A DNA stretch of 64,000 nt, taken from assembly GCF_036127095.1 (NCBI RefSeq), contig NZ_CP108006.1:7121501-7185500 (forward strand). The letters are read 5' to 3'. Under the pieces are notes generated by a model. The model did no database searches, had not been told where the DNA came from, and was given only the letters and a program-made list of their open reading frames with translations. Every line of letters starts with the position of its first letter. The stretch's first letter is position 1. This DNA comes from Streptomyces sp. NBC_00335. GTDB lineage: Bacteria > Actinomycetota > Actinomycetes > Streptomycetales > Streptomycetaceae. Of the stretch, positions 1 through 64,000 are shown in pieces. The translations under genes and the position numbers were made by a program.

Positions 1-825
1 CTTCTTGCCGTCGGGGCGGTCGAGCACCAGGTAGTTCTTCTGGATGATCCCCTTGGCGTTCGCCTGGTCCACCGGCGGTACGACCGGCCACTTGGCCACG
101 CAGGCGCCCTCGCACTTGGAGACCATGGGCCACGCGGTGTCCGGCTTGAACCGGTAGACCGTCATCCCGTTGCCGTCGACGATGTGGTCGCCGAGCTTCG
201 GGTCCTTGGCCACGGTCAGCGCACCGGAGGCCTGGCCCGCGCCGCCGGGTGCGGGGGCGGCGGCCGCCTTCGCGGCCTTCTTGCCGTCGGGGGCCGCCGC
301 GAACCAGGTGCCGCCCACGCCCTGCCCGTTGGTGTCGCCCGCCTTGGCGTCCTTGCTGTACCGGTACACGGGCCAGCCCGCCACCGTCAGCTGCTTGCTG
401 CCGTCGGTACGGACCACCTCGCCCAGCAGCGCCGGGTCCATGCCCGCCGCGGCGGTGGCGTCGCCGGCCGCGACCACCGGCCAGACCTTCGCGCAGTCCC
501 CGTCGCAGGAGGACTTGGACGGCTTCGCGGTGTCCTTGTCGAAGCGGTAGAGGGTGAAGCCCGCGCTGTCGGCGAGGACGGAGCCGAGCTTCTCGTCCTG
601 GGCGATGGCCAGTTGACCGGCGGGCTCGGCTGCGCCGTCCGCGCCGGCGTCGGAGCCCGCACCGGATCCGTAACCGTCGCCCGAGGAGGGGGCCTGGGAG
701 GGAGCTGCGACCGCTCCGGCCGGCTTGACGGTGTCGCCCGCCGAATCGCTCCCGCCGCACGCGGTCGCGGTGAGTGCGACGACGACCGCCACGGCCGCCA
801 GGGTGGTTCCGCGCTTGATGCCCAT
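1..825 (-). CDS. Repeat-containing secreted lipoprotein (SCO0930-like), 3' end outside window
   Basis: The visible 275 codons start with a signal peptide whose lipobox-like end is LTATAC, so residue 23 is the probable lipidated cysteine and the protein is anchored outside the membrane. After a Ser/Gly/Ala-rich linker come repeated units ending in an aromatic-x-aromatic/Asp motif (LYRFDKD, VYRYSKD, VYRFKPD), each followed by a Cys-x3-Cys pair near a KVWPVV or KWPVV segment. This is the layout of the actinobacterial COG4315 / SCO0930-type lipoproteins. Their function is not settled; surface redox or haem-related roles have been proposed. The ATG at 823-825 is preceded by GGGAGA at a normal distance. 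The reading frame runs off the left edge, so the C terminus is unseen. Nothing nearby suggests a partner. Confidence 0.82.
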   Translation of the reverse strand, partial: MGIKRGTTLAAVAVVVALTATACGGSDSAGDTVKPAGAVAAPSQAPSSGDGYGSGAGSDAGADGAAEPAGQLAIAQDEKLGSVLADSAGFTLYRFDKDTAKPSKSSCDGDCAKVWPVVAAGDATAAAGMDPALLGEVVRTDGSKQLTVAGWPVYRYSKDAKAGDTNGQGVGGTWFAAAPDGKKAAKAAAAPAPGGAGQASGALTVAKDPKLGDHIVDGNGMTVYRFKPDTAWPMVSKCEGACVAKWPVVPPVDQANAKGIIQKNYLVLDRPDGKK

Positions 826-963
826 GTTGATGTCTCCCACTGTGTGTCCTTGCCTGCGCCGCCGCGTCCATCCGTCCGTGCGGAGTGGAGCGGCGGCAAC
901 TGTGTGCAGGACACGCCCAGTCGGAGCCGATCTGTTCAATCCCGTCGATGTGGGCTGTTTCAC

Positions 964-2031
964 TCACCCCGGGTCGAACCCGGCCCGCTTCATGGCCGTG
1001 GCCACAGCGAGGCCGAGCGTGCGGTGTCCGGCGTCGTTGGGGTGCAGTCCGTCCGCCAAGTGCTCGGGGCCCAGCACCTCCCGCCCCGGCAGCAGCACCA
1101 GCCGCTCGTCCCCGGCGGCGATCCGCTCCCGGGTGGCGCGCTCCATCGCGTCGCGCAGCGCGCCCAGGGTGGCGCCCAGCTTGTTCGGGGTGCGTTCCGC
1201 GTCCGGGCGCAGCAGCGGGGAGAGGAGGAGCAGCGGGGTGCGGGGGTGGCCCTGGCGGACCAGTTCGAGGAACGCGCGGGTGGTCTCGTACAGGAGCGGG
1301 GCCGAAAAGGGCACGCGGGACCAGCAGTTGGTGCCGAAGGCGAGGGTGAGGACGTCGGCGGGGAGTCCGGCGAGCTGCTCGGCGCAGGCCAGTTCCCCGC
1401 GCGCCGCGCCCGCGTAGCCGAGGTTGACGGTGTCCCAGCCGAGCGCCCGCCCGGCCACCGCGGGCCAGCCGTGCGCGGGCCGGGTCGACCACCAGCCCTC
1501 GGTGATGGAGTCTCCGTGCACCACCCAGCGGGTGGCGGGCGGCGCGGGGGCGAGCGGGCCGCCGATCCCGCGCAGGCCGAGGATCAGCGGGGACTGGGTC
1601 TCGGGCGGGTGGATGGTGAACGGTCCGGAGCCGCCGGGCAGTTCGAGCCGTACGACGGCCTCGGCAGCCGGCTCGGTGTACAGCTCGCCGACCACCCCGT
1701 GCCGGTCCCACAGGGCGAACCCGTGCGCGAGGTCGCGGAGCGCGTCGGTGGGGCCGGGCACGGTCGCCCGGTAGTGGATCTCCACCGCCCGGGCGGCGGC
1801 CGCGGTGAACTCCAGGCGCACCCCGATGGGCAGGGTGGCCCGCTCGCCGGTGTCCCAGGGCAGCCGCATGGTGTCGGCCGGGTCGGCCCGCACGGGGCGG
1901 CCCCCGTCCAGCCAGGCCACACCGCGCAGGAAGGGGCCGGGGTCCAGCCACGGCCCGGCGGCGGCGGTGCCGTCGTCTTCGTTCGTGCGCGGGGCCGTGA
2001 CCGCGTCGGGTCCTGCTTCCCGTGTGCTCAT
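964..2031 (-). CDS. SGNH/GDSL-type esterase, last gene of LLM-SDR-esterase operon
   Basis: A 355-residue protein with an N-terminal beta-rich part and a C-terminal SGNH hydrolase domain. The family blocks are visible: VVHGDSITEG (nucleophile Ser), AFGTNCW (Asn), and DGLHPNDAGH near the end (Asp and His of the triad). No signal peptide is obvious, so a cytoplasmic esterase or lipase-type role on a small ester or acyl group is likely. The ATG at 2029-2031 overlaps the TGA of the upstream dehydrogenase as ATGA, showing translational coupling. An earlier in-frame start would bury most of the dehydrogenase gene and is rejected. Substrate unknown; the neighbours suggest oxidation of a small molecule by the flavin enzyme, then dehydrogenation and ester cleavage. 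Confidence 0.85.
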   Translation of the reverse strand: MSTREAGPDAVTAPRTNEDDGTAAAGPWLDPGPFLRGVAWLDGGRPVRADPADTMRLPWDTGERATLPIGVRLEFTAAAARAVEIHYRATVPGPTDALRDLAHGFALWDRHGVVGELYTEPAAEAVVRLELPGGSGPFTIHPPETQSPLILGLRGIGGPLAPAPPATRWVVHGDSITEGWWSTRPAHGWPAVAGRALGWDTVNLGYAGAARGELACAEQLAGLPADVLTLAFGTNCWSRVPFSAPLLYETTRAFLELVRQGHPRTPLLLLSPLLRPDAERTPNKLGATLGALRDAMERATRERIAAGDERLVLLPGREVLGPEHLADGLHPNDAGHRTLGLAVATAMKRAGFDPG

Positions 2032-2882
2032 CGTGCGCCTCCGACCGTCGGGTACGGGAACTTCACGGCGACGCCGCCGTCCACGACCAGCGTCTGCCCC
2101 GTCATGTACGAGGACTGCGGCGAAGCCAGGAAGTACAGCGCCGCCGCGATGTCCCGGGGCTCCGCGACCCGGCCCAGCGGGGCGTTCTCCGCGTTGACCC
2201 GGCGCCCCTCGGGCCCCAGCAGGGCGGCGACCCGCGGGGTCCACACCACCCCCGGTGCCACCGCGTTGACCCGTACCCCGCGCGGGCCCAGCTCTACCGC
2301 CGCCGAGCGCACCAAGGAGATCAGGCCGGCCTTCGCGGCGCCGTAGGCGGCGTGCAGCGGGGCCGCGGTGAGCCCGGAGACGGAGGCGACGAAGACCAGC
2401 GGTCCGCCGCCGGCCGCGGCGACGGCCTCGCCGCCGTACTGGACCGTCAGCCAGGCGTGCCGCAGCACCAGGTCGAAGTGCCAGTCCCAGCCCTCGTCGT
2501 CCAGCTCGGGCAGAGCGGCGTACCGGGCCATGCCGACGATGTCGACGACCCCGCCGACCGGGCGGCCGCCGAGCAGCTCCGGCGCCGCGGCGAAGAGCTC
2601 CCGTACGGCCTCTCGCCGCGTGACGTCGGCGGCGTACGGGACGCCCCCGGTCTCCGCGGCGACCGCGCGGGCCCGCTCCTCGTCCACGTCCACGCACAGC
2701 ACGCGGGCGCCGCCCGCGGCCAGCGCGTGCGCGGTCTGGCGGCCGATGCCGTTGCCCGCGCCGAGCAGGACGAGGGCGCGGCCGTCGAGACGGTGCAGGG
2801 CGGCGTAGTCGGGGACGGGGGAGGTGTCGGGGCCGGTGTCGGGGGCGGAGGGGATGCCGGGGCCGCCGGGGCCCTCGCTCAC
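2028..2882 (-). CDS. Short-chain dehydrogenase/reductase (SDR)
   Basis: A 284-residue classical SDR. The Rossmann cofactor motif GAGNGIG lies at about residues 41-47, an acidic residue after the second strand (VDVDEE) favours NAD over NADP, and the active site has Ser in VASVSG and the YxxxK pair in AAYGAAKAG. The C terminus has the usual MTGQTLVVDGG. The GTG start at 2880-2882 overlaps the stop of the upstream monooxygenase (GTGA), and its own stop overlaps the next gene (ATGA), so the three genes are a tightly coupled operon. It probably oxidises an alcohol made or released by the neighbouring enzymes; the substrate cannot be read from the sequence. Confidence 0.9.
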   Translation of the reverse strand: MSEGPGGPGIPSAPDTGPDTSPVPDYAALHRLDGRALVLLGAGNGIGRQTAHALAAGGARVLCVDVDEERARAVAAETGGVPYAADVTRREAVRELFAAAPELLGGRPVGGVVDIVGMARYAALPELDDEGWDWHFDLVLRHAWLTVQYGGEAVAAAGGGPLVFVASVSGLTAAPLHAAYGAAKAGLISLVRSAAVELGPRGVRVNAVAPGVVWTPRVAALLGPEGRRVNAENAPLGRVAEPRDIAAALYFLASPQSSYMTGQTLVVDGGVAVKFPYPTVGGAR

Positions 2883-4003
2883 GCGGAGGCCTTCCGGGGC
2901 GTGTACCGGGCCAGCTCCGGTATGACTTCCTTGCCCAGGATCTCCAGGGTCCGCAGGATCTCCCGGTGCTCCAGGTACCCCCACTGGACGTAGCAGATGA
3001 GCTGGTCGACGCCGAGGTCCGCGTACCGCTTGGCCTTGGTGACGATGGTCTCCGCGTCCCCGATGAGGATCATGTCCCCGTCGCTGAACTCCCTTACGGG
3101 TACGTTCCCTTCGAGGATCGGCGTGAGCAGCGGGAAGGTCCGCTCCCGCTCCTCGGGGCTCAGGTGCGGCAGCTCCCACTCCAGGGTGAACCGCGCCAGG
3201 TTGGAGTACCACCAGGCGACCGACTCCCAGACCCGGGGTCCCGGGCCGGTGCGCGGCGGGGTGGCGTGGACCAGGGTGTAGGCGGCGACCCGGTCCGTGG
3301 TGACGTCGGTGAGGGGGCTCGGGGCGGCGGCCGCGGCCCGGTAGGCGGCCACCTGGGCGGCCATCGCCTCCAGCGGCTGCATGATCGAGAAGGAGAGCAG
3401 CCCGAGGCCGTGCGCGCCCGCGACCTCCGCGGAGCCGGGGGAGGTGGCCGCCATCCAGGCGGGCGGGTGCGGGTCCTGCACCGGCTTGGGGGTGACCATG
3501 CGGCGCGGGAAGGTGAAACGCTCCGATGCGTAGGCGAAGTACTCCTCGCGCCACATTCCGGTCACGATTTCGATGGCCTCGCGCCAGTCGTCGCGGGACT
3601 TCGCCCGGTCCACCCCGAAGGCCGCCTGCTCCATGGGAGTGGACCGGCCGGTGCCCCATTCCACCCGGCCGCCGGAGAGCACGTCGACGGTGGCGACCTT
3701 CTCCGCGATGCGCTGCGGCGGGGTGAAGGCGAAGGGGGTCAGGGTCACGCCGAAGCCCAGCCGGATCCGCTCGGTGAGTCCGGCCAGGTGCCCGAGGAGG
3801 ACCTCGGGGGCCGGGCAGTGCGAGCGGCCCTCGCGGAAGTGGTGTTCGACCGCCCAGACGGTACGGAAGCCCATCCGGTCGGCGAGCCGGATCTGCTCCA
3901 CCGCCTCCCGGTAAGCGCGCTGCTCAGCGGCCCGCTGGCCGTGCGGGTGGGCTCCCCGCCAGGGCCGCGGCACGTCGATCTCGTAGAGCACGTCCAGGTC
4001 CAT
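2879..4003 (-). CDS. LLM-class flavin-dependent oxidoreductase, first gene of operon
   Basis: A 374-residue luciferase-like monooxygenase (bacterial luciferase superfamily, TIM barrel using FMNH2 or F420). Typical features are WAVEHHFREG near residue 50, RLGFGVTL after it, and the VEWGTGRSTP phosphate-binding region. It heads the operon with the SDR and SGNH esterase that follow by 4-base overlaps. The start ATG lies at the edge of a 310-base divergent region shared with the amino-acid permease. The phased repeats there lie 57-145 bases upstream of this start, so it could share the permease's regulator. Substrate unknown; degradation of an amino-acid derived or aromatic compound is only an inference. 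Confidence 0.88.
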   Translation of the reverse strand: MDLDVLYEIDVPRPWRGAHPHGQRAAEQRAYREAVEQIRLADRMGFRTVWAVEHHFREGRSHCPAPEVLLGHLAGLTERIRLGFGVTLTPFAFTPPQRIAEKVATVDVLSGGRVEWGTGRSTPMEQAAFGVDRAKSRDDWREAIEIVTGMWREEYFAYASERFTFPRRMVTPKPVQDPHPPAWMAATSPGSAEVAGAHGLGLLSFSIMQPLEAMAAQVAAYRAAAAAPSPLTDVTTDRVAAYTLVHATPPRTGPGPRVWESVAWWYSNLARFTLEWELPHLSPEERERTFPLLTPILEGNVPVREFSDGDMILIGDAETIVTKAKRYADLGVDQLICYVQWGYLEHREILRTLEILGKEVIPELARYTPRKASA

Positions 4004-4059
4004 GGCGGCACGCTGCGGCAGATCTGACGAAGTGTCAAGAATGCGGGTCGGGATCGGCT

Positions 4060-4148
4060 GCGCAGCGATCGATCATCCCCGCGCAACAAAGGACCATCCA
4101 GGACAGATCCGCGCAACGAACAATCGCCTATGTGCAAGGATGGTGCAT
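4060..4148. promoter_or_regulatory. Phased GCGCAAC-type repeats in permease/LLM divergent region (Lrp operator candidate)
   Basis: The 310-base gap between the LLM gene and the permease holds no gene but contains boxes GCGCAGC at 4060, GCGCAAC at 4081, GCGCAAC at 4111 and GTGCAAG at 4132. These are spaced 21, 30 and 21 bases apart, close to whole helical turns. The same box recurs upstream of davA (12184-12243). Phased boxes are what an Lrp/AsnC oligomer wraps around, and an Lrp gene lies at 5803-6258. A possible -10 for the permease, TAGGCT, is at 4172-4177. Binding by that Lrp is an inference. Confidence 0.6.
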
Positions 4149-4313
4149 TACGGGCGGTATCACTCAGCTCGTAGGCTCACTCGCTGTACGTGGAGTGGCG
4201 TGGACCGCCTGCTCGCGGTCCCCCCATGCCCAGGCCCTTCGCGGCCTGCTCCTGCTCCGGACCGCTGCGGTCGACGCCTGAAACCCCACCCGCAGTGACA
4301 AAGGAGTCCCCTC

Positions 4314-5792
4314 GTGCTCGACCACGGCCAGGCGCCACCGCTCGCCCCCGCCCCCCAGGCGCCGCGCAAGCCCGCCCACCCGCTCCTGCGCCGCAAGCCG
4401 GTGGAGCAGCTGGTCGCCGAGGGCGGTCAGGGCGAGGGCGGCTCGCTGCGCCGCTCGCTCACCATGTGGCAGCTGACCATGATCAGCATCGGTGCGACGC
4501 TCGGCACGGGCATCTTCGTCGTCCTCGGCACCGCGGCCCCCAAGGCCGGCCCCGCCGTGACGATCTCCTTCATCATCGCGGGCCTGACCGCTCTCTTCTC
4601 GGCCCTCTCCTACGCGGAGCTGGCCGGATCGGTGCCGGTCTCCGGGTCCTCGTACTCGTACGCGTACGCCACCATGGGCGAGCTCGTCGCCTGGGTCTGC
4701 GGCTGGTGCCTGATCCTGGAGTACGGGGTTTCCGTCGCGGCGGTCGCCGTCGGCTGGGGCGAGTACCTCAACGAATTCCTCGACGGCACGATAGGGATCA
4801 CCATCCCCGAGAGCGTCTCCGCCCCGCTGGGCGAGGGCGGCTTCATCAACCTGCCGGCGCTCGTCGTCGTCCTGCTCGCCATGGTCTTCCTCATGCGTGG
4901 AGCCAAGGAGAGCGCCCGGATCAACTCGATCATGGTCGGCGTGAAGATCGTCACCCTGCTGCTCTTCATCGGCATCGGCGCCATGGGCATCAAGTCCGGC
5001 AACTACTCGAACTTCAACCCGCTCGGCCGGGAGGGCATCACCGCCGCGGCCGGCACCCTCTTCTTCTCCTACATCGGCTTCGACGCCGCCTCCACCGCCG
5101 GTGAAGAAGCCAAGAACCCCAAGCGCGACCTGCCCCGCGCGATCATGCTCTCGCTGCTGATCGTCACCGTCCTCTACGTCCTCGTCGCCTTCGTCGCCGT
5201 CGGTGCCATGCCGTGGCAGGACTTCGAGGGCACCGAGGCCGCGCTCGCCCAGATCATGACCGACGTCACCGGCCACAGCTTCTGGGGCGTCGTCCTCGCC
5301 GCGGGCGCCGTCGTCGCCATCGCCTCGGTCGTCTTCGCCGTGCTCTACGGCCAGACCCGCATCCTCTTCGCGATGTCCCGCGACGGCCTCGTGCCCAAGG
5401 CCTTCGGCAAGGTCAACGCGCGCACCGGCGTCCCCCGCGCGAACGTCGTGATCGTCGGCCTCTTCTGCGGACTCCTCGCCGCGACCATCCCGCTCGGCAA
5501 GCTGGCCGACGCCACCAGCATCGGCACGCTCTTCGCCTTCGGCCTGGTCAACGTCGCCGTCATCATCCTGCGCTTCACCCGCCCGGACATGCCGCGCACC
5601 TTCAAGGTGGCCCTGTTCCCCCTCACGCCGATCCTCGGCTTCCTCGCCTGCGGCTGGGTGATGTGGAGCCTCGACGCCGTCACCTGGCAGGTCTTCGGTG
5701 GCTGGATGGCCGTCGGGCTCGTGATCTACTTCCTGTACGGCATCCGCCGCTCCCGCCTGGCCGCAGCAGAACCGGCCGCAGTAGAGAAGTGA
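4314..5792 (+). CDS. APC-superfamily cationic amino-acid permease (CAT type)
   Basis: A 492-residue polytopic membrane protein with about 12 membrane segments. The N terminus carries the cytoplasmic RRKPVEQL segment typical of the CAT subgroup, followed by the first helix motif SIGATLGTGIFVVLG that binds the amino-acid backbone in APC transporters. The subgroup transports lysine, arginine and related cationic amino acids. The GTG start at 4314 follows AAGGAG at 4302-4306. The Lrp gene starts 10 bases after the stop, so the two are cotranscribed. Together with shared promoter boxes in front of the lysine-catabolic davAB genes, lysine is the best guess for the substrate. Confidence 0.88.
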   Translation: MLDHGQAPPLAPAPQAPRKPAHPLLRRKPVEQLVAEGGQGEGGSLRRSLTMWQLTMISIGATLGTGIFVVLGTAAPKAGPAVTISFIIAGLTALFSALSYAELAGSVPVSGSSYSYAYATMGELVAWVCGWCLILEYGVSVAAVAVGWGEYLNEFLDGTIGITIPESVSAPLGEGGFINLPALVVVLLAMVFLMRGAKESARINSIMVGVKIVTLLLFIGIGAMGIKSGNYSNFNPLGREGITAAAGTLFFSYIGFDAASTAGEEAKNPKRDLPRAIMLSLLIVTVLYVLVAFVAVGAMPWQDFEGTEAALAQIMTDVTGHSFWGVVLAAGAVVAIASVVFAVLYGQTRILFAMSRDGLVPKAFGKVNARTGVPRANVVIVGLFCGLLAATIPLGKLADATSIGTLFAFGLVNVAVIILRFTRPDMPRTFKVALFPLTPILGFLACGWVMWSLDAVTWQVFGGWMAVGLVIYFLYGIRRSRLAAAEPAAVEK

Positions 5793-5802
5793 TCCACCCG
5801 TA

Positions 5803-6258
5803 GTGCGACTGAACGATCTCGACGAACGCATCGTGCACGCCCTGGCCAAGGACGCCCGCCGCTCCTTCGCGGACATCGGCTCCGAGGTCGGACTCTCGGC
5901 CCCCGCCGTCAAGCGGCGGGTGGACCGGCTGCGCGCCGAAGGAGCCATCACGGGCTTCACCGTCCGCGTGGACCCCGCCTCGATGGGCTGGGAGACCGAG
6001 GGCTTCATCGAGATGTACTGCCGCCACAACACCTCGCCGGACGACATCCGGCGGGGCCTGGAGCGCTACCCCGAGGTGGTGTCCGCGTCGACCGTCACCG
6101 GCGACGCGGACGCCCTCGTGCAGATCTTCGCCTCCGACATGCGGCACTTCGAGCGGGTCCTGGAGCGGATCGCGGGCGAGCCCTTCGTGGAGCGCACCAA
6201 GTCCGTCCTCGTCCTCTCCCCGCTGCTGCGCCGCTTCACCTCGGGCGCACCGGCGTAG
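5803..6258 (+). CDS. Lrp/AsnC-family transcriptional regulator
   Basis: A 151-residue regulator. The N-terminal helix-turn-helix (RRSFADIGSEVGLSAPAVKRRV) covers about residues 19-40, and the C-terminal RAM domain follows, with the typical ASTVTGDADALVQI strand for oligomerisation and amino-acid sensing. The start is GTG 10 bases after the permease stop, so it is made from the same transcript and probably senses the imported amino acid. Phased repeats upstream of the operon and of davA are likely binding sites. It could repress or activate; the sequence does not tell. Note that a second, unrelated Lrp gene lies at 50379. Confidence 0.9.
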   Translation: MRLNDLDERIVHALAKDARRSFADIGSEVGLSAPAVKRRVDRLRAEGAITGFTVRVDPASMGWETEGFIEMYCRHNTSPDDIRRGLERYPEVVSASTVTGDADALVQIFASDMRHFERVLERIAGEPFVERTKSVLVLSPLLRRFTSGAPA

Positions 6259-6297
6259 CACCCCTGGTGCCACGCCGGGCGCCGTACGGGCCGGGCC

Positions 6298-6489
6298 TCA
6301 GGCGTGCTGCGGGACCTCGTCCTTCATCAGGCCGCGCAGCTGCTCGCGGAACTCCGGGGTGTCCGTGTGACTGTGCACGTCGACGGCGTGCTGCACGGAG
6401 GCCCGCAGCAGTTCCTCCTCGTCACCGGCGATGGTGAGGGTGCAGTTCATTTCGCTGGGGTACTCCCTGCAGTCCAGAACCTTGCGCAT
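6298..6489 (-). CDS. DUF1059 small protein
   Basis: A 63-residue protein beginning MRKVLDCREYPSEMNCTLTI, which matches the DUF1059 family: short, soluble, with two cysteines in the first 16 residues and a C-terminal helix. Family members are widespread in actinobacteria; no activity is established. The ATG is preceded by a strong GGGAGG ribosome-binding site 6 bases away. It is a single-gene unit convergent with the Lrp gene 39 bases away and downstream of the flavin monooxygenase operon, separated by a hairpin. Confidence 0.88.
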   Translation of the reverse strand: MRKVLDCREYPSEMNCTLTIAGDEEELLRASVQHAVDVHSHTDTPEFREQLRGLMKDEVPQHA

Positions 6490-6551
6490 GATCTACCTCC
6501 CGGGGTGGACGGACGCCGGCGGACTCACCTCCCACGATCCTCCTCCCGGGC

Positions 6552-6569
6552 CCCCGGCGAAAGCCGGGG
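6552..6569 (-). terminator. Hairpin after flavin monooxygenase operon
   Basis: A 7-bp perfect stem CCCCGGC/GCCGGGG with a GAAA loop begins 3 bases past the stop of the last monooxygenase gene. Position and stem fit a U-poor actinobacterial terminator. Confidence 0.55.
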
Positions 6570-6571
6570 CC

Positions 6572-7705
6572 TCACCCCCGCCGGGCCCACTCCCCGGCCA
6601 GCAGCCGGTACGAGCGCACGCGGTCGGCGTGCGCGTGCGTGATCGTGGTGATCAGCAGTTCGTCGGCGCCCGTGGCGTCCCGCAGCCGCTCCAGCTGGTC
6701 GGCGACGGTGGCCGGAGAACCGGCGAACTGCGTCTCCACCCGGTCCGCGACCAGCTCGTGGTCCGCCGCCGACCAGTCCCGGGTCAGCGCACGGGCCTCC
6801 TCGGGCGCGGGGAAGGGGATCGCCCCCTCGCCGGACCGGATGCTGTGCACCCACGGCGCGTACCCGGCGGCCAGCTCCCGGGCCTCGGCGTCGTCCGGGG
6901 CCACCACGACATCGGCGGACACGGTCAGGTGCGGCCGGTCCAGCCCGCCCGGTCCGGCCGAGGGCTTGAAGGCCGCCCGGTAGGCCTCGGCGGCTTCCAG
7001 CACGCTCGCCGGGCTGACGTGGTAGTTCGCCGCGAACCGCAGCCCGTTCGCGCCGGCCGTCTCCGCGCTCACCCCGGCGCTGCTCCCCAGCACCCACACC
7101 TGGACCTCGGCGCCCTCCCCGGGCACGGCGTGCGCCTCCACGCCCTCCGGCGAGCGGTACTCCCCGCGCAACAGGGCCAGTACGTCGCCCACTTGCTCGG
7201 AGTACTCCTGCGCCGTGGCCCCCGGCAGCTGCAACAGCCGCTGCTGGAGCGCGATCCGCGGGTGATCGCGCAGGTGGGCGAAGGAGAAGGGCTTCGGTAT
7301 GCGCAGCCCGTTCGCGGTGGTGTACGCCACCGGCGGCTCGGCCCCGGCACGGCCGGCCGGCGGGCCGCCCCCCGAACGCCCCAGCCCCAGGTCGATCCGC
7401 CCCGGGTGCACCGCGTCCAGCAGGCCGAACTCCTCGACCGTCGACAAGGCCGTGCGGTGCCCGAGCTGGACCGCCCCCGAGCCGATCCGGATCGTGGAGG
7501 TGGCCGAGGCGGTCAGCGCCAGTACGACGGCGGGCGAGGTCCCCGCCACACCCGGATTCAGGTGGTGCTCGGCGAACCAGTAGCGGGCGTAGCCGAACCG
7601 CTCGCTCTGCCGGGCGAGGTCGACGCTGTTGCGGAGTGCCTCGGCGGCCGTGGAGCCGGAGGCTACCGGGACGAGGTCGAGGACTCCGAGCGGGATACCG
7701 GGCAT
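6572..7705 (-). CDS. LLM-class flavin-dependent oxidoreductase, third gene of sulfur-type operon
   Basis: A 377-residue luciferase-like protein. The start MPGIPLGVLDLVPV, then RYWFAEHHLNPGVAG, RIGSGAVQLGHR and RIDLGLGRSGG are the usual strands and phosphate-binding loop of the LLM family (MsnO8-like subgroup). It probably uses reduced FMN to oxygenate a small substrate in the cytoplasm. It is the last of three monooxygenase genes read from the same promoter and leader peptide, 48 bases after the NtaA-type gene. Context argues for oxidation of an organosulfur compound as a sulfur source; the specific substrate is unknown. Confidence 0.87.
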   Translation of the reverse strand: MPGIPLGVLDLVPVASGSTAAEALRNSVDLARQSERFGYARYWFAEHHLNPGVAGTSPAVVLALTASATSTIRIGSGAVQLGHRTALSTVEEFGLLDAVHPGRIDLGLGRSGGGPPAGRAGAEPPVAYTTANGLRIPKPFSFAHLRDHPRIALQQRLLQLPGATAQEYSEQVGDVLALLRGEYRSPEGVEAHAVPGEGAEVQVWVLGSSAGVSAETAGANGLRFAANYHVSPASVLEAAEAYRAAFKPSAGPGGLDRPHLTVSADVVVAPDDAEARELAAGYAPWVHSIRSGEGAIPFPAPEEARALTRDWSAADHELVADRVETQFAGSPATVADQLERLRDATGADELLITTITHAHADRVRSYRLLAGEWARRG

Positions 7706-7753
7706 GGTGTTCCCCCTTCTTCGGTGACGGGCTTGGATGCGGTCCTGCGGAGG

Positions 7754-9121
7754 TCAGCCGTGCGCCGGGGCGAGCGCGCGCGGCGCCGCCAGCCCGAGGT
7801 GGTCGCGCAGCGTCGGGCCTTCGTACTCCCGGCGGAACACCCCGCGCTCCTGGAGCAGCGGGACGACGGTGTCCGCGAAGGCGTCGAGCCCGCCGGGGGT
7901 CAGGTGGGGGACCAGGATGAAGCCGTCGGCCGCGTCCGCCTGGACCAGGGCGTCGATGCCCTGGGCGACGGTGAGGGGCGAGCCGACGAAGGACTGCCGC
8001 TCGGTCGTCTCCATCACCAGCTCGCGGATCGACAGCCCCCCGGCGGCGGCCCGCTCCCGCCACTCACGGGCCACGGCCAGCGGATCCCGGTGCATGCGCA
8101 CGCTCGCCCGGCCCAGCGCGATGGTGTTCTCCCCGGGCACCGGATCCACGTCCGGCAGCGGCCCGTCCGGGTCGTAGCCCGACAGGTCCCGGTTCCACAC
8201 GTGCTCCAGGCGCTTGATCGCGGTCGCCCCGCTGACCTGCTGGAGCCGCACCTCGCGGGCCAGCTCCTGCGCCTCGGCGTCGGTGTCGCCGAGCACGAAG
8301 GTCGCCGCCGGAAGGATCTTCAGCTCGTCGGGGGTGCGCCCGTAGCGGGCCAGGCGCCCCTTGACGTCCGCGTAGAAGGCGCGGCCCGCCTCCAGCGTGC
8401 CGTACCGCCCGAAGATGGCGTCCGCGGCGGCCGCCGCGAACTCCCGCCCCTCGTCCGAATCGCCCGCCTGGAAGACGACCGGCCGCCCCTGGGGGCTGCG
8501 CGGCACGTTGAAGTGCCCGGAGATGTCGAACTGCTTGCCCAGGTGGGCGAAGGCGCCGGGGTTCGCGTCCCGCAGGAACTCCCCGGAGACCGGGTCGGCG
8601 AGGATCTCGCCGCCGTCCCACGCGTCGAAGAGCTCGTGGGCGGTGTCCAGGAACTCCCGTGCCCGCTCGTAGCGTTCCTCGCGCGGCAGGAACCCGCCGC
8701 GCCGGAAGTTCTCCCCGGTGAAGGCGTCCCAGGAGGTCACCACGTTCCAGGCGGCCCGGCCCCCCGACAGATGGTCGAGGGAGGCGAACTGGCGGGCCAC
8801 CTCGTACGGTTCGTTGAAGGTGGAGTTGATGGTGCCGGCCAGCCCGAGGTGCTCGGTGACGGCGGCGAGCGCCGCCAGCACCGTGAAGGTGTCGGGGCGG
8901 CCCACCACGTCCAGGTCGTAGATCTCACCGCCCTGTTCGCGCAGGCGCAGGCCCTCGGCGAGGAAGAGGAAGTCGAACTTCGCGCGCTCGGCGGTCCGCG
9001 CGAAATGGAGGAAGGAATCGAAGTCGATCTGGCTCCCGGCGGCCGGGTCGCTCCACACGGTGGTGCTGTTGACCCCCGGGAAGTGCGCCGCGAGATGGAT
9101 CTGCTTGAGCGGCTTGCTCAT
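7754..9121 (-). CDS. NtaA/DmoA/SnaA-type FMN-dependent monooxygenase
   Basis: A 455-residue enzyme of the large-subunit class of two-component FMN monooxygenases (nitrilotriacetate, dimethylsulfide, desulfurisation enzymes). Diagnostic segments include IHLAAHFPGVNSTTVWSDP at residues 8-26, LFLAEGLRLRE, SGGRAAWNVVTSWD, and a DPVPGENTIALG stretch. Such enzymes need FMNH2 from a separate reductase, and none is encoded in this operon. It lies 25 bases after the first monooxygenase gene and 48 before the third. The leader peptide upstream and the family membership suggest use of sulfones, sulfides or sulfonates when sulfate or cysteine is scarce; that is an inference. Confidence 0.9.
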   Translation of the reverse strand: MSKPLKQIHLAAHFPGVNSTTVWSDPAAGSQIDFDSFLHFARTAERAKFDFLFLAEGLRLREQGGEIYDLDVVGRPDTFTVLAALAAVTEHLGLAGTINSTFNEPYEVARQFASLDHLSGGRAAWNVVTSWDAFTGENFRRGGFLPREERYERAREFLDTAHELFDAWDGGEILADPVSGEFLRDANPGAFAHLGKQFDISGHFNVPRSPQGRPVVFQAGDSDEGREFAAAAADAIFGRYGTLEAGRAFYADVKGRLARYGRTPDELKILPAATFVLGDTDAEAQELAREVRLQQVSGATAIKRLEHVWNRDLSGYDPDGPLPDVDPVPGENTIALGRASVRMHRDPLAVAREWRERAAAGGLSIRELVMETTERQSFVGSPLTVAQGIDALVQADAADGFILVPHLTPGGLDAFADTVVPLLQERGVFRREYEGPTLRDHLGLAAPRALAPAHG

Positions 9122-9146
9122 GGCTGCTGTAGGTCCTTCCTGGGGA

Positions 9147-10340
9147 TCAGGCGGCGGGGGAAGCGGCGGCGGCGGGAGCCGCCGGGGCGGCGGCGTACCG
9201 GCTCGCCGGGCGCGGCAGCCCCAGCAGGCCGCGGAGCGAGGAGGCCTCGTAGGCCCGCCGGAACGCCCCGCGCCGCTGGAGCTCCGGGACCAGGCCGCGG
9301 GTGATCGCCGGCAGGTCGTGGGCGAGCACCCCCGGACGCAGCCGGAAGCCGGTCAGCCCCGCCTCCCGCCCCTCCAGCAGCAGGTCGGCGAGGTGCGCCG
9401 GAGTCCCCGCGAAGACGGGGGCGTCACTCGTGTACGCGGTCCCGTGCGCGGCGTCCAGCCGCTGGAGCCTTCGCTCCGCCGCGGCCGGCTGCTCGTCGAG
9501 GAAGACCGTCAGCTCACCGAACAGGTGCGGGGTGCCGGGGAGCGCGGCGACGGCGGTGCGGATCTCGCCGGCATCGTGCGCGGGCACGTAGCCGATGTCG
9601 GCCGACCGGGCGAGGAAGGGGTACACGGCGGCGTCCGATGCCAGCGCGCTCACCGGGGGCAGGCCCTGGGGAGGCCGCGGGGTGATCGAGGGGCCCTTCA
9701 CGCTGAACCGGGGGCCCTCGAAGTCGATGTAGTGCAGCTTGGCCCGGTCGATGAACCGTCCGGTGGCCGCGTCGCGGATCTCCGCGTCGTCCTCCCAGCT
9801 GTCCCACAGCCGCCGGACCACCTCGACGTGATCGGCGGCCTCCCCGTACAGCTCGGCCGGGTCCAGGGGCGCCGTACGGCGCCCGAAGTGGCGCACCTCG
9901 TCCGGCCGTTCGGAGATCTGGATGCGCAGCCCGGCGCGGCCGCGGCTCACGTAGTCCAGGGTGGCGAGCGCCTTGGAGACGTGGAAGGGCTCGGTGTGGG
10001 TGGCCACCACGCTCGGCACCAGCCCGATGTGCCGGCTCAGCGGCGCCACCCGGGCGGCGACCAGCACCGCGTCGAGCCGGCCCCGCACCAGGTCGGTGCG
10101 GCCGTCGGGCCCGGCCGGATCGGTGGACTGCAGGCTCAGCGAGTCCTCGAAGGTGACGAAGTCCAGCAGTCCGGCCTCGGCCTCGGCGACGAGCGCGGCC
10201 CAGTAGCCGGCCGTGAACAACAGGCCGGGATCGGCGCCCGGTTCGCGCCAGGCGGCGGGATGCCAGCCCGCCCCGTCGAGGGCCACGGCGAGGTGGAGCG
10301 CGGGGGAGGTGGCGGGGGAGGGGGAAGGGTGCACGGGCAT
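9147..10340 (-). CDS. LLM-class flavin-dependent monooxygenase, first structural gene of the operon
   Basis: A 397-residue luciferase-like protein; segments LHLAVALDGAGWHPAAWR, DFVTFEDSLSLQ, IGLVPSVVATHTEPFHVSKA and SRGRAGLRIQISERP fit the NtaA-like half of the superfamily. The C-terminal 15 residues are Ala/Pro-rich. An AGGAGGC ribosome-binding site precedes the ATG at 10338-10340. It follows a 36-residue leader peptide by 69 bases and is followed by two more monooxygenases, so one transcript makes three flavin enzymes. The likely role is oxidation of an organosulfur substrate. A nearby reductase and ABC importer, common in such clusters, are absent. Confidence 0.87.
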   Translation of the reverse strand: MPVHPSPSPATSPALHLAVALDGAGWHPAAWREPGADPGLLFTAGYWAALVAEAEAGLLDFVTFEDSLSLQSTDPAGPDGRTDLVRGRLDAVLVAARVAPLSRHIGLVPSVVATHTEPFHVSKALATLDYVSRGRAGLRIQISERPDEVRHFGRRTAPLDPAELYGEAADHVEVVRRLWDSWEDDAEIRDAATGRFIDRAKLHYIDFEGPRFSVKGPSITPRPPQGLPPVSALASDAAVYPFLARSADIGYVPAHDAGEIRTAVAALPGTPHLFGELTVFLDEQPAAAERRLQRLDAAHGTAYTSDAPVFAGTPAHLADLLLEGREAGLTGFRLRPGVLAHDLPAITRGLVPELQRRGAFRRAYEASSLRGLLGLPRPASRYAAAPAAPAAAASPAA

Positions 10341-10409
10341 GACGGAACTGCCTCCTGATCGGACGGCGCGGCGAAGGGCGAAACTGCTCGCGGAAACGCG
10401 GAACGCTGA

Positions 10410-10520
10410 TCAGGAACGACAGAGGGAACCGGCGACGCGCAGGAGGTCGATGTGCGCGCGGGAATGCAGGTGGACGGCGCGGCGCGGGGTGAGGGCGTCA
10501 CCGGCGGTTCGTACGGTCAT
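10410..10520 (-). CDS. Leader peptide of 'HIDLLRV' type upstream of flavin monooxygenase operon
   Basis: A 36-codon frame from ATG 10518-10520 to TGA 10410-10412. Its C-terminal part reads HSRAHIDLLRVAGSLCRS. This HIDLxRVxxxLC ending is the hallmark of short actinobacterial leader peptides found in front of sulfur-assimilation genes, where ribosome movement at the Cys codon is thought to control the downstream genes. A G-rich stretch precedes the ATG. The TGA is 69 bases before the first monooxygenase start, with a small CGCG-TTTC-CGCG hairpin between. Too short to be an enzyme; the peptide itself is probably of no further use. Confidence 0.8.
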   Translation of the reverse strand: MTVRTAGDALTPRRAVHLHSRAHIDLLRVAGSLCRS

Positions 10521-10563
10521 GCCCTGCCACCCCCCTTCACCTCGTGTTCCGGTCGTCCCTCCG

Positions 10564-10612
10564 ACGCTAGATCAGGGGGGACCGGGCCACAACGGATGGA
10601 ATGTCAATCCGT
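10564..10612 (-). promoter_or_regulatory. Promoter and operator-like inverted repeat of the monooxygenase operon
   Basis: On the minus strand TTGTGG (10592-10587) and TAGCGT (10569-10564) are 17 bases apart, a fair housekeeping-type promoter about 45 bases before the leader peptide. The -35 box touches a perfect inverted repeat ACGGAT-N9-ATCCGT at 10592-10612, a likely regulator site. Confidence 0.5.
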
Positions 10613-10613
10613 G

Positions 10614-11321
10614 TTAATGCTTCGTGTCGGGCGTGCGAAGCCCGATGAACACCGGCTCGCGGCGCAGGGTGAAGCCCATCGAGAGGTACAGCCCCACGGC
10701 CGAGGTGTTCTGCGCCGCGGCATGCAGGAACGCGGTGTCCCCGCGCTCCTCCACGGCGGCCACGACCGCGCGGATCAGCCGCCCGGCGAGCCCTTCGCCC
10801 CGGTGCTCGGGGTGCGTGCACACGGCGCTGATCTCCGACCAGCCCGGCGGCCGCATCCGCTCGCCCGCCATCGCGACGAGCCGGCCGCCGCGGCGGATCC
10901 CGAGGTACGTGCCCAGCTCGACGGTGCGCTCCCCGAACGGGCCCGGCCGGGTCAGCTCGACCAGCTCCAGCATCTCGGGCACGTCGGCGGGCCCCAGCAG
11001 GACCGCCTCCGGTTCCTCCTTGCCCCGTACCGCCCGGCCGTCCAGCTGTACGCCCGGTATCGACATCAGCGTCTCCCAGCCCGCGGGCGGGGTCGGCAGC
11101 CCGGTCACCCAGACCTCCCGACCGGGACCGGCGAGCTCGGCCAGATCCGCCCAGGCCCGCGGATCCTCCGGGTCGGCCAGCGCGGCGAAGGGCGAGACGC
11201 CGGCCGCGTACCGGGCGGCGAGTCCGGCGGGACCGGTCTCGGCGAAGCCCCGGTGCGGGCCGTCGAGCGCGGCCCAGACGGGATTGTCGAGGACCGCGTC
11301 GGGCCGGGACGCACGGGACAT
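10614..11321 (-). CDS. GNAT-family N-acetyltransferase
   Basis: A 235-residue protein whose second half is a GNAT domain: ISAVCTHPEHRGEGLAGRLI carries the acetyl-CoA pyrophosphate loop (R/Q-x-x-G-x-G/A, here RGEGLAG), and SAVGLYLSMGF is the usual last strand-helix. The N-terminal 100 residues are typical of the FR47-like subgroup. Start at ATG 11319-11321. The frame stays open upstream through a 12-bp tandem repeat that would add a Gln-Val-Pro-Ala tail, so a longer form starting at a GTG or ATG there cannot be excluded. Acceptor unknown. It lies between two leader-peptide units but reads toward the monooxygenase promoter. Confidence 0.82.
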   Translation of the reverse strand: MSRASRPDAVLDNPVWAALDGPHRGFAETGPAGLAARYAAGVSPFAALADPEDPRAWADLAELAGPGREVWVTGLPTPPAGWETLMSIPGVQLDGRAVRGKEEPEAVLLGPADVPEMLELVELTRPGPFGERTVELGTYLGIRRGGRLVAMAGERMRPPGWSEISAVCTHPEHRGEGLAGRLIRAVVAAVEERGDTAFLHAAAQNTSAVGLYLSMGFTLRREPVFIGLRTPDTKH

Positions 11322-11347
11322 GAGCGGGAGGTTCCTTCCCTCGGGCG

Positions 11348-11413
11348 CAGGCGCTTGCGCAGGTGCTTGTGCGGCCACTTGCGCAGGCACTTGTACGGGC
11401 ACTTGTACGGACT
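11348..11413. repeat. 12-bp tandem repeat upstream of the GNAT gene
   Basis: CTTG recurs at 11354, 11366, 11378, 11390 and 11402, exactly every 12 bases, with unit consensus GGCACTTGYRCG. On the minus strand, in frame with the acetyltransferase, it encodes VPVQ/APAQ tetrapeptides. Similar 12-bp arrays occur at 11661, 17196, 44140 and 53730. Confidence 0.85.
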
Positions 11414-11499
11414 CGTGCGGGCGGTCTTGACGGCCCCTGGCGGTGCCATGAGACTGCGAACGCCAGCCTAATGGGGGTGGCGGACAGGAAGGGGCCCCG

Positions 11500-11616
11500 G
11501 TGGACCAGCTCATCACACCCTCCTCCTCCACCACCCCGCTGCGCCGCTCCTGGCTCACCCGCCGGCTGCACATAGATCTCCTCCGCGTCTGCAGTGCCAC
11601 GGCCCCGGCCTCCTGA
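11500..11616 (+). CDS. Second 'HIDLLRV' leader peptide, upstream of the CxxC protein gene
   Basis: A 38-codon frame from GTG 11500-11502 to TGA 11614-11616. It contains RRSWLTRRLHIDLLRVCSA, with the cysteine codon directly after the HIDLLRV core. GGAAGGGG stands 7 bases before the GTG. The TGA is 44 bases before the ATG at 11661, which places it as a cis-acting leader for that gene. As with the leader at 10410, the family is associated with sulfur or thiol metabolism in actinobacteria; attenuation by cysteine supply is inferred. Confidence 0.78.
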   Translation: MDQLITPSSSTTPLRRSWLTRRLHIDLLRVCSATAPAS

Positions 11617-11660
11617 GGCCCCGCCGAGCACGCGCGTACGCACACAGACCGAGGAGACCC

Positions 11661-11770
11661 ATGTCCCAGACCCATGTCCAGACCCATGTCCAGACGCCTG
11701 CCCCGAGCCCTGCCCAGACCCATGTCCCGAGCCTTGTCCAGAGCCCTGCCCAGACCCCCGTCCCGGCGCC
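11661..11770 (+). repeat. 12-bp tandem repeat at the 5' end of the CxxC gene
   Basis: About nine units related to CAGACCCATGTC, in frame from codon 2. The first units are nearly identical, later ones diverge (CAGAGCCCTGCC). Confidence 0.85.
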
Positions 11771-12143
11771 CGCCCGGAGCCGCGTCCGGGCCGCCGTCCT
11801 CCGGGGCCGGATCGGGACCGGCTTCTCGCCGGTACCGCACCGCTACCGGCTCTACGTGGCCGCCGACGACTGTCCGCGCTGCCTCGGCGTCACCGCCGCC
11901 TTCGCCGAGCTGGGCCTCCGGGACACCGTGGCCCTGACCGTCCTGCGGCCCGGCTCCGACCCCGCGGGGCACGACGCGCTCCGCCGCGCCTACGAGGCCG
12001 CCGGGCACGACCACGACGGCACGCTCACCGTCCCCGCCCTCTGCGACGGCTGGAGCGGCCGGGTGGTCTCCAACCACGCCCCCGACATCCTGGAAGACCT
12101 GCGCCGGCTGAGCGTCCACCCGGCCTTCCGCCCGGCCTCGTAA
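11661..12143 (+). CDS. Stand-alone thioredoxin-fold domain with CxxC, related to the N-terminal part of ECM4/YqjG
   Basis: A 160-residue protein. Residues 1-40 are a low-complexity tail built from 12-bp repeats (QTHV, QTPA, SPAQ tetrapeptides). Residues 58-155 resemble only the N-terminal thioredoxin fold of glutathionyl-hydroquinone reductases: HRYRLYVAADDCPRCLGV, then TVPALCDGWSGRVVSNHAPD, which corresponds to their TVPVLWD...IVSNES region. The family's CPWA is replaced by CPRC (Cys71, Cys74), a true CxxC pair, and the C-terminal helical domain is missing. Actinobacteria use mycothiol instead of glutathione, so a changed thiol or quinone redox role is plausible. Preceded by a leader peptide. 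The function is not established. Confidence 0.7.
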   Translation: MSQTHVQTHVQTPAPSPAQTHVPSLVQSPAQTPVPAPARSRVRAAVLRGRIGTGFSPVPHRYRLYVAADDCPRCLGVTAAFAELGLRDTVALTVLRPGSDPAGHDALRRAYEAAGHDHDGTLTVPALCDGWSGRVVSNHAPDILEDLRRLSVHPAFRPAS

Positions 12144-12183
12144 AACCCCCGGAAGGGCCTTTCGGACCGTTCGTACGGGCTCC

Positions 12184-12243
12184 GCGCAACGAATCGCCGC
12201 CCACGCCCGCCAATGCGCAACGAATCGATGCGCGGCGCGCAAC
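12184..12243 (+). promoter_or_regulatory. GCGCAACGAATCG repeats upstream of davA (Lrp operator candidate)
   Basis: Boxes GCGCAAC begin at 12184, 12215 and 12237; the first two are followed by GAATCG, the third by GGTCA. Spacings of 31 and 22 bases match those of the boxes before the permease (21, 30, 21). The 177 bases from 12144 to 12320 hold no gene, only these boxes and the davA promoter. Confidence 0.62.
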
Positions 12244-12320
12244 GGTCACGGCTTGTCCCGGTCGAACGCGCGAACGTACCGTCTAAGGACCCCCACCCCT
12301 CCTGCCACAGAGGTACGCCC

Positions 12321-13121
12321 ATGCCCCCGCTGCGCACCGCCCTCCTCCAGAGTTCCGGACGGCTCGGCGACACCGCCGACAACCTGAAGGCGCTCGAAGA
12401 GGCCGCGGCACGCGCCGCACAGGCGGGGGCCGGGCTCCTCGTGACCTCGGAGATGTTCCTGACCGGCTACGCGCTGGAGATCGAGGACATCGCGCGGCTC
12501 GCCGAACCGGCCGACGGCATGTCCGCCCGCGCCATCGGCGAGATCGCCCGCCGCCACGGGCTGGCCGTGCTCTACGGCTACCCCGAGCGGGACGGCGACG
12601 CCGTCTACAACGCGGCGCAGCTCGTCGGCGCCGACGGGGAGCGGCTGGCGAACTACCGCAAGACCCACCTCTTCGGCTGCTTCGAGCAGGCGGCCTTCAC
12701 CCCCGGCGACACCCCGGTGGTCCAGGCGGACCTCGGCGGCCTGCGCGTCGGCGTGATGATCTGCTACGACGTGGAGTTCCCCGAGAACGTCCGGGCGCAC
12801 GCGCTGGCCGGCACCGACCTCCTCCTGGTGCCGACCGCGCAGATGCACCCGTTCCAGTTCGTCGCCGAACAGCTGGTCCCCGTACGGGCCTTCGAGAACC
12901 AGATGTACATCGCGTACGTCAACCGCACCGGCCCGGAAGGCGAGTTCGAGTTCGTCGGCCTCAGCTGCCTGGCCAGTCCCGACGGGGTCACCCGGACCCG
13001 GGCCGGCCGCGGCGAGGAGCTGGTGTTCGGCGAGGCCGACCCCGAGCTGCTGCGCGTCTCGCGCGAGACCAACCCGTACCTGCGCGACCGGCGGCCCGGT
13101 CTGTACGCCTCGCTCGTCTGA
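12321..13121 (+). CDS. davA: Carbon-nitrogen hydrolase, probable 5-aminovaleramidase
   Basis: A 266-residue nitrilase-superfamily amidase with the Glu-Lys-Cys triad: Glu44 in SEMFLTGY, Lys114 in NYRKTHLFG, Cys148 in VGVMICYDVEFPEN. Length and layout match Pseudomonas DavA (about 264 residues), which hydrolyses 5-aminovaleramide to 5-aminovalerate. The gene is 74 bases upstream of a davB-like L-lysine 2-monooxygenase that makes exactly that amide, which is the main reason for the name. The ATG at 12321 follows an AGAGG site; an upstream in-frame start would run through the operator boxes. Hydrolysis of another arylalkyl amide is the main alternative. Confidence 0.8.
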   Translation: MPPLRTALLQSSGRLGDTADNLKALEEAAARAAQAGAGLLVTSEMFLTGYALEIEDIARLAEPADGMSARAIGEIARRHGLAVLYGYPERDGDAVYNAAQLVGADGERLANYRKTHLFGCFEQAAFTPGDTPVVQADLGGLRVGVMICYDVEFPENVRAHALAGTDLLLVPTAQMHPFQFVAEQLVPVRAFENQMYIAYVNRTGPEGEFEFVGLSCLASPDGVTRTRAGRGEELVFGEADPELLRVSRETNPYLRDRRPGLYASLV

Positions 13122-13195
13122 CCGCGGCCCGCGAACCGCCGCCGCTCCCCCTGCTTGCCCTTCCCCCTGCCCCACCCCGCTAGGAGTCGTACCCC

Positions 13196-14893
13196 ATGAC
13201 GTCCACGGTGCCCACCACCGCCGTCCCGCACAGCGACGGATCGATGCCGATCACGATGTTCGGACCGGACTTCCCCTACGCGTACGACGACTTCCTCGCC
13301 CACCCGGCGGGCCTCGGGCAGATACCGGCGACCGAGCACGGCACCGAAGTCGCCGTCATCGGCGGCGGGCTGTCCGGCATCATCTCCGCGTACGAGCTGA
13401 TGAAGATGGGCCTCAAGCCCGTCGTCTACGAAGCCGACCAGATCGGCGGCCGGCTGCGCACCGTGGGCTTCGAGGGCGCGGGCACCGAGGAGCTGACCGC
13501 GGAGATGGGCGCCATGCGCTTCCCGCCGTCCTCCACGGCCCTCCAGCACTACATCGACCTCGTCGGCCTGGTCACCGAGCCCTTCCCGAACCCCCTCGCC
13601 GAGTCCACCCCCTCGACGGTCGTCGACCTCAAGGGCGAGACCCACTACGCCGAGACCATCGCCGACCTCCCGCAGGTCTACCGCGACGTGTCCGCCGCGT
13701 GGAATGCCTGCCTGGACGAGGGCGCCGACTTCTCCGACATGAACACCGCCATGCGCGAGCGGGACGTCCCGCGCATCCGGGAGATCTGGGCGAAGCTCGT
13801 CGAGAAGCTCGACGACGAGACCTTCTACGGGTTCCTCTGCAAGTCCGAGGCCTTCAAGTCCTTCCGCAAGCGCGAGATCTTCGGCCAGGTCGGCTTCGGC
13901 ACGGGCGGCTGGGACACCGACTTCCCGAACTCCATCCTGGAGATCCTGCGCGTCGTCTACACCGAGGCCGACGACCACCACCGCGGCATCGTGGGCGGCT
14001 CGCAGCAGCTCCCGCTGCGCATGTGGGACCGCGAGCCCGAGAAGATCGTGCACTGGGCCCAGGGCACCTCCCTCTCCTCCCTGCACGGCGGCGCCCCGCG
14101 CCCGGCGGTCACCCGCCTGCACCGCACGGCGGGCAACCGCATCACGGTCACGGACGCCACCGGTGACATCCGCACGTACCGCGCCGCGATCTTCACGGCC
14201 CAGTCCTGGATGCTGCTCTCGAAGATCGCGTGCGACGACACGCTCTTCCCGATCGACCACTGGACGGCGATCGAACGCACCCACTACATGGAGAGCTCCA
14301 AGCTCTTCATCCCGGTGGACCGTCCGTTCTGGCTGGACAAGGACGAGGAGACGGGCCGCGACGTCATGTCGATGACCCTGACCGACCGCATGACCCGCGG
14401 CACGTACCTCCTGGACAACGGTCCCGACAAGCCGGCCGTCATCTGCCTGTCCTACACCTGGTGCGACGACAGCCTGAAGTGGCTGCCGCTGTCCGCGAAC
14501 GAGCGGATGGAGGTCATGCTCAAGTCCCTCGGCGAGATCTACCCGAAGGTCGACATCCGCCGCCACATCATCGGCAACCCGGTGACCGTGTCCTGGGAGA
14601 ACGAGCCCTACTTCATGGGCGCGTTCAAGGCCAACCTGCCGGGCCACTACCGCTACCAGCGCCGCCTGTTCACCCACTTCATGCAGGACAGCCTCCCCGA
14701 GGACAAGCGCGGCATCTTCCTCGCGGGCGACGACATCTCCTGGACGGCGGGCTGGGCGGAGGGCGCGGTCCAGACGGCCCTCAACGCCGTCTGGGGCGTC
14801 ATGCACCACCTCGGCGGCTCCACGGACTCCACGAACCCCGGCCCGGGCGACGTCTACGACGAGATCGCCCCGGTCGAACTCCCGGAGGACTGA
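13196..14893 (+). CDS. davB: Flavin amine oxidase, probable L-lysine 2-monooxygenase
   Basis: A 565-residue FAD enzyme. After a short N-terminal tail comes MFGPDFPYAYDDFLAHPAG, very close to the start of Pseudomonas DavB, then the FAD-binding EVAVIGGGLSG (residues 51-61) and GGRLR. Further DavB-like stretches are EIFGQVGFGTGGWDTDFPNS, TSLSSLHGGAPR, and the C-terminal GIFLAGDDISWTAGW and NPGPGDVYDEIAPV. DavB oxidatively decarboxylates L-lysine with oxygen to 5-aminovaleramide. The preceding davA product would cleave this amide. GGAG stands upstream of the ATG. Later steps (5-aminovalerate transaminase, glutarate semialdehyde dehydrogenase) are not in the window. Tryptophan or phenylalanine 2-monooxygenase are the alternatives, judged less likely. 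Confidence 0.83.
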   Translation: MTSTVPTTAVPHSDGSMPITMFGPDFPYAYDDFLAHPAGLGQIPATEHGTEVAVIGGGLSGIISAYELMKMGLKPVVYEADQIGGRLRTVGFEGAGTEELTAEMGAMRFPPSSTALQHYIDLVGLVTEPFPNPLAESTPSTVVDLKGETHYAETIADLPQVYRDVSAAWNACLDEGADFSDMNTAMRERDVPRIREIWAKLVEKLDDETFYGFLCKSEAFKSFRKREIFGQVGFGTGGWDTDFPNSILEILRVVYTEADDHHRGIVGGSQQLPLRMWDREPEKIVHWAQGTSLSSLHGGAPRPAVTRLHRTAGNRITVTDATGDIRTYRAAIFTAQSWMLLSKIACDDTLFPIDHWTAIERTHYMESSKLFIPVDRPFWLDKDEETGRDVMSMTLTDRMTRGTYLLDNGPDKPAVICLSYTWCDDSLKWLPLSANERMEVMLKSLGEIYPKVDIRRHIIGNPVTVSWENEPYFMGAFKANLPGHYRYQRRLFTHFMQDSLPEDKRGIFLAGDDISWTAGWAEGAVQTALNAVWGVMHHLGGSTDSTNPGPGDVYDEIAPVELPED

Positions 14894-16130
14894 CCCCGGC
14901 GTGCGCCGCCGCTCCTGAAGCCGGAACCGCCTTCAGGAGCAGGGCGGGGGTGATCAGCATGAGGAGACCGGCCACGGCGATCGCGGTGCGGGGGCCGGCG
15001 AAACCCGCCAGCACGCCCCACAGCCCCGTCATGGCCGCGATCGTCGCCTTGCCGGTCACCGACCACGCCGTCAGGGTGCGGGCGATCCGGTCCGCGGGCG
15101 TCCGGTCGAGCCGGTAGGCGGCGAACACCGGATTGAACACGCCCATGCACGTGATCAGCCCGAACTCGACCACGATGACCAGTACGAGCCCGATCGCGCC
15201 CGGCCGGACGAAGGCCAGACCGGCCGACCAGCACGCCCGCAGCGTCCCGGCGGCGAGCAGGACCCTGCGCCGCCCGTACCGGGCGACGAGCCGCCGGGCC
15301 AGCCGGGCGCCGATGACGCCCCCGACACAGGGCAGGCCGAACGCGAGGCCGTACTGCCAGGGGGCGAACCCGAGCGGGCCGAGCATGAGCACGGCGAGCA
15401 GGGGCAGGGTCGCCATGATCAGGCCGCTGACCAGGACCGTGTTGAAGAACAGGGGACGCAGCGTCGGGTGGGCCAGGATGAACCGCCACCCGTCGAGCAG
15501 ATCGCCGGGACGGAACCGGGCCCGCTCGGCTCCGGTGCGCACGGGGCGCTGCTCGCCGCCGCCGATCGCACGGATCCCCGCGGCCGAGAGCAGATAGCTG
15601 ACCGCATCGGCCGTCACGGTCGTCACCGGTCCGAACAGCCCGATCGCGGCCGTGCCGACCGGCGGTCCGATCAGGGTGGCGGTCCAGTTCGTCGACTCGA
15701 ACCGTCCGTTCGCGACGAGCAGGTCCTGCGCCGGCACCAGCGCCTTCAGGTACGCGCCACCGGCCGCGCCGAAGGCGATGTCGGCCGCGCCCACGACGAC
15801 GGACACCACCAGCAGCTGGACGAAACCGAGCAGACCGAGTGCGTACGCGGCGGGGACGCTCATCAGCGCCACGAACCGGATCAGGTCCATCGCGACCATC
15901 ACCGGCCTCTTGCGGCGAAACTCCACCCACGGCCCGAGCGGCACCGCCACCGCGGCCCCCACCGCGAGCCCCGTGGCGGCCAGCACCGACACCTGGACCG
16001 GCCCGGCGTGCAGCACCAGGATCGCGATCAGCGCGAACGCGTCGAACGCGAGCCGCGTACCGAACGTGCTGACCCCGTACGCCGCCCACAGCCACCCGAA
16101 CCGTCGGCCAAGAGACCTCCTGCCCGCCAT
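14799..16130 (-). CDS. MFS transporter, divergent from LysR gene
   Basis: A 443-residue, 12-segment major facilitator protein of the Enterobactin-exporter-like MFS_3 type (FGTRLAFDAFALIAILVL in TM1, GVIGARLARRLVARYGRR between TM8 and TM9). Drug or metabolite efflux is likely; the substrate is unknown. The ATG at 16128-16130 follows AAGGGGG. After the last membrane segment (LLMLITPALLLKA) the frame continues for about 45 Arg/Pro/Ser-rich residues across the davB terminator hairpin and 95 bases into the 3' end of davB on the opposite strand. That tail looks unconstrained and may reflect loss of the original stop. Probably controlled by the LysR protein encoded divergently. Confidence 0.87.
   Translation of the reverse strand: MAGRRSLGRRFGWLWAAYGVSTFGTRLAFDAFALIAILVLHAGPVQVSVLAATGLAVGAAVAVPLGPWVEFRRKRPVMVAMDLIRFVALMSVPAAYALGLLGFVQLLVVSVVVGAADIAFGAAGGAYLKALVPAQDLLVANGRFESTNWTATLIGPPVGTAAIGLFGPVTTVTADAVSYLLSAAGIRAIGGGEQRPVRTGAERARFRPGDLLDGWRFILAHPTLRPLFFNTVLVSGLIMATLPLLAVLMLGPLGFAPWQYGLAFGLPCVGGVIGARLARRLVARYGRRRVLLAAGTLRACWSAGLAFVRPGAIGLVLVIVVEFGLITCMGVFNPVFAAYRLDRTPADRIARTLTAWSVTGKATIAAMTGLWGVLAGFAGPRTAIAVAGLLMLITPALLLKAVPASGAAAHAGVSPPGVRPGRSRRRRRPGRGSWSPWSRRGGA
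14911..14940 (+). terminator. Hairpin after davB
   Basis: Perfect 10-bp stem GCTCCTGAAG/CTTCAGGAGC with a 10-base loop, 17 bases after the davB stop. It lies inside the distal coding frame of the convergent MFS gene. Confidence 0.65.
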
Positions 16131-16232
16131 GGTCAGCGCCCCCTTGATATCCAGGTGAACAAACCCGCGTTGTCTCGAAAGAGCTAAGCGAGCAGGGCGG
16201 CGCCAGGTCAAACAACCAATGCGTCGACGGTC

Positions 16233-16249
16233 CACAACCATCAGTTGTG
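16233..16249. promoter_or_regulatory. Operator between MFS and LysR genes
   Basis: Perfect inverted repeat CACAAC-N5-GTTGTG in the 135-base divergent gap, just before the LysR start codon. It has the size and position expected for a LysR-type regulator site acting on both genes. Confidence 0.6.
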
Positions 16250-16265
16250 CACTAACGTGGTCGGC

Positions 16266-17288
16266 GTGGATCTCGAAGCCGTACGCACCTTCGTCGCCGT
16301 CGCCGACACGGGCCAGTTCCAGGAAGCCGCCGCCGACCTGGCGATCACCCAGCAGGCCGTCTCCAAGCGCATCGCCGTCCTGGAGAAGAGCCTCGGTGTA
16401 CGGCTCTTCGTCCGCGCGGCGCGCGGCACCGAGCTCACCATCGACGGGCAGGCCTTCCTGCCCCACGCGCGCGAGCTGCTGCGTGTTGCCGAGCGCGCGG
16501 TCTCCTCCGTGCTCACCGGCCGCCGTCCGCTGCGCGTCGACGTGCTCAACTCGCGCGGCGCGGGGTCGGGCCTGATGCGGGGCTTCCACCGCGCACACCC
16601 CGAGATCGACCTCGACGTGCTGATGATGTTCGACATCGACACGGCCGTCGCCGCCATCCGGTCCGGGGCGATCGACGCGTCCTTCCGCGCCGTCGCCGCG
16701 CCCGGCCGGCCCCTACCCGAGGACATCGAGTCCGTCCGGGTGCTCGACGAGCCGCTCCAATTGCTCACGGGCCCCGCCCACGCCCTGGCGCGAGCCCGGT
16801 CGGTGACCCTCACGCAGCTCGCCGGGCACCGGATCTGGATGCCCGGCATCACGCCCGGCACCGAGTGGGCCGCCTACTACGACGACCTCGTCGCCGAGTT
16901 CGGCCTCACCATCGAGGCGACGGGCCCCAACTTCGGCTCCGACGCACTCCTGGACACCATCGCCGACACACCGGCCCTGGCCACCTTCATGGGAGCGCAC
17001 ACCCGGCTCGTCTGGCCCGCCGGCCACGGCCTGCGCCTCATCCCGGTGACCGGCCCGGCTCCCGTCTACCCGCACTCACTGATCTGGCGCCGCGACAACC
17101 CGCACCCGGCCCTCGCCACCCTGCGCGACCACCTCGAATCCACCCGGGCCGAGGGCCCCGAGGGCACCAACGGCCCCGACCGTCCCGGCAGCGAGACGTG
17201 GACACCCGCATGGACACCCGCGTGGCCACCCCGTCGCCGGGTCCGACCGCGTACGGAAGCCGAAGCGGACGCAGGGCCGCCCCGGTGA
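16266..17288 (+). CDS. LysR-family transcriptional regulator
   Basis: A 340-residue regulator. Residues 1-60 form the winged helix-turn-helix (VDLEAVRTFVAVADTGQFQE, then AITQQAVSKRIAVLEKSLGV), and the rest is the periplasmic-binding-like effector domain, with SRGAGSGLMRGFHRAHPEI at its start. The start is taken as GTG 16266 because an upstream TTG would lie within the inverted repeat at 16233-16249; GTG 16257 is also possible. The last 45 residues are an unusual tail with WTPAWTPAWPP coded by 12-bp repeats at 17196-17235. Divergent to an MFS transporter that it probably controls. Effector unknown. Confidence 0.88.
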   Translation: MDLEAVRTFVAVADTGQFQEAAADLAITQQAVSKRIAVLEKSLGVRLFVRAARGTELTIDGQAFLPHARELLRVAERAVSSVLTGRRPLRVDVLNSRGAGSGLMRGFHRAHPEIDLDVLMMFDIDTAVAAIRSGAIDASFRAVAAPGRPLPEDIESVRVLDEPLQLLTGPAHALARARSVTLTQLAGHRIWMPGITPGTEWAAYYDDLVAEFGLTIEATGPNFGSDALLDTIADTPALATFMGAHTRLVWPAGHGLRLIPVTGPAPVYPHSLIWRRDNPHPALATLRDHLESTRAEGPEGTNGPDRPGSETWTPAWTPAWPPRRRVRPRTEAEADAGPPR

Positions 17289-17307
17289 TCGCGACGCCGG
17301 CCGGCGT

Positions 17308-17919
17308 TCACGTCCGGGGCGGTCGCTCCCACTCCGCGTCTCCGCGCCAGACGGCCCCCCAGCGCGAGGCGCACGCGATCCGGCGGTGAAGGTCGTCGAC
17401 GGCCTCGACGGTCGACGCGCCCCGCTCCACCCCGCAGTGCGCGCACAGCGCGTACACGCGGTGGCCGTCGCTCCAGCGCAGGGTGGAGTGGTCGGCCTCG
17501 CACACCGCGCAGCCCTCGCCCGGGTACTCCCGCGCCCGCAGGATCCGCGGCATCACCTCGGCCAGCGGGCCCAGCGGATGGAACTCCAGGTTCGGGCACC
17601 ACACCCACGACCGCGGTTCGGGCGGCTCCGCCGGACGCAGTCCGGCCCGCTTCTGGACCCGCCGGGCCTCCTGCCAGGCCAGGATGCCCGGTACCCACAC
17701 CTCCCGGGCGGCCTGGAGCTCCTCCACCGCCCGCACCAGCGAGTCGGGGTCCCGGGCCGGGTCGCGGGGGATGCCCGCACTGCCCCGCAGATGGTGGAAG
17801 GTCGCGCGGAGCCCGTACGGGGCGAACTCGGTCAGGCAGGTGCGCAGGGCCGACATCCGCCGGTGGACCGGCAGCGTGGCGTCGTGCACGCGGAGCCGGT
17901 GCGTGGCGAAGCTGGTCAT
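17308..17919 (-). CDS. Conserved hypothetical protein with paired CxxC motifs
   Basis: A 203-residue soluble protein that I do not recognise by name. The C-terminal half contains GCAVCEAD and, about 15 residues later, YALCAHCG, two CxxC knuckles that would bind one zinc ion. A separate Cys lies in WVWCPNLEFHPLGP. The N-terminal third is Arg/His-rich and probably helical. It stands alone, between the convergent LysR gene and the DUF5995 gene on its own strand (43 bases apart), so it may be cotranscribed with the latter. DNA, RNA or protein binding are all possible. Confidence 0.75.
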   Translation of the reverse strand: MTSFATHRLRVHDATLPVHRRMSALRTCLTEFAPYGLRATFHHLRGSAGIPRDPARDPDSLVRAVEELQAAREVWVPGILAWQEARRVQKRAGLRPAEPPEPRSWVWCPNLEFHPLGPLAEVMPRILRAREYPGEGCAVCEADHSTLRWSDGHRVYALCAHCGVERGASTVEAVDDLHRRIACASRWGAVWRGDAEWERPPRT

Positions 17920-17962
17920 GGGCCGAGCCTAGGCCGGGCCGCTCACCGTACGCACCGGGGTT

Positions 17963-18613
17963 TCAGCCCGTCGGGGTCAGCAGGCAGCGGCCGACCAGGC
18001 CGACCCCCGCGTCGAGGGACTCGGTGAACTCCTCCGCCAGATCGGGGGAGCGGCGCAGCGACCAGAGCAGGCGGGCCGAGGCCCAGGCGCCCGCGCGGGC
18101 CCGCTCCAGGCTCCAGGCACCGAGGAGGTGCGTGAGCGGGTCCGCGATCTCCAGCAGGTCCGGGCCCGGCATCAGGTCCTCCCGGATGTGCTCCTCCAGG
18201 GAGATCAGGGTGTCACCGACCCGGTCGAAGTCCGCTTCGAGCGCGGCCGGTTCGCAGTCGAGCGAGCGGCAGGTGGCGACCACGGCCAGCGCCAGGTCGT
18301 GGCCGATGTGCGCGTTGATCCCGGCCAGTGCGTGCTGGAGCGGCCGGATCCCGGGATGGCGGCGGTACTGGAGCAGCGGCCGCCAGCACGCCGGGGCCCG
18401 GTCGGCCTCCACCGCCGTCAGGTAGCGCTCGGCGAAGCGGACGCTGAGTGCTTCGGCCCGGCGGGGCGAGGGGAACGCGCCGTGCGCGATCCCCTCGTGC
18501 AGGGTCTGCGTCACCGTGAGGTACACCCGGTTGAAGACGGCGACGCCGTCCCGCTCGGGGAGCCGCTCGTCCAGGGCGCGCATCCGCGCCAGCACCGCTT
18601 CCATGGGGACCAT
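17963..18613 (-). CDS. DUF5995 family protein
   Basis: A 216-residue, mostly helical soluble protein. The opening RMRALDERLPERDGVAVFNRVYLTVTQ and later HPLQHALAGINAHIGHDL-like region (here IRPLQHALAGINAHIGHDLA) are the conserved signatures of DUF5995. No catalytic role is established for the family; the paired His/Asp pattern suggests a metal site, but this is speculative. Start at the ATG 18611-18613; a second ATG three codons later is possible. Followed on the same strand by the CxxC hypothetical gene. Confidence 0.82.
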   Translation of the reverse strand: MVPMEAVLARMRALDERLPERDGVAVFNRVYLTVTQTLHEGIAHGAFPSPRRAEALSVRFAERYLTAVEADRAPACWRPLLQYRRHPGIRPLQHALAGINAHIGHDLALAVVATCRSLDCEPAALEADFDRVGDTLISLEEHIREDLMPGPDLLEIADPLTHLLGAWSLERARAGAWASARLLWSLRRSPDLAEEFTESLDAGVGLVGRCLLTPTG

Positions 18614-18689
18614 GGGAGGCAGCGTCGCAGCCGCGGGCCGGGATCAGGGGAACTTGGCCGTACGCTTCCCCGGTTCGGGCGAAACTCCG

Positions 18690-20102
18690 TCAACCCCGCT
18701 TGTCGCCGGGCTCCCCGGCAGGGCTCCCGTCCGCCTCGTCGTACGCGGACGTGCCCGAGTCCAGCAGCGGTTCCTGCTGCTTGAGGTGCGCCGGCGCGAA
18801 GTACCGCAGTGCGTGGTAGCCCGTGATCACGACGATCGTGCCGAGCGCGATCCCGCCCAGCTCGAAGCTGTCGCTGATGTTCAGCTTGACCCCGCCGACG
18901 CCGATGATGATGCCCGCCGCGGCCGGCACCAGGTTCAGCGGATTGCGCAGGTCCACCCGGCCGTTGATCCAGATCTGGGCGCCGAGCAGGCCGATCATCC
19001 CGTACAGGATCACGGTGATCCCGCCCAGCACCCCGCCGGGGATCGCGGCGACGACCGCGCCGAACTTCGGGCACAGGCCGAAGAGGAGGGCGAAGCCGGC
19101 CGCCGCCCAGTAGGCCGCCGTGGAGTAGACGCGGGTGGCGGCCATCACGCCGATGTTCTCGGAGTACGTGGTGTTCGGCGGGCCGCCCACCGCCGTCGAC
19201 AGCATCGACGCGGCGCCGTCGGCGGCGATGGCCGTGCCGAGCTTGTCGTCGAGCGGGTCGCCCGTCATCTCGCCGACGGCCTTGATGTGTCCGGCGTTCT
19301 CCGCGATCAGCGCGATGACCACCGGCAGCGCGATCAGGATCGCCGACCACTCGAAGGCCGGCGCGTGGAAGGTCGGCAGCCCGACCCAGTCGGCCTTGGC
19401 GACCCCGGACAGGTCGAGCCGCCAGTGGTCGACGGCGTCCGGCCCGCCCATCGTCGAGTGGATCTTGCCGAAGACGAGGTCGAAGACCCAGGAGATGCCG
19501 TACCCGAAGATCAGGCCGAGGAAGATCGCGATCCGCGACCAGAAGCCCCGCAGGCAGACCACGGCCAGCCCGGTGAACAGCATCGTCAGCAGGGCCGTCC
19601 ACTGGTCCTGCGGCCAGTACGTGGAGGCCGTGACGGGCGCCAGGTTGAAGCCGATCAGCATCACGACGGCGCCCGTCACCACCGGCGGCATCGCCGCGTG
19701 GATGATCCGCGCACCGAACCGCTGGACCGCGAGCCCCGCCAGGAACAGGGCCGCGCCGACCACGAAGACCGCGCCCGTGACGACCGCGCTGTCCCCGCCG
19801 CTCGCCCGGATCGCCGCCGCCACGCCCACGAAGGAGAGCGAGCAGCCCAGGTACGAGGGGACCCGGCCGCGGGTCGCCAGCAGGAAGATGACGGTGGCGA
19901 CACCGGACATCATGATGGCGAGGTTCGGGTCCAGCCCCATCAGGACCGGCGCCACGAAGCTGGCTCCGAACATCGCCACGACGTGCTGGGCGCCGAGCCC
20001 GGCGGTCCGCGGCCACGACAGCCGCTCGTCCGGCCGCACCACCGCGCCGGGGGCGGGGGTCCGCCCGTCTCCGTGCAGGGTCCAGCGCACGCCGAGGCCC
20101 AT
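18690..20102 (-). CDS. NCS2-family uracil/xanthine permease
   Basis: A 470-residue membrane protein with about 14 segments of the nucleobase:cation symporter-2 family. Signature regions are GLGAQHVVAMFGASFVAPVL (TM1), ENAGHIKAVGEMTGDPLDD, the conserved Glu in TM8, and GGPPNTTYSENIGVMAATRV around TM10. This group imports uracil or xanthine with protons. The C terminus is a hydrophilic tail of 40 residues. Start at ATG 20100-20102; a single-gene unit, 81 bases from the MFS gene that precedes it on the same strand. Uracil is the most likely substrate, by resemblance to UraA/RutG, but purines cannot be excluded. Confidence 0.9.
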   Translation of the reverse strand: MGLGVRWTLHGDGRTPAPGAVVRPDERLSWPRTAGLGAQHVVAMFGASFVAPVLMGLDPNLAIMMSGVATVIFLLATRGRVPSYLGCSLSFVGVAAAIRASGGDSAVVTGAVFVVGAALFLAGLAVQRFGARIIHAAMPPVVTGAVVMLIGFNLAPVTASTYWPQDQWTALLTMLFTGLAVVCLRGFWSRIAIFLGLIFGYGISWVFDLVFGKIHSTMGGPDAVDHWRLDLSGVAKADWVGLPTFHAPAFEWSAILIALPVVIALIAENAGHIKAVGEMTGDPLDDKLGTAIAADGAASMLSTAVGGPPNTTYSENIGVMAATRVYSTAAYWAAAGFALLFGLCPKFGAVVAAIPGGVLGGITVILYGMIGLLGAQIWINGRVDLRNPLNLVPAAAGIIIGVGGVKLNISDSFELGGIALGTIVVITGYHALRYFAPAHLKQQEPLLDSGTSAYDEADGSPAGEPGDKRG

Positions 20103-20183
20103 GTTCCACCGCTTTTCGTTCGTTCTTCGTCGTGCATCAGGAGCGTGGCCACGCTACGAGGCCGTAGGTGACCAGGCGACATA

Positions 20184-21413
20184 TTACGGCCGGATAGCTG
20201 CAGGTTCGTCCCGGTTGGCCGCCTCCGCCGCCCCGGCGGCCCCCGCTGCCACCGGCCGCTGCCGCAGTACGGTCGCCCCCACGATCAGCGCGAACGACAG
20301 CAGCGTGACCAGCCCGAACGACACCACCAGCGAGGTCGCGTCGGCCACCGCGCCGATCGCCGACGGGGCGATCAGACCCGAGGTGTATGTGATCGTCGCG
20401 ACACCGGCGATGGCCTGCGCCGGCGCCGGACCGCTGCGCGCGGCCGCCGCGAAGGCCAGCGGGACCACCACCGCGATGCCGAGCCCGATCAGCCCGAACC
20501 CGGCCAGCGCCGCGGCCGGCTGGTGGACCGTGACCACGAGCAGCCCGCCCGCGGTGGCGAGCGCGCCGCCCGCACGGACCGTGCGCACGGCCCCGAACCG
20601 GTCCACGACCTTGTCCCCGACGAGCCGGGCGAGCGCCATCGTCAGCGCGAAGGCGGTGGTCGAGGCGGCCGCGAGACCGGCGTCCGTGTGCAGCACGTCC
20701 CGCAGGTACACCGCGGACCAGTCCAGGCTCGCGCCCTCCGCGAAGACCGCGCAGAAGCCGATCGCGCCGATGAACAGCGCCGACTTCGGGGGCAGCGCGA
20801 AGTGCGGCGGCGCCTCCTCCCCGGCGGTGTCGGTGCGCAGGTCCAGGACGCCCCGTACGGCGATCAGCCCGGCCAGCGTCAGGGCGAGCGCGGCGATCAG
20901 GTGGTGCAGACGGGCATCGGCGCCCGCGTGCGCGGCGACCGTGCCGGCGGCCGAGCCGATCAGGGCGCCCACGCTCCACATGCCGTGCAGCGAGGACATG
21001 ATCGAGCGCTTCAGCCGGTTCTCGGTCTCCACGCCCAGCGCGTTCATCGCCACGTCCGACATGCCCGCGGTCGCCCCGTAGACGAAGAGCACGAAGCAGA
21101 GCGTCCACAGGTTCGGGGCGAGGCTCGGGAGGATGAGGGCGAGCGTCCACAGGCTCAGCAGCATCCGCAGGGCGGTGCGCGCGCCGAACCGGTGGTTGAT
21201 GCGGCCGGCCAGCGGCATCGTGAGCGCCGCGCCGAGCGCGGGGAAGGCGAGGGCCAGGCCCAGGGTGCCCGCGCTGAGCTGCGCGTGCTCCTGGATCCAG
21301 GGGATGCGGGTCGCGAAGGAGCCGGTGACCGCGCCGTGTGCGCAGAAGACGCCGGCGATGGCGAAGCGGGCATGGCGCAGTCGCGCCGGGCTGAGGTCGG
21401 TTTCCCCGGTCAT
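20184..21413 (-). CDS. MFS transporter, divergent from ROK regulator
   Basis: A 409-residue major facilitator with 12 predicted segments; ARFAIAGVFCAHGAVTGSFATRIPWIQ is TM1 and the VYGATAGMSDVAMNALGVETE segment in the middle is typical of the FucP/YbjJ-like group. The C terminus is Ala-rich. Starts at ATG 21411-21413, only 8 bases from a perfect 9-9-9 inverted repeat shared with the ROK gene on the other strand. ROK regulators usually respond to sugars or sugar phosphates, so a sugar or sugar-like substrate is a reasonable guess; efflux is the alternative. Confidence 0.87.
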   Translation of the reverse strand: MTGETDLSPARLRHARFAIAGVFCAHGAVTGSFATRIPWIQEHAQLSAGTLGLALAFPALGAALTMPLAGRINHRFGARTALRMLLSLWTLALILPSLAPNLWTLCFVLFVYGATAGMSDVAMNALGVETENRLKRSIMSSLHGMWSVGALIGSAAGTVAAHAGADARLHHLIAALALTLAGLIAVRGVLDLRTDTAGEEAPPHFALPPKSALFIGAIGFCAVFAEGASLDWSAVYLRDVLHTDAGLAAASTTAFALTMALARLVGDKVVDRFGAVRTVRAGGALATAGGLLVVTVHQPAAALAGFGLIGLGIAVVVPLAFAAAARSGPAPAQAIAGVATITYTSGLIAPSAIGAVADATSLVVSFGLVTLLSFALIVGATVLRQRPVAAGAAGAAEAANRDEPAAIRP

Positions 21414-21421
21414 GACACGTA

Positions 21422-21448
21422 AACTATCAGGGACCCTGCCTGATAGTT
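21422..21448. promoter_or_regulatory. Perfect inverted repeat operator between MFS and ROK genes
   Basis: AACTATCAG and CTGATAGTT, 9 bases each, separated by a 9-base spacer. It fills most of the 63-base gap and overlaps the MFS leader, so one bound dimer could block both promoters. Notably AT-rich for this genome. Confidence 0.78.
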
Positions 21449-21476
21449 AAGCCCCGGAACTCCTAGGATGGGCGCC

Positions 21477-22646
21477 GTGACTCCTGCCAAGGCGCTGACC
21501 GCCACCACCCGCGCCGCGTCCCCCGCTCCGTCCCCCGCCTCGCCGAGCACGGCCCGGGCCATCAACGACCGGCTCGCCCTCCAGCTCCTGCAGGAGGAGG
21601 GCCCGCTGACGGCCCCCCAGCTCAAGGAGCTGACCGGCCTGTCCCGTCCCTCCGTCGCCGACCTGGTGGAACGCCTCACCGGAGCCGGACTGATCGAGGT
21701 CGTCGGGGAATCCGGCGAACAGCGGCGCGGACCCAACGCCAAGCTCTACGGGATCGTGGCGCGGCGGGCCTACCTCGCGGCGCTCGACGTACGGACGGAC
21801 AGCGCCACGGCGGTCGTCGCCGACCTCCTCGGCCGGCCGCTGGCGCAGGCGGCCCTGCCCGTGGACGCCGTGGAGGAAGCGGTGGACCGGCTGGAGGAAC
21901 TCGCCCGGCAGGCGGGCGCCGACCGGCTCCACACGGTGGTGATCGGAGCGCCCGGGCTGGTGGCCCCCGGCACCGGAGAGCTCCGCGACAGCGCCGGACT
22001 GCCCGCCTGGCACCGGGACCTGGTGGCGGCGCTGCAGCGGCGGCTGCCCGCGGTGGTCGTCGTGGAGAACGAGACCAACCTGGCGGCCCTGGCCGAACAG
22101 CGCGTCGGGGCGGCCCGGGACCTGGAGTCCTTCGTGCTGCTCTGGCTCGGCGAAGGGGCCGGTGCCGCCGTGGTCCTGGACGGGCGGCTGCGCCGGGGCG
22201 CCTCCGGCGGGGCGGGGGAGATCGGCTTCCTGCCGGTGCCCGGGACGGGCGGCCTCCCCTCCGCCACGAATTGCGAGGGCGGCTTCCACGAGCTGGCGGG
22301 GCGGGCCGGGGTGGCCGCGCTCGCAGCGGCCCACGGCTTCGACGGGCCGGTCGAGGAGGCCGTCGCGGGCGCCGCCGGACCGGCCTTCCTCGACGCCCTG
22401 GCCGACCGGCTGGCCCTCGGGGCGGCGGCCGTCGCCGCGATCCTGGACCCCGGCTGCGTCGTGCTCGGCGGGGCGCTCGGCCGCGCGGGCGGACCCGCCC
22501 TGGCGGCCAGGGTCGCCCGCCGCCTCACCGCCCTGAGCCCGGTCCCGACCGAGGTCCGCGCCAGCACCCTCGGCGACCCGGCGGTGCTCACGGGGGCGCG
22601 GCTGGCGGCCCGGGAGTCGGCGCAGTCCGTCCTGTTCGCGGCCTGA
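21477..22646 (+). CDS. ROK-family transcriptional regulator
   Basis: A 389-residue protein. The N-terminal winged helix (RLALQLLQEEGPLTAPQLKELTGLSRPSVADLVERL) is followed by a ROK sugar-kinase-like domain with the DVRTDSATAVVADLLG phosphate loop, VIGAPGLVAPGTG, and VENETNLAALAE. The zinc-binding cysteines of active ROK kinases are largely missing: only one Cys is in the ATNCEGGF region. It therefore probably acts only as a repressor. GTG 21477 is chosen over ATG 21468 because the spacing from the operator and GGATG is better; both are in frame. It faces the MFS gene across a perfect inverted repeat. Confidence 0.88.
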   Translation: MTPAKALTATTRAASPAPSPASPSTARAINDRLALQLLQEEGPLTAPQLKELTGLSRPSVADLVERLTGAGLIEVVGESGEQRRGPNAKLYGIVARRAYLAALDVRTDSATAVVADLLGRPLAQAALPVDAVEEAVDRLEELARQAGADRLHTVVIGAPGLVAPGTGELRDSAGLPAWHRDLVAALQRRLPAVVVVENETNLAALAEQRVGAARDLESFVLLWLGEGAGAAVVLDGRLRRGASGGAGEIGFLPVPGTGGLPSATNCEGGFHELAGRAGVAALAAAHGFDGPVEEAVAGAAGPAFLDALADRLALGAAAVAAILDPGCVVLGGALGRAGGPALAARVARRLTALSPVPTEVRASTLGDPAVLTGARLAARESAQSVLFAA

Positions 22647-22707
22647 GGGCCGCGGCCCGGTGTCGGCCGGCCCCGCGAGCGGCCGGGAACCGCGCGCCGG
22701 GGAACGC

Positions 22708-22741
22708 GAGGACCCGGTGGCCGCCGGGCCACCGGGTCCTC
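22708..22741. terminator. Bidirectional terminator between ROK and chitinase genes
   Basis: Perfect 14-bp stem GAGGACCCGGTGGC/GCCACCGGGTCCTC with a 6-base loop, between two convergent genes. Confidence 0.85.
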
Positions 22742-22791
22742 ACGTCACTTCACGTCACGTCACTTCACCTACGCGGTCACCCCGAGGGGTG

Positions 22792-25173
22792 TCAGCAGGC
22801 GCCCTGGTCCTTCCAGACGCCCCACTCACCGGTGGTGCCGGGCTCCTCGTTCTGCGTCCACCACTGGGCCTTCCAGTTGCGGCCCTTGTGGGAGACGAGG
22901 TTGCCGCTGTTGTAGACCGTGCCCGCCACGTACGCGGGGTTGGTGCACGTACCGCCCGGAGGGGTGGTGGGCGGCGTGGTCGGGGGAGTGGTCGGCGGGG
23001 TGGTGGGCGGCGTGGTCGGGGGAGTCGTCGGCGGGGTCGTGGGCGGCGTGGTGCTGCCCGGCTGGACCACGGTGGTGCCGCGGGCCAGGTCACCGGCGAG
23101 CGCGTACGTCGTGCCGGAGATGTTCACCGTCCAGTTGGAAGGCGTCGAGACCGGCAGGTAGTAGTTGAAGGCCAGGTCGACCGAGGCGCCCGGAGCGAGC
23201 GTCTGCCAGGCCGGGAGCTTCAGCGAGACCCGGTGGAAGTCGCCCTTCAGACCGCCGACGTTGCTGCCGGTGTGGTCGCTCTTGATCACCTTGGTGCCGA
23301 AGCCCGACTGGTCGGAGGCGTTGGCCGGAGACGCGGTCGAGTAGTCGAACTGGAACTCCGTGCCGCCCGGCAGGGTGGCCGTGGTGTTGTTGGTGATCTT
23401 GAGCTTCGGGGTGATCGGGTAGTTCGAGTCGCCGAGCTTGAACTCGGTGAACTCCGTCTTGATGTCCACGGCCTGCGTCGGCAGCGCGGTGTTGGACTTC
23501 TTGGCGCCGTACGGGGAGGCGGCCTTGAACTTGTCGTACATCAGGGAGGTCAGCGTGTCGCCGATCTCGTACTGGCCCTTGGTGGCGTTCCAGGCGTAGT
23601 CGCCCGCCATCTCCCAGACCATCGTGCCGCCGATGCCGCGGTCGATCACGTAGTCGGCCTTGGCCGCCACCGACTGCTCGTCCTCCGTGGAGAGGAAGAC
23701 CTTCTTCTGCGCGTTCCACAGCCACGGCGCGACCAGGGTCGAGTCGTACTTGCGGGCGTAGGTGCCGGTCAGCGTGGTGTTCGCGGGGAAGCCGTACTTG
23801 GTGACGTAGTCGCCGACGATCCCCTTCTCCAGGTTCTTGGCGTGCCACATCGGGTTGGAACCGGCCGGCGACTCGACGCCGTTGGTGTCCTTGTCGTGCC
23901 ACAGGTTGTCGATGCCGACCGCGCCGTCACCGCACTTGGTCAGGCCCGCGCCGGCCGGGCAGGTGGTCGCGGAGGCCTTGCCCCACAGACCGTCGGTGCC
24001 GCCCTGGACGTTCTTGTGGCCGCGGGTGTAGTACGGCAGGCCGATGTTGATGCGGCCGGCCGGCATGGAGCCGCGGAAGTAGTGGTAGGCCCAGTCGGTG
24101 TTGAGGTAGCCGATGTTCCCGTACTGGGAGCTGCCGTAGACGTTCGCGGCGGCGAGCTCGGCGTCCTTGCCGTCGTCGAAGAGCGAGGCGTTGGGGCCCA
24201 CGTACTCGTTCCACGCACCGTGCAGGTCGTAGGACATGATGTTGACGTAGTCCAGGTACTTCTGCATCTGGAACGTCTCCATGCCGCGCAGCAGGTAGCC
24301 GGAGGAGGGGGCGGCGACGGTCACCAGGTAGTGCTTGCCGTCGGCGGCGCCGGCCCGGTCCAGCTTCTCGCGCAGGGTCTTCATCAGGGCGTCGTAGCCC
24401 TTGACCAGACCGGCGCGGCGGGCGTTGGCCAGCTGCCAGTCCAGCGGGTTGCCCGCGTCCTTCATGGTGGTCGGGTACTCGTAGTCGATGTCGACGCCGT
24501 TGAACCCGTACTTGCGGATGAACTCGACCGAGGAGTCCGCGAAGGTGTTGATGCCGGCCTGGTTGACCGAGCCGTCGGCGTTGGTGGCCATCGAGTAGAA
24601 GCCGCCCGACGCGACGCGGTTGCCGTCGTCGCCGAAGTAGCCGCCGGTCTCCGCCCAGCCGCCGACCGAGATCAGCGTCTTGACGTTCGGGTACTGCTTC
24701 TTGAATTTGTTCAGCAGGTTGAAATTGCCCTTGTAAGGGAGGGCGGGGTCCATCTCGGCGCCCGCGACTCCCGGCCAGGTCATCCCGGTGGCGGAGTTGT
24801 TCGCGTTGTCGGCACCGACGGAGATCTTGTTGTCGCTGCCCACGTGGGCGAAGGCGTAGTTGAGGTGCGTGACCTTGGACCACGGGATGTTGTGGGGCAG
24901 GTAGGCGGGCGTGCCGTCCTTGCCCGTGCGCCAGCCCGTGAAGTAGCCGATGACGCGGCGCTGGTGGTCGGCGCCCATCTTCTCGCGGCCCTCGGTGTCG
25001 TACACCGAGCAGTACGGGACGTCCACGCCCGCGGTCTTGTACAGACCGTCGGGGCGACAGGACTCGTTGTCGGCGGCGTGCGAGACGCCCGCCGAGAGCC
25101 CGGCCACCAGCAGACCGGCGATTGCGGCGCCGGACGTCAGGAGCATGGCTCTCGTCTTGGTGGGGGACAGCAT
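22792..25173 (-). CDS. Secreted GH18 chitinase with C-terminal chitin-binding module
   Basis: A 793-residue exoenzyme. Residues 1-33 are a signal peptide ending near SHA. The GH18 barrel spans about 70-550 with RVIGYFTGW at its start and FNGVDIDYE at 224-232; Glu232 is the catalytic acid. Next comes a chitinase-C type beta domain (about 580-720), a linker of eight TTPP repeats, and a 50-residue CBM5/12 module with [21 protein letters not shown] and several Trp. It hydrolyses chitin outside the cell for carbon and nitrogen. AGGAGG precedes ATG 25171-25173. Two DasR-like sites lie 120-155 bases upstream, so induction by chitin breakdown products and repression by DasR are expected. Confidence 0.93.
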
Positions 25174-25293
25174 TGTGCCTCCTGGGGAGGGGAGGATGGC
25201 AGGACACAACAGGCTGGAACGTGGTGCGTGTTGGCCCGTGACGTGCGCACATCTGACGGGCTGTCTCCCGGGGAAGATGAAGGGAACGTTAAG

Positions 25294-25329
25294 AGGACTA
25301 GACCAACCCGTCAATAGGTCTGGACCAAA
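25294..25329 (-). promoter_or_regulatory. Two DasR-like (dre) direct repeats upstream of the chitinase
   Basis: On the minus strand TGGTCCAGACCT (25327-25316) and TGGTCTAGTCCT (25305-25294), 22 bases apart. They match the 12-bp direct repeats known from Streptomyces chitinase promoters and the core of the DasR site (TGGTCTAGACCA). Confidence 0.85.
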
Positions 25330-25356
25330 GTGCGCGATCCGGCAAGTCCTGGCGCG

Positions 25357-25500
25357 GGTGTGCGCGTCGGTGCGAACTGGGGTGTGTGCGTCGATATGGG
25401 CGGGGTGTGCGCGTCGCCATGGGTGTGGGTGCGCGCGTCACCGCGGGTGGGGGTGTGCGCGTCACCACGGGTGGAGGTGCGTGCGTCGCTGCGGATGGGG
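25357..25500. repeat. 24-bp tandem repeat array between chitinase promoter and riboswitch
   Basis: Six imperfect copies, with the GTC core ending at 25368, 25392, 25415, 25439, 25463 and 25487 (period 24, one of 23). Unit consensus is close to GTGTGCGCGTCACCRYGGGT. No convincing gene covers it. The 750 bases from 25174 to 25923 contain the chitinase promoter, this array, and the rib leader only. Confidence 0.88.
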
Positions 25501-25626
25501 AGCGAATCGGCCGAACGGCGCAATCGACGCGCTCAAGAACGACCGAACGTGTGACCCAGGCCACATTGACTCACCCGCATGGCCGCCGATCACCCGTGGC
25601 ACACTGGCTTCAGTACCAGTAGCAGC

Positions 25627-25750
25627 GCACTCCGGGGTCGGTGTAATTCCGAACCGGCGGTTATAGTCCGCGACCCGTCCGCAGCCAGCGGCCGGTTGAC
25701 CAGGTGAAATTCCTGGACCGACGGTTAAAGTCCGGATGGGAGGCAGTGCG
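25627..25750 (+). promoter_or_regulatory. FMN riboswitch (RFN element)
   Basis: Canonical RFN pieces occur in order: GCACTCCGGGGTCGGTG, AACCGGCGGTTATAGTCC, a variable stem, GGTGAAATTCCTGGACCGAC, GGTTAAAGTCCGGATGGGAG and closing GCAGTGC that pairs with the first GCACT. It lies about 175 bases upstream of ribD and should turn off the rib operon when FMN is plentiful. A TTGACT at 25566-25571 may be part of the promoter. Confidence 0.95.
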
Positions 25751-25923
25751 CGGCGGGCCAGTCACCGGTACGCCGCCGTCGGCGGTCCACCGGCACATCC
25801 CTCGGGACGTGTCGTCGAACGGACCGTGTTTTCCGGCCTCGGCGTCCCCGCGTGTGCTACCCGCTTCATCTGTCGTATCCCGACAGGCCCCGGAGTCCGT
25901 GCCCGATGAGGCAGGAGGACCCG

Positions 25924-27063
25924 GTGGCGACACACGCCGCGCACGCAGCACCCGACGCGGGCACCCGCGCCATGCGCCGAGCCATCGAGCTCGCCGCCCG
26001 CGGACTCGGCTCCACCAGCCCCAACCCGGTCGTCGGCTGCGTCATCACCGACGCCTCGGGCGCCGTCGTGGGCGAAGGCTGGCACGAGCGGGCCGGCGGC
26101 CCGCACGCCGAGATCCACGCCCTGAACGCGGCGGGCCCGGCGGCCAGGGGCGGCACCGCCTACGTCACCCTCGAACCCTGTAACCACACCGGCCGTACGG
26201 GACCCTGCGCGCAAGCCCTCATCGCCGCCGGGATCGCCCGCGTGGTCTACGCCGTCTCCGACCCGAACCCGCAGGCCAGCGGTGGCGGAGCCACCCTGCG
26301 CGCCGCCGGGATCGACACCGCGGCCGGGCTGCTCGCCGAGGAGGCCGAGGCGGGCAACGCCGCCTGGCTGACCTCCGTACGCCTGGGGCGCCCGTACATC
26401 CTGTGGAAGTACGCCGCGACCCTCGACGGCCGCATCGCGGCCGCCGACGGCACCAGCCGCTGGATCAGCTCCCCCGAGTCCCGCGCCGACGTCCACCGGC
26501 TGCGCGCCGAGTCCGACGCCGTGGTCGTGGGATCCGGCACCCTGCGCGCCGACGACCCGCACCTCGCGGTCCGGGGGATCGACGGTTTCACCGCCGCCCA
26601 CCAGCCCCTGCGCGTGGTCCTGGACACCCACGCCACCATCCGGCCCACCGCCCGTGTCCTGGACGAAGCCGCGCCCACCCTGATCGCCGTCGCCGAGGAT
26701 GCGGACACCCGCCACCTCGCCGGAGTGGAGCTGGCCCGGCTCCCGTACGACAAGTACGGGATCTCCGTGGACGCCCTGCTGCGCGAGCTGTACGGGCGCG
26801 GCATCCGCTCCGTCCTCCTCGAAGGCGGCCCCACCCTGGCCGGCGCCTTCGTCGCCGCCGGGGCCGTCGACAAGGTCATCGGCTACCTGGCCCCCGTCCT
26901 CCTCGGCGCGGGCCCCCTCGCCCTCGCCGACGCCGGCATCGGCACCCTCGCCGACGCGCTCCGGCTCCGGATCACCGAAACCGTCCGCATCGGCACGGAC
27001 ATCCGCGTCACCGCCGTCCCCGCGTCGGCCCCCTCCGCCCCCACAGCCCTCAAGGAGCACTGA
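25924..27063 (+). CDS. ribD: Bifunctional pyrimidine deaminase/reductase RibD
   Basis: A 379-residue two-domain enzyme of riboflavin synthesis. The deaminase half (1-150) has the zinc ligands in [10 protein letters not shown] and [12 protein letters not shown], and SPNPVVGCV. The reductase half (about 155-379) has [11 protein letters not shown] and [11 protein letters not shown] and uses NADPH. It converts the deaminated product of GTP cyclohydrolase II to the ribitylamino-pyrimidine phosphate. The GTG at 25924 is chosen because GGAGG ends 6 bases before it; ATG 25906 is in frame but has no site. The next gene starts directly after the stop (TGAGTG). Regulated by the FMN riboswitch upstream. 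Confidence 0.94.
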
Positions 27064-27702
27064 GTGTTCACCGGAATCGTCGAAGAACTGGGCGAGGTCG
27101 TCGCCGTCGAGGAGCTCGCGGAAGCCTCCCGCTTCCGCCTGCGCGGCCCGGTCGTCACCGTGGACGCCAAGCACGGGGACTCCATCGCCGTGAACGGCGT
27201 CTGCCTGACGGTCGTGGAGACCGGCGACGGCGAGTTCACCGCCGACGTCATGCAGGAGACCCTGAACCGCTCCAGCCTCGGAGCCCTCACCCAGGGCTCC
27301 CGGGTCAACCTGGAGCGCCCGATGGAGCTCGGCGGACGGCTCGGCGGCCACCTGGTCCAGGGGCACGTGGACGGAACCGGCGAGATTGTCTCGCGGACCC
27401 CCTCCGAGCACTGGGAGATCGTCAAGGTCGCCCTCCCGGAGAACCTCTCGCGCTACGTCGTCGAGAAGGGCTCCATCACGGTCGACGGCGTCAGCCTCAC
27501 CGTGGTCGAGGCCGCCGCCGACTGGTTCACCATCAGCCTGATCCCCACCACCCTCGCGCTGACCACCCTGGGCATCAAGAAGCCCGGCGACCCGGTCAAC
27601 CTGGAGGTCGACGTCCTGGCGAAGTACGTCGAGCGCCTGCTGGCCGCCGGGGTCACGCCCCTGGCCTCGAACGTGCTCCACACCACGGGGGAGTCGAAGT
27701 GA
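27064..27702 (+). CDS. ribE: Riboflavin synthase alpha subunit
   Basis: A 212-residue lumazine-binding protein made of two similar halves. The first begins [12 protein letters not shown] with the conserved Phe2, contains [13 protein letters not shown], and the second half repeats this pattern with [14 protein letters not shown] at about 135-148. It dismutates two lumazine molecules to riboflavin as a trimer. Starts with GTG touching the ribD stop and overlaps ribM by four bases. The operon position and motifs leave little doubt. Confidence 0.95.
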
Positions 27703-28352
27703 GCGCCCTGACCTGGCTCAACACCGAGGCCTTCGAGGTCTTCGACCAGAAGGTCATCTGGTCCGACATGATCGGCAACCTGATCGGCCTGGGCGCCCTC
27801 GCGCTCGGCTGGCGGCGCTCCATATGGACCTGGCCTGCCCAGCTCCTCTCCGGCCTGATCCTCGTCGGCGCCTACGCCTCCGCGCACCTCTCCGGCGGGG
27901 TCGGCAAGCAGCTCCTCGTCATCGGCGTGGCCGCGTGGGGCTGGCGCGCCTGGCAGCGCGGCAAGCAGGACGCTCAGGACGGCTCCATCGCCGTCCGCAC
28001 CGCATCCTGGAAGGAGCGCGGCCTCCTGCTGGGCGGCGCGGTGGCCGGCACCCTGGCCGTCGGCGGCCTGTTCAGCCTCTACCCGAGCCTGTCGTGGAGC
28101 CCGTGGGCCGACGCCTACATCTTCGTCGGCACCATCGTCGCGATGGTCGCCCAGGCCCGCGGCCTGGTCGAGTTCTGGTTCGCCTGGCTCCTCGTCGACC
28201 TGGTCGGCGTACCCCTCGCCTTCAACAGCGGACTGGCCTTCTCCGGCCTCGTCTACGTCGTGTACTTCGCCCTCGTCGTCTGGGGCGCCTACGACTGGTA
28301 CCAGCGCTCGCGCACCACCACCGCCCCGGCTCTGGAAGGAGCAACGGCATGA
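27699..28352 (+). CDS. ribM: PnuC-type transporter, probably riboflavin importer RibM
   Basis: A 217-residue membrane protein with seven predicted segments of the PnuC family. The N terminus reads [19 protein letters not shown] and TM helices carry [18 protein letters not shown] and [16 protein letters not shown], the latter matching the substrate-site helix of PnuC/RibM proteins. It sits between ribE and ribBA with GTGA and ATGA overlaps and under an FMN riboswitch, so riboflavin rather than nicotinamide riboside is the likely substrate. This arrangement is also known for Streptomyces and Corynebacterium RibM. Confidence 0.88.
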
Positions 28353-29650
28353 CCTCCCCGAACCCCGTCCTGAAGCCCGTGCCCGGCGTCGAGCAGGAGA
28401 CGTTCCGGCTCGACCCCGTCGAGCAGGCCATCCGCGACATCGCGGCCGGCCGCCCGGTGGTCGTCGTCGACGACGAGGACCGCGAGAACGAGGGCGACCT
28501 CGTCATCGCGGCCGAGAAGGCCACCCCCGAGATCATCGCCTTCATGATGAGCGAGTGCCGCGGCCTGATCTGCGCGCCCCTGGAGGGCGACGAGCTGGAG
28601 CGGCTCGAACTCCCGCAGATGGTCCAGCACAACACCGAATCGATGCAGACCGCCTTCACCGTCTCCGTCGACGCGAGCGGCGCCCACGGAGTCACCACCG
28701 GCATCTCGGCCGCCGACCGCGCCACCACCCTGCGGCTGCTGGCCGACGGGGTCTCGGGCCCGGGCGACTTCGTCCGCCCCGGGCACGTCTTCCCGCTGCG
28801 CGCCAAGCCCGGCGGCGTCCTGGCCCGCAACGGCCACACCGAGGCCGCCGTCGACCTCGCCCGCCTCGCGGGCCTGCGCCCGGCCGGCGCCATCGTGGAG
28901 ATCGCCGGCGAGGACGGGGTGATGCTGCGGCTGCCCGAGCTGATCCCCTTCGCCCGCAAGCACGGCCTGACGATCATCTCCATCGAGGACCTGATCGCCT
29001 ACCGCCGCTCCGCCGAGCCGACCGTGCGCCGTGAGGCCCAGGTCAGCCTGCCGACCTCCTTCGGCCAGTTCACCGCGTACGGGTTCCGCTCCACCGTCGA
29101 CGGGGTCGAGCACGTCGCCCTCGTCCACGGCGAGATCGGCGACGGCGAGGACGTCCTGGTCCGGATGCACTCCGAGTGCCTGACCGGGGACATCTTCCAG
29201 TCGCAGCGCTGCGACTGCGGCCCCCAGCTGCACACCGCCATGCAGCGGGTCCAGGCGGCCGGCCGCGGTGTGATCGTCTACCTGCGCGGCCACGAGGGCC
29301 GCGGCATCGGCCTGCTGTCGAAGCTGCGCGCGTACGAGCTCCAGGAGCGCGGCCGCGACACCCTCGACGCCAACCTGGAGCTGGGCCTGCCCGCCGACGC
29401 CCGCGACTACGGGGCCGGCGCGCAGATGCTCGCCGACCTCGGCGTCCACAGCGTCCGGCTGCTGACCAACAACCCCGAGAAGTCGGCGGCCCTCATCAGC
29501 CACGGCATCAAGGTTTCCGACCGGGAGCCGATGCCCATGGAGGCGGGCGAGCACAACCTGCGCTACCTGCGCACCAAGCGGGACCGGATGGGCCACGACC
29601 TGCCCTGGCTGGACGGGGCAGTGACCACGTCCGCCTGCGGCAACCAGTAA
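28349..29650 (+). CDS. ribBA: Bifunctional DHBP synthase / GTP cyclohydrolase II
   Basis: A 433-residue fusion. The N-terminal half makes 3,4-dihydroxy-2-butanone 4-phosphate from ribulose 5-phosphate ([16 protein letters not shown] acidic loop, [14 protein letters not shown]). The C-terminal half is GTP cyclohydrolase II with the zinc site [18 protein letters not shown] and [10 protein letters not shown], and TNNPEK near the end. Together they supply both branches of riboflavin synthesis. The ATG overlaps the ribM stop. Followed by a 76-base gap with two ACCACCCCACACC-type direct repeats before ribH. Confidence 0.95.
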
Positions 29651-29726
29651 CCGGCAACACCATCCCCGAGCACCACCCCACACCACACCACCCCACACCA
29701 CACGAATCGCAACGAGGAGCAGAGCT

Positions 29727-30218
29727 GTGAGCGGCAAGGGCGCACCCGAACTGAGCGTGAAGAACTGCGGAGACCTGCGCGTCGCCGTGATCGCGGCCCA
29801 GTGGCACGAGAAGGTCATGGACGGCCTGGTGGACGGCGCCCTGCGGGCCCTGCACGAGCTGGGGATCGACGAGCCCACCCTGCTGCGGGTCCCGGGCAGC
29901 TTCGAGCTCCCGGTCGTGGCCAAGGTACTGGCCGGTCGCGGTTACGATGCCATCGTCGCCCTCGGCGTGGTCATCCGCGGCGGCACCCCGCACTTCGACT
30001 ACGTCTGCCAGGGCGTCACCCAGGGCCTGGTACAGGTGTCGATCGACACCGGAGTCCCCGTCGGCTTCGGCGTACTGACCTGCGACAACGACGAGCAGGC
30101 GCTGGACCGCGCCGGGCTCGAGGGGTCGAACGAGGACAAGGGGCACGAAGCGGTCACCGCCGCCGTCTCCACCGCCATGATCCTGCGGGCCGTCACGAAC
30201 CCTGGCGCCAGCAGGTAG
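29727..30218 (+). CDS. ribH: 6,7-dimethyl-8-ribityllumazine synthase
   Basis: A 163-residue protein, usual length for the family. [18 protein letters not shown] segment ([14 protein letters not shown]), [18 protein letters not shown] with the catalytic His, and [16 protein letters not shown] are the diagnostic blocks. It joins the butanone phosphate with the ribitylamino-pyrimidine to form lumazine, as a pentamer or 60-mer. GTG start 29727 follows GAGGAG by 7 bases. Last riboflavin gene of the operon; hisE begins only 28 bases later, so transcription may continue into his genes. Confidence 0.95.
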
Positions 30219-30246
30219 TCGCCGACCCCGTATTCTGAGGACCATC

Positions 30247-30525
30247 ATGGCGAACAAAACCCCCAAGAGCTTCGAAGAGCTCTTCACCGAGCTCCAGCTC
30301 AAGGCCAACGGTGACCCCGGCACCTCCCGCACCGCCGAGCTGGTCGGCAAGGGCGTCCATGCCATCGGCAAGAAGGTCGTCGAGGAGGCCGCCGAGGTCT
30401 GGATGGCCGCCGAGTACGAGGGCAAGGAAGCCGCCGCCGAGGAGATCTCCCAGCTGCTCTACCACGTCCAGGTGATGATGGTGGCGCGCGGGATCACCCT
30501 CGAAGACGTCTACGCGCACCTCTAG
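30247..30525 (+). CDS. hisE: Phosphoribosyl-ATP pyrophosphatase
   Basis: A 92-residue all-helical MazG-like enzyme. [14 protein letters not shown] and [18 protein letters not shown] carry the acidic residues that hold magnesium. It performs the second step of histidine synthesis, releasing pyrophosphate from phosphoribosyl-ATP. Cluster position next to hisG supports the name. It starts 28 bases after ribH, linking the two pathways on the chromosome. Confidence 0.93.
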
Positions 30526-30562
30526 GCCGCAGCGGTTCACAGGCCGCGGCAAGTCCGCGCGG

Positions 30563-30583
30563 CCCCGGCACAGGCTGCCGGGG
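30563..30583 (+). terminator. Hairpin between hisE and hisG
   Basis: 8-bp perfect stem CCCCGGCA/TGCCGGGG with a 5-base loop, 38 bases after hisE. It could reduce read-through to hisG; no T-box or His-rich leader was found in the 121-base gap. Confidence 0.5.
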
Positions 30584-30646
30584 CGTCCGCGCGCCCCGCA
30601 CACGTACCAGCACACCCTTTCGCACCTACGCACCAAAGGAAGCCCC

Positions 30647-31495
30647 ATGCTGCGCATCGCCGTCCCCAACAAGGGTTCACTCTCCGGACCGGCGTCGGCG
30701 ATGCTCCATGAGGCCGGCTACCGGATGCGCAAGGAGTCCAAGGAGCTCGTGGTCGTCGACCCCGACAACGAGGTGGAGTTCTTCTACCTCCGCCCCAAGG
30801 ACATCGCGATCTACGTGTCCTCCGGGAAGCTCGACATCGGCATCACCGGCCGCGACCTGCTGCTCGACTCCGGCGCCAGCGCCGAGGAGATCCTGCCGCT
30901 GAACTTCGGCCGCTCCACCTTCCGCTACGCCACCATCCCCGGCACCGCGAAGGGCCCCGAGGACTTCCACGGGATGACCATCGCGACCTCGTACGAGGGA
31001 ATCGTCGCGAAGCACCTCGCCGACCAGGGCATCGAGGCCTCCGTCGTCCACCTCGACGGCGCGGTCGAGACCGCCATCCAGCTCGGCGTCGCCCAGATCA
31101 TCGCCGACGTCGTCGAGACCGGCACCAGCCTGCGCAACGCCGGACTGGAGGTCATCGGCGAGCCGATCATGACCTCCGAGGCCGTCGTCATCCGCGGCAA
31201 CGGCACCGACCCCGAGGACCCGCGCGCGCAGCAGTTCCTGCGCCGCCTCCAGGGCGTCCTGGTCGCCCGCAGCTACGTGATGATGGACTACGACTGCCGC
31301 GCCGAGCACCTGGAGCGCGCGGTCGCCCTCACCCCGGGCCTGGAGTCGCCGACCGTCTCCCCGCTGCACAACGAGGGCTGGGTCGCCGTCCGCGCCATGG
31401 TCCCCGCCAAGGAGGCCCAGCGGATCATGGACGACCTGTACGAGCTCGGCGCGCGGGCGATCCTCACCACCTCGATCCACGCCTGCCGCCTCTGA
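30647..31495 (+). CDS. hisG: ATP phosphoribosyltransferase, long form
   Basis: A 282-residue enzyme catalysing the first, committed step of histidine synthesis. MLRIAVPNKGSLSGPA, the DIGITGRDLLLD segment, and VETGTSLRNAGLEVI (PRPP-binding loop) are family blocks. The length and the C-terminal domain after residue 210 (VMMDYDCRAEHLERAV... and ILTTSIHACRL) place it in the long form that is inhibited by histidine through an ACT-like domain and does not need HisZ. AAAGGAAG precedes the ATG. Confidence 0.95.
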   Translation: MLRIAVPNKGSLSGPASAMLHEAGYRMRKESKELVVVDPDNEVEFFYLRPKDIAIYVSSGKLDIGITGRDLLLDSGASAEEILPLNFGRSTFRYATIPGTAKGPEDFHGMTIATSYEGIVAKHLADQGIEASVVHLDGAVETAIQLGVAQIIADVVETGTSLRNAGLEVIGEPIMTSEAVVIRGNGTDPEDPRAQQFLRRLQGVLVARSYVMMDYDCRAEHLERAVALTPGLESPTVSPLHNEGWVAVRAMVPAKEAQRIMDDLYELGARAILTTSIHACRL

Positions 31496-31552
31496 CGGGT
31501 CCGCCTCGCGCACCTTTCTTCATCCGGCACCACCCGAAGGCATCTGACGAAC

Positions 31553-32017
31553 ATGGCCGACGCCACCGCCCAGCCCGCACCGCCCGCCCTGCCGGTCACC
31601 TTCCGGCCGACCCGCACCCGGGCCGTCCTGCTGGGCGTGGGCGCCGCCATGTTCGTCACGATCACGGCGATCGCCCTGGTCCTCGAAACCCTGCACCCCG
31701 GTGAGCGGATCGCCTTCGTCTTCACCGCGGCCCTGCTCTCCTCCGTCCTCGTCCTGCTCAGCCGCCCCAAGGTGGTCGCCGACGAGACCGGAGTCACGGT
31801 CGTCAACCTCACCACCACCCGCCGCCTGGAGTGGGCGCAGATCCTGCGCGTCAACCTCCGCCCCGGCGACGCCTGGGTGTTCCTCGACCTGAGCGACGGC
31901 ACCAGCCTGCCCGCCCTCGGCATCCAGCCCGGGGTCGCCAAGGCCCAGGCGATCGGCGACGCCCGCGCCCTGCGCGCCCTGGCCGAAGCCCACGGAACCG
32001 GCTCAAAGAACGACTGA
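31553..32017 (+). CDS. PH-domain membrane protein
   Basis: A 154-residue protein with two membrane helices near residues 26-45 and 52-66, then a bacterial PH (bPH2) domain from about 70 on: RPKVVADETGVTVVNLTTTRRLEWAQI followed by VFLDLSDGTSLPALG. The PH part faces the cytoplasm. Such proteins follow hisG in many streptomycetes; the role is unknown. Starts 57 bases after hisG on the same strand, so it may be cotranscribed. Confidence 0.85.
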   Translation: MADATAQPAPPALPVTFRPTRTRAVLLGVGAAMFVTITAIALVLETLHPGERIAFVFTAALLSSVLVLLSRPKVVADETGVTVVNLTTTRRLEWAQILRVNLRPGDAWVFLDLSDGTSLPALGIQPGVAKAQAIGDARALRALAEAHGTGSKND

Positions 32018-32073
32018 GCCCGTCCGGCCTCGTCGCTGCGTCCCATTGCGGCTGCGATCTCAATGACTAACCT

Positions 32074-32105
32074 GGTGTGGGGGCGCGACCGTGCGCCCTC
32101 CCACC
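32074..32105 (+). promoter_or_regulatory. Strong hairpin in the leader of the CBS membrane-protein pair
   Basis: 13-bp stem GGTGTGGGGGCGC/GCGCCCTCCCACC with one mismatch and a GACCGT loop. It is 113 bases upstream of the first CBS gene; smaller hairpins (such as GAGGAGT...ACTCCCTC at 32143-32158) follow. It may be a terminator of the PH gene or part of a cis-acting RNA. No known riboswitch consensus was recognised. Confidence 0.45.
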
Positions 32106-32217
32106 GGCCCCGGGACCCCGAGGCCCGTGGGCACCTGCGACTCGAGGAGTGACTCCCTCCAGCAATGGACGGATCGTCCGGTAGTACACGCGCCGCCCTC
32201 CCCACGGAGGCGGCGGC

Positions 32218-33627
32218 ATGACCATCCCGCTACTCCTGCTCGTGGCGGCATTCGCCCTGATCCTCGCCAACGGTTTCTTCGTGGCAGCCGAATTCGGCCT
32301 CGTCACCGTCGAGAGACCCGAGGCCGAACGCGCCGCGGCCGAGGGCGACCGCCGTGCACGCACGGTCGTCGCAGCCCTGCGGGAGCTGTCCTTCCAGCTC
32401 TCCGGCACCCAGCTCGGCATCACCATCACCTCCCTCGTGGTCGGCATGCTCGCCGAGCCCGCCCTCGCCGCCCTGCTGGCCGGGCCGCTCGAAGCGACCG
32501 GCCTCCCCAAGGGCGCCGTACCCGGCGCGGCCGTCGTCATCGGCATGCTGCTCGCCTCCGCCGTCCAGATGGTCGTCGGCGAGCTCGTCCCGAAGAACTG
32601 GGCCGTCTCCCGGCCGCTGCAGGTCGCCCGTTTCGTGGCCGGCCCGCAGCACGTCTTCTCCCGGGTCTTCCGGCCGGTCATCGCCGGCCTCAACGCCGTC
32701 GCCAACCGGCTCGTCCGGGCGCTCGGCGTGGAGCCCACCGAAGAGATGGCCTCCGCCCGCACCCCCGGCGAACTGGTCTCCCTGGTCCGCCACTCGGCCC
32801 AGGCCGGCGCCCTGGAACAGGACACCGCCGACCTCTTCGTACGGACCATCTCGCTGGGCGAGCTCACGGCGCAGCTGGTCATGACCCCCCGGGTCAAGGT
32901 CAGCGCCCTCCAGCACACGGCCACCGCGGCCGACGTGCTCAACCTGACCCGCGCCACGGGCCTGTCCCGCTTCCCCGTCTACCGCGAGCGCATCGACGAG
33001 ATCACCGGGGTCGTCCACCTCAAGGACGCCCTCGCCGTGCCCGAGTCCGAGCGCGCCCGCACCAGCGTCAGCGGGATCTGCGTGGCCCCGCTGCTGGTGC
33101 CCGGCTCCCTGCCGGTGCAGCCGCTGCTGGAACGGCTGCGCAGCGAACAGCCCATGGCCGTGGTCGTCGACGAGTACGGCGGCACCGCCGGCGTCGTCAC
33201 CCTGGAGGACATCGTGGAGGAGCTCGTCGGCGAAGTCCGCGACGAGCACGACTTCGCGGAGGACGGCAGCCCCGAACTGGCCGCCGTACCCGCCGAGGAC
33301 GGCCGCCCCTCCTGGGAGGCCGACGGGAGCTGCCGCGTGCAGACCCTGCGCCGGATAGGCCTGGAGGTCCCCGAAGGCCCCTACGAGACCGTCGCCGGGC
33401 TCGTCGCCGACCTGCTCGGCCGCATCCCCGCCCCCGGGGACCGCGCCGAACTGCCCGGCTGGAAGCTCTCCGTGCGCCAGGTCCGCCGCTACCGCGCCGA
33501 GCGGGTCCGCCTCGTGCGCACCGCCCCCGCGGGCCCCGGCGCACCGGGCTCCGACGGGCAGGGCTTCTACGGATTCGGCCCCGACGCCGCCGCCCCCGCC
33601 GAGCTGGCACAGGTGGGTGGCCGGTGA
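32218..33627 (+). CDS. CNNM/CorC-type CBS-domain membrane protein 1
   Basis: A 469-residue member of the HlyC/CorC family. Residues 1-190 are a DUF21 transmembrane domain (ALILANGFFVAAEFGLV, VVGELVPKNWA). Then two CBS domains (about 215-335, with MVVVDEYGGTAGVVTLEDIVEELVGE-like VVVDEYGGTAGVVTLEDI) and a CorC_HlyC domain (about 350-435). The C-terminal 30 residues are Pro/Gly-rich. The family exports or senses magnesium, cobalt or other divalent ions. Overlaps the second CBS gene by GTGA. Upstream leader is structured, which may be a metal or other sensor. Confidence 0.9.
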   Translation: MTIPLLLLVAAFALILANGFFVAAEFGLVTVERPEAERAAAEGDRRARTVVAALRELSFQLSGTQLGITITSLVVGMLAEPALAALLAGPLEATGLPKGAVPGAAVVIGMLLASAVQMVVGELVPKNWAVSRPLQVARFVAGPQHVFSRVFRPVIAGLNAVANRLVRALGVEPTEEMASARTPGELVSLVRHSAQAGALEQDTADLFVRTISLGELTAQLVMTPRVKVSALQHTATAADVLNLTRATGLSRFPVYRERIDEITGVVHLKDALAVPESERARTSVSGICVAPLLVPGSLPVQPLLERLRSEQPMAVVVDEYGGTAGVVTLEDIVEELVGEVRDEHDFAEDGSPELAAVPAEDGRPSWEADGSCRVQTLRRIGLEVPEGPYETVAGLVADLLGRIPAPGDRAELPGWKLSVRQVRRYRAERVRLVRTAPAGPGAPGSDGQGFYGFGPDAAAPAELAQVGGR

Positions 33628-34703
33628 ACGCGCTCCAACTGCTGTTCGCCCTGCTCCTCGTCCTGGCCAACGGCTTCTTCGTCGGCGCCGAGTTCGCCCT
33701 CGTGTCCGTCCGCCGCAGCCAGATCGAACCCCTGGCCGTCGACTCCAAGCGGGCCCGCCAGGTGCTCCACGGCCTGGAGAACCTGCCGCGCATGATGGCC
33801 GCCGCACAGTTCGGCATCACCATGTGCTCGCTCACCCTCGGAGCCGTCGCCGAGCCCACCGTGGCCCGGCTCCTGGAGCCCGTCTTCCACGCCGCCCACG
33901 TGCCCGAAGGGCTGATCCACCCGCTGGGCTACGCGGTGGCCCTCACCGCGGTGATCTTCCTGCACCTGGTCATCGGCGAGATGGTCCCCAAGAACCTCGC
34001 CATGGCCGCCCCCGAGAAGACGGCCCTGTGGTTCAGCCCCGGACTGGTCGCCTTCGCGCGGGTCTGCGGACCGGTGACCACGGCGCTGGGCGCCTGCGCC
34101 ACGCTGATCCTGAGGCTCTTCAAGGTGGAGCCCAAGGACGAGGTCGAGGCCGTCTACACCTCCGCCCAGCTCGGCCGCCTGCTCAAGGACTCGCGGCAGG
34201 CCGGTCTCCTGGAGCCGGTGGAACAGGAGCGCCTGGAGGACGCGCTGGAACTGGGCAGCCGCCCGGTCACCGACGTCCTCCTCGCCCCGGACCGGCTGGT
34301 CACGGTCGGCCCGGCCGTCACCCCGCGCCAGATCGAGCAGCTCACGGTCCGCACCGGGTACTCCCGCTTCCCCGTCCGCGCGGACAGCGGTGCCTTCATG
34401 GGCTACCTGCACGTGAAGGACGTCCTGGACCTGGAAGACCGGGAACGGGCCGTGCCCCAGCGGGTCTGGCGCCGCATGACCACGGTCTGCTCCACGCTCC
34501 CGCTGGACGACGCCCTGACGGTGATGCGCCGCGACGCCACCCATCTGGCGCAGGTCGCGGATCCCTCGGGCCGGGTCCTCGGCCTGGTCGCCATGGAGGA
34601 CGTCCTGGAAACGCTGGTCGGCGAGGTGCGCGACCCCGCGCACCGCACGGCACCGCACGCCCGCAGGACCGAACCCCGCTCGGAGGGGGCGCTCACCGGC
34701 TGA
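33624..34703 (+). CDS. CNNM/CorC-type CBS-domain membrane protein 2
   Basis: A 359-residue relative of the preceding protein. DUF21 domain (LVLANGFFVGAEFALVSVRR, VIGEMVPKNLAMAAPE) and two CBS domains, but no C-terminal CorC_HlyC domain. Translation is coupled with the first gene through GTGA at 33624. The two proteins probably work as a hetero-oligomer, the second providing a shortened partner. Ion specificity cannot be read from the sequence. A hairpin with 13-bp stem follows 17 bases after the stop. Confidence 0.9.
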   Translation: MNALQLLFALLLVLANGFFVGAEFALVSVRRSQIEPLAVDSKRARQVLHGLENLPRMMAAAQFGITMCSLTLGAVAEPTVARLLEPVFHAAHVPEGLIHPLGYAVALTAVIFLHLVIGEMVPKNLAMAAPEKTALWFSPGLVAFARVCGPVTTALGACATLILRLFKVEPKDEVEAVYTSAQLGRLLKDSRQAGLLEPVEQERLEDALELGSRPVTDVLLAPDRLVTVGPAVTPRQIEQLTVRTGYSRFPVRADSGAFMGYLHVKDVLDLEDRERAVPQRVWRRMTTVCSTLPLDDALTVMRRDATHLAQVADPSGRVLGLVAMEDVLETLVGEVRDPAHRTAPHARRTEPRSEGALTG

Positions 34704-34720
34704 CGCCGTCGCCGCACCGG

Positions 34721-34750
34721 CGCCGGACCCGTCGCAAGACGGGTCCGGCG
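34721..34750 (+). terminator. Terminator after CBS membrane-protein operon
   Basis: Perfect 13-bp stem CGCCGGACCCGTC/GACGGGTCCGGCG closed by GCAA. Confidence 0.85.
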
Positions 34751-34815
34751 GCCGCGCCGGGCCGCCATACTCGCGGTGCGGTGCGGTGCGGTGCGGCGTG
34801 GGAGGGGGCGGGGTC

Positions 34816-35352
34816 ATGCGGTCCGACGAACGGGACGAACGCGGCGAGCGCGACGAGCACGGCGGGTCTACTGGGTCTACTGGGTCTACTGGGTCTACGG
34901 GGGCCGGTGGGTCCGGCGGGCGTGACGAGTCCGGCGGGCACCGGGACCCGGAGCTCCGGGACACGGCCCGCGCGGTGCTGGACCTGCTGAGGGAGGACCT
35001 CGACGCACCCTCCCCGGTGGCGCGCCGACTGCGCGAGGTGATCCTCGACGGGCTGCCGGCCGAACGGGTGGCCGTCGTCGCCGCCTTCGAACGCGAACCC
35101 TTCGCACCGGCCGCGGCCCTGGCCTTCGAATCGGTCCTGTGGGAACGCGCGGCGGCGGACCCGGAGTTCGCGGACCGCGTCCGGGCCCTGCTGCAAGGCA
35201 GGCTCGGCGACGTCGAGGCGGACGAGCGGTGGGCCGAGCAGTACGGCGGACGGCCCCTGTGGGCGGGCTGGATCTTCATCGCGGCGGGTTTCGCCTTCCT
35301 GGTCCTCTCCGCCTTCGCGGCCTGCGCCGGCCCGCCGCCGGACATTCCGTAG
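34816..35352 (+). CDS. Hypothetical protein with STG repeats and C-terminal membrane anchor
   Basis: A 178-residue protein I do not recognise. Residues 1-50 are charged and low-complexity, with a GSTGSTGSTGSTG stretch coded by a 9-bp repeat at 34863-34899. Residues 50-140 are helical and hydrophilic. A single membrane helix (WAGWIFIAAGFAFLVLSAFAACAG) lies at the C terminus, making it a tail-anchored or cytoplasmically exposed protein. GGAGG stands before the ATG at 34816. Preceded by a short GTGCG repeat (34779-34798). Convergent with the AAA ATPase gene. Confidence 0.72.
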   Translation: MRSDERDERGERDEHGGSTGSTGSTGSTGAGGSGGRDESGGHRDPELRDTARAVLDLLREDLDAPSPVARRLREVILDGLPAERVAVVAAFEREPFAPAAALAFESVLWERAAADPEFADRVRALLQGRLGDVEADERWAEQYGGRPLWAGWIFIAAGFAFLVLSAFAACAGPPPDIP

Positions 35353-35402
35353 CGCGCACGGCGTTGCGGGATGCCGGCGCGGTACGGGCGCGCCGGAGGC
35401 GC

Positions 35403-37355
35403 TCACAGGGGCGGCGGCTCCGGCCGTTCCTGGGGGCCGCGGCCCGACAGGACCTCCCCGTACGCCTGCATCAGGTCCGCCAGCCGCAGGGTGGAGAGGT
35501 CCTCCCGGGAGGGATCACCGGTGAAGCCGGACAGCCGCAGGTCCCGGTACGCGCAGCTCTTCTCGTACAGCGTGCGCAGGAACCGCCCGTTGCCCAGCTC
35601 GTCGATCCACCCCTGCTCCACCACGTGCCCGCTGATGCTCCGCAGCTCCTCCAGCGCCTCCTCGTCCCACCGGTCGCCGTTGGCGTCCGCCAGGACCCCG
35701 CCGATCGAGGTGAGTTCCAGCGGCCGGTAGCTGGGGAAGTCGACCCGGGTGGTGAACCGCGAGGACAGCCCCGGATTCGTGGCGAGCAGCCGGTCCATCC
35801 CCGCCGGATAGCCCGCGAGGATCACCACCAAGTGGTCGCGGTTGTCCTCCGCCCGCTTCAGCAGCACCTGCAGGGCCTCGTCGCCGTACGCGTCGCCCTT
35901 GCTGTAACCGGAGTTGGAGAGGCTGTACGCCTCGTCCACGAACAGCACCCCGCCGATCGCCGAGTCGATCAGCTCGTTCGCCTTCACGGCGGTCTGCCCG
36001 AGGAACTCGCCGACCAGGTCCGCGCGCCCGGCCTCCACGAGGTGGTCGCCGCCGAGCAGGCCCAGCGCGTAGAAGACCCGGCCCAGGATCCGCGCCACCG
36101 TGGTCTTGCCCGTGCCCGAGGGCCCGGAGAAGACGAAGTGCCGTTTCGGCGGCTGCACCGGCAGCCCCTGACCCGTCCGCAGCCTGGCCATGTGCAGCTG
36201 CGCGGAGAGTGCCTTCACCTGCCGCTTGACCGGTTCCAGGCCCACCATCCGCTCCAGCTCCGCGAGCGCCTCGGCCAGCGCCGCCGGATCCGCCGGCCCG
36301 GCCGGCAGACCCACCGGTCCCGGCTGCGAAGGCAGCGAGGCCTTGCGCCGTACGCCGGCCGGCAGCCCCGCGCCGGGCCCCGGCGCCCCCGGGCCGTGCC
36401 GCGGCTCCGGCGGGTCGGCCGCCGTCAGCGGGTCAGCGTCCGGCTGCCCGTCCGCGGCGATGCCCTGGACCGGCCCGCCCCCGCCCAGCGCCACCGCCGC
36501 GAAGTCCCCGCCCGACGGGGCCGCTCCGTGCCCGCCGAAGGCCTCGTAACCGCCACCGCTCGCGTACCCGGCCAGGCCGTCGGCGTCCTCGCTGTCCTCG
36601 ATGGCCGTCAGCCGGGCCGCCGTGTCCATGAACGCCGGGTCCACCCGGTGCACCGCCCGGTACAGCGGCAACGCCGCCGCGCTGCGCCCGGTCCCCTCGT
36701 GCGCCCGCGCCAGCCAGTACCGCAGCTCCTTGCGCTGGGGCTGCTCGCTGCGGCAGCGCATCAGGGAGGCCGCCAGCAGCGGCTCGGCCTGCCCGTACAT
36801 CTCCAGCCGGACCCGGGCCATCCCGCCGAAGAGGCCCGCCTCGATGCCCAGGAGCGGATCGTCGACCAGCGATTCGGTGGAGCGGACCAACTGCTCCCAG
36901 TCCTTGACCAGGTACGCCCGGCAGGCGTGCAGGAAGCGGACGTGCGGATCGGTGTCCACGGGCGGCAGGGCCGCGAGCGCCTGGTCCAGCTCGGGGACGT
37001 GGCGCCCGTCCAGCCAGTGCGAGGCGTGCGCCAGCAGCAGGTCCCGCCTGGTCTCCAGTACCGGCTGCACCCACCAGCCCAGCCAGTACCAGGAGTTCAG
37101 CGTCCGCCGGTGGCGGGCCCGCTGTTCCCCGAAGCGGTCCCGGTGGGCGTACATGCGCAGTAACGCGTTCGTGGTGTCGACGCGGAGCGCGTGCAGGCCC
37201 AGCCAGGCATCCGCCATCGCGGGATCGAGTCGTACGGCCGCCCGGAACTCCTCCTCGGCCTGCGGGTAGGCGCCCATCGTGCAGGCGTCCACTCCTCGCA
37301 GCCAGGCGAGTTCGGCCGGGGCGTGCGCGCTGCTGCCGTGCGCGGCGAAGTCCAT
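35403..37355 (-). CDS. TPR-AAA+ ATPase of EccA/CbbX type
   Basis: A 650-residue protein with an N-terminal tetratricopeptide half (1-280), an acidic/Pro-rich linker (280-370), and a CbbX-like AAA+ domain (about 375-650). Walker A GPSGTGKTT is near 408, Walker B GVLFVDEAYSL follows, and NPGLSSRF is the sensor/Arg-finger region. Domain order and length match EccA of type VII secretion, which handles Esx substrates in the cytoplasm, but no other ESX gene is in the window. The ATG 37353-37355 (GGGGGA upstream) is chosen; a GTG four codons earlier is possible. The role is therefore open: a chaperone-like ATPase of another kind is as likely. Confidence 0.85.
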   Translation of the reverse strand: MDFAAHGSSAHAPAELAWLRGVDACTMGAYPQAEEEFRAAVRLDPAMADAWLGLHALRVDTTNALLRMYAHRDRFGEQRARHRRTLNSWYWLGWWVQPVLETRRDLLLAHASHWLDGRHVPELDQALAALPPVDTDPHVRFLHACRAYLVKDWEQLVRSTESLVDDPLLGIEAGLFGGMARVRLEMYGQAEPLLAASLMRCRSEQPQRKELRYWLARAHEGTGRSAAALPLYRAVHRVDPAFMDTAARLTAIEDSEDADGLAGYASGGGYEAFGGHGAAPSGGDFAAVALGGGGPVQGIAADGQPDADPLTAADPPEPRHGPGAPGPGAGLPAGVRRKASLPSQPGPVGLPAGPADPAALAEALAELERMVGLEPVKRQVKALSAQLHMARLRTGQGLPVQPPKRHFVFSGPSGTGKTTVARILGRVFYALGLLGGDHLVEAGRADLVGEFLGQTAVKANELIDSAIGGVLFVDEAYSLSNSGYSKGDAYGDEALQVLLKRAEDNRDHLVVILAGYPAGMDRLLATNPGLSSRFTTRVDFPSYRPLELTSIGGVLADANGDRWDEEALEELRSISGHVVEQGWIDELGNGRFLRTLYEKSCAYRDLRLSGFTGDPSREDLSTLRLADLMQAYGEVLSGRGPQERPEPPPL

Positions 37356-37461
37356 CACGTCCCCCACAAGCCTGCCCCCGTGGTGCCCAGCAACCCCCGC
37401 GATGCGTACGCGAGTTGTCGCTGCGCCGATGAAATCAGGGGTGCATCGTACCTGCGGTTAC

Positions 37462-37479
37462 GCACCTTACGTAGGGTGC
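37462..37479. promoter_or_regulatory. 18-bp palindrome upstream of the AAA ATPase gene
   Basis: GCACCTTACGTAGGGTGC, symmetric apart from one wobble pair. It lies in a 400-base gene-free stretch (37356-37755), about 107 bases before the ATPase start. Nothing else was recognised in this stretch, apart from a short reading frame with no coding character. Confidence 0.5.
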
Positions 37480-37755
37480 CGCGAAGACGGGCCGGGCGCG
37501 TATCAGGGCGGTCCGTGGTGACGCAGGGTGACGAATCGGCCGGGATGTGCCCCCTGCGACACCGCGACGGAGGAGTGCAGGGCGGGACTCGGCGGGGTGT
37601 CGGGGGCGACACGAAGCCCCCGATCACGGGGGAACAATCGGGGGCTCCATGTTCGCGGCGGCCGGTGAGGGCCGCTTCTTCAGAACGTAAGGCCGTCCCG
37701 GCCCCCGGGTCAAGCGGCCCGGAGGCGCCCGCGGAGAGGGACTTTCCGCGGCCCC

Positions 37756-38391
37756 TCAGCCCTGGGGGGCCTCATCACCCTCAGTCACCCGAGCGGTGCT
37801 TCCGGCTGCCCCGGCAGCCCCGGAAGTCCACTCGTATCCCGTAGCGCTCTGCCGTACCAGGGTGTCCGCGAAGGGGCGCGAAGGATCATTCGAGAAGTGC
37901 GCGAGCTCCGCGCGCTCCCATCCGTCCCAGAAGTCGGAAAGTTCCCGCCCGTCCCGATCGCGCCCGCGCCCCCACGACTTCGCACGCGGGGTCTCCATCC
38001 ACAGCAGCCGCGCCAGGTGCGGACGCAGCGCGCGCCGTCCGGCGCCGACACCCTCCACGAGCAGGACCGGACCCGGATCCAGCACCCGCTCCGGCCCGAA
38101 CCGCCGCTCGACCCAGTCGTACGGGGCCCAGTGCGCGGCCCGCCCCGCGGAGAGCGGCTCCAGCACCTGCGTCCGCAGCCGCCCCACCCAGCCGAACAGC
38201 TCCTCGTGCGTGGCCACATCGTCCAGCCGCAACACGGGGACCCCGCCCAGGGCTTCGGCGAGCGCCTTGGCGAAAGTCGTCTTCCCGGACCCGGCGTGCC
38301 CGTCGATCCCGACGAGGCGGACGGGCCCGAGGGAGGGCGGCAGGGCGAGGATCTCGCGCGCGAGGGGCTGGAGCGAAGGCTGATCTTCCAC
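37756..38391 (-). CDS. Uridine-kinase-like P-loop protein
   Basis: A 211-residue P-loop kinase. Walker A GIDGHAGSGKTTFAK lies near residue 30, LRLDDVATHEELFGW follows as the substrate-side acidic region, and VLLVEGVGAGRRALRPHL is the Walker B-like strand. The fold is that of uridine/cytidine or phosphoribulokinase-like kinases; streptomycete members are annotated as uridine kinase without proof. GTG 38391 (GATCAG next) is taken as start; a GTG nine codons earlier is also in frame. The C terminus is low-complexity. A single gene before a repeat-filled intergenic region. Confidence 0.78.
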   Translation of the reverse strand: MEDQPSLQPLAREILALPPSLGPVRLVGIDGHAGSGKTTFAKALAEALGGVPVLRLDDVATHEELFGWVGRLRTQVLEPLSAGRAAHWAPYDWVERRFGPERVLDPGPVLLVEGVGAGRRALRPHLARLLWMETPRAKSWGRGRDRDGRELSDFWDGWERAELAHFSNDPSRPFADTLVRQSATGYEWTSGAAGAAGSTARVTEGDEAPQG

Positions 38392-38460
38392 GCCCCCACC
38401 GTATGACCCCGCCGCCACCCCGCGCGACGAACCGGCCCTGCGGGCGGAGGTCCCCTACCG

Positions 38461-38710
38461 GCCCTTCGCCCGTTCTCCGGGCTGCGCTCGGACCCCCTGG
38501 GGCTCCGCCCCAGACCCCGCGCGCCAAACGCCGGCGAAAATCCAGCCCCTCCGGCGTTTGAGGAGCGGGGGTCCGGGGGCCGGCCCCCGGCAACGGCGCC
38601 GCACCCGGCAAAGGGTCCGGGCGGAGCCCGGGGAACGGTGGAAGGGCGGGTAGGGGACAGCCCCGCAGGGCCCACCCCCGAGGGAACGGGGGAGAGGGGG
38701 CGGAGCCCCG
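38461..38710. repeat. Interspersed Streptomyces intergenic repeat, copy 1
   Basis: Contains GGGGCTCCGCCCCAGACCCC, inverted arms CAAACGCCGG (38525-38534) and CCGGCGTTTG (38552-38561), and the core shared with copies at 46478 and 50845: a segment ending GGGGAACGGTGGAAGGGCGG at 38631-38650, then GTAGGGGACAGCCCCGCAGG. Fills the 418-base gap 38392-38809; no gene inside. Confidence 0.8.
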
Positions 38711-38809
38711 TCACCCCGACACGGCCCTCCGGCTTCACGGCGTCGCAGACGGGAACTGGAAGGGTGTGCGGGAGCCGACCCGCCGCACCGACCCCTGGGG
38801 GCCACGCAG

Positions 38810-40222
38810 ATGACCGCACCCACACCCCGCCGAGCCCTACTGGCGGTAGCCCTGGCGGCAGCCGCAGCCACCGTCCCCGGCGGCCGAGCCTCCGCGGCGC
38901 AGCCGAAGCCCGCCCCCGGGGGCCCGGGGCAGGACACCCCGGCCCCGGCCCCGGCCAAGGCCAAGGCAGAGGCCGCCGCAGCCACCCGCAAGACGGTCGA
39001 CAACCGCTTCTGGTACTCGTACGCCCACTGGACCGCCGGCCAACACCAGGGCACCACCGCCATCGGCGGCGCCCGCCCCGGCCTGGAGATCAAGACCCCG
39101 ACGGGCCGCACCGAGTACAAGGACCCGCACACCGCCAAGAAGAGCACCTGGGAGTACGCCACCTGGACCTCCCCGGTCCACACCTCCACCGTGCCCGCCA
39201 CCGAGGCCATCGCCTCCTGGAACGCCCGTACCCCCGCCGGCACCTGGATCCAGGCCGAACTGCGCGGCACGTACACCGACGGCACCGCCTCCCCCTGGTA
39301 CGTGATGGGACGCTGGGCCTCCGGCGACGGCGACATCCGCCGCACCTCCGTGGACGGGCAGACGGACGGCAAGTCCACCGTCTGGACGGACACCCTGGCC
39401 GTGGACACCCCGGCGAGCGGGCTGCGCATCAAGGACTGGCGGCTGCGCCTGACCCTGTACCGCAAGCCCGGTGCGAGCCGGGGCCCCACGGTGTGGCTGG
39501 CCGGAGCCATGGCCTCGGACGTCCCGGACCGGTTCACCGTCCCCGCGTCCGCCGCCTCCGGCGGGGCCCACGAGCTGAAGGTGCCGAGGTACTCGCAGGA
39601 GACGCACGCCGGCCAGTACCCCGAGTACGACAACGGCGGCGAGGCCTGGTGCAGCCCCACCTCCTCGCAGATGATCATCGAGTTCTGGGGCCGCAGGGCC
39701 AGCGTCTCCGCCGTGGCCTGGGTCAAGAAGGACTACGCGGACCCGCAGGTCTGCCACGCCGCCCGCTCCACGTACGACTCGGCCTACAAGGGCTGCGGCA
39801 ACTGGCCCTTCAACGCCGCCTACGCCGCCACCTACCGGCAGCTCGCCGGCGTCGTCACCCGCCTCGGCTCCCTCGCCGACGTGGAGACCCTGGTCCGGGC
39901 GGGCATCCCGGTCATCACCTCCCAGTCCTTCACGGCCGAGGAGCTCACGGGCGCGGGCTACGGCACGGCCGGGCACCTGATGACCGTCATCGGCTTCACG
40001 GCCTCGGGCGACGTGATCGCCAACGACCCGAACTCGGCCGACAACGCCGCCGTGCGCCGCGTCTACCGCCGCCGGCAGTTCGAGAACAACTGGCTCCGGA
40101 CCAAGCGTCACAACGCGGCCGGCAAGGTCGTCTCCGGCACCGGAGGCGTCTGCTACCTCTACGGTCCGATCCGGCCGAACCCGGCCCAGGTCCTCGCGCT
40201 GCGGGCGGTCGGCGTGCTCTGA
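38810..40222 (+). CDS. Secreted C39-like cysteine peptidase
   Basis: A 470-residue secreted protein. Residues 1-30 are a signal peptide with RR at 7-8 and cleavage near ASAA. A Lys/Ala/Pro linker follows, then a beta-rich domain (60-240) and a papain-like C39_2 domain (255-470). The catalytic Cys281 is in NGGEAWCSPTSSQM, His389 in GTAGHLMTVIGF, and Asn405/Asp406 in VIANDPNS. It probably cleaves peptides or peptidoglycan-linked substrates outside the cell; unlike bacteriocin C39 peptidases it is not fused to an ABC transporter. Single gene. Confidence 0.87.
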   Translation: MTAPTPRRALLAVALAAAAATVPGGRASAAQPKPAPGGPGQDTPAPAPAKAKAEAAAATRKTVDNRFWYSYAHWTAGQHQGTTAIGGARPGLEIKTPTGRTEYKDPHTAKKSTWEYATWTSPVHTSTVPATEAIASWNARTPAGTWIQAELRGTYTDGTASPWYVMGRWASGDGDIRRTSVDGQTDGKSTVWTDTLAVDTPASGLRIKDWRLRLTLYRKPGASRGPTVWLAGAMASDVPDRFTVPASAASGGAHELKVPRYSQETHAGQYPEYDNGGEAWCSPTSSQMIIEFWGRRASVSAVAWVKKDYADPQVCHAARSTYDSAYKGCGNWPFNAAYAATYRQLAGVVTRLGSLADVETLVRAGIPVITSQSFTAEELTGAGYGTAGHLMTVIGFTASGDVIANDPNSADNAAVRRVYRRRQFENNWLRTKRHNAAGKVVSGTGGVCYLYGPIRPNPAQVLALRAVGVL

Positions 40223-40306
40223 GATTTCGCGTTGCCACGGACGGCATGTAAGTGGAACATAAAGGGCAAAAGGGCAATAGGAGCTTCTCATAGGAGGCAG
40301 CCCGCC

Positions 40307-40732
40307 ATGACCACCCAACCCAGAATCGAACACCACCCCGACCTCGCTGAGATGCGCTCGCGGTTCGAGCGGGTCACCAGCACCCCGAGTGCCCAGGTCG
40401 TCGAGGCGCTGGCCCTGATGACTGGCCTCTACATCGCCGCTTCGCCGTGGATCGCCGGATTCAGCGGGCTCAGCTCGCTGGCGATCAACAACCTCATCGC
40501 GGGCCTGGCGTACTGCCTGTGCATGAGCGGACTCGGCTCCGCTTACGAACGCACCCACGCCATGGCCTGGACGGCGGTGGGTCTCGCCGCCTGGACGATC
40601 GTCGCGCCCTTCGTCATCTCCGGCGACGTCAGCACCACGCGCACGGTGTGGAGCAACGTCATCGCCGGCGGCATCGCCCTGTGCCTGGCACTGGCGATGG
40701 CGGGCATGGCGGGCCGCGACCGCACCACCTGA
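40307..40732 (+). CDS. SPW-repeat membrane protein
   Basis: A 141-residue protein with four membrane segments. The IAASPWIAGFSGLS segment in the first pair is the SPW motif, and a degenerate second copy is at WTIVAPFVISGDVS. The topology is a two-fold repeat of two helices. The family is frequent in actinobacteria and has no known role. TAGGAGGC precedes the ATG. It stands alone after the C39 peptidase gene. Confidence 0.87.
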   Translation: MTTQPRIEHHPDLAEMRSRFERVTSTPSAQVVEALALMTGLYIAASPWIAGFSGLSSLAINNLIAGLAYCLCMSGLGSAYERTHAMAWTAVGLAAWTIVAPFVISGDVSTTRTVWSNVIAGGIALCLALAMAGMAGRDRTT

Positions 40733-40848
40733 TCCGCCCCGCACCCCTCACGCCCTCGGTCCGCACCCCGCGGCCGGGGGCGTGAGACATGCCACCCGTG
40801 ACCATCGTCTCTACCGCGAGGGCCGCCTCCGCTGTCACATTGGAGGGC

Positions 40849-41007
40849 ATGACCGCACACAGCGCCGCCCTGACCGCCCGCGCCCGCAACCTGGTCCGCA
40901 CCGGCGGCCCCGAGGACGATTCCTCCTCCTGGCTGGAGCACGTGCTCGGCTGGACCCTGGTCGTGGTCGTGGCCATGTTCGTCACCCAGGTCGGCTGGTT
41001 CTTCTAA
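40849..41007 (+). CDS. Small single-helix membrane protein
   Basis: A 52-residue protein: a short basic N terminus, an acidic GGPEDDSSSWLEHVLG segment, and a membrane helix WTLVVVVAMFVTQVGWFF ending at the very C terminus. GGAGGG lies 5 bases before the ATG. A frame starting 60 bases earlier lacks a ribosome site. The stop overlaps that of the convergent gene by three bases. Function unknown; the size and topology recall regulators of membrane complexes. Confidence 0.7.
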   Translation: MTAHSAALTARARNLVRTGGPEDDSSSWLEHVLGWTLVVVVAMFVTQVGWFF

Positions 41008-41918
41008 CCTCCGCCGTTCCCCGCCCCGGGCTCGGCCTCGGCTTCGGGCTCGGCCTCCGGCTCCACCCGCCAGTGCCCGTCCGGCACGCCCACCAGCCCG
41101 TACAGCGTCCGCACGGGCGAGCGCGCCGGCAGCAGCACCACCCCGGCCAGCAGGGCGAACGCCCCGATCCCGGCCCACCACCCCAGCAGCCGGACGAGGA
41201 CGCTCGCGCCCACCGCCCCCGCGAAGGGCAGCGCGTAGACCCCCGCCCCGGCGATCGCCACCGCGACCACCCGGGGCACCTTGAGGTCCGCCGCGGCGCC
41301 CGGCAGCCGCCAGCCCTCCACGAGCCAGCCGATCTCGGCCAGCAGCATCGTGCCGATGACGGCCGTCCCGAAGATCAGCACGGCCAGGAAGGTGCCCGAG
41401 GTCGCGAAGGCCAGGACGCCGTTCGCGACACCGGCCGAGGCCCAGTCCGAGTAGGCCCCCGGGTCGGCGCTCAGCAGCCGCTCGTACCCCGTGCCGTCCC
41501 ACCCGTGGATCAGGGTGAAGAACAGCAGGAAGTACCCGGCCACCGCCTGGAGGTACCCCCAGTACCCGGCACCGACCAGGACGAACAGCCGCGCCGTCAG
41601 GAAGCCGAGCAGCGCGCCGACCACCACCGAGGCCCCGTAGAAGAGCGCGAAGCCGGCCCACACGCCCTCGTGGTCGCGGGCCACGTGCATCGTGGACCAG
41701 GCCGGGTTCTGCCACATCAGGTACACCCCCGTGGGGGCGGGCAGCAGCGCCGCGTAGAGCAGGGTGAGCGCCAGGTACGGATTGGCCGCGCGGCTCCTCG
41801 TACGGACTCCCTCGCCCCGGACCGACCGCTCCCACCACTGGAGCTGGCGCCCGGCGGCCACCGCGAAGGTGGCGCCGATGCCGTACGCCCACAGCGGCGC
41901 GGCCTGGAGGGGGATCAC
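41004..41918 (-). CDS. Polytopic membrane protein in DUF6230-DUF6114 operon
   Basis: A 304-residue protein of unknown function with about eight membrane helices (LTLLYAALLPAPTGVYLMW, GASVVVGALLGFLTARLF, AVAGYFLLFFTLIHGWDG and others). A Glu/Pro/Ala-rich tail of 30 residues ends it. GTG 41916-41918 overlaps the stop of the DUF6114 gene, so it is the third gene of a coupled operon. LIHGWDGTGYERLLSADPGA is a conserved-looking loop between helices. It may form a membrane complex with the other two products. Confidence 0.72.
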   Translation of the reverse strand: MIPLQAAPLWAYGIGATFAVAAGRQLQWWERSVRGEGVRTRSRAANPYLALTLLYAALLPAPTGVYLMWQNPAWSTMHVARDHEGVWAGFALFYGASVVVGALLGFLTARLFVLVGAGYWGYLQAVAGYFLLFFTLIHGWDGTGYERLLSADPGAYSDWASAGVANGVLAFATSGTFLAVLIFGTAVIGTMLLAEIGWLVEGWRLPGAAADLKVPRVVAVAIAGAGVYALPFAGAVGASVLVRLLGWWAGIGAFALLAGVVLLPARSPVRTLYGLVGVPDGHWRVEPEAEPEAEAEPGAGNGGG

Positions 41919-42877
41919 GAGGCCACCAGCCGCAGGTCGTCGGTCTTGATCACGTCGGAGGTGACGAGCGCCTGCTCCGCGCTCACCCGGGTCATGAAGA
42001 CGAACGGCGGGATGACCGGGGGAGCGGGCAGCCCGTCGGGGCTGAAGGTCACGCAGAGCAGTCCCTCGATGCACCCGCTGAACCTCGTCAGGTACAAGGT
42101 CACGTCGCCGCTCAGGTCGAGCCTCTTCGCGGCGAGCCCGTACTCCTCGCGGCCGTCGCGGGTGCGCAGCTCGTAGTCGGTGAGCGTGGCGGCCCGCATC
42201 CGCAGCACCAGCACCTTCAGCGGGCCGTCCGCCGTGGGCACGTGGGTGACCCCCGCGAAGGCGAACCCCTGCGGGGCGAAGAGCGAGGTGGTCACGGTCG
42301 GGGGAGTGCGCGCGGCCATCGGCGGACCGGCCTGAGCGGCCCTCGCCTCCCCGGTGCCCGCCACCAGCGAGGCGAGCAGCACCACCGGCAGCGCGACCGC
42401 CAGCGTGCGCGGCCCGCTGCCGTCCAGGCTCGGGACGTACGGGCCCTCCTCGCCCGCCTCCGGATCGGGCAGCGGGGTCCAGCCGAAGGCCAGCGCGCTG
42501 CCCGCGATGCCGAGCAGCATGCCGAGGAGGAAGCCCCCGAGGTTGGTCGCCACGAAGGACAGCACCGAGAGCAGCAGCGCGTGGATGGAGACGTAGGCCC
42601 GGGCCTGCGGCAGCAGCCACAGGAACAGGCCGGCGGCGATCAGCGCGAGGCCGATCCCGATGGCGGCGATCCCGCCGAGGCCCAGGCTGACCAGCACCGT
42701 GAGCGGGGAGAGCGGGACCAGCAGCAGCTCGGTCCCGCCCAGGATCACCAGCAGCCCGCCCCAGAAGGGACGGGTGCGGCGCCAGGCGCGCAGCCGCCGC
42801 CGGGGGCCGGGCAGCGGGAGCCGACGCTCCAGCCATCCGCTGCCCGGCCCGGCGGCCCCGCGCAGGCCTAGAAGCAC
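41915..42877 (-). CDS. DUF6114 membrane protein with C-terminal extracytoplasmic domain
   Basis: A 320-residue protein. Residues 25-165 match DUF6114: RTRPFWGGLLVILGGTELLL, four helices and ATNLGGFLLGMLLGIAGSAL. Residues 180-320 are a beta-rich domain after one more helix (LAVALPVVLLASLVAG) with two Cys at SGCIEGLLC. That part resembles the DUF6230 secreted partner's fold in outline. GTG 42877 overlaps the end of the DUF6230 gene by 10 bases. The pair is widespread in streptomycetes with unknown role, possibly in lipid or surface biology. Confidence 0.8.
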   Translation of the reverse strand: MLLGLRGAAGPGSGWLERRLPLPGPRRRLRAWRRTRPFWGGLLVILGGTELLLVPLSPLTVLVSLGLGGIAAIGIGLALIAAGLFLWLLPQARAYVSIHALLLSVLSFVATNLGGFLLGMLLGIAGSALAFGWTPLPDPEAGEEGPYVPSLDGSGPRTLAVALPVVLLASLVAGTGEARAAQAGPPMAARTPPTVTTSLFAPQGFAFAGVTHVPTADGPLKVLVLRMRAATLTDYELRTRDGREEYGLAAKRLDLSGDVTLYLTRFSGCIEGLLCVTFSPDGLPAPPVIPPFVFMTRVSAEQALVTSDVIKTDDLRLVAS

Positions 42878-43512
42878 TTCTTGCCGTCCAGGCTGACGTT
42901 CAGCTTCAGGCCCTTGAGGTGGAAGTTGCCGCCGGTCGCCGACCAGGCGTGCGACTTCACGTCCACCACCTCGATGTCCCCGGCCTGGAGGCCGAACTTG
43001 CCGGCCTCGCCCTTGATCCCGCCGACCTGGTCGAGGGTGGAGGCGTCGCGGCCGATCTGCGCCGTCCCGAAGACTGCGTCGCCGGCCAGGTCCTCGCCGT
43101 CGATGACGAGATTGCTGGCGGTGACGTTGCCGGACGGGCCGCCGGCGGTCAGCTTGAAGACCACCTTGCCCACCGGGGTGTCCACCTCGGCGGCCTGGCA
43201 GATGTCCGTGAGGGTGGCCTCGCCGATGCCCAGCAGCGCCACGGGATGCCCCTTGCCGTCGACGGAGCGGTCGGTGTGCACGTAGGAGGCCAGGCCCTTG
43301 CTGCTCAGTTTGGATGAGGAGACCTGGAAGCTCGTCCCCGAGACGGCGAAGGAGGCGGCGAGCGCGCCCTGCGCCATGACCATCGCCATCGCCCCGACCG
43401 CGACGACCGCGGGCATCGCGACGGCTGCGGTCTTCTTCCAGTTGGTCCGGCCCTCGGGCGTGTTTCTCGTACTTCTCGTGCTTCTCGTCGTGCTCGTCCT
43501 GCCGTTGCCCAT
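42868..43512 (-). CDS. DUF6230 secreted/anchored protein
   Basis: A 214-residue protein. A long basic N terminus (first 25 residues, RTSTTRSTRSTRN) precedes one hydrophobic helix (AVAMPAVVAVGAMAMVMAQG). The exported part is beta-rich, with ASFAVSGTSFQVSSSKL and TLTDICQAAEV and a C-terminal Cys at KKCF. GGGAGGAC lies before the ATG. First gene of a three-gene operon with DUF6114 and a polytopic protein, and divergent from a TetR regulator. DUF6230 proteins have no assigned activity. Confidence 0.85.
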   Translation of the reverse strand: MGNGRTSTTRSTRSTRNTPEGRTNWKKTAAVAMPAVVAVGAMAMVMAQGALAASFAVSGTSFQVSSSKLSSKGLASYVHTDRSVDGKGHPVALLGIGEATLTDICQAAEVDTPVGKVVFKLTAGGPSGNVTASNLVIDGEDLAGDAVFGTAQIGRDASTLDQVGGIKGEAGKFGLQAGDIEVVDVKSHAWSATGGNFHLKGLKLNVSLDGKKCF

Positions 43513-43623
43513 GATGTGGTCCTCCCGTACGTCGTCCGGTGCGCAGGGGGAGTGCAAAGGGGGGTGCAACAGGGGTCTGCCATACTTCGGGCTTCCTGTG
43601 GCAGTTCGAGGCTAGGGCTGAAT

Positions 43624-43638
43624 TTGAATAATAGTCAA
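43624..43638. promoter_or_regulatory. AT-rich palindrome between DUF6230 operon and tetR
   Basis: TTGAATAATAGTCAA, symmetric at 12 of 15 positions (TTGAnTAnTAnTCAA). In a strongly GC-rich region this is a clear candidate for the TetR-family operator; it overlaps the proposed TTG start of the regulator. Confidence 0.5.
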
Positions 43639-44532
43639 CAGCGCGGAACGACCGGCCGTTCGCAGGTTCGGCGGGCCGAACTGATAGCGATCGGGCGCAA
43701 GTTGTTCGCCGACACCTCGTACGACGCGCTCTCCATGGACGACATCGCCAAGCACGCGGGCGTCGCCAAGGGGCTCATCTACTACTACTTCAAGAGCAAA
43801 CGCGGCTACTACCTGGCCATCGTCGAGGACTCGGTGGCCGAGCTCGTGGCCCGCGCCGCGGGCGAGAGCGAGCTGCCCAACGCGCAGCGGGTGCGCAGCA
43901 CCATCGACGGCTACCTGTACTACGCCGAGCACCACCAGGCCGCCTACCGCACCATCGTCACGGGCGGGGTCGGCTCCGACTCCGAGGTGCTCGCCATCCG
44001 CGACGCCGTCCGCGAGGAACTCATGGCGACCATCGCGGAAGGCGCGTACGGCCGCCGCGAGATCCCGCCGATCGCCCGGCTGGCACTGGTCGGCTGGCTG
44101 GCGGGCGTCGAGGGCAGCACCCTCGACTGGATCGGCCCGGGGGAGGCTCCGGCGCGGGTTCCGGCGCAGGGCTCCGCGCAGGGCTGTGAGGAGATCGCCG
44201 GCGAGGCCTGTGACGAGACCTTGGGCGAGGCCTCGGTCGAGACGCCCGGCCGGACCTCTGGACAAACCCCCGGCGAGACCTCTGGCCAGACCCCTGAGTG
44301 CGTCCCTGGGCAAGCCCCCGAGCACACCCCCGAGCACGCCCTCGCCCAGGCCCGGGAAGGCCGGGGCTCCGGGGCCCCGGGGCATCCCGGCCACCCGGAC
44401 CGGGCCGAGTTCGGCGCCCTGCTGGTGCGCACGCTGCGTGCGACCCTGACGGTGATCGAGGAGTTCGCCCCCGAATGCCCGGCCCCGCCCGTCCCCGAGG
44501 AGGATCTCGCGCCCGTGACGGGAAGCCCCTGA
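43624..44532 (+). CDS. TetR-family regulator with tetrapeptide-repeat insertion
   Basis: A 302-residue regulator, longer than the usual 190-220. The DNA-binding part is clear: AELIAIGRKLFADTSYDALSMDD, IAKHAGVAKGLIYYYFKSK (residues 41-59). The effector domain runs to about 170 (ARLALVGWLAGVEGSTLDW). Then come about 75 residues of GETS/GQTP/EHTP tetrapeptides coded by a 12-bp tandem repeat (44140-44352), and only afterwards the final helix (AEFGALLVRTLRATLTVIEE). The repeats therefore split the dimerisation domain. TTG 43624 is chosen as start; upstream candidates would enter the leader region. It probably represses the divergent DUF6230 operon and itself. Confidence 0.82.
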   Translation: MNNSQQRGTTGRSQVRRAELIAIGRKLFADTSYDALSMDDIAKHAGVAKGLIYYYFKSKRGYYLAIVEDSVAELVARAAGESELPNAQRVRSTIDGYLYYAEHHQAAYRTIVTGGVGSDSEVLAIRDAVREELMATIAEGAYGRREIPPIARLALVGWLAGVEGSTLDWIGPGEAPARVPAQGSAQGCEEIAGEACDETLGEASVETPGRTSGQTPGETSGQTPECVPGQAPEHTPEHALAQAREGRGSGAPGHPGHPDRAEFGALLVRTLRATLTVIEEFAPECPAPPVPEEDLAPVTGSP

Positions 44533-44676
44533 TCGGGCATACTCAACCGCCGCAGCCTCTTGAACAGGACCTTCCCGCGATCCGGGAGGGCACCATCGGC
44601 TGTGAGCCCCGAGACCCGGCGACGCGTACCACCCTCACGCGTCGCCCCGTGCTTGACGAGTGAGGAGAGCGCCGCC

Positions 44677-45846
44677 ATGACCGACCGCGCGCCGCAGGTG
44701 GACCGATCGCTGCCCACGGAGGAGTCCCGCGACCTGCTCGCGCTCGTTCGCGAGATCGCTCAGCGGGAGATCCGGCCCCGGGCCGCCGAGGAAGAGGACG
44801 CCGGCCGTTTCCCCCGGGAGGTCTTCACCCTTCTCTCCGAGGCCGGACTGCTCGGGCTCCCGTACGCCGGTGAATTCGGCGGCGGCGACCAGCCGTACGA
44901 GGTCTACCTCCAGGTGCTGGAGGAGCTCGCCGCGGCCCGCCTGACCGTCGGGCTCGGTGTCAGCGTGCACTCGCTGGCCTGCCACGGCCTGGCCGGCTAC
45001 GGAACCAAGGAGCAGCAGGCCGCCCACCTGCCCGCCATGCTCGGCGGCGGACTGCTCGGCGCGTACTGCCTCTCCGAGCCGGCCTCGGGCTCGGACGCGG
45101 CCTCCCTGACCACGAAGGCGGTCCGGGACGGCGAAGACTGGGTGATCAGCGGAACGAAGGCCTGGATCACCCACGGCGGCGTCGCCGACTTCTACACGGT
45201 GCTGGCCCGCACCGGCGTGGCCGGCCCGAAGGGCATCACCGCCTTCCTGGTCCCGGGCGACGCGGAGGGCCTCACGGCCGCGGTCCCCGAGAAGAAGATG
45301 GGCATGAAGGGCTCGCCCACCGCCCAGCTGAACTTCGACGGCGTACGGGTACCCGACTCGCGCCGCATCGGCGAGGAGGGTCAGGGCTTCACCATCGCCC
45401 TGGCAGCCCTGGACGCGGGCCGCCTCGGCATCGCCGCGTGCGCCATCGGCGTGGCCCAGGCCGCTCTGGACGAGGCCCTGGCCTACGCCCTGGACCGCAA
45501 GCAGTTCGGACACCCCATCGCGGACTTCCAGGGCCTGCGGTTCATGCTGGCCGACATGGCGACGAAGATCGAGGCGGGCCGCGCGCTGTACCTGGCGGCG
45601 GCCCGGCTGCGGGACGCGGGCAAGCCCTTCTCCCGCCAGGCGGCGATGGCCAAGCTCTTCTGCACCGACGCGGCGATGGCCGTCACCACGGACGCGGTCC
45701 AGGTGCTGGGCGGCTACGGCTACACGGCGGACTTCCCGGTCGAGCGGCTGATGCGCGAAGCGAAGGTCCTCCAGATCGTGGAGGGCACGAACCAGATCCA
45801 GCGCATGGTGATCGCCCGCCACCTGGCGGGCCCCGAATCCCGCTGA
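44677..45846 (+). CDS. Acyl-CoA dehydrogenase
   Basis: A 389-residue FAD enzyme. Helical N domain, then LGAYCLSEPASGSDAASLTT (flavin-binding middle domain), and C-terminal RKQFGHPIADFQGLRFMLADMA with the catalytic Glu in IVEGTNQIQRMVIARHL, as in short/medium-chain enzymes. It oxidises acyl-CoA thioesters to enoyl-CoA in fatty or branched-chain acid breakdown. GAGGAGAG precedes the ATG 44677. It stands alone, 144 bases after the tetR gene, without electron-transfer or hydratase genes. Confidence 0.93.
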   Translation: MTDRAPQVDRSLPTEESRDLLALVREIAQREIRPRAAEEEDAGRFPREVFTLLSEAGLLGLPYAGEFGGGDQPYEVYLQVLEELAAARLTVGLGVSVHSLACHGLAGYGTKEQQAAHLPAMLGGGLLGAYCLSEPASGSDAASLTTKAVRDGEDWVISGTKAWITHGGVADFYTVLARTGVAGPKGITAFLVPGDAEGLTAAVPEKKMGMKGSPTAQLNFDGVRVPDSRRIGEEGQGFTIALAALDAGRLGIAACAIGVAQAALDEALAYALDRKQFGHPIADFQGLRFMLADMATKIEAGRALYLAAARLRDAGKPFSRQAAMAKLFCTDAAMAVTTDAVQVLGGYGYTADFPVERLMREAKVLQIVEGTNQIQRMVIARHLAGPESR

Positions 45847-45864
45847 CCGCGCCGCGGTGAGCGG

Positions 45865-46092
45865 TCAGCCGCCGCCGAAGAGGGGGCCGGTCGGCCAGAT
45901 GGGCGAGGAGGCGATCCGGGACCACTCCGGATCGCGCTGCCCCGGCACGGTCCGGCCGTCCTCCTCCCAACGGGTGAGCAGCGCCTTGTAGATGGGCGGG
46001 TCGGGGGTTTGCCGAACCGATTCTTCGTACCCTGCGGCCGGCGCCCTTCGGCGGCGCCCCACCCTCGGTGTGGAAGTCTCCATCGTGGTCAT
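45865..46092 (-). CDS. Small conserved hypothetical protein
   Basis: A 75-residue soluble protein. The core ESVRQTPDPPIYKALLTRW, then GRTVPGQRDPEWSRIASSP, with conserved Trp and Pro residues, recalls small streptomycete proteins of unknown function found elsewhere. ATG 46092 or ATG 46083 could be the start; neither has a good ribosome site. The frame stays open far upstream through the repeat field, but that part has no coding character. Convergent with the acyl-CoA dehydrogenase gene, 18 bases away. Confidence 0.6.
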   Translation of the reverse strand: MTTMETSTPRVGRRRRAPAAGYEESVRQTPDPPIYKALLTRWEEDGRTVPGQRDPEWSRIASSPIWPTGPLFGGG

Positions 46093-47349
46093 ACCGGGCC
46101 AACGCGCCACCGGACCCACGGGTAACCCCGCCCATCCGTTCGACCTGTCCCCACCGCCGCCACCGGCCCGCCCCCCCCGGCATCCGGAAGCGGCCCCCGG
46201 GTCCCCCCGCTGGCAGCGCGCCCCCCAACCCACCGCACCCCGCAGGCAGCACACGCGTCTGGGCGCCCGCGTCCCGCTCCCGCCGCGCAACGCGGGCATC
46301 CCCTCCGGCAGGGGCGGGTCTGCCACCGGGGCGCCCGCGTCCTGCTCCCGCCGTGCGACGCGGGCGTCCCCTTCGGCAGAGGCGGGTCTGCCACCGGGGC
46401 GCCAGCGTCCCGCTCCCGCCGCGACGCCGATGCCCCCTCCGGCAGGGGCGGGTCTGCCACGGGCCGACGGTGGCCCGGTCCGGGCGGCGCCCGGGGAACG
46501 GTGGAAGGGCGGGTAGGGGACAGTCCCGCAGGGCACCGCCGCCACCGCCAAGGCCATGACATGACCTCTCCTCCGGGCACCCGGAAGCGTCCCCCGGATC
46601 CACCACCGCCCCCGCTGGCAGCGCGCCCCCCAATCCACCGCACCCCGCAGGCAGCACACGCGTCCGGGTGCCCGAGACCTGCTCCCGCCGCGCGACGCGG
46701 CCTCCCCTCGCGCAGAGGCGGGCCTGCCACCGACCGAACCCGGCCCCGCCGACCGGGACCCGGCCGGGACCCGACCGGCGGGCGTCCTCCGGGATCCCGC
46801 ACCCCACCGGGAGCGAGGGCCTCCGCTCGCGCAGAGGCGGGTCCACCACCGGCCGACCCCTCGCAGGCGCCCTCCGGCTAGCCCGCGCCCCGCGGGAAGT
46901 GCGCGCCTTCCCGCACGCAAAGGCGGGTCCGCCACGGACCGACCGGGGCCCCGCCCGTCGGGCCCGGCCGGGCCTCCCGCATCCCGCCGGAAGGCGCGCC
47001 CTTCCTCACGCCGAGGCGGGTCTTCCGCCACCGGACCGACCGGGACCCCTGAGGATCCCGCATCGCGGGGAGCGCGGCCCTGCCATCCCACACAAGCGGG
47101 GCCGACCTGGTCGGGCAGGCCGCCGGGCGCCGGCCCGGGAAGCCCCCGAACGGGCGCGCCCGGTCCTCCGGGGCCACCCCGGGCACCTCGGGGAGCCCCC
47201 CATCCCCCGTCAACGGCCCGCCCAACCGGGCCCCCGCACGATGTGTCTCCCTGCCAGTTCGTGCCACAACCCTGTTCCCCACCACGCAATCTGACGTACC
47301 GTCATCTCCGCCCAGGTGTCACCCTCGCACCCGTTTCCGGAGGTTCGTC
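46093..47349. repeat. 1.25-kb gene-free repeat field
   Basis: No convincing gene in either direction. Repeats include a 115-base direct pair (about 46181-46295 and 46577-46690) sharing GCAGGCAGCACACGCGTC. At least seven copies of GGCGGGTCTGCCACC or variants occur, near 46314, 46380, 46446, 46717, 46832, 46922 and 47015, some followed by CGGGGCGCCCGCGTCC. Copy 2 of the interspersed repeat lies at 46478-46534. The open frames across it on both strands are products of high GC. The promoter of the gene at 47350 should be in the last 100 bases. Confidence 0.8.
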
Positions 47350-48483
47350 ATGCCCGCCGACCGTCCCGTACCGCTCGATGAATACCCCATCCACCAGGCC
47401 CCGTTGTCGATGAAGCACCTCGTCACCGGCGACCGCAACGCCTACGACCGCTGCATCTTCCACGTCTTCGACCACGCGGGCCGCGCCGTCCTGATACTCG
47501 GCCTCGGGGTCTACCCCAACGCCGGCGTCATCGACGCCTACGCCACCCTCCGGGTCGGCGACGAACTCCTCGCGGTCCGGGCCTCCGACGCCCTCACCGA
47601 CGACCGTATGAACCTCTCCGTCGGCCCGCTCCGCATCACCGTCGACGAACCCCTCCGGCGGCTCACCCTCTCCTGCGCCGCCGACCCCGAGGACCCCGAC
47701 GGGCTCTCGTACGAGATCACCTGGACCGCCGAGTTCCCCGCCGTGTGGGAGCCGCACCACACCCAGCGCCGGGGCGACCGCCTCATCCTGGAAGGCCGCC
47801 GCTTCGTCCAGGCGGGCAGCGTCACCGGCACCATCCGGGCCAAGGGCGAGGAGTTCACCCTCGACGCCGACTGGACCGGCACCCGCGACCGCAGTTGGGG
47901 CGTGCGCCCGATTCCCGGCGAGGAGGGCGGCCGCGCCGCCGAGGAGCACCGGCCCGAGGGTTTCCACTGGCTCTGGATCCCCGTCCGGTTCGAGGACCGC
48001 TTCCTGATGGTCATCACCCAGGAGGACGCCGACGGCCACCGGGCCCTCAGCGAGGCCGTCCAGGTCTTCCCCGAGGGCAGCGGCCGCCACGACGTGCAAC
48101 TCGGCTGGCCGCACACCGACATCCGCTATCGCCCGGGCGGCCGCCACCCCGAGAGCGCCGTCGTCCACCTCACCGATCCGGCCGGCCGCAAACCCCTCGA
48201 ACTCGGCGTGGAGATCATGAACTCCTCCCCGCTCGCCGTCGGAGCCGGCTACCCGCCCGCCTCCGACTGGCAGCACGGCACCTGGCAGGGGCGCGGCTGG
48301 ACCGACCGCCGCACCTACGACCTCTCCGACCCCTCGGCCCACCCCATGGCCGCCTTCGGCGTCACCGACCACTCGGCCCGCTTCACCCTCGAAGGCCGCA
48401 CCGGCTACGGCATCTTCGAGCACGGCAGCTTCGGCCGCCACGACCCCAGCGGCTTCGCCGACTACAGCTCGGTGGCCCCGTAA
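47350..48483 (+). CDS. Hypothetical beta-rich protein (DUF7064/7065-like), paired with phosphotransferase
   Basis: A 377-residue soluble protein that I cannot assign firmly. It is beta-rich and Trp-rich (GFHWLWIPVRFEDRFLMVI, RDRSWGVRPIPGEEG), a pattern of the lipocalin-like hydroxyneurosporene-synthase-type DUF7064/7065 proteins. No membrane helix or signal is visible. GGAGG precedes the ATG at 47350. The phosphotransferase gene follows after 98 bases containing CCGCAT repeats. The pair is probably an operon acting on a lipid-like or CoA-linked substrate; that is inference. Confidence 0.68.
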   Translation: MPADRPVPLDEYPIHQAPLSMKHLVTGDRNAYDRCIFHVFDHAGRAVLILGLGVYPNAGVIDAYATLRVGDELLAVRASDALTDDRMNLSVGPLRITVDEPLRRLTLSCAADPEDPDGLSYEITWTAEFPAVWEPHHTQRRGDRLILEGRRFVQAGSVTGTIRAKGEEFTLDADWTGTRDRSWGVRPIPGEEGGRAAEEHRPEGFHWLWIPVRFEDRFLMVITQEDADGHRALSEAVQVFPEGSGRHDVQLGWPHTDIRYRPGGRHPESAVVHLTDPAGRKPLELGVEIMNSSPLAVGAGYPPASDWQHGTWQGRGWTDRRTYDLSDPSAHPMAAFGVTDHSARFTLEGRTGYGIFEHGSFGRHDPSGFADYSSVAP

Positions 48484-48581
48484 CCCCGGACGGAACGACC
48501 GGCGCCGCACCGCAACCACCCGCATCCGCATCCGCAACCGCATCCGCCACCTCAACAGCCAAGCCAGAGAAGGGGTTTCCC

Positions 48582-49685
48582 ATGGCAGGACCGGCACCGC
48601 GCCCCCGCACCTCCACCCGCGAACCCGAGGAGCTGGGCCGGCGCCTCGCCGCCTGGCTCGACGCCGAACTCCCCGGCGCGAAGGTCACCAACGTCTCCGT
48701 CCCCGGTTCCAACGGGATGTCCAGCGAGACTCTGCTCTTCGACATTGAGCACCCCGACGCCCCGATCCGCGCCTGCGCCCTGCGCCTCGCCGCCGACCCG
48801 GCCGCCTACACCGTCTTCCCCACCTACGACATGCCCCGCCAGCACCGGGTCATGAGCCTGGTCGCCGCCCACACCGACCTGCCGGTCCCGCGGGTGCAGT
48901 GGCTGGAAGAGGACCCCGGGCCGCTCGGGGCCCCCTTCTTCGTGATGGCCCGCGCCGAAGGGCGCGTACCGCCCGACGTGATGCCGTACACCTACGAGGG
49001 GAACTGGCTGCACGCCGCGACCGACGCACAGCGCGCCGAGCTCCAGGAGGCGAGCATCGCGCTGCTCGCCCGGCTGCACGACCAGTTCCCGCCCGAGGAG
49101 GCGCGGTTCCTCCTCCCGGACGGCGACGGGAGCCCGCTGCGCCGGCACGTCGAGTCCCAACGCGCCTACTACGACTGGGTGGTGGCGGGGAAGTCCCGGT
49201 CACCGCTGCTGGAGCGGGCGTTCGCCCGCCTCGAAGAGCTGTGGCCGGACGACGAGGGCGGCCCGGCCGTCCTCAACTGGGGTGACGCGCGCATCGGCAA
49301 CGTCATCTACCAGCCCGACGGCTTCGAACCGGTGGCCGTACTCGACTGGGAGATGGCGGCCTGCGCCCCGCGCGAAGTCGACCTGGGCTGGACCGTCTAC
49401 CTGCACTGCTTCTTCCAGGACCTGACCGTCGGTTTCGGCCAGCCGGGCCTGCCGGGCTTCCTGCGCCGCGAGGACATAGAACGCCGGTACGCCGAACTCA
49501 CCGGGCACGCGCCGCGGGACATGGACTTCCACACGCTCTACGCCGCCCTGCGGCACGGGATCGTGATGCTGCGCATCGCCTACCGGCAGGCGCACTTCGG
49601 CGAGGTCGAGATCCCGGCGGACCCCGACAGCCTGATCCTGCACCATGCCAGTCTCACCGCCATGGTGCAGGGAACGTACTGGTAG
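48582..49685 (+). CDS. APH-like phosphotransferase family protein
   Basis: A 367-residue protein of the aminoglycoside-phosphotransferase/ACAD10 fold. The nucleotide loop is around GSNGMSSETLLFDI; the catalytic loop reads VLNWGDARIGNVIY at about 228-241, with Asn-Trp-Gly-Asp where the family usually has H-G-D; the metal motif is VLDWEMAACAPREVDLGW. The Asp and Asn needed for catalysis are present. In actinobacteria such proteins accompany acyl-CoA dehydrogenases and may phosphorylate hydroxy-acyl groups. GAGAAGGGG precedes the ATG. Confidence 0.85.
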   Translation: MAGPAPRPRTSTREPEELGRRLAAWLDAELPGAKVTNVSVPGSNGMSSETLLFDIEHPDAPIRACALRLAADPAAYTVFPTYDMPRQHRVMSLVAAHTDLPVPRVQWLEEDPGPLGAPFFVMARAEGRVPPDVMPYTYEGNWLHAATDAQRAELQEASIALLARLHDQFPPEEARFLLPDGDGSPLRRHVESQRAYYDWVVAGKSRSPLLERAFARLEELWPDDEGGPAVLNWGDARIGNVIYQPDGFEPVAVLDWEMAACAPREVDLGWTVYLHCFFQDLTVGFGQPGLPGFLRREDIERRYAELTGHAPRDMDFHTLYAALRHGIVMLRIAYRQAHFGEVEIPADPDSLILHHASLTAMVQGTYW

Positions 49686-49722
49686 ACGCCTCGGTGGCCG
49701 TCGGGGCCATTCCGGCCGGGGG

Positions 49723-50169
49723 TCAGGCGGCCTGCGCGTGCTGGCGCATCTGCGGCATCGCCGCGGGCGCCGGCATCCGTACGGGACGCGAGCCGGGGCC
49801 GCCGACGTGCGAGAACGGCTGCGTCCGCCAGTCCAGCCCCTGCGGCAGCGCCAGGTGGACGACGGGCTCCAGCTCGGGAGCCTCCTCGGCGCCGAAGTCG
49901 AGGGTGGGCAGCGCGTCGGAGGCGGGCCGCCCGGTGCCCGCGCACACCGTGAGCCCGAAGGGGTTCCACGGGGTCAGGCAGAGGGCGTGCTCCGGCAGGA
50001 ACTCCTCGTCCGCCACGAGGGCGATCGACTGGCCGCAGTCGGGGCAGGTCGCGTGGTGGATCTCGAAGCCCTCGGCGTATTCGAGGTAATCGTCGTCGTC
50101 GGCGTAACCGCTCTCGACGATTTCCAGGGGCTCCGGTTCGGTGCGACCGGCGCGCTTGGTGTTCAGCAT
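49723..50169 (-). CDS. Hypothetical protein with CPDCG zinc motif
   Basis: A 148-residue soluble protein. An acidic N-terminal region (ESGYADDDDYLEYAEGFEI) is followed by HHATCPDCGQSI, one CxxC knuckle, and a second Cys pair further on (ALCLTPWNPFGLTVCAGTG) that could complete a zinc site. The C terminus is Pro/Met/Gln-rich. GGGGGAG precedes the ATG at 50167-50169; the upstream in-frame ATG lies in a non-coding-like stretch. The downstream 37 bases separate it from the phosphotransferase stop. Function unknown. Confidence 0.75.
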   Translation of the reverse strand: MLNTKRAGRTEPEPLEIVESGYADDDDYLEYAEGFEIHHATCPDCGQSIALVADEEFLPEHALCLTPWNPFGLTVCAGTGRPASDALPTLDFGAEEAPELEPVVHLALPQGLDWRTQPFSHVGGPGSRPVRMPAPAAMPQMRQHAQAA

Positions 50170-50378
50170 GGATGTACTCCCCCTTGGGTGGGCCGGGCGG
50201 GCAGGTTCTTCGGCCACGGCCACCCCAAGCACTTCCCGTCGCGCGGCACGAGTAACCACTTCCGGCCGTCGTACGCCCGCATACGCCTGTGGCCTTGGTC
50301 ACATGCCTGCCGCAGGTGCCACCTCAATCCGTGGACACGGGTGGGCCTAAACGGTTCGGGGCCGTAAGTTGTGCGGCT

Positions 50379-50828
50379 ATGAGCGCAATGGAGGAGCTGG
50401 ACCGCCAGATCGTGGATCTGCTCGTGCGGGACGGGCGGATGAGCTACACGGACCTGGGCAAGGCCACCGGACTGTCCACGTCGGCGGTCCATCAGCGAGT
50501 ACGCCGCCTGGAGCAGCGCGGTGTCATCCGCGGGTACGCGGCCGTCGTGGACCCCGAGGCCGTCGGTCTCCCCCTCACGGCCTTCATCTCGGTCAAGCCC
50601 TTCGATCCGAGCGCACCCGACGACATCGCGGAGCGGCTGGCCGGCGTTCCCGAGATCGAGGCCTGCCACAGCGTCGCGGGCGACGAGAACTACATCCTCA
50701 AGGTCCGCGTGGCCACCCCGCTGGAGCTGGAAGACCTCCTGAGCCGCCTGCGCGCCCTGGCCCACGTCTCCACCCGCACGACGGTGGTCCTCTCCACCCC
50801 GTACGAGGCCCGCCCGCCCCGGGTGTAA
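50379..50828 (+). CDS. Lrp/AsnC-family transcriptional regulator 2
   Basis: A 149-residue Lrp-type regulator. HTH YTDLGKATGLSTSAVHQRV at about 24-42, RAM domain with IEACHSVAGDENYILKV from 92. It differs from the Lrp at 5803 and has no GCGCAAC boxes in front. Divergent from the CPDCG gene with a 209-base gap. It may control itself and neighbours, with an unknown amino acid as effector. ATG 50379 or ATG 50388 may be the start. Confidence 0.9.
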   Translation: MSAMEELDRQIVDLLVRDGRMSYTDLGKATGLSTSAVHQRVRRLEQRGVIRGYAAVVDPEAVGLPLTAFISVKPFDPSAPDDIAERLAGVPEIEACHSVAGDENYILKVRVATPLELEDLLSRLRALAHVSTRTTVVLSTPYEARPPRV

Positions 50829-50844
50829 TTCCAGCCTCGTCGGC

Positions 50845-50945
50845 AAATCCAGCCCGCAGGCCAAATCCAGCCTCGCCGGCGTTTGAGGCGCGGGGTCCGG
50901 GGCGGAGCCCCGGGGAACGGGCGAAGGGCGGGTAGGGGAAACACC
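50845..50945. repeat. Interspersed Streptomyces intergenic repeat, copy 3
   Basis: CCAAATCCAGCCTCGCCGGC with CGTTTGAGG, then GGGGTCCGGGGCGGAGCCCC, GGGGAACGGGCGAAGGGCGG and GTAGGGGAA. Same elements and order as the copy at 38525-38670. Lies between the Lrp and amidohydrolase genes. Confidence 0.8.
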
Positions 50946-51006
50946 CCCGGCCCCCTGTGGCGGGGCCGTGGTCCGCGGCGCGCAACGCACCCGCCAGACT
51001 GTCGGC

Positions 51007-52656
51007 ATGACAGACCGCACCACCGCCGACTCCGCCACAGCCGCCGGAGCCCCCGCCCCCACCACCGCAGGCACCCGTACGGTCCTCCTGCGCGGCGGCG
51101 AGGTCCACAGCCCCGCCGATCCCTTCGCCACCGCGATGGTCGTCGAGCGCGGCCACATCGCCTGGGTCGGCTCCGAGGGCGCCGCGGACGCCTTCGCGCA
51201 GGGCGTGGACGAGGTCGTCGACCTCGACGGGGCGCTCGTCACCCCCGCCTTCACCGACGCCCACGTGCACACCACCTCCGCCGGCCTCGCCCTGACCGGC
51301 CTGGACCTCTCCACGGCCGCCTCCCTCGCCGAAGCCCTCCAGCGCGTGCGCGCGTACGCGGACGCCCGCCCCGGTGACCGGGTGCTGCTGGGCCACGGCT
51401 GGGACGCCGCCCGCTGGCCCGAGCGCCGCGCCCCCCGCAGGCAGGAGCTCGACGAGGCCACCGGCGGCCGCCCGCTCTACCTCAGCCGCATCGACGCGCA
51501 CTCCGCCGTGGTGACCACGGAGCTGCTCCGGCTGGTTCCCGAGGCGCGCACGGCAGCGGACGAGCCGCTGACCCGGGACGCCCACCACGCCGTACGCCGG
51601 GCCGCGCTCGGCGCCCTCACCCCGGCCCAGCGCGCCGAGGCCCAGCGGGCCGCCCTCGACCGGGCCGCTTCCCTCGGGATCGGCTCCGTCCACGAGTGCG
51701 GCGGCCCGGAGATCTCCTCCCCGGAGGACTTCACCGCCCTCCTGGAGCTGGCACGGACCCACCCCGGCCCCCGCGTCTTCGGCTACTGGGCCGACCGGGA
51801 CCTCGCCCAGGTCAAGGAACTCGGCGCCGTCGGGGCCGCCGGCGACCTCTTCGTCGACGGGGCCCTCGGCTCGCACACCGCCTGCCTGCACGCCCCGTAC
51901 GCCGACGCGGAGCACACCGGCACCGACTACCTCGACGCGCGGGCCGTCGCCGAACACGTCGCCGCCTGCACCGAAGCGGGCCTCCAGGCGGGCTTCCACG
52001 CCATCGGGGACGCCGCGATCACCGCCGTGGTCACCGGGGTCCGGGCCGCCGTCGACAAGGTCGGCCTGGACCGCGTGCGAGCCGCCCGGCACCGCGTCGA
52101 GCACGCCGAGATGATGACCCCGGCCACCATCGCCGCCTTTGCCGAGCTCGGCCTCACCGCCTCGGTGCAGCCCGCGTTCGACGCGCTGTGGGGCGGCGCG
52201 CAGGGCATGTACGCCGACCGGCTCGGCGCCGAGCGCGCCCGCACCCTCAACCCGTACGCGGCCATGCTCAAGGCCGGCGTTCCGCTCGCCTTCGGCTCCG
52301 ACGCCCCGGTCACCCCGCTCGACCCCTGGGGCACCGTCCGGGCGGCCGCCTTCCACCACACTCCCGCCCACCGCATCTCCGCACGGGCCGCCTTCGCGGC
52401 CCACACCCGCGGCGGCTGGCGGGCCCTGGGGCGCGACGACGCGGGCATCCTCGTCCCGGGCGCCCCGGCCGACTACGCGGTCTGGGACACGGCCGAACTG
52501 GTGGTGCAGGCCCCCGACGACCGGGTCGCCCGCTGGTCCACGGACCCCCGCTCCGGCACCCCCGGACTGCCGGACCTGACCCCCGGCGGCGAGCTGCCGG
52601 TCTGCCTGGCCACGGTGGTCGGCGGCCGGGAGGTATTCGTACGGCCACAGGGGTGA
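51007..52656 (+). CDS. Amidohydrolase family protein (YtcJ-like)
   Basis: A 549-residue metal-dependent hydrolase of the amidohydrolase-3 group. Metal ligands appear in TPAFTDAHVHTTSAG (HxH), HAIGDAAI, RVEHAEMM (His), and GSDAPVTPLDPW (Asp). LFVDGALGSHTACLHAPYAD is the carbamylated-Lys-substitute region typical of YtcJ. It hydrolyses an N-acyl or imide bond in a small substrate; which one is unknown. Starts with ATG 51007 after a short leader with a 13-bp pyrimidine run; a GTG 13 codons upstream is less likely. Single gene. Confidence 0.88.
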   Translation: MTDRTTADSATAAGAPAPTTAGTRTVLLRGGEVHSPADPFATAMVVERGHIAWVGSEGAADAFAQGVDEVVDLDGALVTPAFTDAHVHTTSAGLALTGLDLSTAASLAEALQRVRAYADARPGDRVLLGHGWDAARWPERRAPRRQELDEATGGRPLYLSRIDAHSAVVTTELLRLVPEARTAADEPLTRDAHHAVRRAALGALTPAQRAEAQRAALDRAASLGIGSVHECGGPEISSPEDFTALLELARTHPGPRVFGYWADRDLAQVKELGAVGAAGDLFVDGALGSHTACLHAPYADAEHTGTDYLDARAVAEHVAACTEAGLQAGFHAIGDAAITAVVTGVRAAVDKVGLDRVRAARHRVEHAEMMTPATIAAFAELGLTASVQPAFDALWGGAQGMYADRLGAERARTLNPYAAMLKAGVPLAFGSDAPVTPLDPWGTVRAAAFHHTPAHRISARAAFAAHTRGGWRALGRDDAGILVPGAPADYAVWDTAELVVQAPDDRVARWSTDPRSGTPGLPDLTPGGELPVCLATVVGGREVFVRPQG

Positions 52657-52837
52657 TCCGGGTGGCCGTGGTTCGGTGAGGGCGGCCGGACCCGGATAGG
52701 TTCGGCCGGGTCCACCACCGGACGTCCGAACCGGACGGAGCCGATCGCACAGCCGCGCCCGCGCCTCGGGGGCGAGGGAAGGTTTCGCCGCAAGGGTGTC
52801 CCCCCTGCTTCGCAGGAGTTGGGGGCGGGTGGCCTCA

Positions 52838-52926
52838 GATCGGGGCCCCGCGGTCCAGTAGACAACGGTCAGGCGGCCCGCAGCCAGCGGGAGCCGGTCC
52901 GGCCCGAAGGACCGCGGGCCCCGATC
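52838..52926. promoter_or_regulatory. Long inverted repeat and promoter upstream of ppm1
   Basis: An 18-bp arm (52838-52856, with one extra C) and its complement (52909-52926; GGACCGCGGGCCCCGATC) flank 52 bases. Directly after, TAAAAT at 52934-52939 is a good -10 box for the mannosyltransferase gene. The 335-base gap 52657-52991 otherwise holds small hairpins such as CCTGC-TTC-GCAGG at 52804-52816. Confidence 0.55.
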
Positions 52927-52991
52927 GCTGTTCTAAAATCATCCTCTGCGACACGACGTACAGGATGTACGAGAACGCAAAAGGGGAATCA

Positions 52992-53798
52992 GTGAGCGAC
53001 GGCGGACAGCGAAGCTACGGACCGCTCGGCACGGCCTTGGTGATCATTCCGACCTACAACGAGGCGGAGAACATCGGGCTGATCGTCGGCCGCGTCCGCG
53101 CGGCTGTACCGGGGGCCCACGTCCTGGTCGCCGACGACAACAGCCCGGACGGCACCGGAAAGCTCGCCGACGAGCTTGCCTCTGCGGACGACCAGGTCCA
53201 CGTCCTGCACCGCAAGGGCAAGGAAGGGCTCGGGGCCGCCTACCTGGCGGGCTTCGGCTGGGGCCTGGAGAACGGCTACGGCGTCATCATCGAGATGGAC
53301 GCCGACGGCTCCCACCAGCCCGAGGAGCTGCCCAGGCTGCTCACCGCCCTGGAGGGCGCAGACCTGGTGCTGGGCTCCCGCTGGGTGCCGGGCGGCCGGG
53401 TCGTGAACTGGCCCAAGAGCCGCGAGTTCCTCTCCCGGGGCGGGTCCACGTACTCCCGGCTGATGCTGGGCGTCCCGATCCGCGACGTGACCGGCGGCTA
53501 CCGCGCCTTCCGCCGCGAGACCCTCGAAGGGCTGGGCCTGGCCGACGTGGCCTCGGCCGGCTACTGCTTCCAGGTCGACCTGGCTCGCAGGGCCGTGCAG
53601 AAGGGCTTCCGCGTCGTCGAGGTGCCCATCACCTTCGTCGAGCGCGAGTTCGGCGACAGCAAGATGAGCAAGGACATCGTGGTGGAGGCCCTCTGGCGGG
53701 TCACCCAGTGGGGCATCAAGGAGCACGCGGGCAAGCTCTCGGGCAAGGTGTCGGACACGCTGTCGGGGAAGCTGACGGGCAAGGCCCGGGGCAAGTAG
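52992..53798 (+). CDS. ppm1: Polyprenol-phosphate mannosyltransferase (GT2)
   Basis: A 268-residue glycosyltransferase of family 2. [33 protein letters not shown], and [17 protein letters not shown] carry the nucleotide and metal (DAD) sites, and the [11 protein letters not shown] block is diagnostic of dolichol/polyprenol-phosphate mannose synthases. It charges the polyprenyl carrier used for protein O-mannosylation and lipoglycans at the inner membrane face; no membrane domain is fused. GTG 52992 (AGGGGA upstream) is preferred over ATG 52965. The C-terminal 23 residues are [12 protein letters not shown] tetrapeptides from a 12-bp repeat. Confidence 0.9.
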
Positions 53799-53887
53799 GC
53801 CGCGTCACCGGGGGGCCGCCACCCCTAGGGGATGTCCGGTACCTCCGGCTGAGGACGTCTTTACGCCGGCCCAGGCACACTGGGGGT

Positions 53888-54481
53888 ATGACGACCGGAG
53901 TTCCGACCTCTACGGCCCCCCGGCGGCGTTCGCCCGCCCGTACGTACCTTCCCCTGGCCATCGCGGCCTGGCTCATCCTGGAGATCTGGCTGCTCGGCCA
54001 GGTCGCCGGAATGATCGGCGGCGGGGGAGTCGCCCTGCTGCTCGCGGGCGGCCTCGTGCTGGGTGCGGTGGTCATCAAGCGGGCCGGGCGACGTGCCTTC
54101 AAGAACCTGACGGACACCTTCCAGCAGGCCCAGGAGGGCCGTCAGCCGACTCCGCAGCAGCCCGGCAAGCCCGGCACGGGCAACGGCCTGACCATGCTGG
54201 CAGGGCTGCTCCTGATGATGCCCGGCCTGATCTCCGACGCGGCCGGTCTGCTGCTCCTGCTCCCGCCCGTCCGCGCCCTGATCGGCCGCCGGGCCGCCCG
54301 CTCCCTGGAGCGGAAGATGGCCTCCGCGCCGGCGGGCTCCTTCGGCGACGCCTTCCAGCAGGCCCGTATCCACTACCCGGACGGCAAGGTTGTCCCGGGC
54401 GAGGTCATCCACGGCGAGGTCATCCGCGAGGACGGGCCGCAGCGGCCCGACAACGGCAGCCGTCCGCCGCTGACCCCCTGA
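53888..54481 (+). CDS. fxsA: FxsA-family membrane protein
   Basis: A 197-residue protein. Two pairs of hydrophobic helices: YLPLAIAAWLILEIWLLGQVA and VALLLAGGLVLGAVVIKRAG, then LTMLAGLLLMMPGLISDAAGLLLLLPPVR, the last carrying the PGxxSDxxG turn that marks FxsA. Residues 145-197 form an acidic cytoplasmic tail. FxsA of Escherichia coli relieves F-plasmid exclusion of phage T7; its housekeeping role is unknown. The ATG at 53888 follows a G-run. Between ppm1 and rbpA, an arrangement shared with other streptomycetes. Confidence 0.88.
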   Translation: MTTGVPTSTAPRRRSPARTYLPLAIAAWLILEIWLLGQVAGMIGGGGVALLLAGGLVLGAVVIKRAGRRAFKNLTDTFQQAQEGRQPTPQQPGKPGTGNGLTMLAGLLLMMPGLISDAAGLLLLLPPVRALIGRRAARSLERKMASAPAGSFGDAFQQARIHYPDGKVVPGEVIHGEVIREDGPQRPDNGSRPPLTP

Positions 54482-54557
54482 GGGACTGCCCCCTGCGGCA
54501 CTGACCCCCTGAAGCACTGAGCCGGCCCGCCCAGCCGGCAGACCGACCCAACCGCGC

Positions 54558-54616
54558 AGCACAAGGCCGAGGGGCCCCACCACACGGTGTGTGGTGGGGC
54601 CCCTCGGCCTTGTGCT
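54558..54616. terminator. 28-bp perfect hairpin between fxsA and rbpA
   Basis: Both arms (54558-54585 and 54589-54616) are perfectly complementary with a 3-base loop; arm ends read AGCACAAGGCC and GGCCTTGTGCT. Placed between convergent genes, it should stop transcription both ways. Confidence 0.95.
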
Positions 54617-54646
54617 GTCGTGCTTCGCCGCTGTGGCGTCCGGCTG

Positions 54647-55021
54647 TCAGGCGGACTTGCGGCTGTCCCGCGGATGCACGGCAATGTTCATGGCGCCGGA
54701 ACGAAGGACCGCGAGCCTCTCGGCCAGCACTTCCTCCAGCTCCTCGCGGGTGCGCCGCTCCATGAGCATGTCCCAGTGCGTTCGCGCAGGCTTGCCCTTC
54801 TTCTCTTCGGGCCCATCCCCGTCAACCAGGAGTGCCATGGCGCCACACGCCTTGCACTCCCACTCCGGCGGAATTTCTGCCTCAACCGAGAACGGCATCT
54901 CAAATCGATGTCCGTTCTGGCATGCGTACTCCACCGCCTGGCGCGGGGCCAGATCGATGCCGCGGTCCGTCTCGTAGCTGGTAACCACGAGCCGCGTACC
55001 GCGGAGAGCTCGCTCACTCAT
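54647..55021 (-). CDS. rbpA: RNA polymerase-binding protein RbpA
   Basis: A 124-residue protein of the actinobacterial RbpA family. Core VEYACQNGHRFEMPFSVEAEIPPEW-type region (Cys34) and WECKACGAMALL with a CxxC, then the sigma-interacting part ARTHWDMLMERRTREELEEVLAERL. It binds RNA polymerase and the principal sigma factor and supports promoter opening and growth in the presence of rifampicin. A sigma-R type promoter is 62 bases upstream of the ATG, so thiol oxidation should increase its level. Convergent with fxsA. Confidence 0.96.
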   Translation of the reverse strand: MSERALRGTRLVVTSYETDRGIDLAPRQAVEYACQNGHRFEMPFSVEAEIPPEWECKACGAMALLVDGDGPEEKKGKPARTHWDMLMERRTREELEEVLAERLAVLRSGAMNIAVHPRDSRKSA

Positions 55022-55082
55022 GAATCGTGCCTCCCGGGCTTGTCGCCCACAGGACAGGTGTCGCTGTCGTCGTCATCCGGTC

Positions 55083-55109
55083 AACGTCCGGTCGGCGGTA
55101 TAGATTCCC
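55083..55109 (-). promoter_or_regulatory. Sigma-R type promoter of rbpA
   Basis: Minus strand GGGAAT (55109-55104) and GTT (55085-55083) separated by exactly 18 bases, the sigma-R consensus of streptomycetes. The remaining 230 bases to 55341 show no gene. Confidence 0.88.
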
Positions 55110-55341
55110 GCTCCGGGTCATGCGTCGCCCGTCGTACCGCCCCTTGTTGTACCCACCAGTGCCCGTTTTGTCACATCTGGCAGCAGATGTCACCCAACGT
55201 CTTCACTTCATAAGCACGCAGTAACGGTCCGCCTGGCAGGCCAAAGGCGTACACTACCGGCCCTTAGCTTGAACGTCGAAATTCGTTCCGAATTAGCGCG
55301 GCTGAAGTCTGCCCGATCCGTCGGAACCGCCGGATCCCCGG

Positions 55342-56724
55342 TCAGATCCGCTCGGGTACAGGATTGCCCGCCGCCTCCACCGCGCGCCGCACCGGCACTC
55401 GGGCGAGCAGCACGAAACCCAGTGCGAAGAAGACCACCAACGAGATGATCGCGTCCCGGTAGCTGCCCGTGACCTGGTACGTCAGCCCGAAAACCAGCGG
55501 TCCCACCCAGCTCAGCCCCCGGTCGCTCATCTCGTACGCCGAGAAGTACTCGGCCTCCTTGCCCGCCGGAACCAGGTGCGAGAACAGCGAGCGCGACAGC
55601 GCCTGGCTGCCGCCCAGCACCAGTCCGATCATCGCGGCCAGTGCGAAGAACCACACCGGGGTCCGGGCCGGCAGGAAGTATCCGGCGGCCAGCGTCACGC
55701 CCCAGGCCGCCAGCGATCCGAGAATCGTCCGCTTGGCGCCGTACCGGAGGGCCAGCCGGCCCATCCCCAGCGCACCGGCCACTGCGAGGACCTGAACGAG
55801 CAGGATCGCCCCGATGAGCGTGGACTGCTCCAGCTTCAGCTCCTCCGACCCGTAGATCGAGGCCTGGGAGATCACCGTCTGCACGCCGTCGTTGTAGATC
55901 AGGTACGCCAGCAGGAACGACAGGGTCAGCGGGTAGCGCCGCATGTCCTTCAGGGTGGCGATGAGCTGCTTCCAGCCGCTGACGGCCGGGGCGGCGCCCG
56001 GCTCCCGGACCACGGCGCGGTCCCGCAGCCGGCGCAGCGGGATCAGCGCGAAGGCACCCCACCACAGGCCCGCCGAGGCCAGGCAGATGCGGATCGCCAT
56101 GCCTTCGGTGAGACCGAAGGAGTCGTGGCCCATGTAGAGCGCCAGGTTCATCACGAGCATCAGCGAGCCCGAGGTGTATCCGAAGGCCCAGCCGCGCGAG
56201 GAGACCGTGTCCCGCTCGTCCGGCGTGGAGATCTGCGGCAGGTAGGCGTTGTACAGCACCATCGAGACCGACAGCGAGGCGTTCGCCACGATCAGGAGCA
56301 GTCCGCCCAGCAGGTAGCGCTCGCCGGCCAGGAAGAACATGCCGGCCGTCGCCGCGGCCCCCGTGTACGCGGCCACGGCCAGCAGCGGCTTCTTGCGGCC
56401 GGTCCGGTCGGCGACCGCCCCCGCCAGCGGCATGAGCAGCACGGCCAGGATCACCGAGGCGGACACCGTGTAGGCGAAGAAGGAACCGGCCCGCACCGGG
56501 ATGCCCAGCGGATGGACGAAGCCCTCGGCGTCGGCCGCGGCCTTGGCGATCGACGTGAGGTACGGCCCGAGGAACACGGTGAGCACGCTCGCCGAGTACA
56601 CCGACACCGCGAAGTCGTAGAAGTACCAGCCGCGCTGCTCGCGCTTGCGCGCGGCCGTTGCCGCCGCGGCGGCTCTGCCGTCCTCGGCCCCCGGTTCCGC
56701 GTCGTCCGTCGTCTGCGCACTCAT
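55342..56724 (-). CDS. MFS transporter of the Atg22/UMF1 type
   Basis: A 460-residue protein with 12 membrane segments. The long N terminus (30 residues) and GWYFYDFAVSVYSASVLTVFLGPYLTSIA at TM1 are diagnostic of the Atg22-like major facilitator group; LGGSQALSRSLFSHLVPAGKEAEYFSAYEMSDRG links TM10-11. In eukaryotes Atg22 releases amino acids from vacuoles; bacterial members have no proven substrate. It is followed by the glycerophosphodiesterase gene transcribed in the same direction upstream (67 bases apart), so they may form one unit. Confidence 0.88.
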   Translation of the reverse strand: MSAQTTDDAEPGAEDGRAAAAATAARKREQRGWYFYDFAVSVYSASVLTVFLGPYLTSIAKAAADAEGFVHPLGIPVRAGSFFAYTVSASVILAVLLMPLAGAVADRTGRKKPLLAVAAYTGAAATAGMFFLAGERYLLGGLLLIVANASLSVSMVLYNAYLPQISTPDERDTVSSRGWAFGYTSGSLMLVMNLALYMGHDSFGLTEGMAIRICLASAGLWWGAFALIPLRRLRDRAVVREPGAAPAVSGWKQLIATLKDMRRYPLTLSFLLAYLIYNDGVQTVISQASIYGSEELKLEQSTLIGAILLVQVLAVAGALGMGRLALRYGAKRTILGSLAAWGVTLAAGYFLPARTPVWFFALAAMIGLVLGGSQALSRSLFSHLVPAGKEAEYFSAYEMSDRGLSWVGPLVFGLTYQVTGSYRDAIISLVVFFALGFVLLARVPVRRAVEAAGNPVPERI

Positions 56725-56791
56725 CGGTGCCCCCTCGCTGTCCCCGTACCGCTGCGGCCGCCGCCACCTGGCGCGCAGCCGAACGGGCCGG

Positions 56792-57562
56792 TCAGGCCCA
56801 GGCTCCGCGCCGGTCCAGCACCGTGCGCAAGATGTCGATCCGGTCGGTCATGATGCCATCGACTCCCAGGTCCAGGAGAGCCTCCATGCGTTCCGGTTCG
56901 TTCACGGTCCACACGTGCACCTGGAGCCCCCGTTCGTGGGCCGTCCGCACGAACCTGCGGTCCACCACGCGGATGCCCGCCTGGGTCTCCGGCACCTGCG
57001 CCGCCACCGCGCCCGCGCGCAGCGCGGCGGGGATCGCGTACGACCGCAGCCGCAGCCCGAACACCCCCGCCACCCCGTACGAGGTCGCCAGGCGGGGGCC
57101 GGCGATCTTCTGGGCCCGGGCCACCCGGCGCTCGGAGAAGGAACCCACGCACACCCGGTCCCAGACCCCGGTCCGCGCGATCAGGCCGACCAGCGGGTGC
57201 ACGGCGGACTCGTCCTTGATGTCCACGTTCCACCGGGCGTCCGGGAACTCCTCCAGCAGGTCCTCGAAGAGCGCGAGGGGCTCGGTCCCGCCGGCCCGGA
57301 CCTCGCGGATCCGGCGCCACGGCAGCTCCCGGATGCGCCCCTGCCCGTCGGTGACCCGGTCCAGGGTGGCGTCGTGGAAGGCGACCAGCTTGCCGTCGGC
57401 GCTGGCGTGCACATCGGTCTCGAAGTACCGGTAGCCCAGGGCGGCGGCCCGCCGGAAGGCGGCGGCGGTGTTCTCCAGCCCGTCCGAGGCCCCGCCGCGG
57501 TGCGCGAAGGGGATGGGACCCGGGTGGTCGAGATAAGGGTGGGGTAGGCGTACGTGCGTCAC
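56792..57562 (-). CDS. Glycerophosphodiester phosphodiesterase
   Basis: A 256-residue cytoplasmic GDPD-domain protein. FAHRGGASDGLENTAAAF at 19-36 has the catalytic His, YFETDVHASADGKLVAFHD gives the metal ligands and second His, and NVDIK plus VWTVNEPERMEALLDLGVDGIMTDRID ends the barrel. It splits glycerophosphodiesters into glycerol-3-phosphate and an alcohol, recycling phospholipid head groups. No signal peptide, unlike secreted GlpQ. First gene before the Atg22-like transporter. Confidence 0.92.
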   Translation of the reverse strand: MTHVRLPHPYLDHPGPIPFAHRGGASDGLENTAAAFRRAAALGYRYFETDVHASADGKLVAFHDATLDRVTDGQGRIRELPWRRIREVRAGGTEPLALFEDLLEEFPDARWNVDIKDESAVHPLVGLIARTGVWDRVCVGSFSERRVARAQKIAGPRLATSYGVAGVFGLRLRSYAIPAALRAGAVAAQVPETQAGIRVVDRRFVRTAHERGLQVHVWTVNEPERMEALLDLGVDGIMTDRIDILRTVLDRRGAWA

Positions 57563-57869
57563 CGCGGCAGTATGCCCCCTGCTCCCGCCGGTGCGGGAGT
57601 GCCCCGATGGCCGCCCGGTGAACGGCCCGCCGGTTCAGTTCCGCAGCACCCACGGATCGACGCCGGAGTACACGTACGCGGCCTGGTACCCCGGGGCGCG
57701 GGGGAAGAGGTCGAGGGCCATCCTCCGGACGCTCCAGGCGGGCCCGAACCCGGGGCCTCCTCATTTCGCGCGGAGCACTCCGTGGCACCCTGGACCCCGC
57801 AGGACCAATCCAATGCCGGCTCCCGCGGGGGCCGACAGGGGCCAATTCGACGAAGGTGGACCGGACGAC
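57563..57869. other. 307-base intergenic region
   Basis: Divergent gap between the glycerophosphodiesterase and MocR genes. No gene or clear operator seen; only GC-rich short palindromes such as CCCGCGGG at 57823. Promoters for both genes should lie here. Confidence 0.4.
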
Positions 57870-59372
57870 ATGGCGCAGTGGACCTCGGCCGTAGGTGCCG
57901 CACAGCTCGGCCGGCTCATCACCTCCCAGCAGGGCCGGACCGCCGCGCCCGGCGGGCGCAAGCTGCCCGCGTACCGCACGCTCGCCGACGGCGTCCGCCT
58001 GCTCGTCCTCGAAGGCCGCATCCCCGTGGCCGCCCGGCTCCCCGCCGAGCGGGAGCTGGCCGTCGCGCTCTCCGTCAGCCGCACCACCGTCGCCGCCGCC
58101 TACGAGGCCCTGCGCGGCGAGGGGTTCCTGGAATCCCGCCGGGGCGCCGGCAGCTGGACCTCGGTGCCCGCCGGCAACCCGATGCCGGCCCGCGGGCTGG
58201 AGCCCCTGCCCCCCGAGTCCCTCGGCTCGATGATCGACCTCGGCTGCGCCGCCCTCCCGGCCCCCGAGCCCTGGCTCACCAAGGCCGTGCAGGGCGCCCT
58301 GGAGGAACTCCCGCCGTACGCCCACACCCACGGGGACTACCCGGCCGGCCTGCCCGCGCTGCGCCGCATGCTCGCCGACCGCTACACCGAGCGCGGCATC
58401 CCGACCATGCCCGAGCAGATCATGGTCACCACGGGCGCGATGGGCGCCATCGACGCCATCTGCAGCCTCTTCGCGGGGCGCGGCGAGCGGATCGCCGTCG
58501 AATCCCCGTCCTACGCCAACATCCTCCAGCTCATGCGCGCCGCCGGGGTCCGCCTCGTGCCCGTCGCCATGGGGGAAGGGCTGACCGGCTGGGACATGGA
58601 CGTCTGGCGCCAGGTGCTGCGCGACTCCGCCCCGCGCCTGGCCTACGTGGTCGCCGACTTCCACAACCCGACCGGGGCCCTGGCCTCCGACGAGCAGCGC
58701 CGCGCGATGGTCGAGGCGGCCCGCTCGGCCGGTACCGTCCTGGTCGCCGACGAGACCATGGTCGAGCTCCAGCTGGACCCGGCGATGGAGATGCCCCGCC
58801 CCGTCTGTTCCTTCGACCCGGCCGGCTCCACCGTCATCACCGTCGGCTCCGCCAGCAAGGCCTTCTGGGCCGGCATGCGCATCGGCTGGGTCCGCGCGGC
58901 CCCCGACGTCATCCGCAGCCTGGTGGCCGCCCGTGCCTACGCCGACCTGGGCACGCCCGTGCTGGAACAGCTCGCGGTGGACTGGCTGATGCGCACCGGG
59001 GGCTGGGCGCAGGCCGTGGAGATCCGCCGCGACCAGGCCCGCGAGAACAGGGACGCCCTGGTGGCGGCGGTCCGCCGGGAGCTGCCGGACTGGGAGTTCC
59101 GGGTCCCGCTGGGCGGCCTGACCCTGTGGGCCCGCGCGGGCGGGCTCTCCGGTTCCCGGCTGGCCGAGGTGGGGGAGCGGGTGGGCGTACGGGTCCCCTC
59201 GGGGCCCCGGTTCGGCGTGGACGGCGCCTTCGAGGGGTACGTCCGGCTCCCCTTCACCGTCGGCGGCCCGGTGGCCGAGGAGGCGGCGGCCCGGCTGGCC
59301 GCCGCGGCCCGGCTGGTCGCCACCGGAGCGGGCGGCGGCGGGGCGGAGCCGCCGCGCACCTTCGTCGCGTAG
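57870..59372 (+). CDS. MocR-family regulator (GntR-PLP aminotransferase fusion)
   Basis: A 500-residue fusion. N-terminal winged helix (VRLLVLEGRIPVAARLPAERELAVALSVSRTTV, about residues 45-80) and then a fold-type I aminotransferase domain. HNPTGALASDEQRR and the pyridoxal-binding Lys in VGSASKAFWAGMRIGW are clear. Such regulators sense pyridoxal phosphate with an amino acid and control vitamin B6 or amino-acid genes. The ATG 57870 is used; longer forms upstream lack coding character. The target gene is not evident: the downstream gene is convergent. Confidence 0.9.
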   Translation: MAQWTSAVGAAQLGRLITSQQGRTAAPGGRKLPAYRTLADGVRLLVLEGRIPVAARLPAERELAVALSVSRTTVAAAYEALRGEGFLESRRGAGSWTSVPAGNPMPARGLEPLPPESLGSMIDLGCAALPAPEPWLTKAVQGALEELPPYAHTHGDYPAGLPALRRMLADRYTERGIPTMPEQIMVTTGAMGAIDAICSLFAGRGERIAVESPSYANILQLMRAAGVRLVPVAMGEGLTGWDMDVWRQVLRDSAPRLAYVVADFHNPTGALASDEQRRAMVEAARSAGTVLVADETMVELQLDPAMEMPRPVCSFDPAGSTVITVGSASKAFWAGMRIGWVRAAPDVIRSLVAARAYADLGTPVLEQLAVDWLMRTGGWAQAVEIRRDQARENRDALVAAVRRELPDWEFRVPLGGLTLWARAGGLSGSRLAEVGERVGVRVPSGPRFGVDGAFEGYVRLPFTVGGPVAEEAAARLAAAARLVATGAGGGGAEPPRTFVA

Positions 59373-59399
59373 GACGGGGCCGATCGGACCCGCCGCGTC

Positions 59400-61037
59400 C
59401 TACGGGACGTCCGCCGGGACCTCGGGGATCTCCGAGGCGTCGATCGCCGGGCCCTGCGCCTGGGCGGGCGGCTGGACGATGTGCAGCGGCTTGCCCAGCG
59501 TGACGTGGTCCGGGGCGGGCTTGGGCGCTGCCTGCCGCTCGGGCAGCAGGTCCAGTACCGCCTGCCGGTGTCCCGGGTGGGTGGCGTCGTCGTACGGGTC
59601 CGGCGTGGCCGGAACCTGGAGCCGGTGCACGGGACCGGCGCCGAGCCGGGCGTACCCGCGCCCCGGCGGCAGGACGGCCGTCGGCGTGGTGTGCGGGGGC
59701 AGTCCCAGCACGTCGGCGATCTGCTGGATCGTGGCGGCTCCGAGCACCGCCCGGGCCCTCGTGTGCTGCCAGACGGAGTCGTGCAGCAGCTCCAAGTGGT
59801 CGAACTGCTCGGCCACCACCACCGTGACGTGCGCGGCGCGCCCGTGCCGCAGCGGCACCTGGAGCTGCGCGATCGGATCGGGGGCGCCCTCGGCGGCGGC
59901 CAGGTGGGCCAGCACGCTGGGCCGGTCGAGCAGGATCCACAGCGGACGCCGGGTGTCCTCGGGCGCGGGCCGGCCGGCTTCGCGGGCCCGGTGGGTGGCG
60001 ATCAGGCGCCGCTCGGTCTCGCGGGCGGCCCATTCCAGGGTGGCCAGCGCCCCGGTCGGCCCGCACTCCACGGCGAGGACGCCCGCGCGGCCGGAGAGGC
60101 AGGAGTACTCGCCGGTGCCGCCGCCCTCGACGATCAGTACGTCGCCCCCGTGCCGCAGGGCCTGCAGGGCGACGGACCGCAGCAGCGTGGACGTACCGCT
60201 GCCGGGCTGCCCCACGGCCAGCAGATGGGGCTCGGCGGAACGGGATCCGGTGCGCCAGATGACCGGCGGCATGTCCCGGGGCTCGTCGCCGTCCAGGACG
60301 GGCAGCGTGCGCTGCACGCTGCCGGGGTCGGTGAAGCCGAGCACGGTCTCACCGGGGGAGGTGACGAAGGGCTGGGCGGCGATACCTGTCGGCAGCGCCG
60401 CCAGCACGCTCAGGTCGAGCTGGTTTCCCTCCTCGTCCCAGTCGAAGAGATACTCCCGTCCGCGCCCGGACTTGGCGTGCAGCAGTGCCTCGATCCGGGC
60501 CCTCGATGCGGCCTCGCCGTCGGTGAAGTAGGCCGGGTAGCGGATGTGGAGCCGGGTGACGCGGCCCGCCTCGTCGAACTCGTAGCCGCTGAAGGCCTTG
60601 TCCCACTCCCCGCCGTGGGCGAAGAGGGGGCTCGGATCCTCCGGGATGGAGAAGTACGGCACGAGGGCTTCGTAGAGGGAGCCGAGCCGTTCGGTCTCGG
60701 CATCGCTGGGACCGGTCTTCGCCGGGGTGCGGTCGCGTCCCTGCCAGGCCGCCGCCGCCATGAGGGTGATCAGGGCGGTGAGGGGCCCGTAGGGGACGAG
60801 CGCGACCACGAGGACGCAGGCGGCACCCAGGAACAGCGCGGGACCACGCTTGTCCTTGGGGGTGTCGCACCACTTGCGCCGTCCGGCCGAGGCCAGGACG
60901 CGCAGGCCCCGTCCGATGGTGAGGAGCGGATGGAGGACGTCCGTGGCGCTGTCGGCGGCCGTGCGAGCGAAGTCGCGGCCCCGGGTCAGCGACACGGTGC
61001 CGCTGCTGAGGATGCGGGGAAGTGGGCGCCGGGCCAC
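59400..61037 (-). CDS. sffA: SpoIIIE/FtsK-like sporulation protein SffA
   Basis: A 545-residue protein. Residues 66-98 carry two membrane helices (PALFLGAACVLVVALV, PLTALITLMAAAAW). The ATPase-like half starts near 255: LLAVGQPGSGTSTLLRSVA at 272-290 stands where Walker A is expected, but the Lys is replaced by Thr (GSGTST), and LWILLDRPS is a Walker B-like strand. The gene follows smeA by 50 bases, as in Streptomyces coelicolor, where SmeA targets SffA to sporulation septa and the pair aids septation and chromosome segregation. GTG 61037 follows GGAGA. The missing Lys suggests weak or no ATP hydrolysis. Confidence 0.85.
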   Translation of the reverse strand: MARRPLPRILSSGTVSLTRGRDFARTAADSATDVLHPLLTIGRGLRVLASAGRRKWCDTPKDKRGPALFLGAACVLVVALVPYGPLTALITLMAAAAWQGRDRTPAKTGPSDAETERLGSLYEALVPYFSIPEDPSPLFAHGGEWDKAFSGYEFDEAGRVTRLHIRYPAYFTDGEAASRARIEALLHAKSGRGREYLFDWDEEGNQLDLSVLAALPTGIAAQPFVTSPGETVLGFTDPGSVQRTLPVLDGDEPRDMPPVIWRTGSRSAEPHLLAVGQPGSGTSTLLRSVALQALRHGGDVLIVEGGGTGEYSCLSGRAGVLAVECGPTGALATLEWAARETERRLIATHRAREAGRPAPEDTRRPLWILLDRPSVLAHLAAAEGAPDPIAQLQVPLRHGRAAHVTVVVAEQFDHLELLHDSVWQHTRARAVLGAATIQQIADVLGLPPHTTPTAVLPPGRGYARLGAGPVHRLQVPATPDPYDDATHPGHRQAVLDLLPERQAAPKPAPDHVTLGKPLHIVQPPAQAQGPAIDASEIPEVPADVP

Positions 61038-61087
61038 GGGCGTCTCCTGGAGTTGTGGATGCTTCGGGTGGGTGCCGGGGCCGGGCG

Positions 61088-61282
61088 CTAGAGCTTGATC
61101 CCGCCGAGAAGACTCGCGAGGCTCGCCGTGCTCGCCGTGATGCTGGGGGCGATGGCGGAGCCTGCGAGGAAGAAGCCGAAGAGGGCGCACACGAACGCGT
61201 GCGTCAGCTTCATGCCGTCCTTCTTGAAGAACAGGAAGCAGATGATGCCGAGCAGGACGACACCTGAGATGGACAGGACCAT
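61088..61282 (-). CDS. smeA: Small membrane protein SmeA
   Basis: A 64-residue protein with two membrane helices (MVLSISGVVLLGIICFLFF and THAFVCALFGFFLAGSAIAPS) joined by KKDGMK, and a Ser/Ala-rich C-terminal part that may form an amphipathic helix. Size, topology and its place upstream of sffA match SmeA of S. coelicolor, expressed in sporulating aerial hyphae and located at septa. GGAGA precedes the ATG. Developmental control by whi genes is expected from the known homologue, but no specific site was identified here. Confidence 0.88.
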   Translation of the reverse strand: MVLSISGVVLLGIICFLFFKKDGMKLTHAFVCALFGFFLAGSAIAPSITASTASLASLLGGIKL

Positions 61283-61562
61283 GAGTCAGTTCTCCTGGTG
61301 GGTGGGGACAGTCACCATCAGTTCTTCCAGGCTCACAGGAAGTATCAATGCGATAAAAGGTGCATATGGGTGAATCTAGTAATTTTTCACTTGACCGGCC
61401 CATCCCGGCTGGCGCGCCTGGCGGGACGGGGGCATGGGGGCCGCAAGGTGATCATTGCCTCGGCCCGCGCCGCTCATGTGCAGGTCCGGGCGTTACTCTG
61501 ACGCTTCACCCGTACGGACGCAGTGCCGTGCGCAGCCCTGCCCGTGAAAGGCGGTACGACCG
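61283..61562. other. AT-rich promoter region between smeA and ankyrin gene
   Basis: Divergent 280-base gap. 61343-61396 is unusually AT-rich (AGGAAGTATC, GCGATAAAAGG, CTAGTAATTTTTCAC) for this chromosome and should contain the smeA promoter. No palindromic operator was seen. Confidence 0.5.
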
Positions 61563-62006
61563 ATGAGTGAGCACGTCGAGAACGGCTCCCAGGACTCCCA
61601 GGCCTCCCAGGACTCTCCGGGCGTTCCCGACGAGGACGTCGTCGAGCTGGCCACCAAGATCTTCGACCTCGCCCGCCGCGGTGAGACCGAGACCCTCGCC
61701 GCGTACGTCGACGCGGGCGTCCCGGCCAACCTCACCAACGACCGCGGCGACACCCTCGTCATGCTCGCCGCCTACCACGGCCACGCCGACGCCGTCACGG
61801 CCCTGCTGGCCCGCGGCGCCGAGGCCGACCGGGCCAACGACCGCGGCCAGACCCCGCTCGCCGGCGCGGTCTTCAAGGGCGAGGAGGCCGTCATCCGCGC
61901 GCTGCTCGCCGGGGGCGCCGACCCGAACGCCGGAACGCCCTCCGCCGTGGACACGGCCCGCATGTTCGCCAAAGCCGACCTGCTGGAACTTTTCGGAGCC
62001 AAGTAG
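61563..62006 (+). CDS. Ankyrin-repeat protein
   Basis: A 147-residue soluble protein with three to four ankyrin repeats: TETLAAYVDAGVPANLTND, RGDTLVMLAAYHGHADAVTALLARGAEADRAND, RGQTPLAGAVFKGEEAVIRALLAGGADPNAG, and a capping half-repeat. The first 30 residues are Ser/Gln/Asp-rich. Ankyrin repeats mediate protein binding; the partner is unknown. Single-gene unit downstream of the smeA promoter region in the opposite direction. ATG 61563 lacks a strong ribosome site (AAAGGCGG lies 13-20 bases upstream). Confidence 0.9.
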   Translation: MSEHVENGSQDSQASQDSPGVPDEDVVELATKIFDLARRGETETLAAYVDAGVPANLTNDRGDTLVMLAAYHGHADAVTALLARGAEADRANDRGQTPLAGAVFKGEEAVIRALLAGGADPNAGTPSAVDTARMFAKADLLELFGAK

Positions 62007-62275
62007 TCCGCTTCTGTCGGTCCCCAGCCGGTGCCCAGGCCGGTCTCCGGGCCGGTTCCCGGCCGGTTTCCGACTGGTCCAGACCTCACGGGTTGGTCAC
62101 GGCGGCCTTAAATGTGGTCGCGGCGCACAAACCGCCTGGGTCATCATGGCGTCGGATTCGATTCGCGGACAGGGCGGACGGGCAGGAGCGGGCAGGACAC
62201 AACGGGTGTCCGACCCCCACTCCTGCCGGGGGACCGCCACCCTGGCCGAGAAGCACCGACGAGAGTGAGAAGGCA

Positions 62276-62338
62276 ATGGTCTACATCGAGCGGAACCTGA
62301 CGGCGGACGTCCTCGCATGCTGTTACGCGGCCCTGTGA
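62276..62338 (+). CDS. 20-residue leader-like ORF with Cys-Cys, upstream of HEAT protein gene
   Basis: A 21-codon frame MVYIERNLTADVLACCYAAL with GAGAAGG 5 bases before the ATG at 62276. It ends 46 bases before the HEAT-repeat gene. The rest of the 378-base gap 62007-62384 holds a CGGTTCCCGGCCGGTTTCCG repeat-like stretch (62049-62068) and no other gene. It may be a leader peptide or a real micro-protein; the CC pair is suggestive of cysteine sensing. Unproven. Confidence 0.5.
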   Translation: MVYIERNLTADVLACCYAAL

Positions 62339-62384
62339 ATTCCGATTCCCGGTTGCGTCCCCAGCTTGATTTGAGGCCATTCCC

Positions 62385-63782
62385 ATGTTCGAACCAGTCA
62401 TAGCGCCGAGCGGCACCCTGCTCGGGCTCCTGCAGCGCGGCCGCGGCGACGGCACGCTGCACGCGCTCGCCGCGCCCAGAGCCGAGGCCCTCGCGGCGCT
62501 CAACCACTGCGTGGCCGGCGATCCGCGCCAGGACTGGCAGGTCGAGAACCGCTCCCTGTACTACGCACGCCTGTACCTGGACCTCGACGGCCCCCTGGGC
62601 GAGATCGAGGCCCACCTCCTCGGCGTCGACGACCTCGTCGACGAGGACGACCGCCGCACGGGCCTCGCCCTGTCCGTCCTGGGCCACCTGGCCTCGTACG
62701 GCCGTGACGACGCGCTCATGCTGCTGCGCCGGTACGCCGCCACGGGCGCCAACTGGGCCTGGGCCCTCGACGAACTCGCCCTGCGCGACGACGACGAGGG
62801 ACTGCGTTCCCTGGCCGCACCGGTCCTCGCCCGCTTCCCCGACACCGCCGAGGGTGAGGCGCGGCTCGCCGCCGCCGTCCGCGACGCCTACGAGCCCAGG
62901 CCCTGGTGCCTGTGGGAAGAGGACCCGGCCTACGGCGAGCGGCTGCGCGCCGCCCGCCAGCAGGGCTCCTTCGACCGCTGGCAGCGCCAGCTCACCCCGC
63001 GCGGCCCCCAACCCGGCTGGGGCGTCCAGGCCGTCTTCGACTGGGCCGCCGACGGACTGCGCCGGGGCACCCCCCTGCACGTCCCGGCCGCCCGCTGCCT
63101 GGCCGCCGTGGCCACCCCCGAGGACCGCTCCGCGATCCTCGCGGCCGCCGCCGGCGCGTCCGGAGAGGCCGCCCGCGCCACCGCGCTGCACCACCTGGTC
63201 CTCGCCGAGCCGGAGAACCCGGCCGTACTGGACCTCATCGAAGCCGCCGGCGACGAGCCGGCCGTAGCCGCCTACGAGCGCATGTGCGGCCCCGCCGCCG
63301 TCGAGCGGGCCCGGCGCTGGGTCCAGCGCCCCGACGCCCTCGGAACGGCCGCAGGGACCCTCCTGGCCGCCCGCGGCGGAGCCGAGGACGCCACCCTGGT
63401 CCTCGGGGCCCTGCGCTCCACCGTCCGCGGCTCGGGCCCGGACTCCACGCCGCTGTTCACCCTGGTCGACGGAGCCGGCCGGCTCCGCATCGGCTGCGCG
63501 GCGCCGGTACTGCGCCACATCTACCGCGAGACGGCCTCCTCCCACCTGCGGGGCCGCGCCGCCCGGGCCCTGGCGGCCACGGACCCCTCCTTCGCGGCGG
63601 GCTTCGCCGTCGAATGCCTCTGGGACTGCGAGGAGACCACCCGGGAGGTGGCCGCCCGCCACGCGGAGACGGCCGACGCCCGAGTGGCCCCGCGCCTGCG
63701 CCGCCTGGCGGCGGACCCGGCCGAGGAAGAGGACGTCCAGTCGGCGGTACGGAGCCGGATCGCCCCGGAGTCGGCCGTGTAG
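62385..63782 (+). CDS. HEAT-repeat protein
   Basis: A 465-residue soluble all-helical protein made of degenerate HEAT units (for example TGLALSVLGHLASYGRDDALML, VPAARCLAAVATPEDRSAIL, SSHLRGRAARALAATDPSFA). Trp-rich loops around residues 165-215 (RPWCLWEEDPAYGERL, FDRWQRQL) interrupt them. HEAT scaffolds bind other proteins; no catalytic motif was seen. It is preceded by the small Cys-Cys frame and followed by a strong terminator, so it is probably a single transcription unit with its leader. Confidence 0.85.
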   Translation: MFEPVIAPSGTLLGLLQRGRGDGTLHALAAPRAEALAALNHCVAGDPRQDWQVENRSLYYARLYLDLDGPLGEIEAHLLGVDDLVDEDDRRTGLALSVLGHLASYGRDDALMLLRRYAATGANWAWALDELALRDDDEGLRSLAAPVLARFPDTAEGEARLAAAVRDAYEPRPWCLWEEDPAYGERLRAARQQGSFDRWQRQLTPRGPQPGWGVQAVFDWAADGLRRGTPLHVPAARCLAAVATPEDRSAILAAAAGASGEAARATALHHLVLAEPENPAVLDLIEAAGDEPAVAAYERMCGPAAVERARRWVQRPDALGTAAGTLLAARGGAEDATLVLGALRSTVRGSGPDSTPLFTLVDGAGRLRIGCAAPVLRHIYRETASSHLRGRAARALAATDPSFAAGFAVECLWDCEETTREVAARHAETADARVAPRLRRLAADPAEEEDVQSAVRSRIAPESAV

Positions 63783-63803
63783 CCGCGCACCCCTGCGCAG
63801 CGC

Positions 63804-63842
63804 GGCGCGCCCCCGGTCCGAGGAACGGACCGGGGGCGCGCC
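63804..63842. terminator. Terminator between HEAT gene and the last gene
   Basis: Perfect 16-bp stem (63804-63819 and 63827-63842; GGCGCGCCCCCGGTCC and complement) with a 7-base loop, between convergent genes. Confidence 0.92.
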
Positions 63843-63863
63843 GTCGGTTGGCCGACCGTCGGG

Positions 63864-64000
63864 CTACGGCTTGCGCGGTGAGCCCGCCGTAGGGCTCGCC
63901 GTGGCGGATCCGCCCGTCCGGGCCTCCTTCTCCCGCTCCTCCCGCGCGATCCGCTGCTTGTCCTTGAGCACCGCGGCCTCCTTCGGGCTCAGGGTCCGCT
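63864..64000 (-). CDS. 3' end of an unknown gene, 5' part outside window
   Basis: The frame ends with TAG at 63864-63866. The visible 44 residues read RTLSPKEAAVLKDKQRIARE and continue with EERE and KEAR, then a Gly/Ser/Thr/Pro-rich tail ending SPRKP. A charged helix plus disordered tail is all that can be seen; no identification is possible. Confidence 0.6.
   Translation of the reverse strand, partial: RTLSPKEAAVLKDKQRIAREEREKEARTGGSATASPTAGSPRKP

Follow-up and report, generated by a model that had tools for sequence, protein, structure and literature searches.

The window examined here, a single stretch of 64,000 nt, contains a permease-lrp gene pair and a davA-davB pair that both have GCGCAAC boxes upstream, raising the question of whether one local regulator governs the two operons and in which direction it acts. 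The permease (best solved relative 5oqt) scored 552.4 bits against TIGR00909, slightly below the cut-off of 556.8. The davB-like product aligned over 550 residues with 3we0, an 'L-amino acid oxidase/monooxygenase' (E 5.9e-240) which we take to prefer lysine, and lysine is presumably the substrate of the davB-like monooxygenase. The davA start was placed at 12321 rather than at an upstream ATG at 12213, as homologue alignments begin from residue 1 in most loci, and davA is separated from davB by 74 bp. The permease and davAB are probably genes for lysine import and degradation. The regulator comprises an AsnC-type helix-turn-helix (PF13404, E 8.3e-16) and a ligand-binding domain (PF01037, E 4e-15), both above gathering scores, and is not a LysM equivalog, its best NCBIfam match (NF040947) scoring 65.5 bits where the curated cut-off is 180. 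An Rfam search of positions 3900-14900 produced no match at gathering score, neither to a lysine riboswitch nor to any other known RNA control.

Coordinates of the genes, boxes and putative promoter elements in the window
Feature	Position	Strand	Basis or remark
Permease box 4, optional	4060..4066	+	GCGCAGC, 21 bp before box 1
Permease box 1	4081..4087	+	GCGCAAC
Permease box 2	4111..4117	+	GCGCAAC, 30 bp after box 1
Permease box 3	4132..4138	+	GTGCAAG, 21 bp after box 2
Putative permease -35	4148..4153	+	TTACGG; TT at fixed distance in 63/63
Putative permease -10	4172..4177	+	TAGGCT; TANNNT at fixed distance in 58/63
APC-family amino-acid permease (CAT/BcaP-like), 492 aa	4314..5792	+	PF13520
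Lrp/AsnC regulator, 151 aa, proposed box reader	5803..6258	+	PF13404, PF01037; co-occurrence with boxes
davA box 1	12184..12190	+	GCGCAAC; 15-bp near-palindrome at 12186-12200
davA box 2	12215..12221	+	GCGCAAC, 31 bp after box 1
davA box 3	12237..12243	+	GCGCAAC, 22 bp after box 2
Putative davA -35	12253..12258	+	TTGTCC; TT at fixed distance in 70/70 named and 29/29 other triple-bearing loci
Putative davA -10	12277..12282	+	TACCGT; TANNNT in 70/70 named and 29/29 other triple-bearing loci
davA-like amidase (carbon-nitrogen hydrolase), 266 aa	12321..13121	+	PF00795, E 1.8e-49
davB-like lysine 2-monooxygenase, 565 aa	13196..14893	+	PF01593

The preliminary description had listed exact boxes at 4081, 4111, 12184, 12215 and 12237, weaker ones at 4060 and 4132, and spacings of 21/30/21 before the permease gene and 31/22 before davA, and all of these were confirmed. 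Its remark that GAATCG often follows a box held for those at 12184 and 12215 but not for the other three exact boxes. GCGCAAC occurs nine times in the window, five of them in the two arrays, compared with an average of 13 in shuffled sequences, indicating that the signal lies in clustering and spacing rather than in number. The box at 4132 is the conserved third box of the permease array, while the place of the 4060 box, exactly 21 bp ahead of box 1, is taken by GCA in 30 of 63 permease promoters, 15 of which read GCAA, against a nearby GCA background of 0.018 per position. Only in davA boxes 1 and 2 is symmetry best about a centre 7 bp into the site; the remaining four are less symmetric. Across the 9.0-Mb genome of this strain a loose three-box pattern matched at these two promoters only; as its reversed control scored 4, the places of the loose matches are informative and their number is not. 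A wider regulon in the same genome was considered and rejected: none of the seven other copies of GCGCAACGAA (L081-L087), three of which fall within a likely reading frame by composition, has GCAA at any array distance on the same strand.

When close relatives were searched for the boxes, as had been proposed, boxes, spacing and promoter distance were found to be kept at both promoters. The 80 named loci yielded 66 permease promoters and 75 davA promoters for testing, the requirement being a gene match that starts no later than residue 6 and an upstream sequence of 150 bp or more. An exact three-box triple was present in 63 of the 66 permease promoters, always spaced 30+21 bp, and in 70 of the 75 davA promoters, 69 of these spaced 31+22 bp; it was absent from the remaining five. 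Two of the 14 loci left out for the permease, L032 and L034, were inspected by hand and both carry the triple. Thirty other davB loci, whose species may overlap with the named set, gave 29 davA promoters, L089 being without davA. A strict three-box pattern found 81 matches in 61 Streptomyces genomes (reversed pattern, 0), of which 53 lie before davAB, 26 before permease-lrp, one before a displaced davA and one is probably chance. The array stays with davA where that gene is displaced (G012), and in four genomes in which a davA match in between is missing it stands directly before davB. In G181, G255 and G190, from other genera, the triple was found at davA only. Chance clusters of a functionless GC-rich word would agree with the lack of 7-mer enrichment across the window, but not with spacing that is exact across genera, with the empty strict control, or with shuffled promoter sets containing on average at most 0.02 regions with a triple; conservation leads us to reject this extremely improbable explanation, as far as sequence goes.

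In both promoters the distance from box 3 to a -35/-10-like pair takes one and the same fixed value, the GCAA of box 3 starting 14 bp ahead of the -35 so that the whole array lies upstream of it, and the hexamers are poor. A generic sigma-70 scan found a promoter at neither place and the -35 and -10 calls consequently rest on conservation. Activation rather than repression is the likely outcome of binding to an array so placed. Were the Lrp instead to repress both promoters, with lysine lifting the repression, box 3 would be suitably positioned, since it ends beside the -35 where an oligomer could keep polymerase out; an upstream array is compatible with this, Lrp/AsnC proteins are capable of repressing, and SCAB_Lrp2 represses its own gene, as stated in PMC11609053. 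However, every box lies upstream of the -35 and none over the -10, and nearly all triple-bearing loci keep array and promoter in a fixed register, as in contact between an activator and polymerase, and we consider repression rather unlikely.

The distribution of the boxes in 150 genomes of the family bears on which protein reads them. A close lrp (E at most 1e-70), davB and boxes were all present in 75 genomes and all absent in 63, giving 138 of 150 concordant. This figure leaves DavB copies of about 61% out of the davB count and comes from non-independent genomes, many of the all-absent cases belonging to genera g7 and g18; G122 and G166 lay outside the box searches. The reversed control of the strict pattern gave 23 matches in 20 of these 150 genomes, so single strict matches there can be chance. 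Of 80 family genomes with a close lrp, 79 also have davB. Four genomes with lrp and davB had no strict match: in three of them the triple at davA departs from the pattern at one base, and in the fourth 139 bp of contig precede davA. Further, triples were absent at all four loci with second DavB copies (61-63%), which have no Lrp match alongside. These data show that the boxes track this Lrp rather than davAB as such, and bear out the earlier proposal that they tie permease-lrp to davAB, arrays being conserved at both and co-occurring with the regulator. Because the array is nearly always found with this lrp, the Lrp very probably controls the presumed import and degradation genes.

It is likewise very likely, to judge from these sequence comparisons, that the boxes are read by the Lrp itself. 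A different protein, such as a global nitrogen or amino-acid regulator with lrp a mere neighbour, might be suspected from G028, which has davAB and the array but yielded no close lrp (best match E 3.3e-44), and from some Lrp relatives with a near-identical helix that lack the array. The G028 assembly, however, has about 1300 contigs and the contig in question begins 139 bp before the array, so its lrp may be unassembled. Against another reader, G235 has lost both the close lrp and the triple while keeping davAB, and davAB of another family (DavB about 70%), with no Lrp match alongside, is without a triple at 10 of 10 loci, one of them with little upstream sequence. A global regulator would also be expected at many genomic sites, whereas strict matches are nearly confined to these operons, and the array accompanies related Lrps at other genes (see below), making a different reader improbable.

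The preliminary description had also presented the regulon as split over two loci, which is true of this genome but does not hold as a general rule, lrp and davA often being close (at most 400 bp apart in 15 of 75 named loci and at most 2 kb in 51 of 75). In Streptomyces the boxes reach lrp only by way of the permease operon, and at none of 10 named loci without a permease directly in front does lrp have boxes within 700 bp. In G186, of another genus, lrp has an array of its own, 329 bp ahead (L232).

Fourteen loci have related Lrps (57-65%) with no davAB nearby; 10 of them carry a triple, in every case with the spacing (31,21), and three more retain boxes 1 and 2. L219, with an Lrp of about 60%, has no array. 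Where the neighbours of the array-bearing relatives could be identified, they are arginine/ornithine (ddah/rocD-type) genes or a PLP decarboxylase, ddah and rocD both being present at L209, L217 and L220, with L206 and L218 tested for rocD only. Neither ddah nor rocD was found beside the Lrp of this window, the neighbours being the permease and davAB. These surroundings, together with a permease family that is not lysine-specific, would suit the same circuit with arginine, ornithine or 5-aminovalerate as effector, an option we hold to be possible and less probable than lysine or its direct product, for which the gene content argues somewhat more strongly: the near-constant company of davB, whose product is near the solved L-amino acid oxidase/monooxygenase, and the grouping of dav-type Lrps in one clade (support 100/99) both speak against the other effectors. 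Tentatively, and at a little under an even balance, the three-box array with its promoter may be a frozen activation cassette of one Lrp clade whose target, at first arginine/ornithine breakdown or a PLP decarboxylase, became lysine breakdown by davAB, some members later losing the array. On that reading, as the layout was kept while the target pathway changed, regulator and effector would have changed and the DNA geometry would not. In the Lrp tree five of nine rows without the array fall among box-bearing rows. A recognition-helix explanation of array loss was not clean, since helix sequence and array presence do not match up: paralogues L239 and L240 have SAPAVKRRVDRLR in common yet no array, while array-bearing L216 and L217 read SASAV.

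Taken over all its parts, the reading we favour as probable is that the dedicated Lrp encoded at 5803-6258, probably sensing lysine, activates permease-lrp and davAB from a rigid upstream array. The regulon would then consist of two operons, permease-lrp supplying import and sensor and davAB oxidising lysine to 5-aminovaleramide, which would be hydrolysed to 5-aminovalerate. Each promoter would present to an Lrp oligomer three sites that start with GCAA, are separated by three and two helical turns and share one face of the DNA, with one dimer per site and the promoter-proximal dimer standing beside RNA polymerase; with lysine bound, the Lrp would activate transcription from the poor -35. Whether a single octamer occupies each array is a point on which we are evenly divided. 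If this is correct, lysine breakdown through davAB in Streptomyces gains a named switch and an operator that can be searched for across the family, the permease and davA promoters become candidates for a lysine sensor, and the related loci, with the same geometry at different pathways, offer a natural series for effector change in Lrps with an unchanged DNA site.

No description or bench test of a davAB-permease-Lrp regulon in Streptomyces was found in the open-access literature searched. Within the family, SCO3361, SACE_Lrp, SACE_5717, SLCG_Lrp and SCAB_Lrp2 include several that regulate an adjacent gene and respond to amino acids, but in the cited portions of PMC11609053 and PMC11033246 these Streptomyces and Saccharopolyspora proteins are described for antibiotic, thaxtomin or development genes, and there is no mention of davAB there. 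Pseudomonas putida davBA encodes the same enzymes, DavB monooxygenase and DavA amidase, whereas the regulators studied in PMC6667623, CsiR (GntR family) and GcdR (LysR family), act further down, on glutarate breakdown. In the Roc cluster of M. tuberculosis a regulator gene, Rv2324, likewise lies beside a permease gene and genes for breaking down a basic amino acid, and the cluster and Rv2324 rise with arginine, as given in the section of PMC4569260 cited here, where no binding site is described; the box-bearing relatives at ddah/rocD-type genes add to this resemblance, but the amino acid is arginine and not lysine, and the likeness to Rv2324 is one of gene context. Similar in layout is BarR of the Sulfolobales, a local regulator of the Lrp/AsnC type: PMC10201364 places several helically phased semi-palindromic sites of 15 bp at its own gene and at a gene of amino-acid metabolism, with an octamer thought to be wrapped by DNA. 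BarR differs in its beta-alanine effector, archaeal promoter and other spacings, whereas the Streptomyces sites begin at intervals of 30-31 and 21-22 bp and, at each of two operons, keep a fixed position relative to a bacterial -35/-10-like pair. In Ah-BarR two spacing lengths occur together, which the same paper calls the first case within one Lrp-DNA complex; at many of the promoters compared here an array combining three-turn and two-turn intervals is conserved.

All five GCGCAAC boxes that the preliminary description had reported upstream of the permease-lrp operon and of davAB (davA, a putative amidase; davB, a putative lysine 2-monooxygenase) were found as claimed. Promoters of relatives, where that description had suggested looking for the boxes, have kept the arrangement: a forward GCGCAA lies within 300 bp before the gene start in 61/66 permease regions and 98/104 davA regions, and a GCAA triple at exact spacing is present in 63/66 permease regions, 70/75 davA regions of the main set and 29/29 of a further set, these sets possibly sharing species. 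No such triple was seen on the reverse strand of the 66 permease or the 75 and 29 davA regions; the triple read backwards occurred in two permease, one main-set davA and no further davA regions, and shuffled promoter sets gave it in at most 0.02 regions on average. Spacing was 30 + 21 bp in all 63 permease promoters with the triple and 31 + 22 bp in 69 of 70 davA promoters. The weak box claimed at 4060 corresponds to a fourth site, 21 bp upstream of the triple, seen at roughly half the permease promoters and at none of the davA promoters. The first two davA boxes are most symmetric about a point 7 bp past the start of GCAA, where they form a 15-bp near-palindrome (GCaaCGA-A-TCGccGC), and the remaining four boxes have lower symmetry or a centre elsewhere. 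The boxes are almost certainly functional. Aligned davA promoters of four Streptomyces violaceusniger-group loci (L034, L036, L040, L051) have GTCA instead of GCAA as box 2.

Features of the two loci and the genes around them
Feature	Position	Strand	Remark
GCGCAAC boxes	4081, 4111, 12184, 12215, 12237		
Putative promoter hexamers, permease	4148 / 4172		TTACGG / TAGGCT
Putative promoter hexamers, davA	12253 / 12277		TTGTCC / TACCGT
Permease	4314-5792		CAT/BcaP-like APC group
Lrp/AsnC regulator	5803-6258		
Carbon-nitrogen hydrolase	12321-13121		davA
Flavin amine oxidase	13196-14893		davB
Four luciferase-like monooxygenase genes	6572-7705, 7754-9121, 9147-10340, 2879-4003	(-)	PF00296

The array also stands in fixed register with a putative promoter. 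With the GCAA start in box 3 as reference point, a hexamer beginning TT at +14 bp and one of the form TANNNT at +38 bp were both present in 58/63 permease, 70/70 main-set davA and 29/29 further davA regions with the triple. A generic sigma-70 scan called neither promoter. Because the hexamers are poor and the upstream array is fixed, the arrangement would suit an activator.

Searching the NBC_00335 genome with a loose three-box pattern gave two matches, exactly the permease and davA promoters (reversed control, four). A strict pattern gave 81 matches in 56 of 61 Streptomyces genomes and none when reversed; 53 lie before davAB, 26 before permease-lrp and two elsewhere, one before a davA apart from davB (G012, L178) and one inside repetitive sequence (G060:C11:191877) that is taken for chance. 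Since nearly all strict matches precede these two operons, the regulon would consist of permease-lrp and davAB, as far as the strict pattern shows. Among the five genomes without a strict match, G008 and G058 carry a permease triple one base off the pattern, G037 and G050 have neither davB nor a close lrp, and G010 has no triple and an lrp match reported with an in-frame TGA. This G010 match (L185) has a long tree branch and no triple remaining in its stretch; regulator and array are possibly decaying together. In G012 (L178, L179, L180) davA, with boxes, lies at 8.92 Mb and davB, without boxes, at 3.15 Mb of one 9.03-Mb contig, reflecting either rearrangement between two operon genes or misassembly.

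Of 150 genomes of the family, 75 had a close lrp (E at most 1e-70), davB and strict boxes together and 63 had none of the three, counts that exceed the number of independent events because the genomes are related. Four genomes with lrp and davB gave no strict match: three carry a davA triple that departs from the pattern by a base, and the contig of the fourth starts 139 bp ahead of davA. One genome (G281, 71% complete) had lrp and boxes but lacked davB. Six genomes have boxes but neither a close lrp nor davB: in five the boxes adjoin an Lrp of 57-63% identity, and in the sixth (G183) no Lrp match lies near the boxes, which are taken for chance. G235 (L225) retains davAB; the search gave no lrp there at E 1e-40 and its stretch lacks the triple, making it a natural case of davAB minus close lrp and boxes. 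Five Streptomyces genomes without davB (G037, G050, G093, G122, G166) also lack a close lrp, and no boxes were found in the three of them searched. The counter-case is G028 (L200), where davAB and the array are present and a close lrp was not found; this assembly has about 1300 contigs, and the contig starts 139 bp before the array, a place where lrp often sits. Ten davAB stretches from another family of the order (DavB about 70% identical) had no Lrp match and no triple, L189 having little upstream sequence; in both of the two such genomes examined for it, the array is present at a related Lrp elsewhere. Four second DavB copies (L201-L204, 61-63% identical) have no davA match alongside and no triple.

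The array also accompanies related regulators. Among 14 stretches that encode an Lrp of 57-65% identity and lack a davAB match, ten carry the triple, every one spaced (31,21); L212-L214 keep boxes 1 and 2, and L219 has no boxes. By eye, 10/10 of these arrays have a TT hexamer at +14 and most have a TA-type hexamer at +38 or one base earlier. In L217 the array stands before an operon of dimethylargininase, ornithine aminotransferase and MFS genes with the regulator gene last; in L209 it is followed by genes for dimethylargininase and ornithine aminotransferase, in L206 and L218 by genes of ornithine aminotransferase type, and in L210 and L211 by a PLP decarboxylase; for L207, L208, L215 and L216 the family search gave no identity for the genes after it. 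In L210 a PAS-GAF-SpoIIE phosphatase gene (2789-4585, minus strand) follows the decarboxylase downstream of the array. Eight paralogue stretches (Lrp about 55%; L220-L223, L239-L242) had no triple. In the Lrp tree dav-type rows form one clade (100/99) amid box-bearing relatives; as five of nine array-less rows sit among box-bearing rows and four outside them all, the array has been lost or gained more than once.

Taken as a mechanism, the boxes are very likely read by the Lrp encoded beside the permease, which probably acts as an activator; lysine or its direct product is a plausible and somewhat favoured effector, and the chances are even that a single octamer occupies each array, with one dimer per site. 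The names davA and davB seem reasonable because 550 residues of the oxidase align to the solved 'L-amino acid oxidase/monooxygenase' 3we0 (E 5.9e-240), whose preferred substrate we take to be lysine; the permease's predicted group does not reveal its substrate. No description of Lrp control of davAB in Streptomyces was found among the open-access papers listed, going by their titles and the openings of their abstracts, and subscription papers might contain one.

The window lies at 7.12-7.19 Mb within a 9.0-Mb genome, and its best Lrp match among main-set loci is that of Streptomyces sp. AP-93 (100% identical). The regulon had been described as split over two loci; the split is present here, with a luciferase-like block between, and is a local state, as permease-lrp-davA-davB is a common gene order. 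Among 75 main-set loci, lrp and davA are at most 400 bp apart in 15, 401-2000 bp in 36 and more in 24. In G002, G021, G045 and G059 no davA match intervenes and the array lies 138-360 bp upstream of davB. Where the permease is more than 400 bp from lrp (four main-set loci), the permease triple was present in 2/2 tested and lrp had no triple of its own (0/4). In the other genera examined the array occurs at permease and davA (G197), at davA only (G190, G181, G255) or before lrp and davA (G186). In this last case (L232) it lies 329 bp upstream of lrp with no permease match nearby; lrp may be directly autoregulated in that genus. In the window, where lrp and davA are farther apart than in many relatives, four luciferase-like genes flank and separate the two loci, and three of the four stand between lrp and davA.
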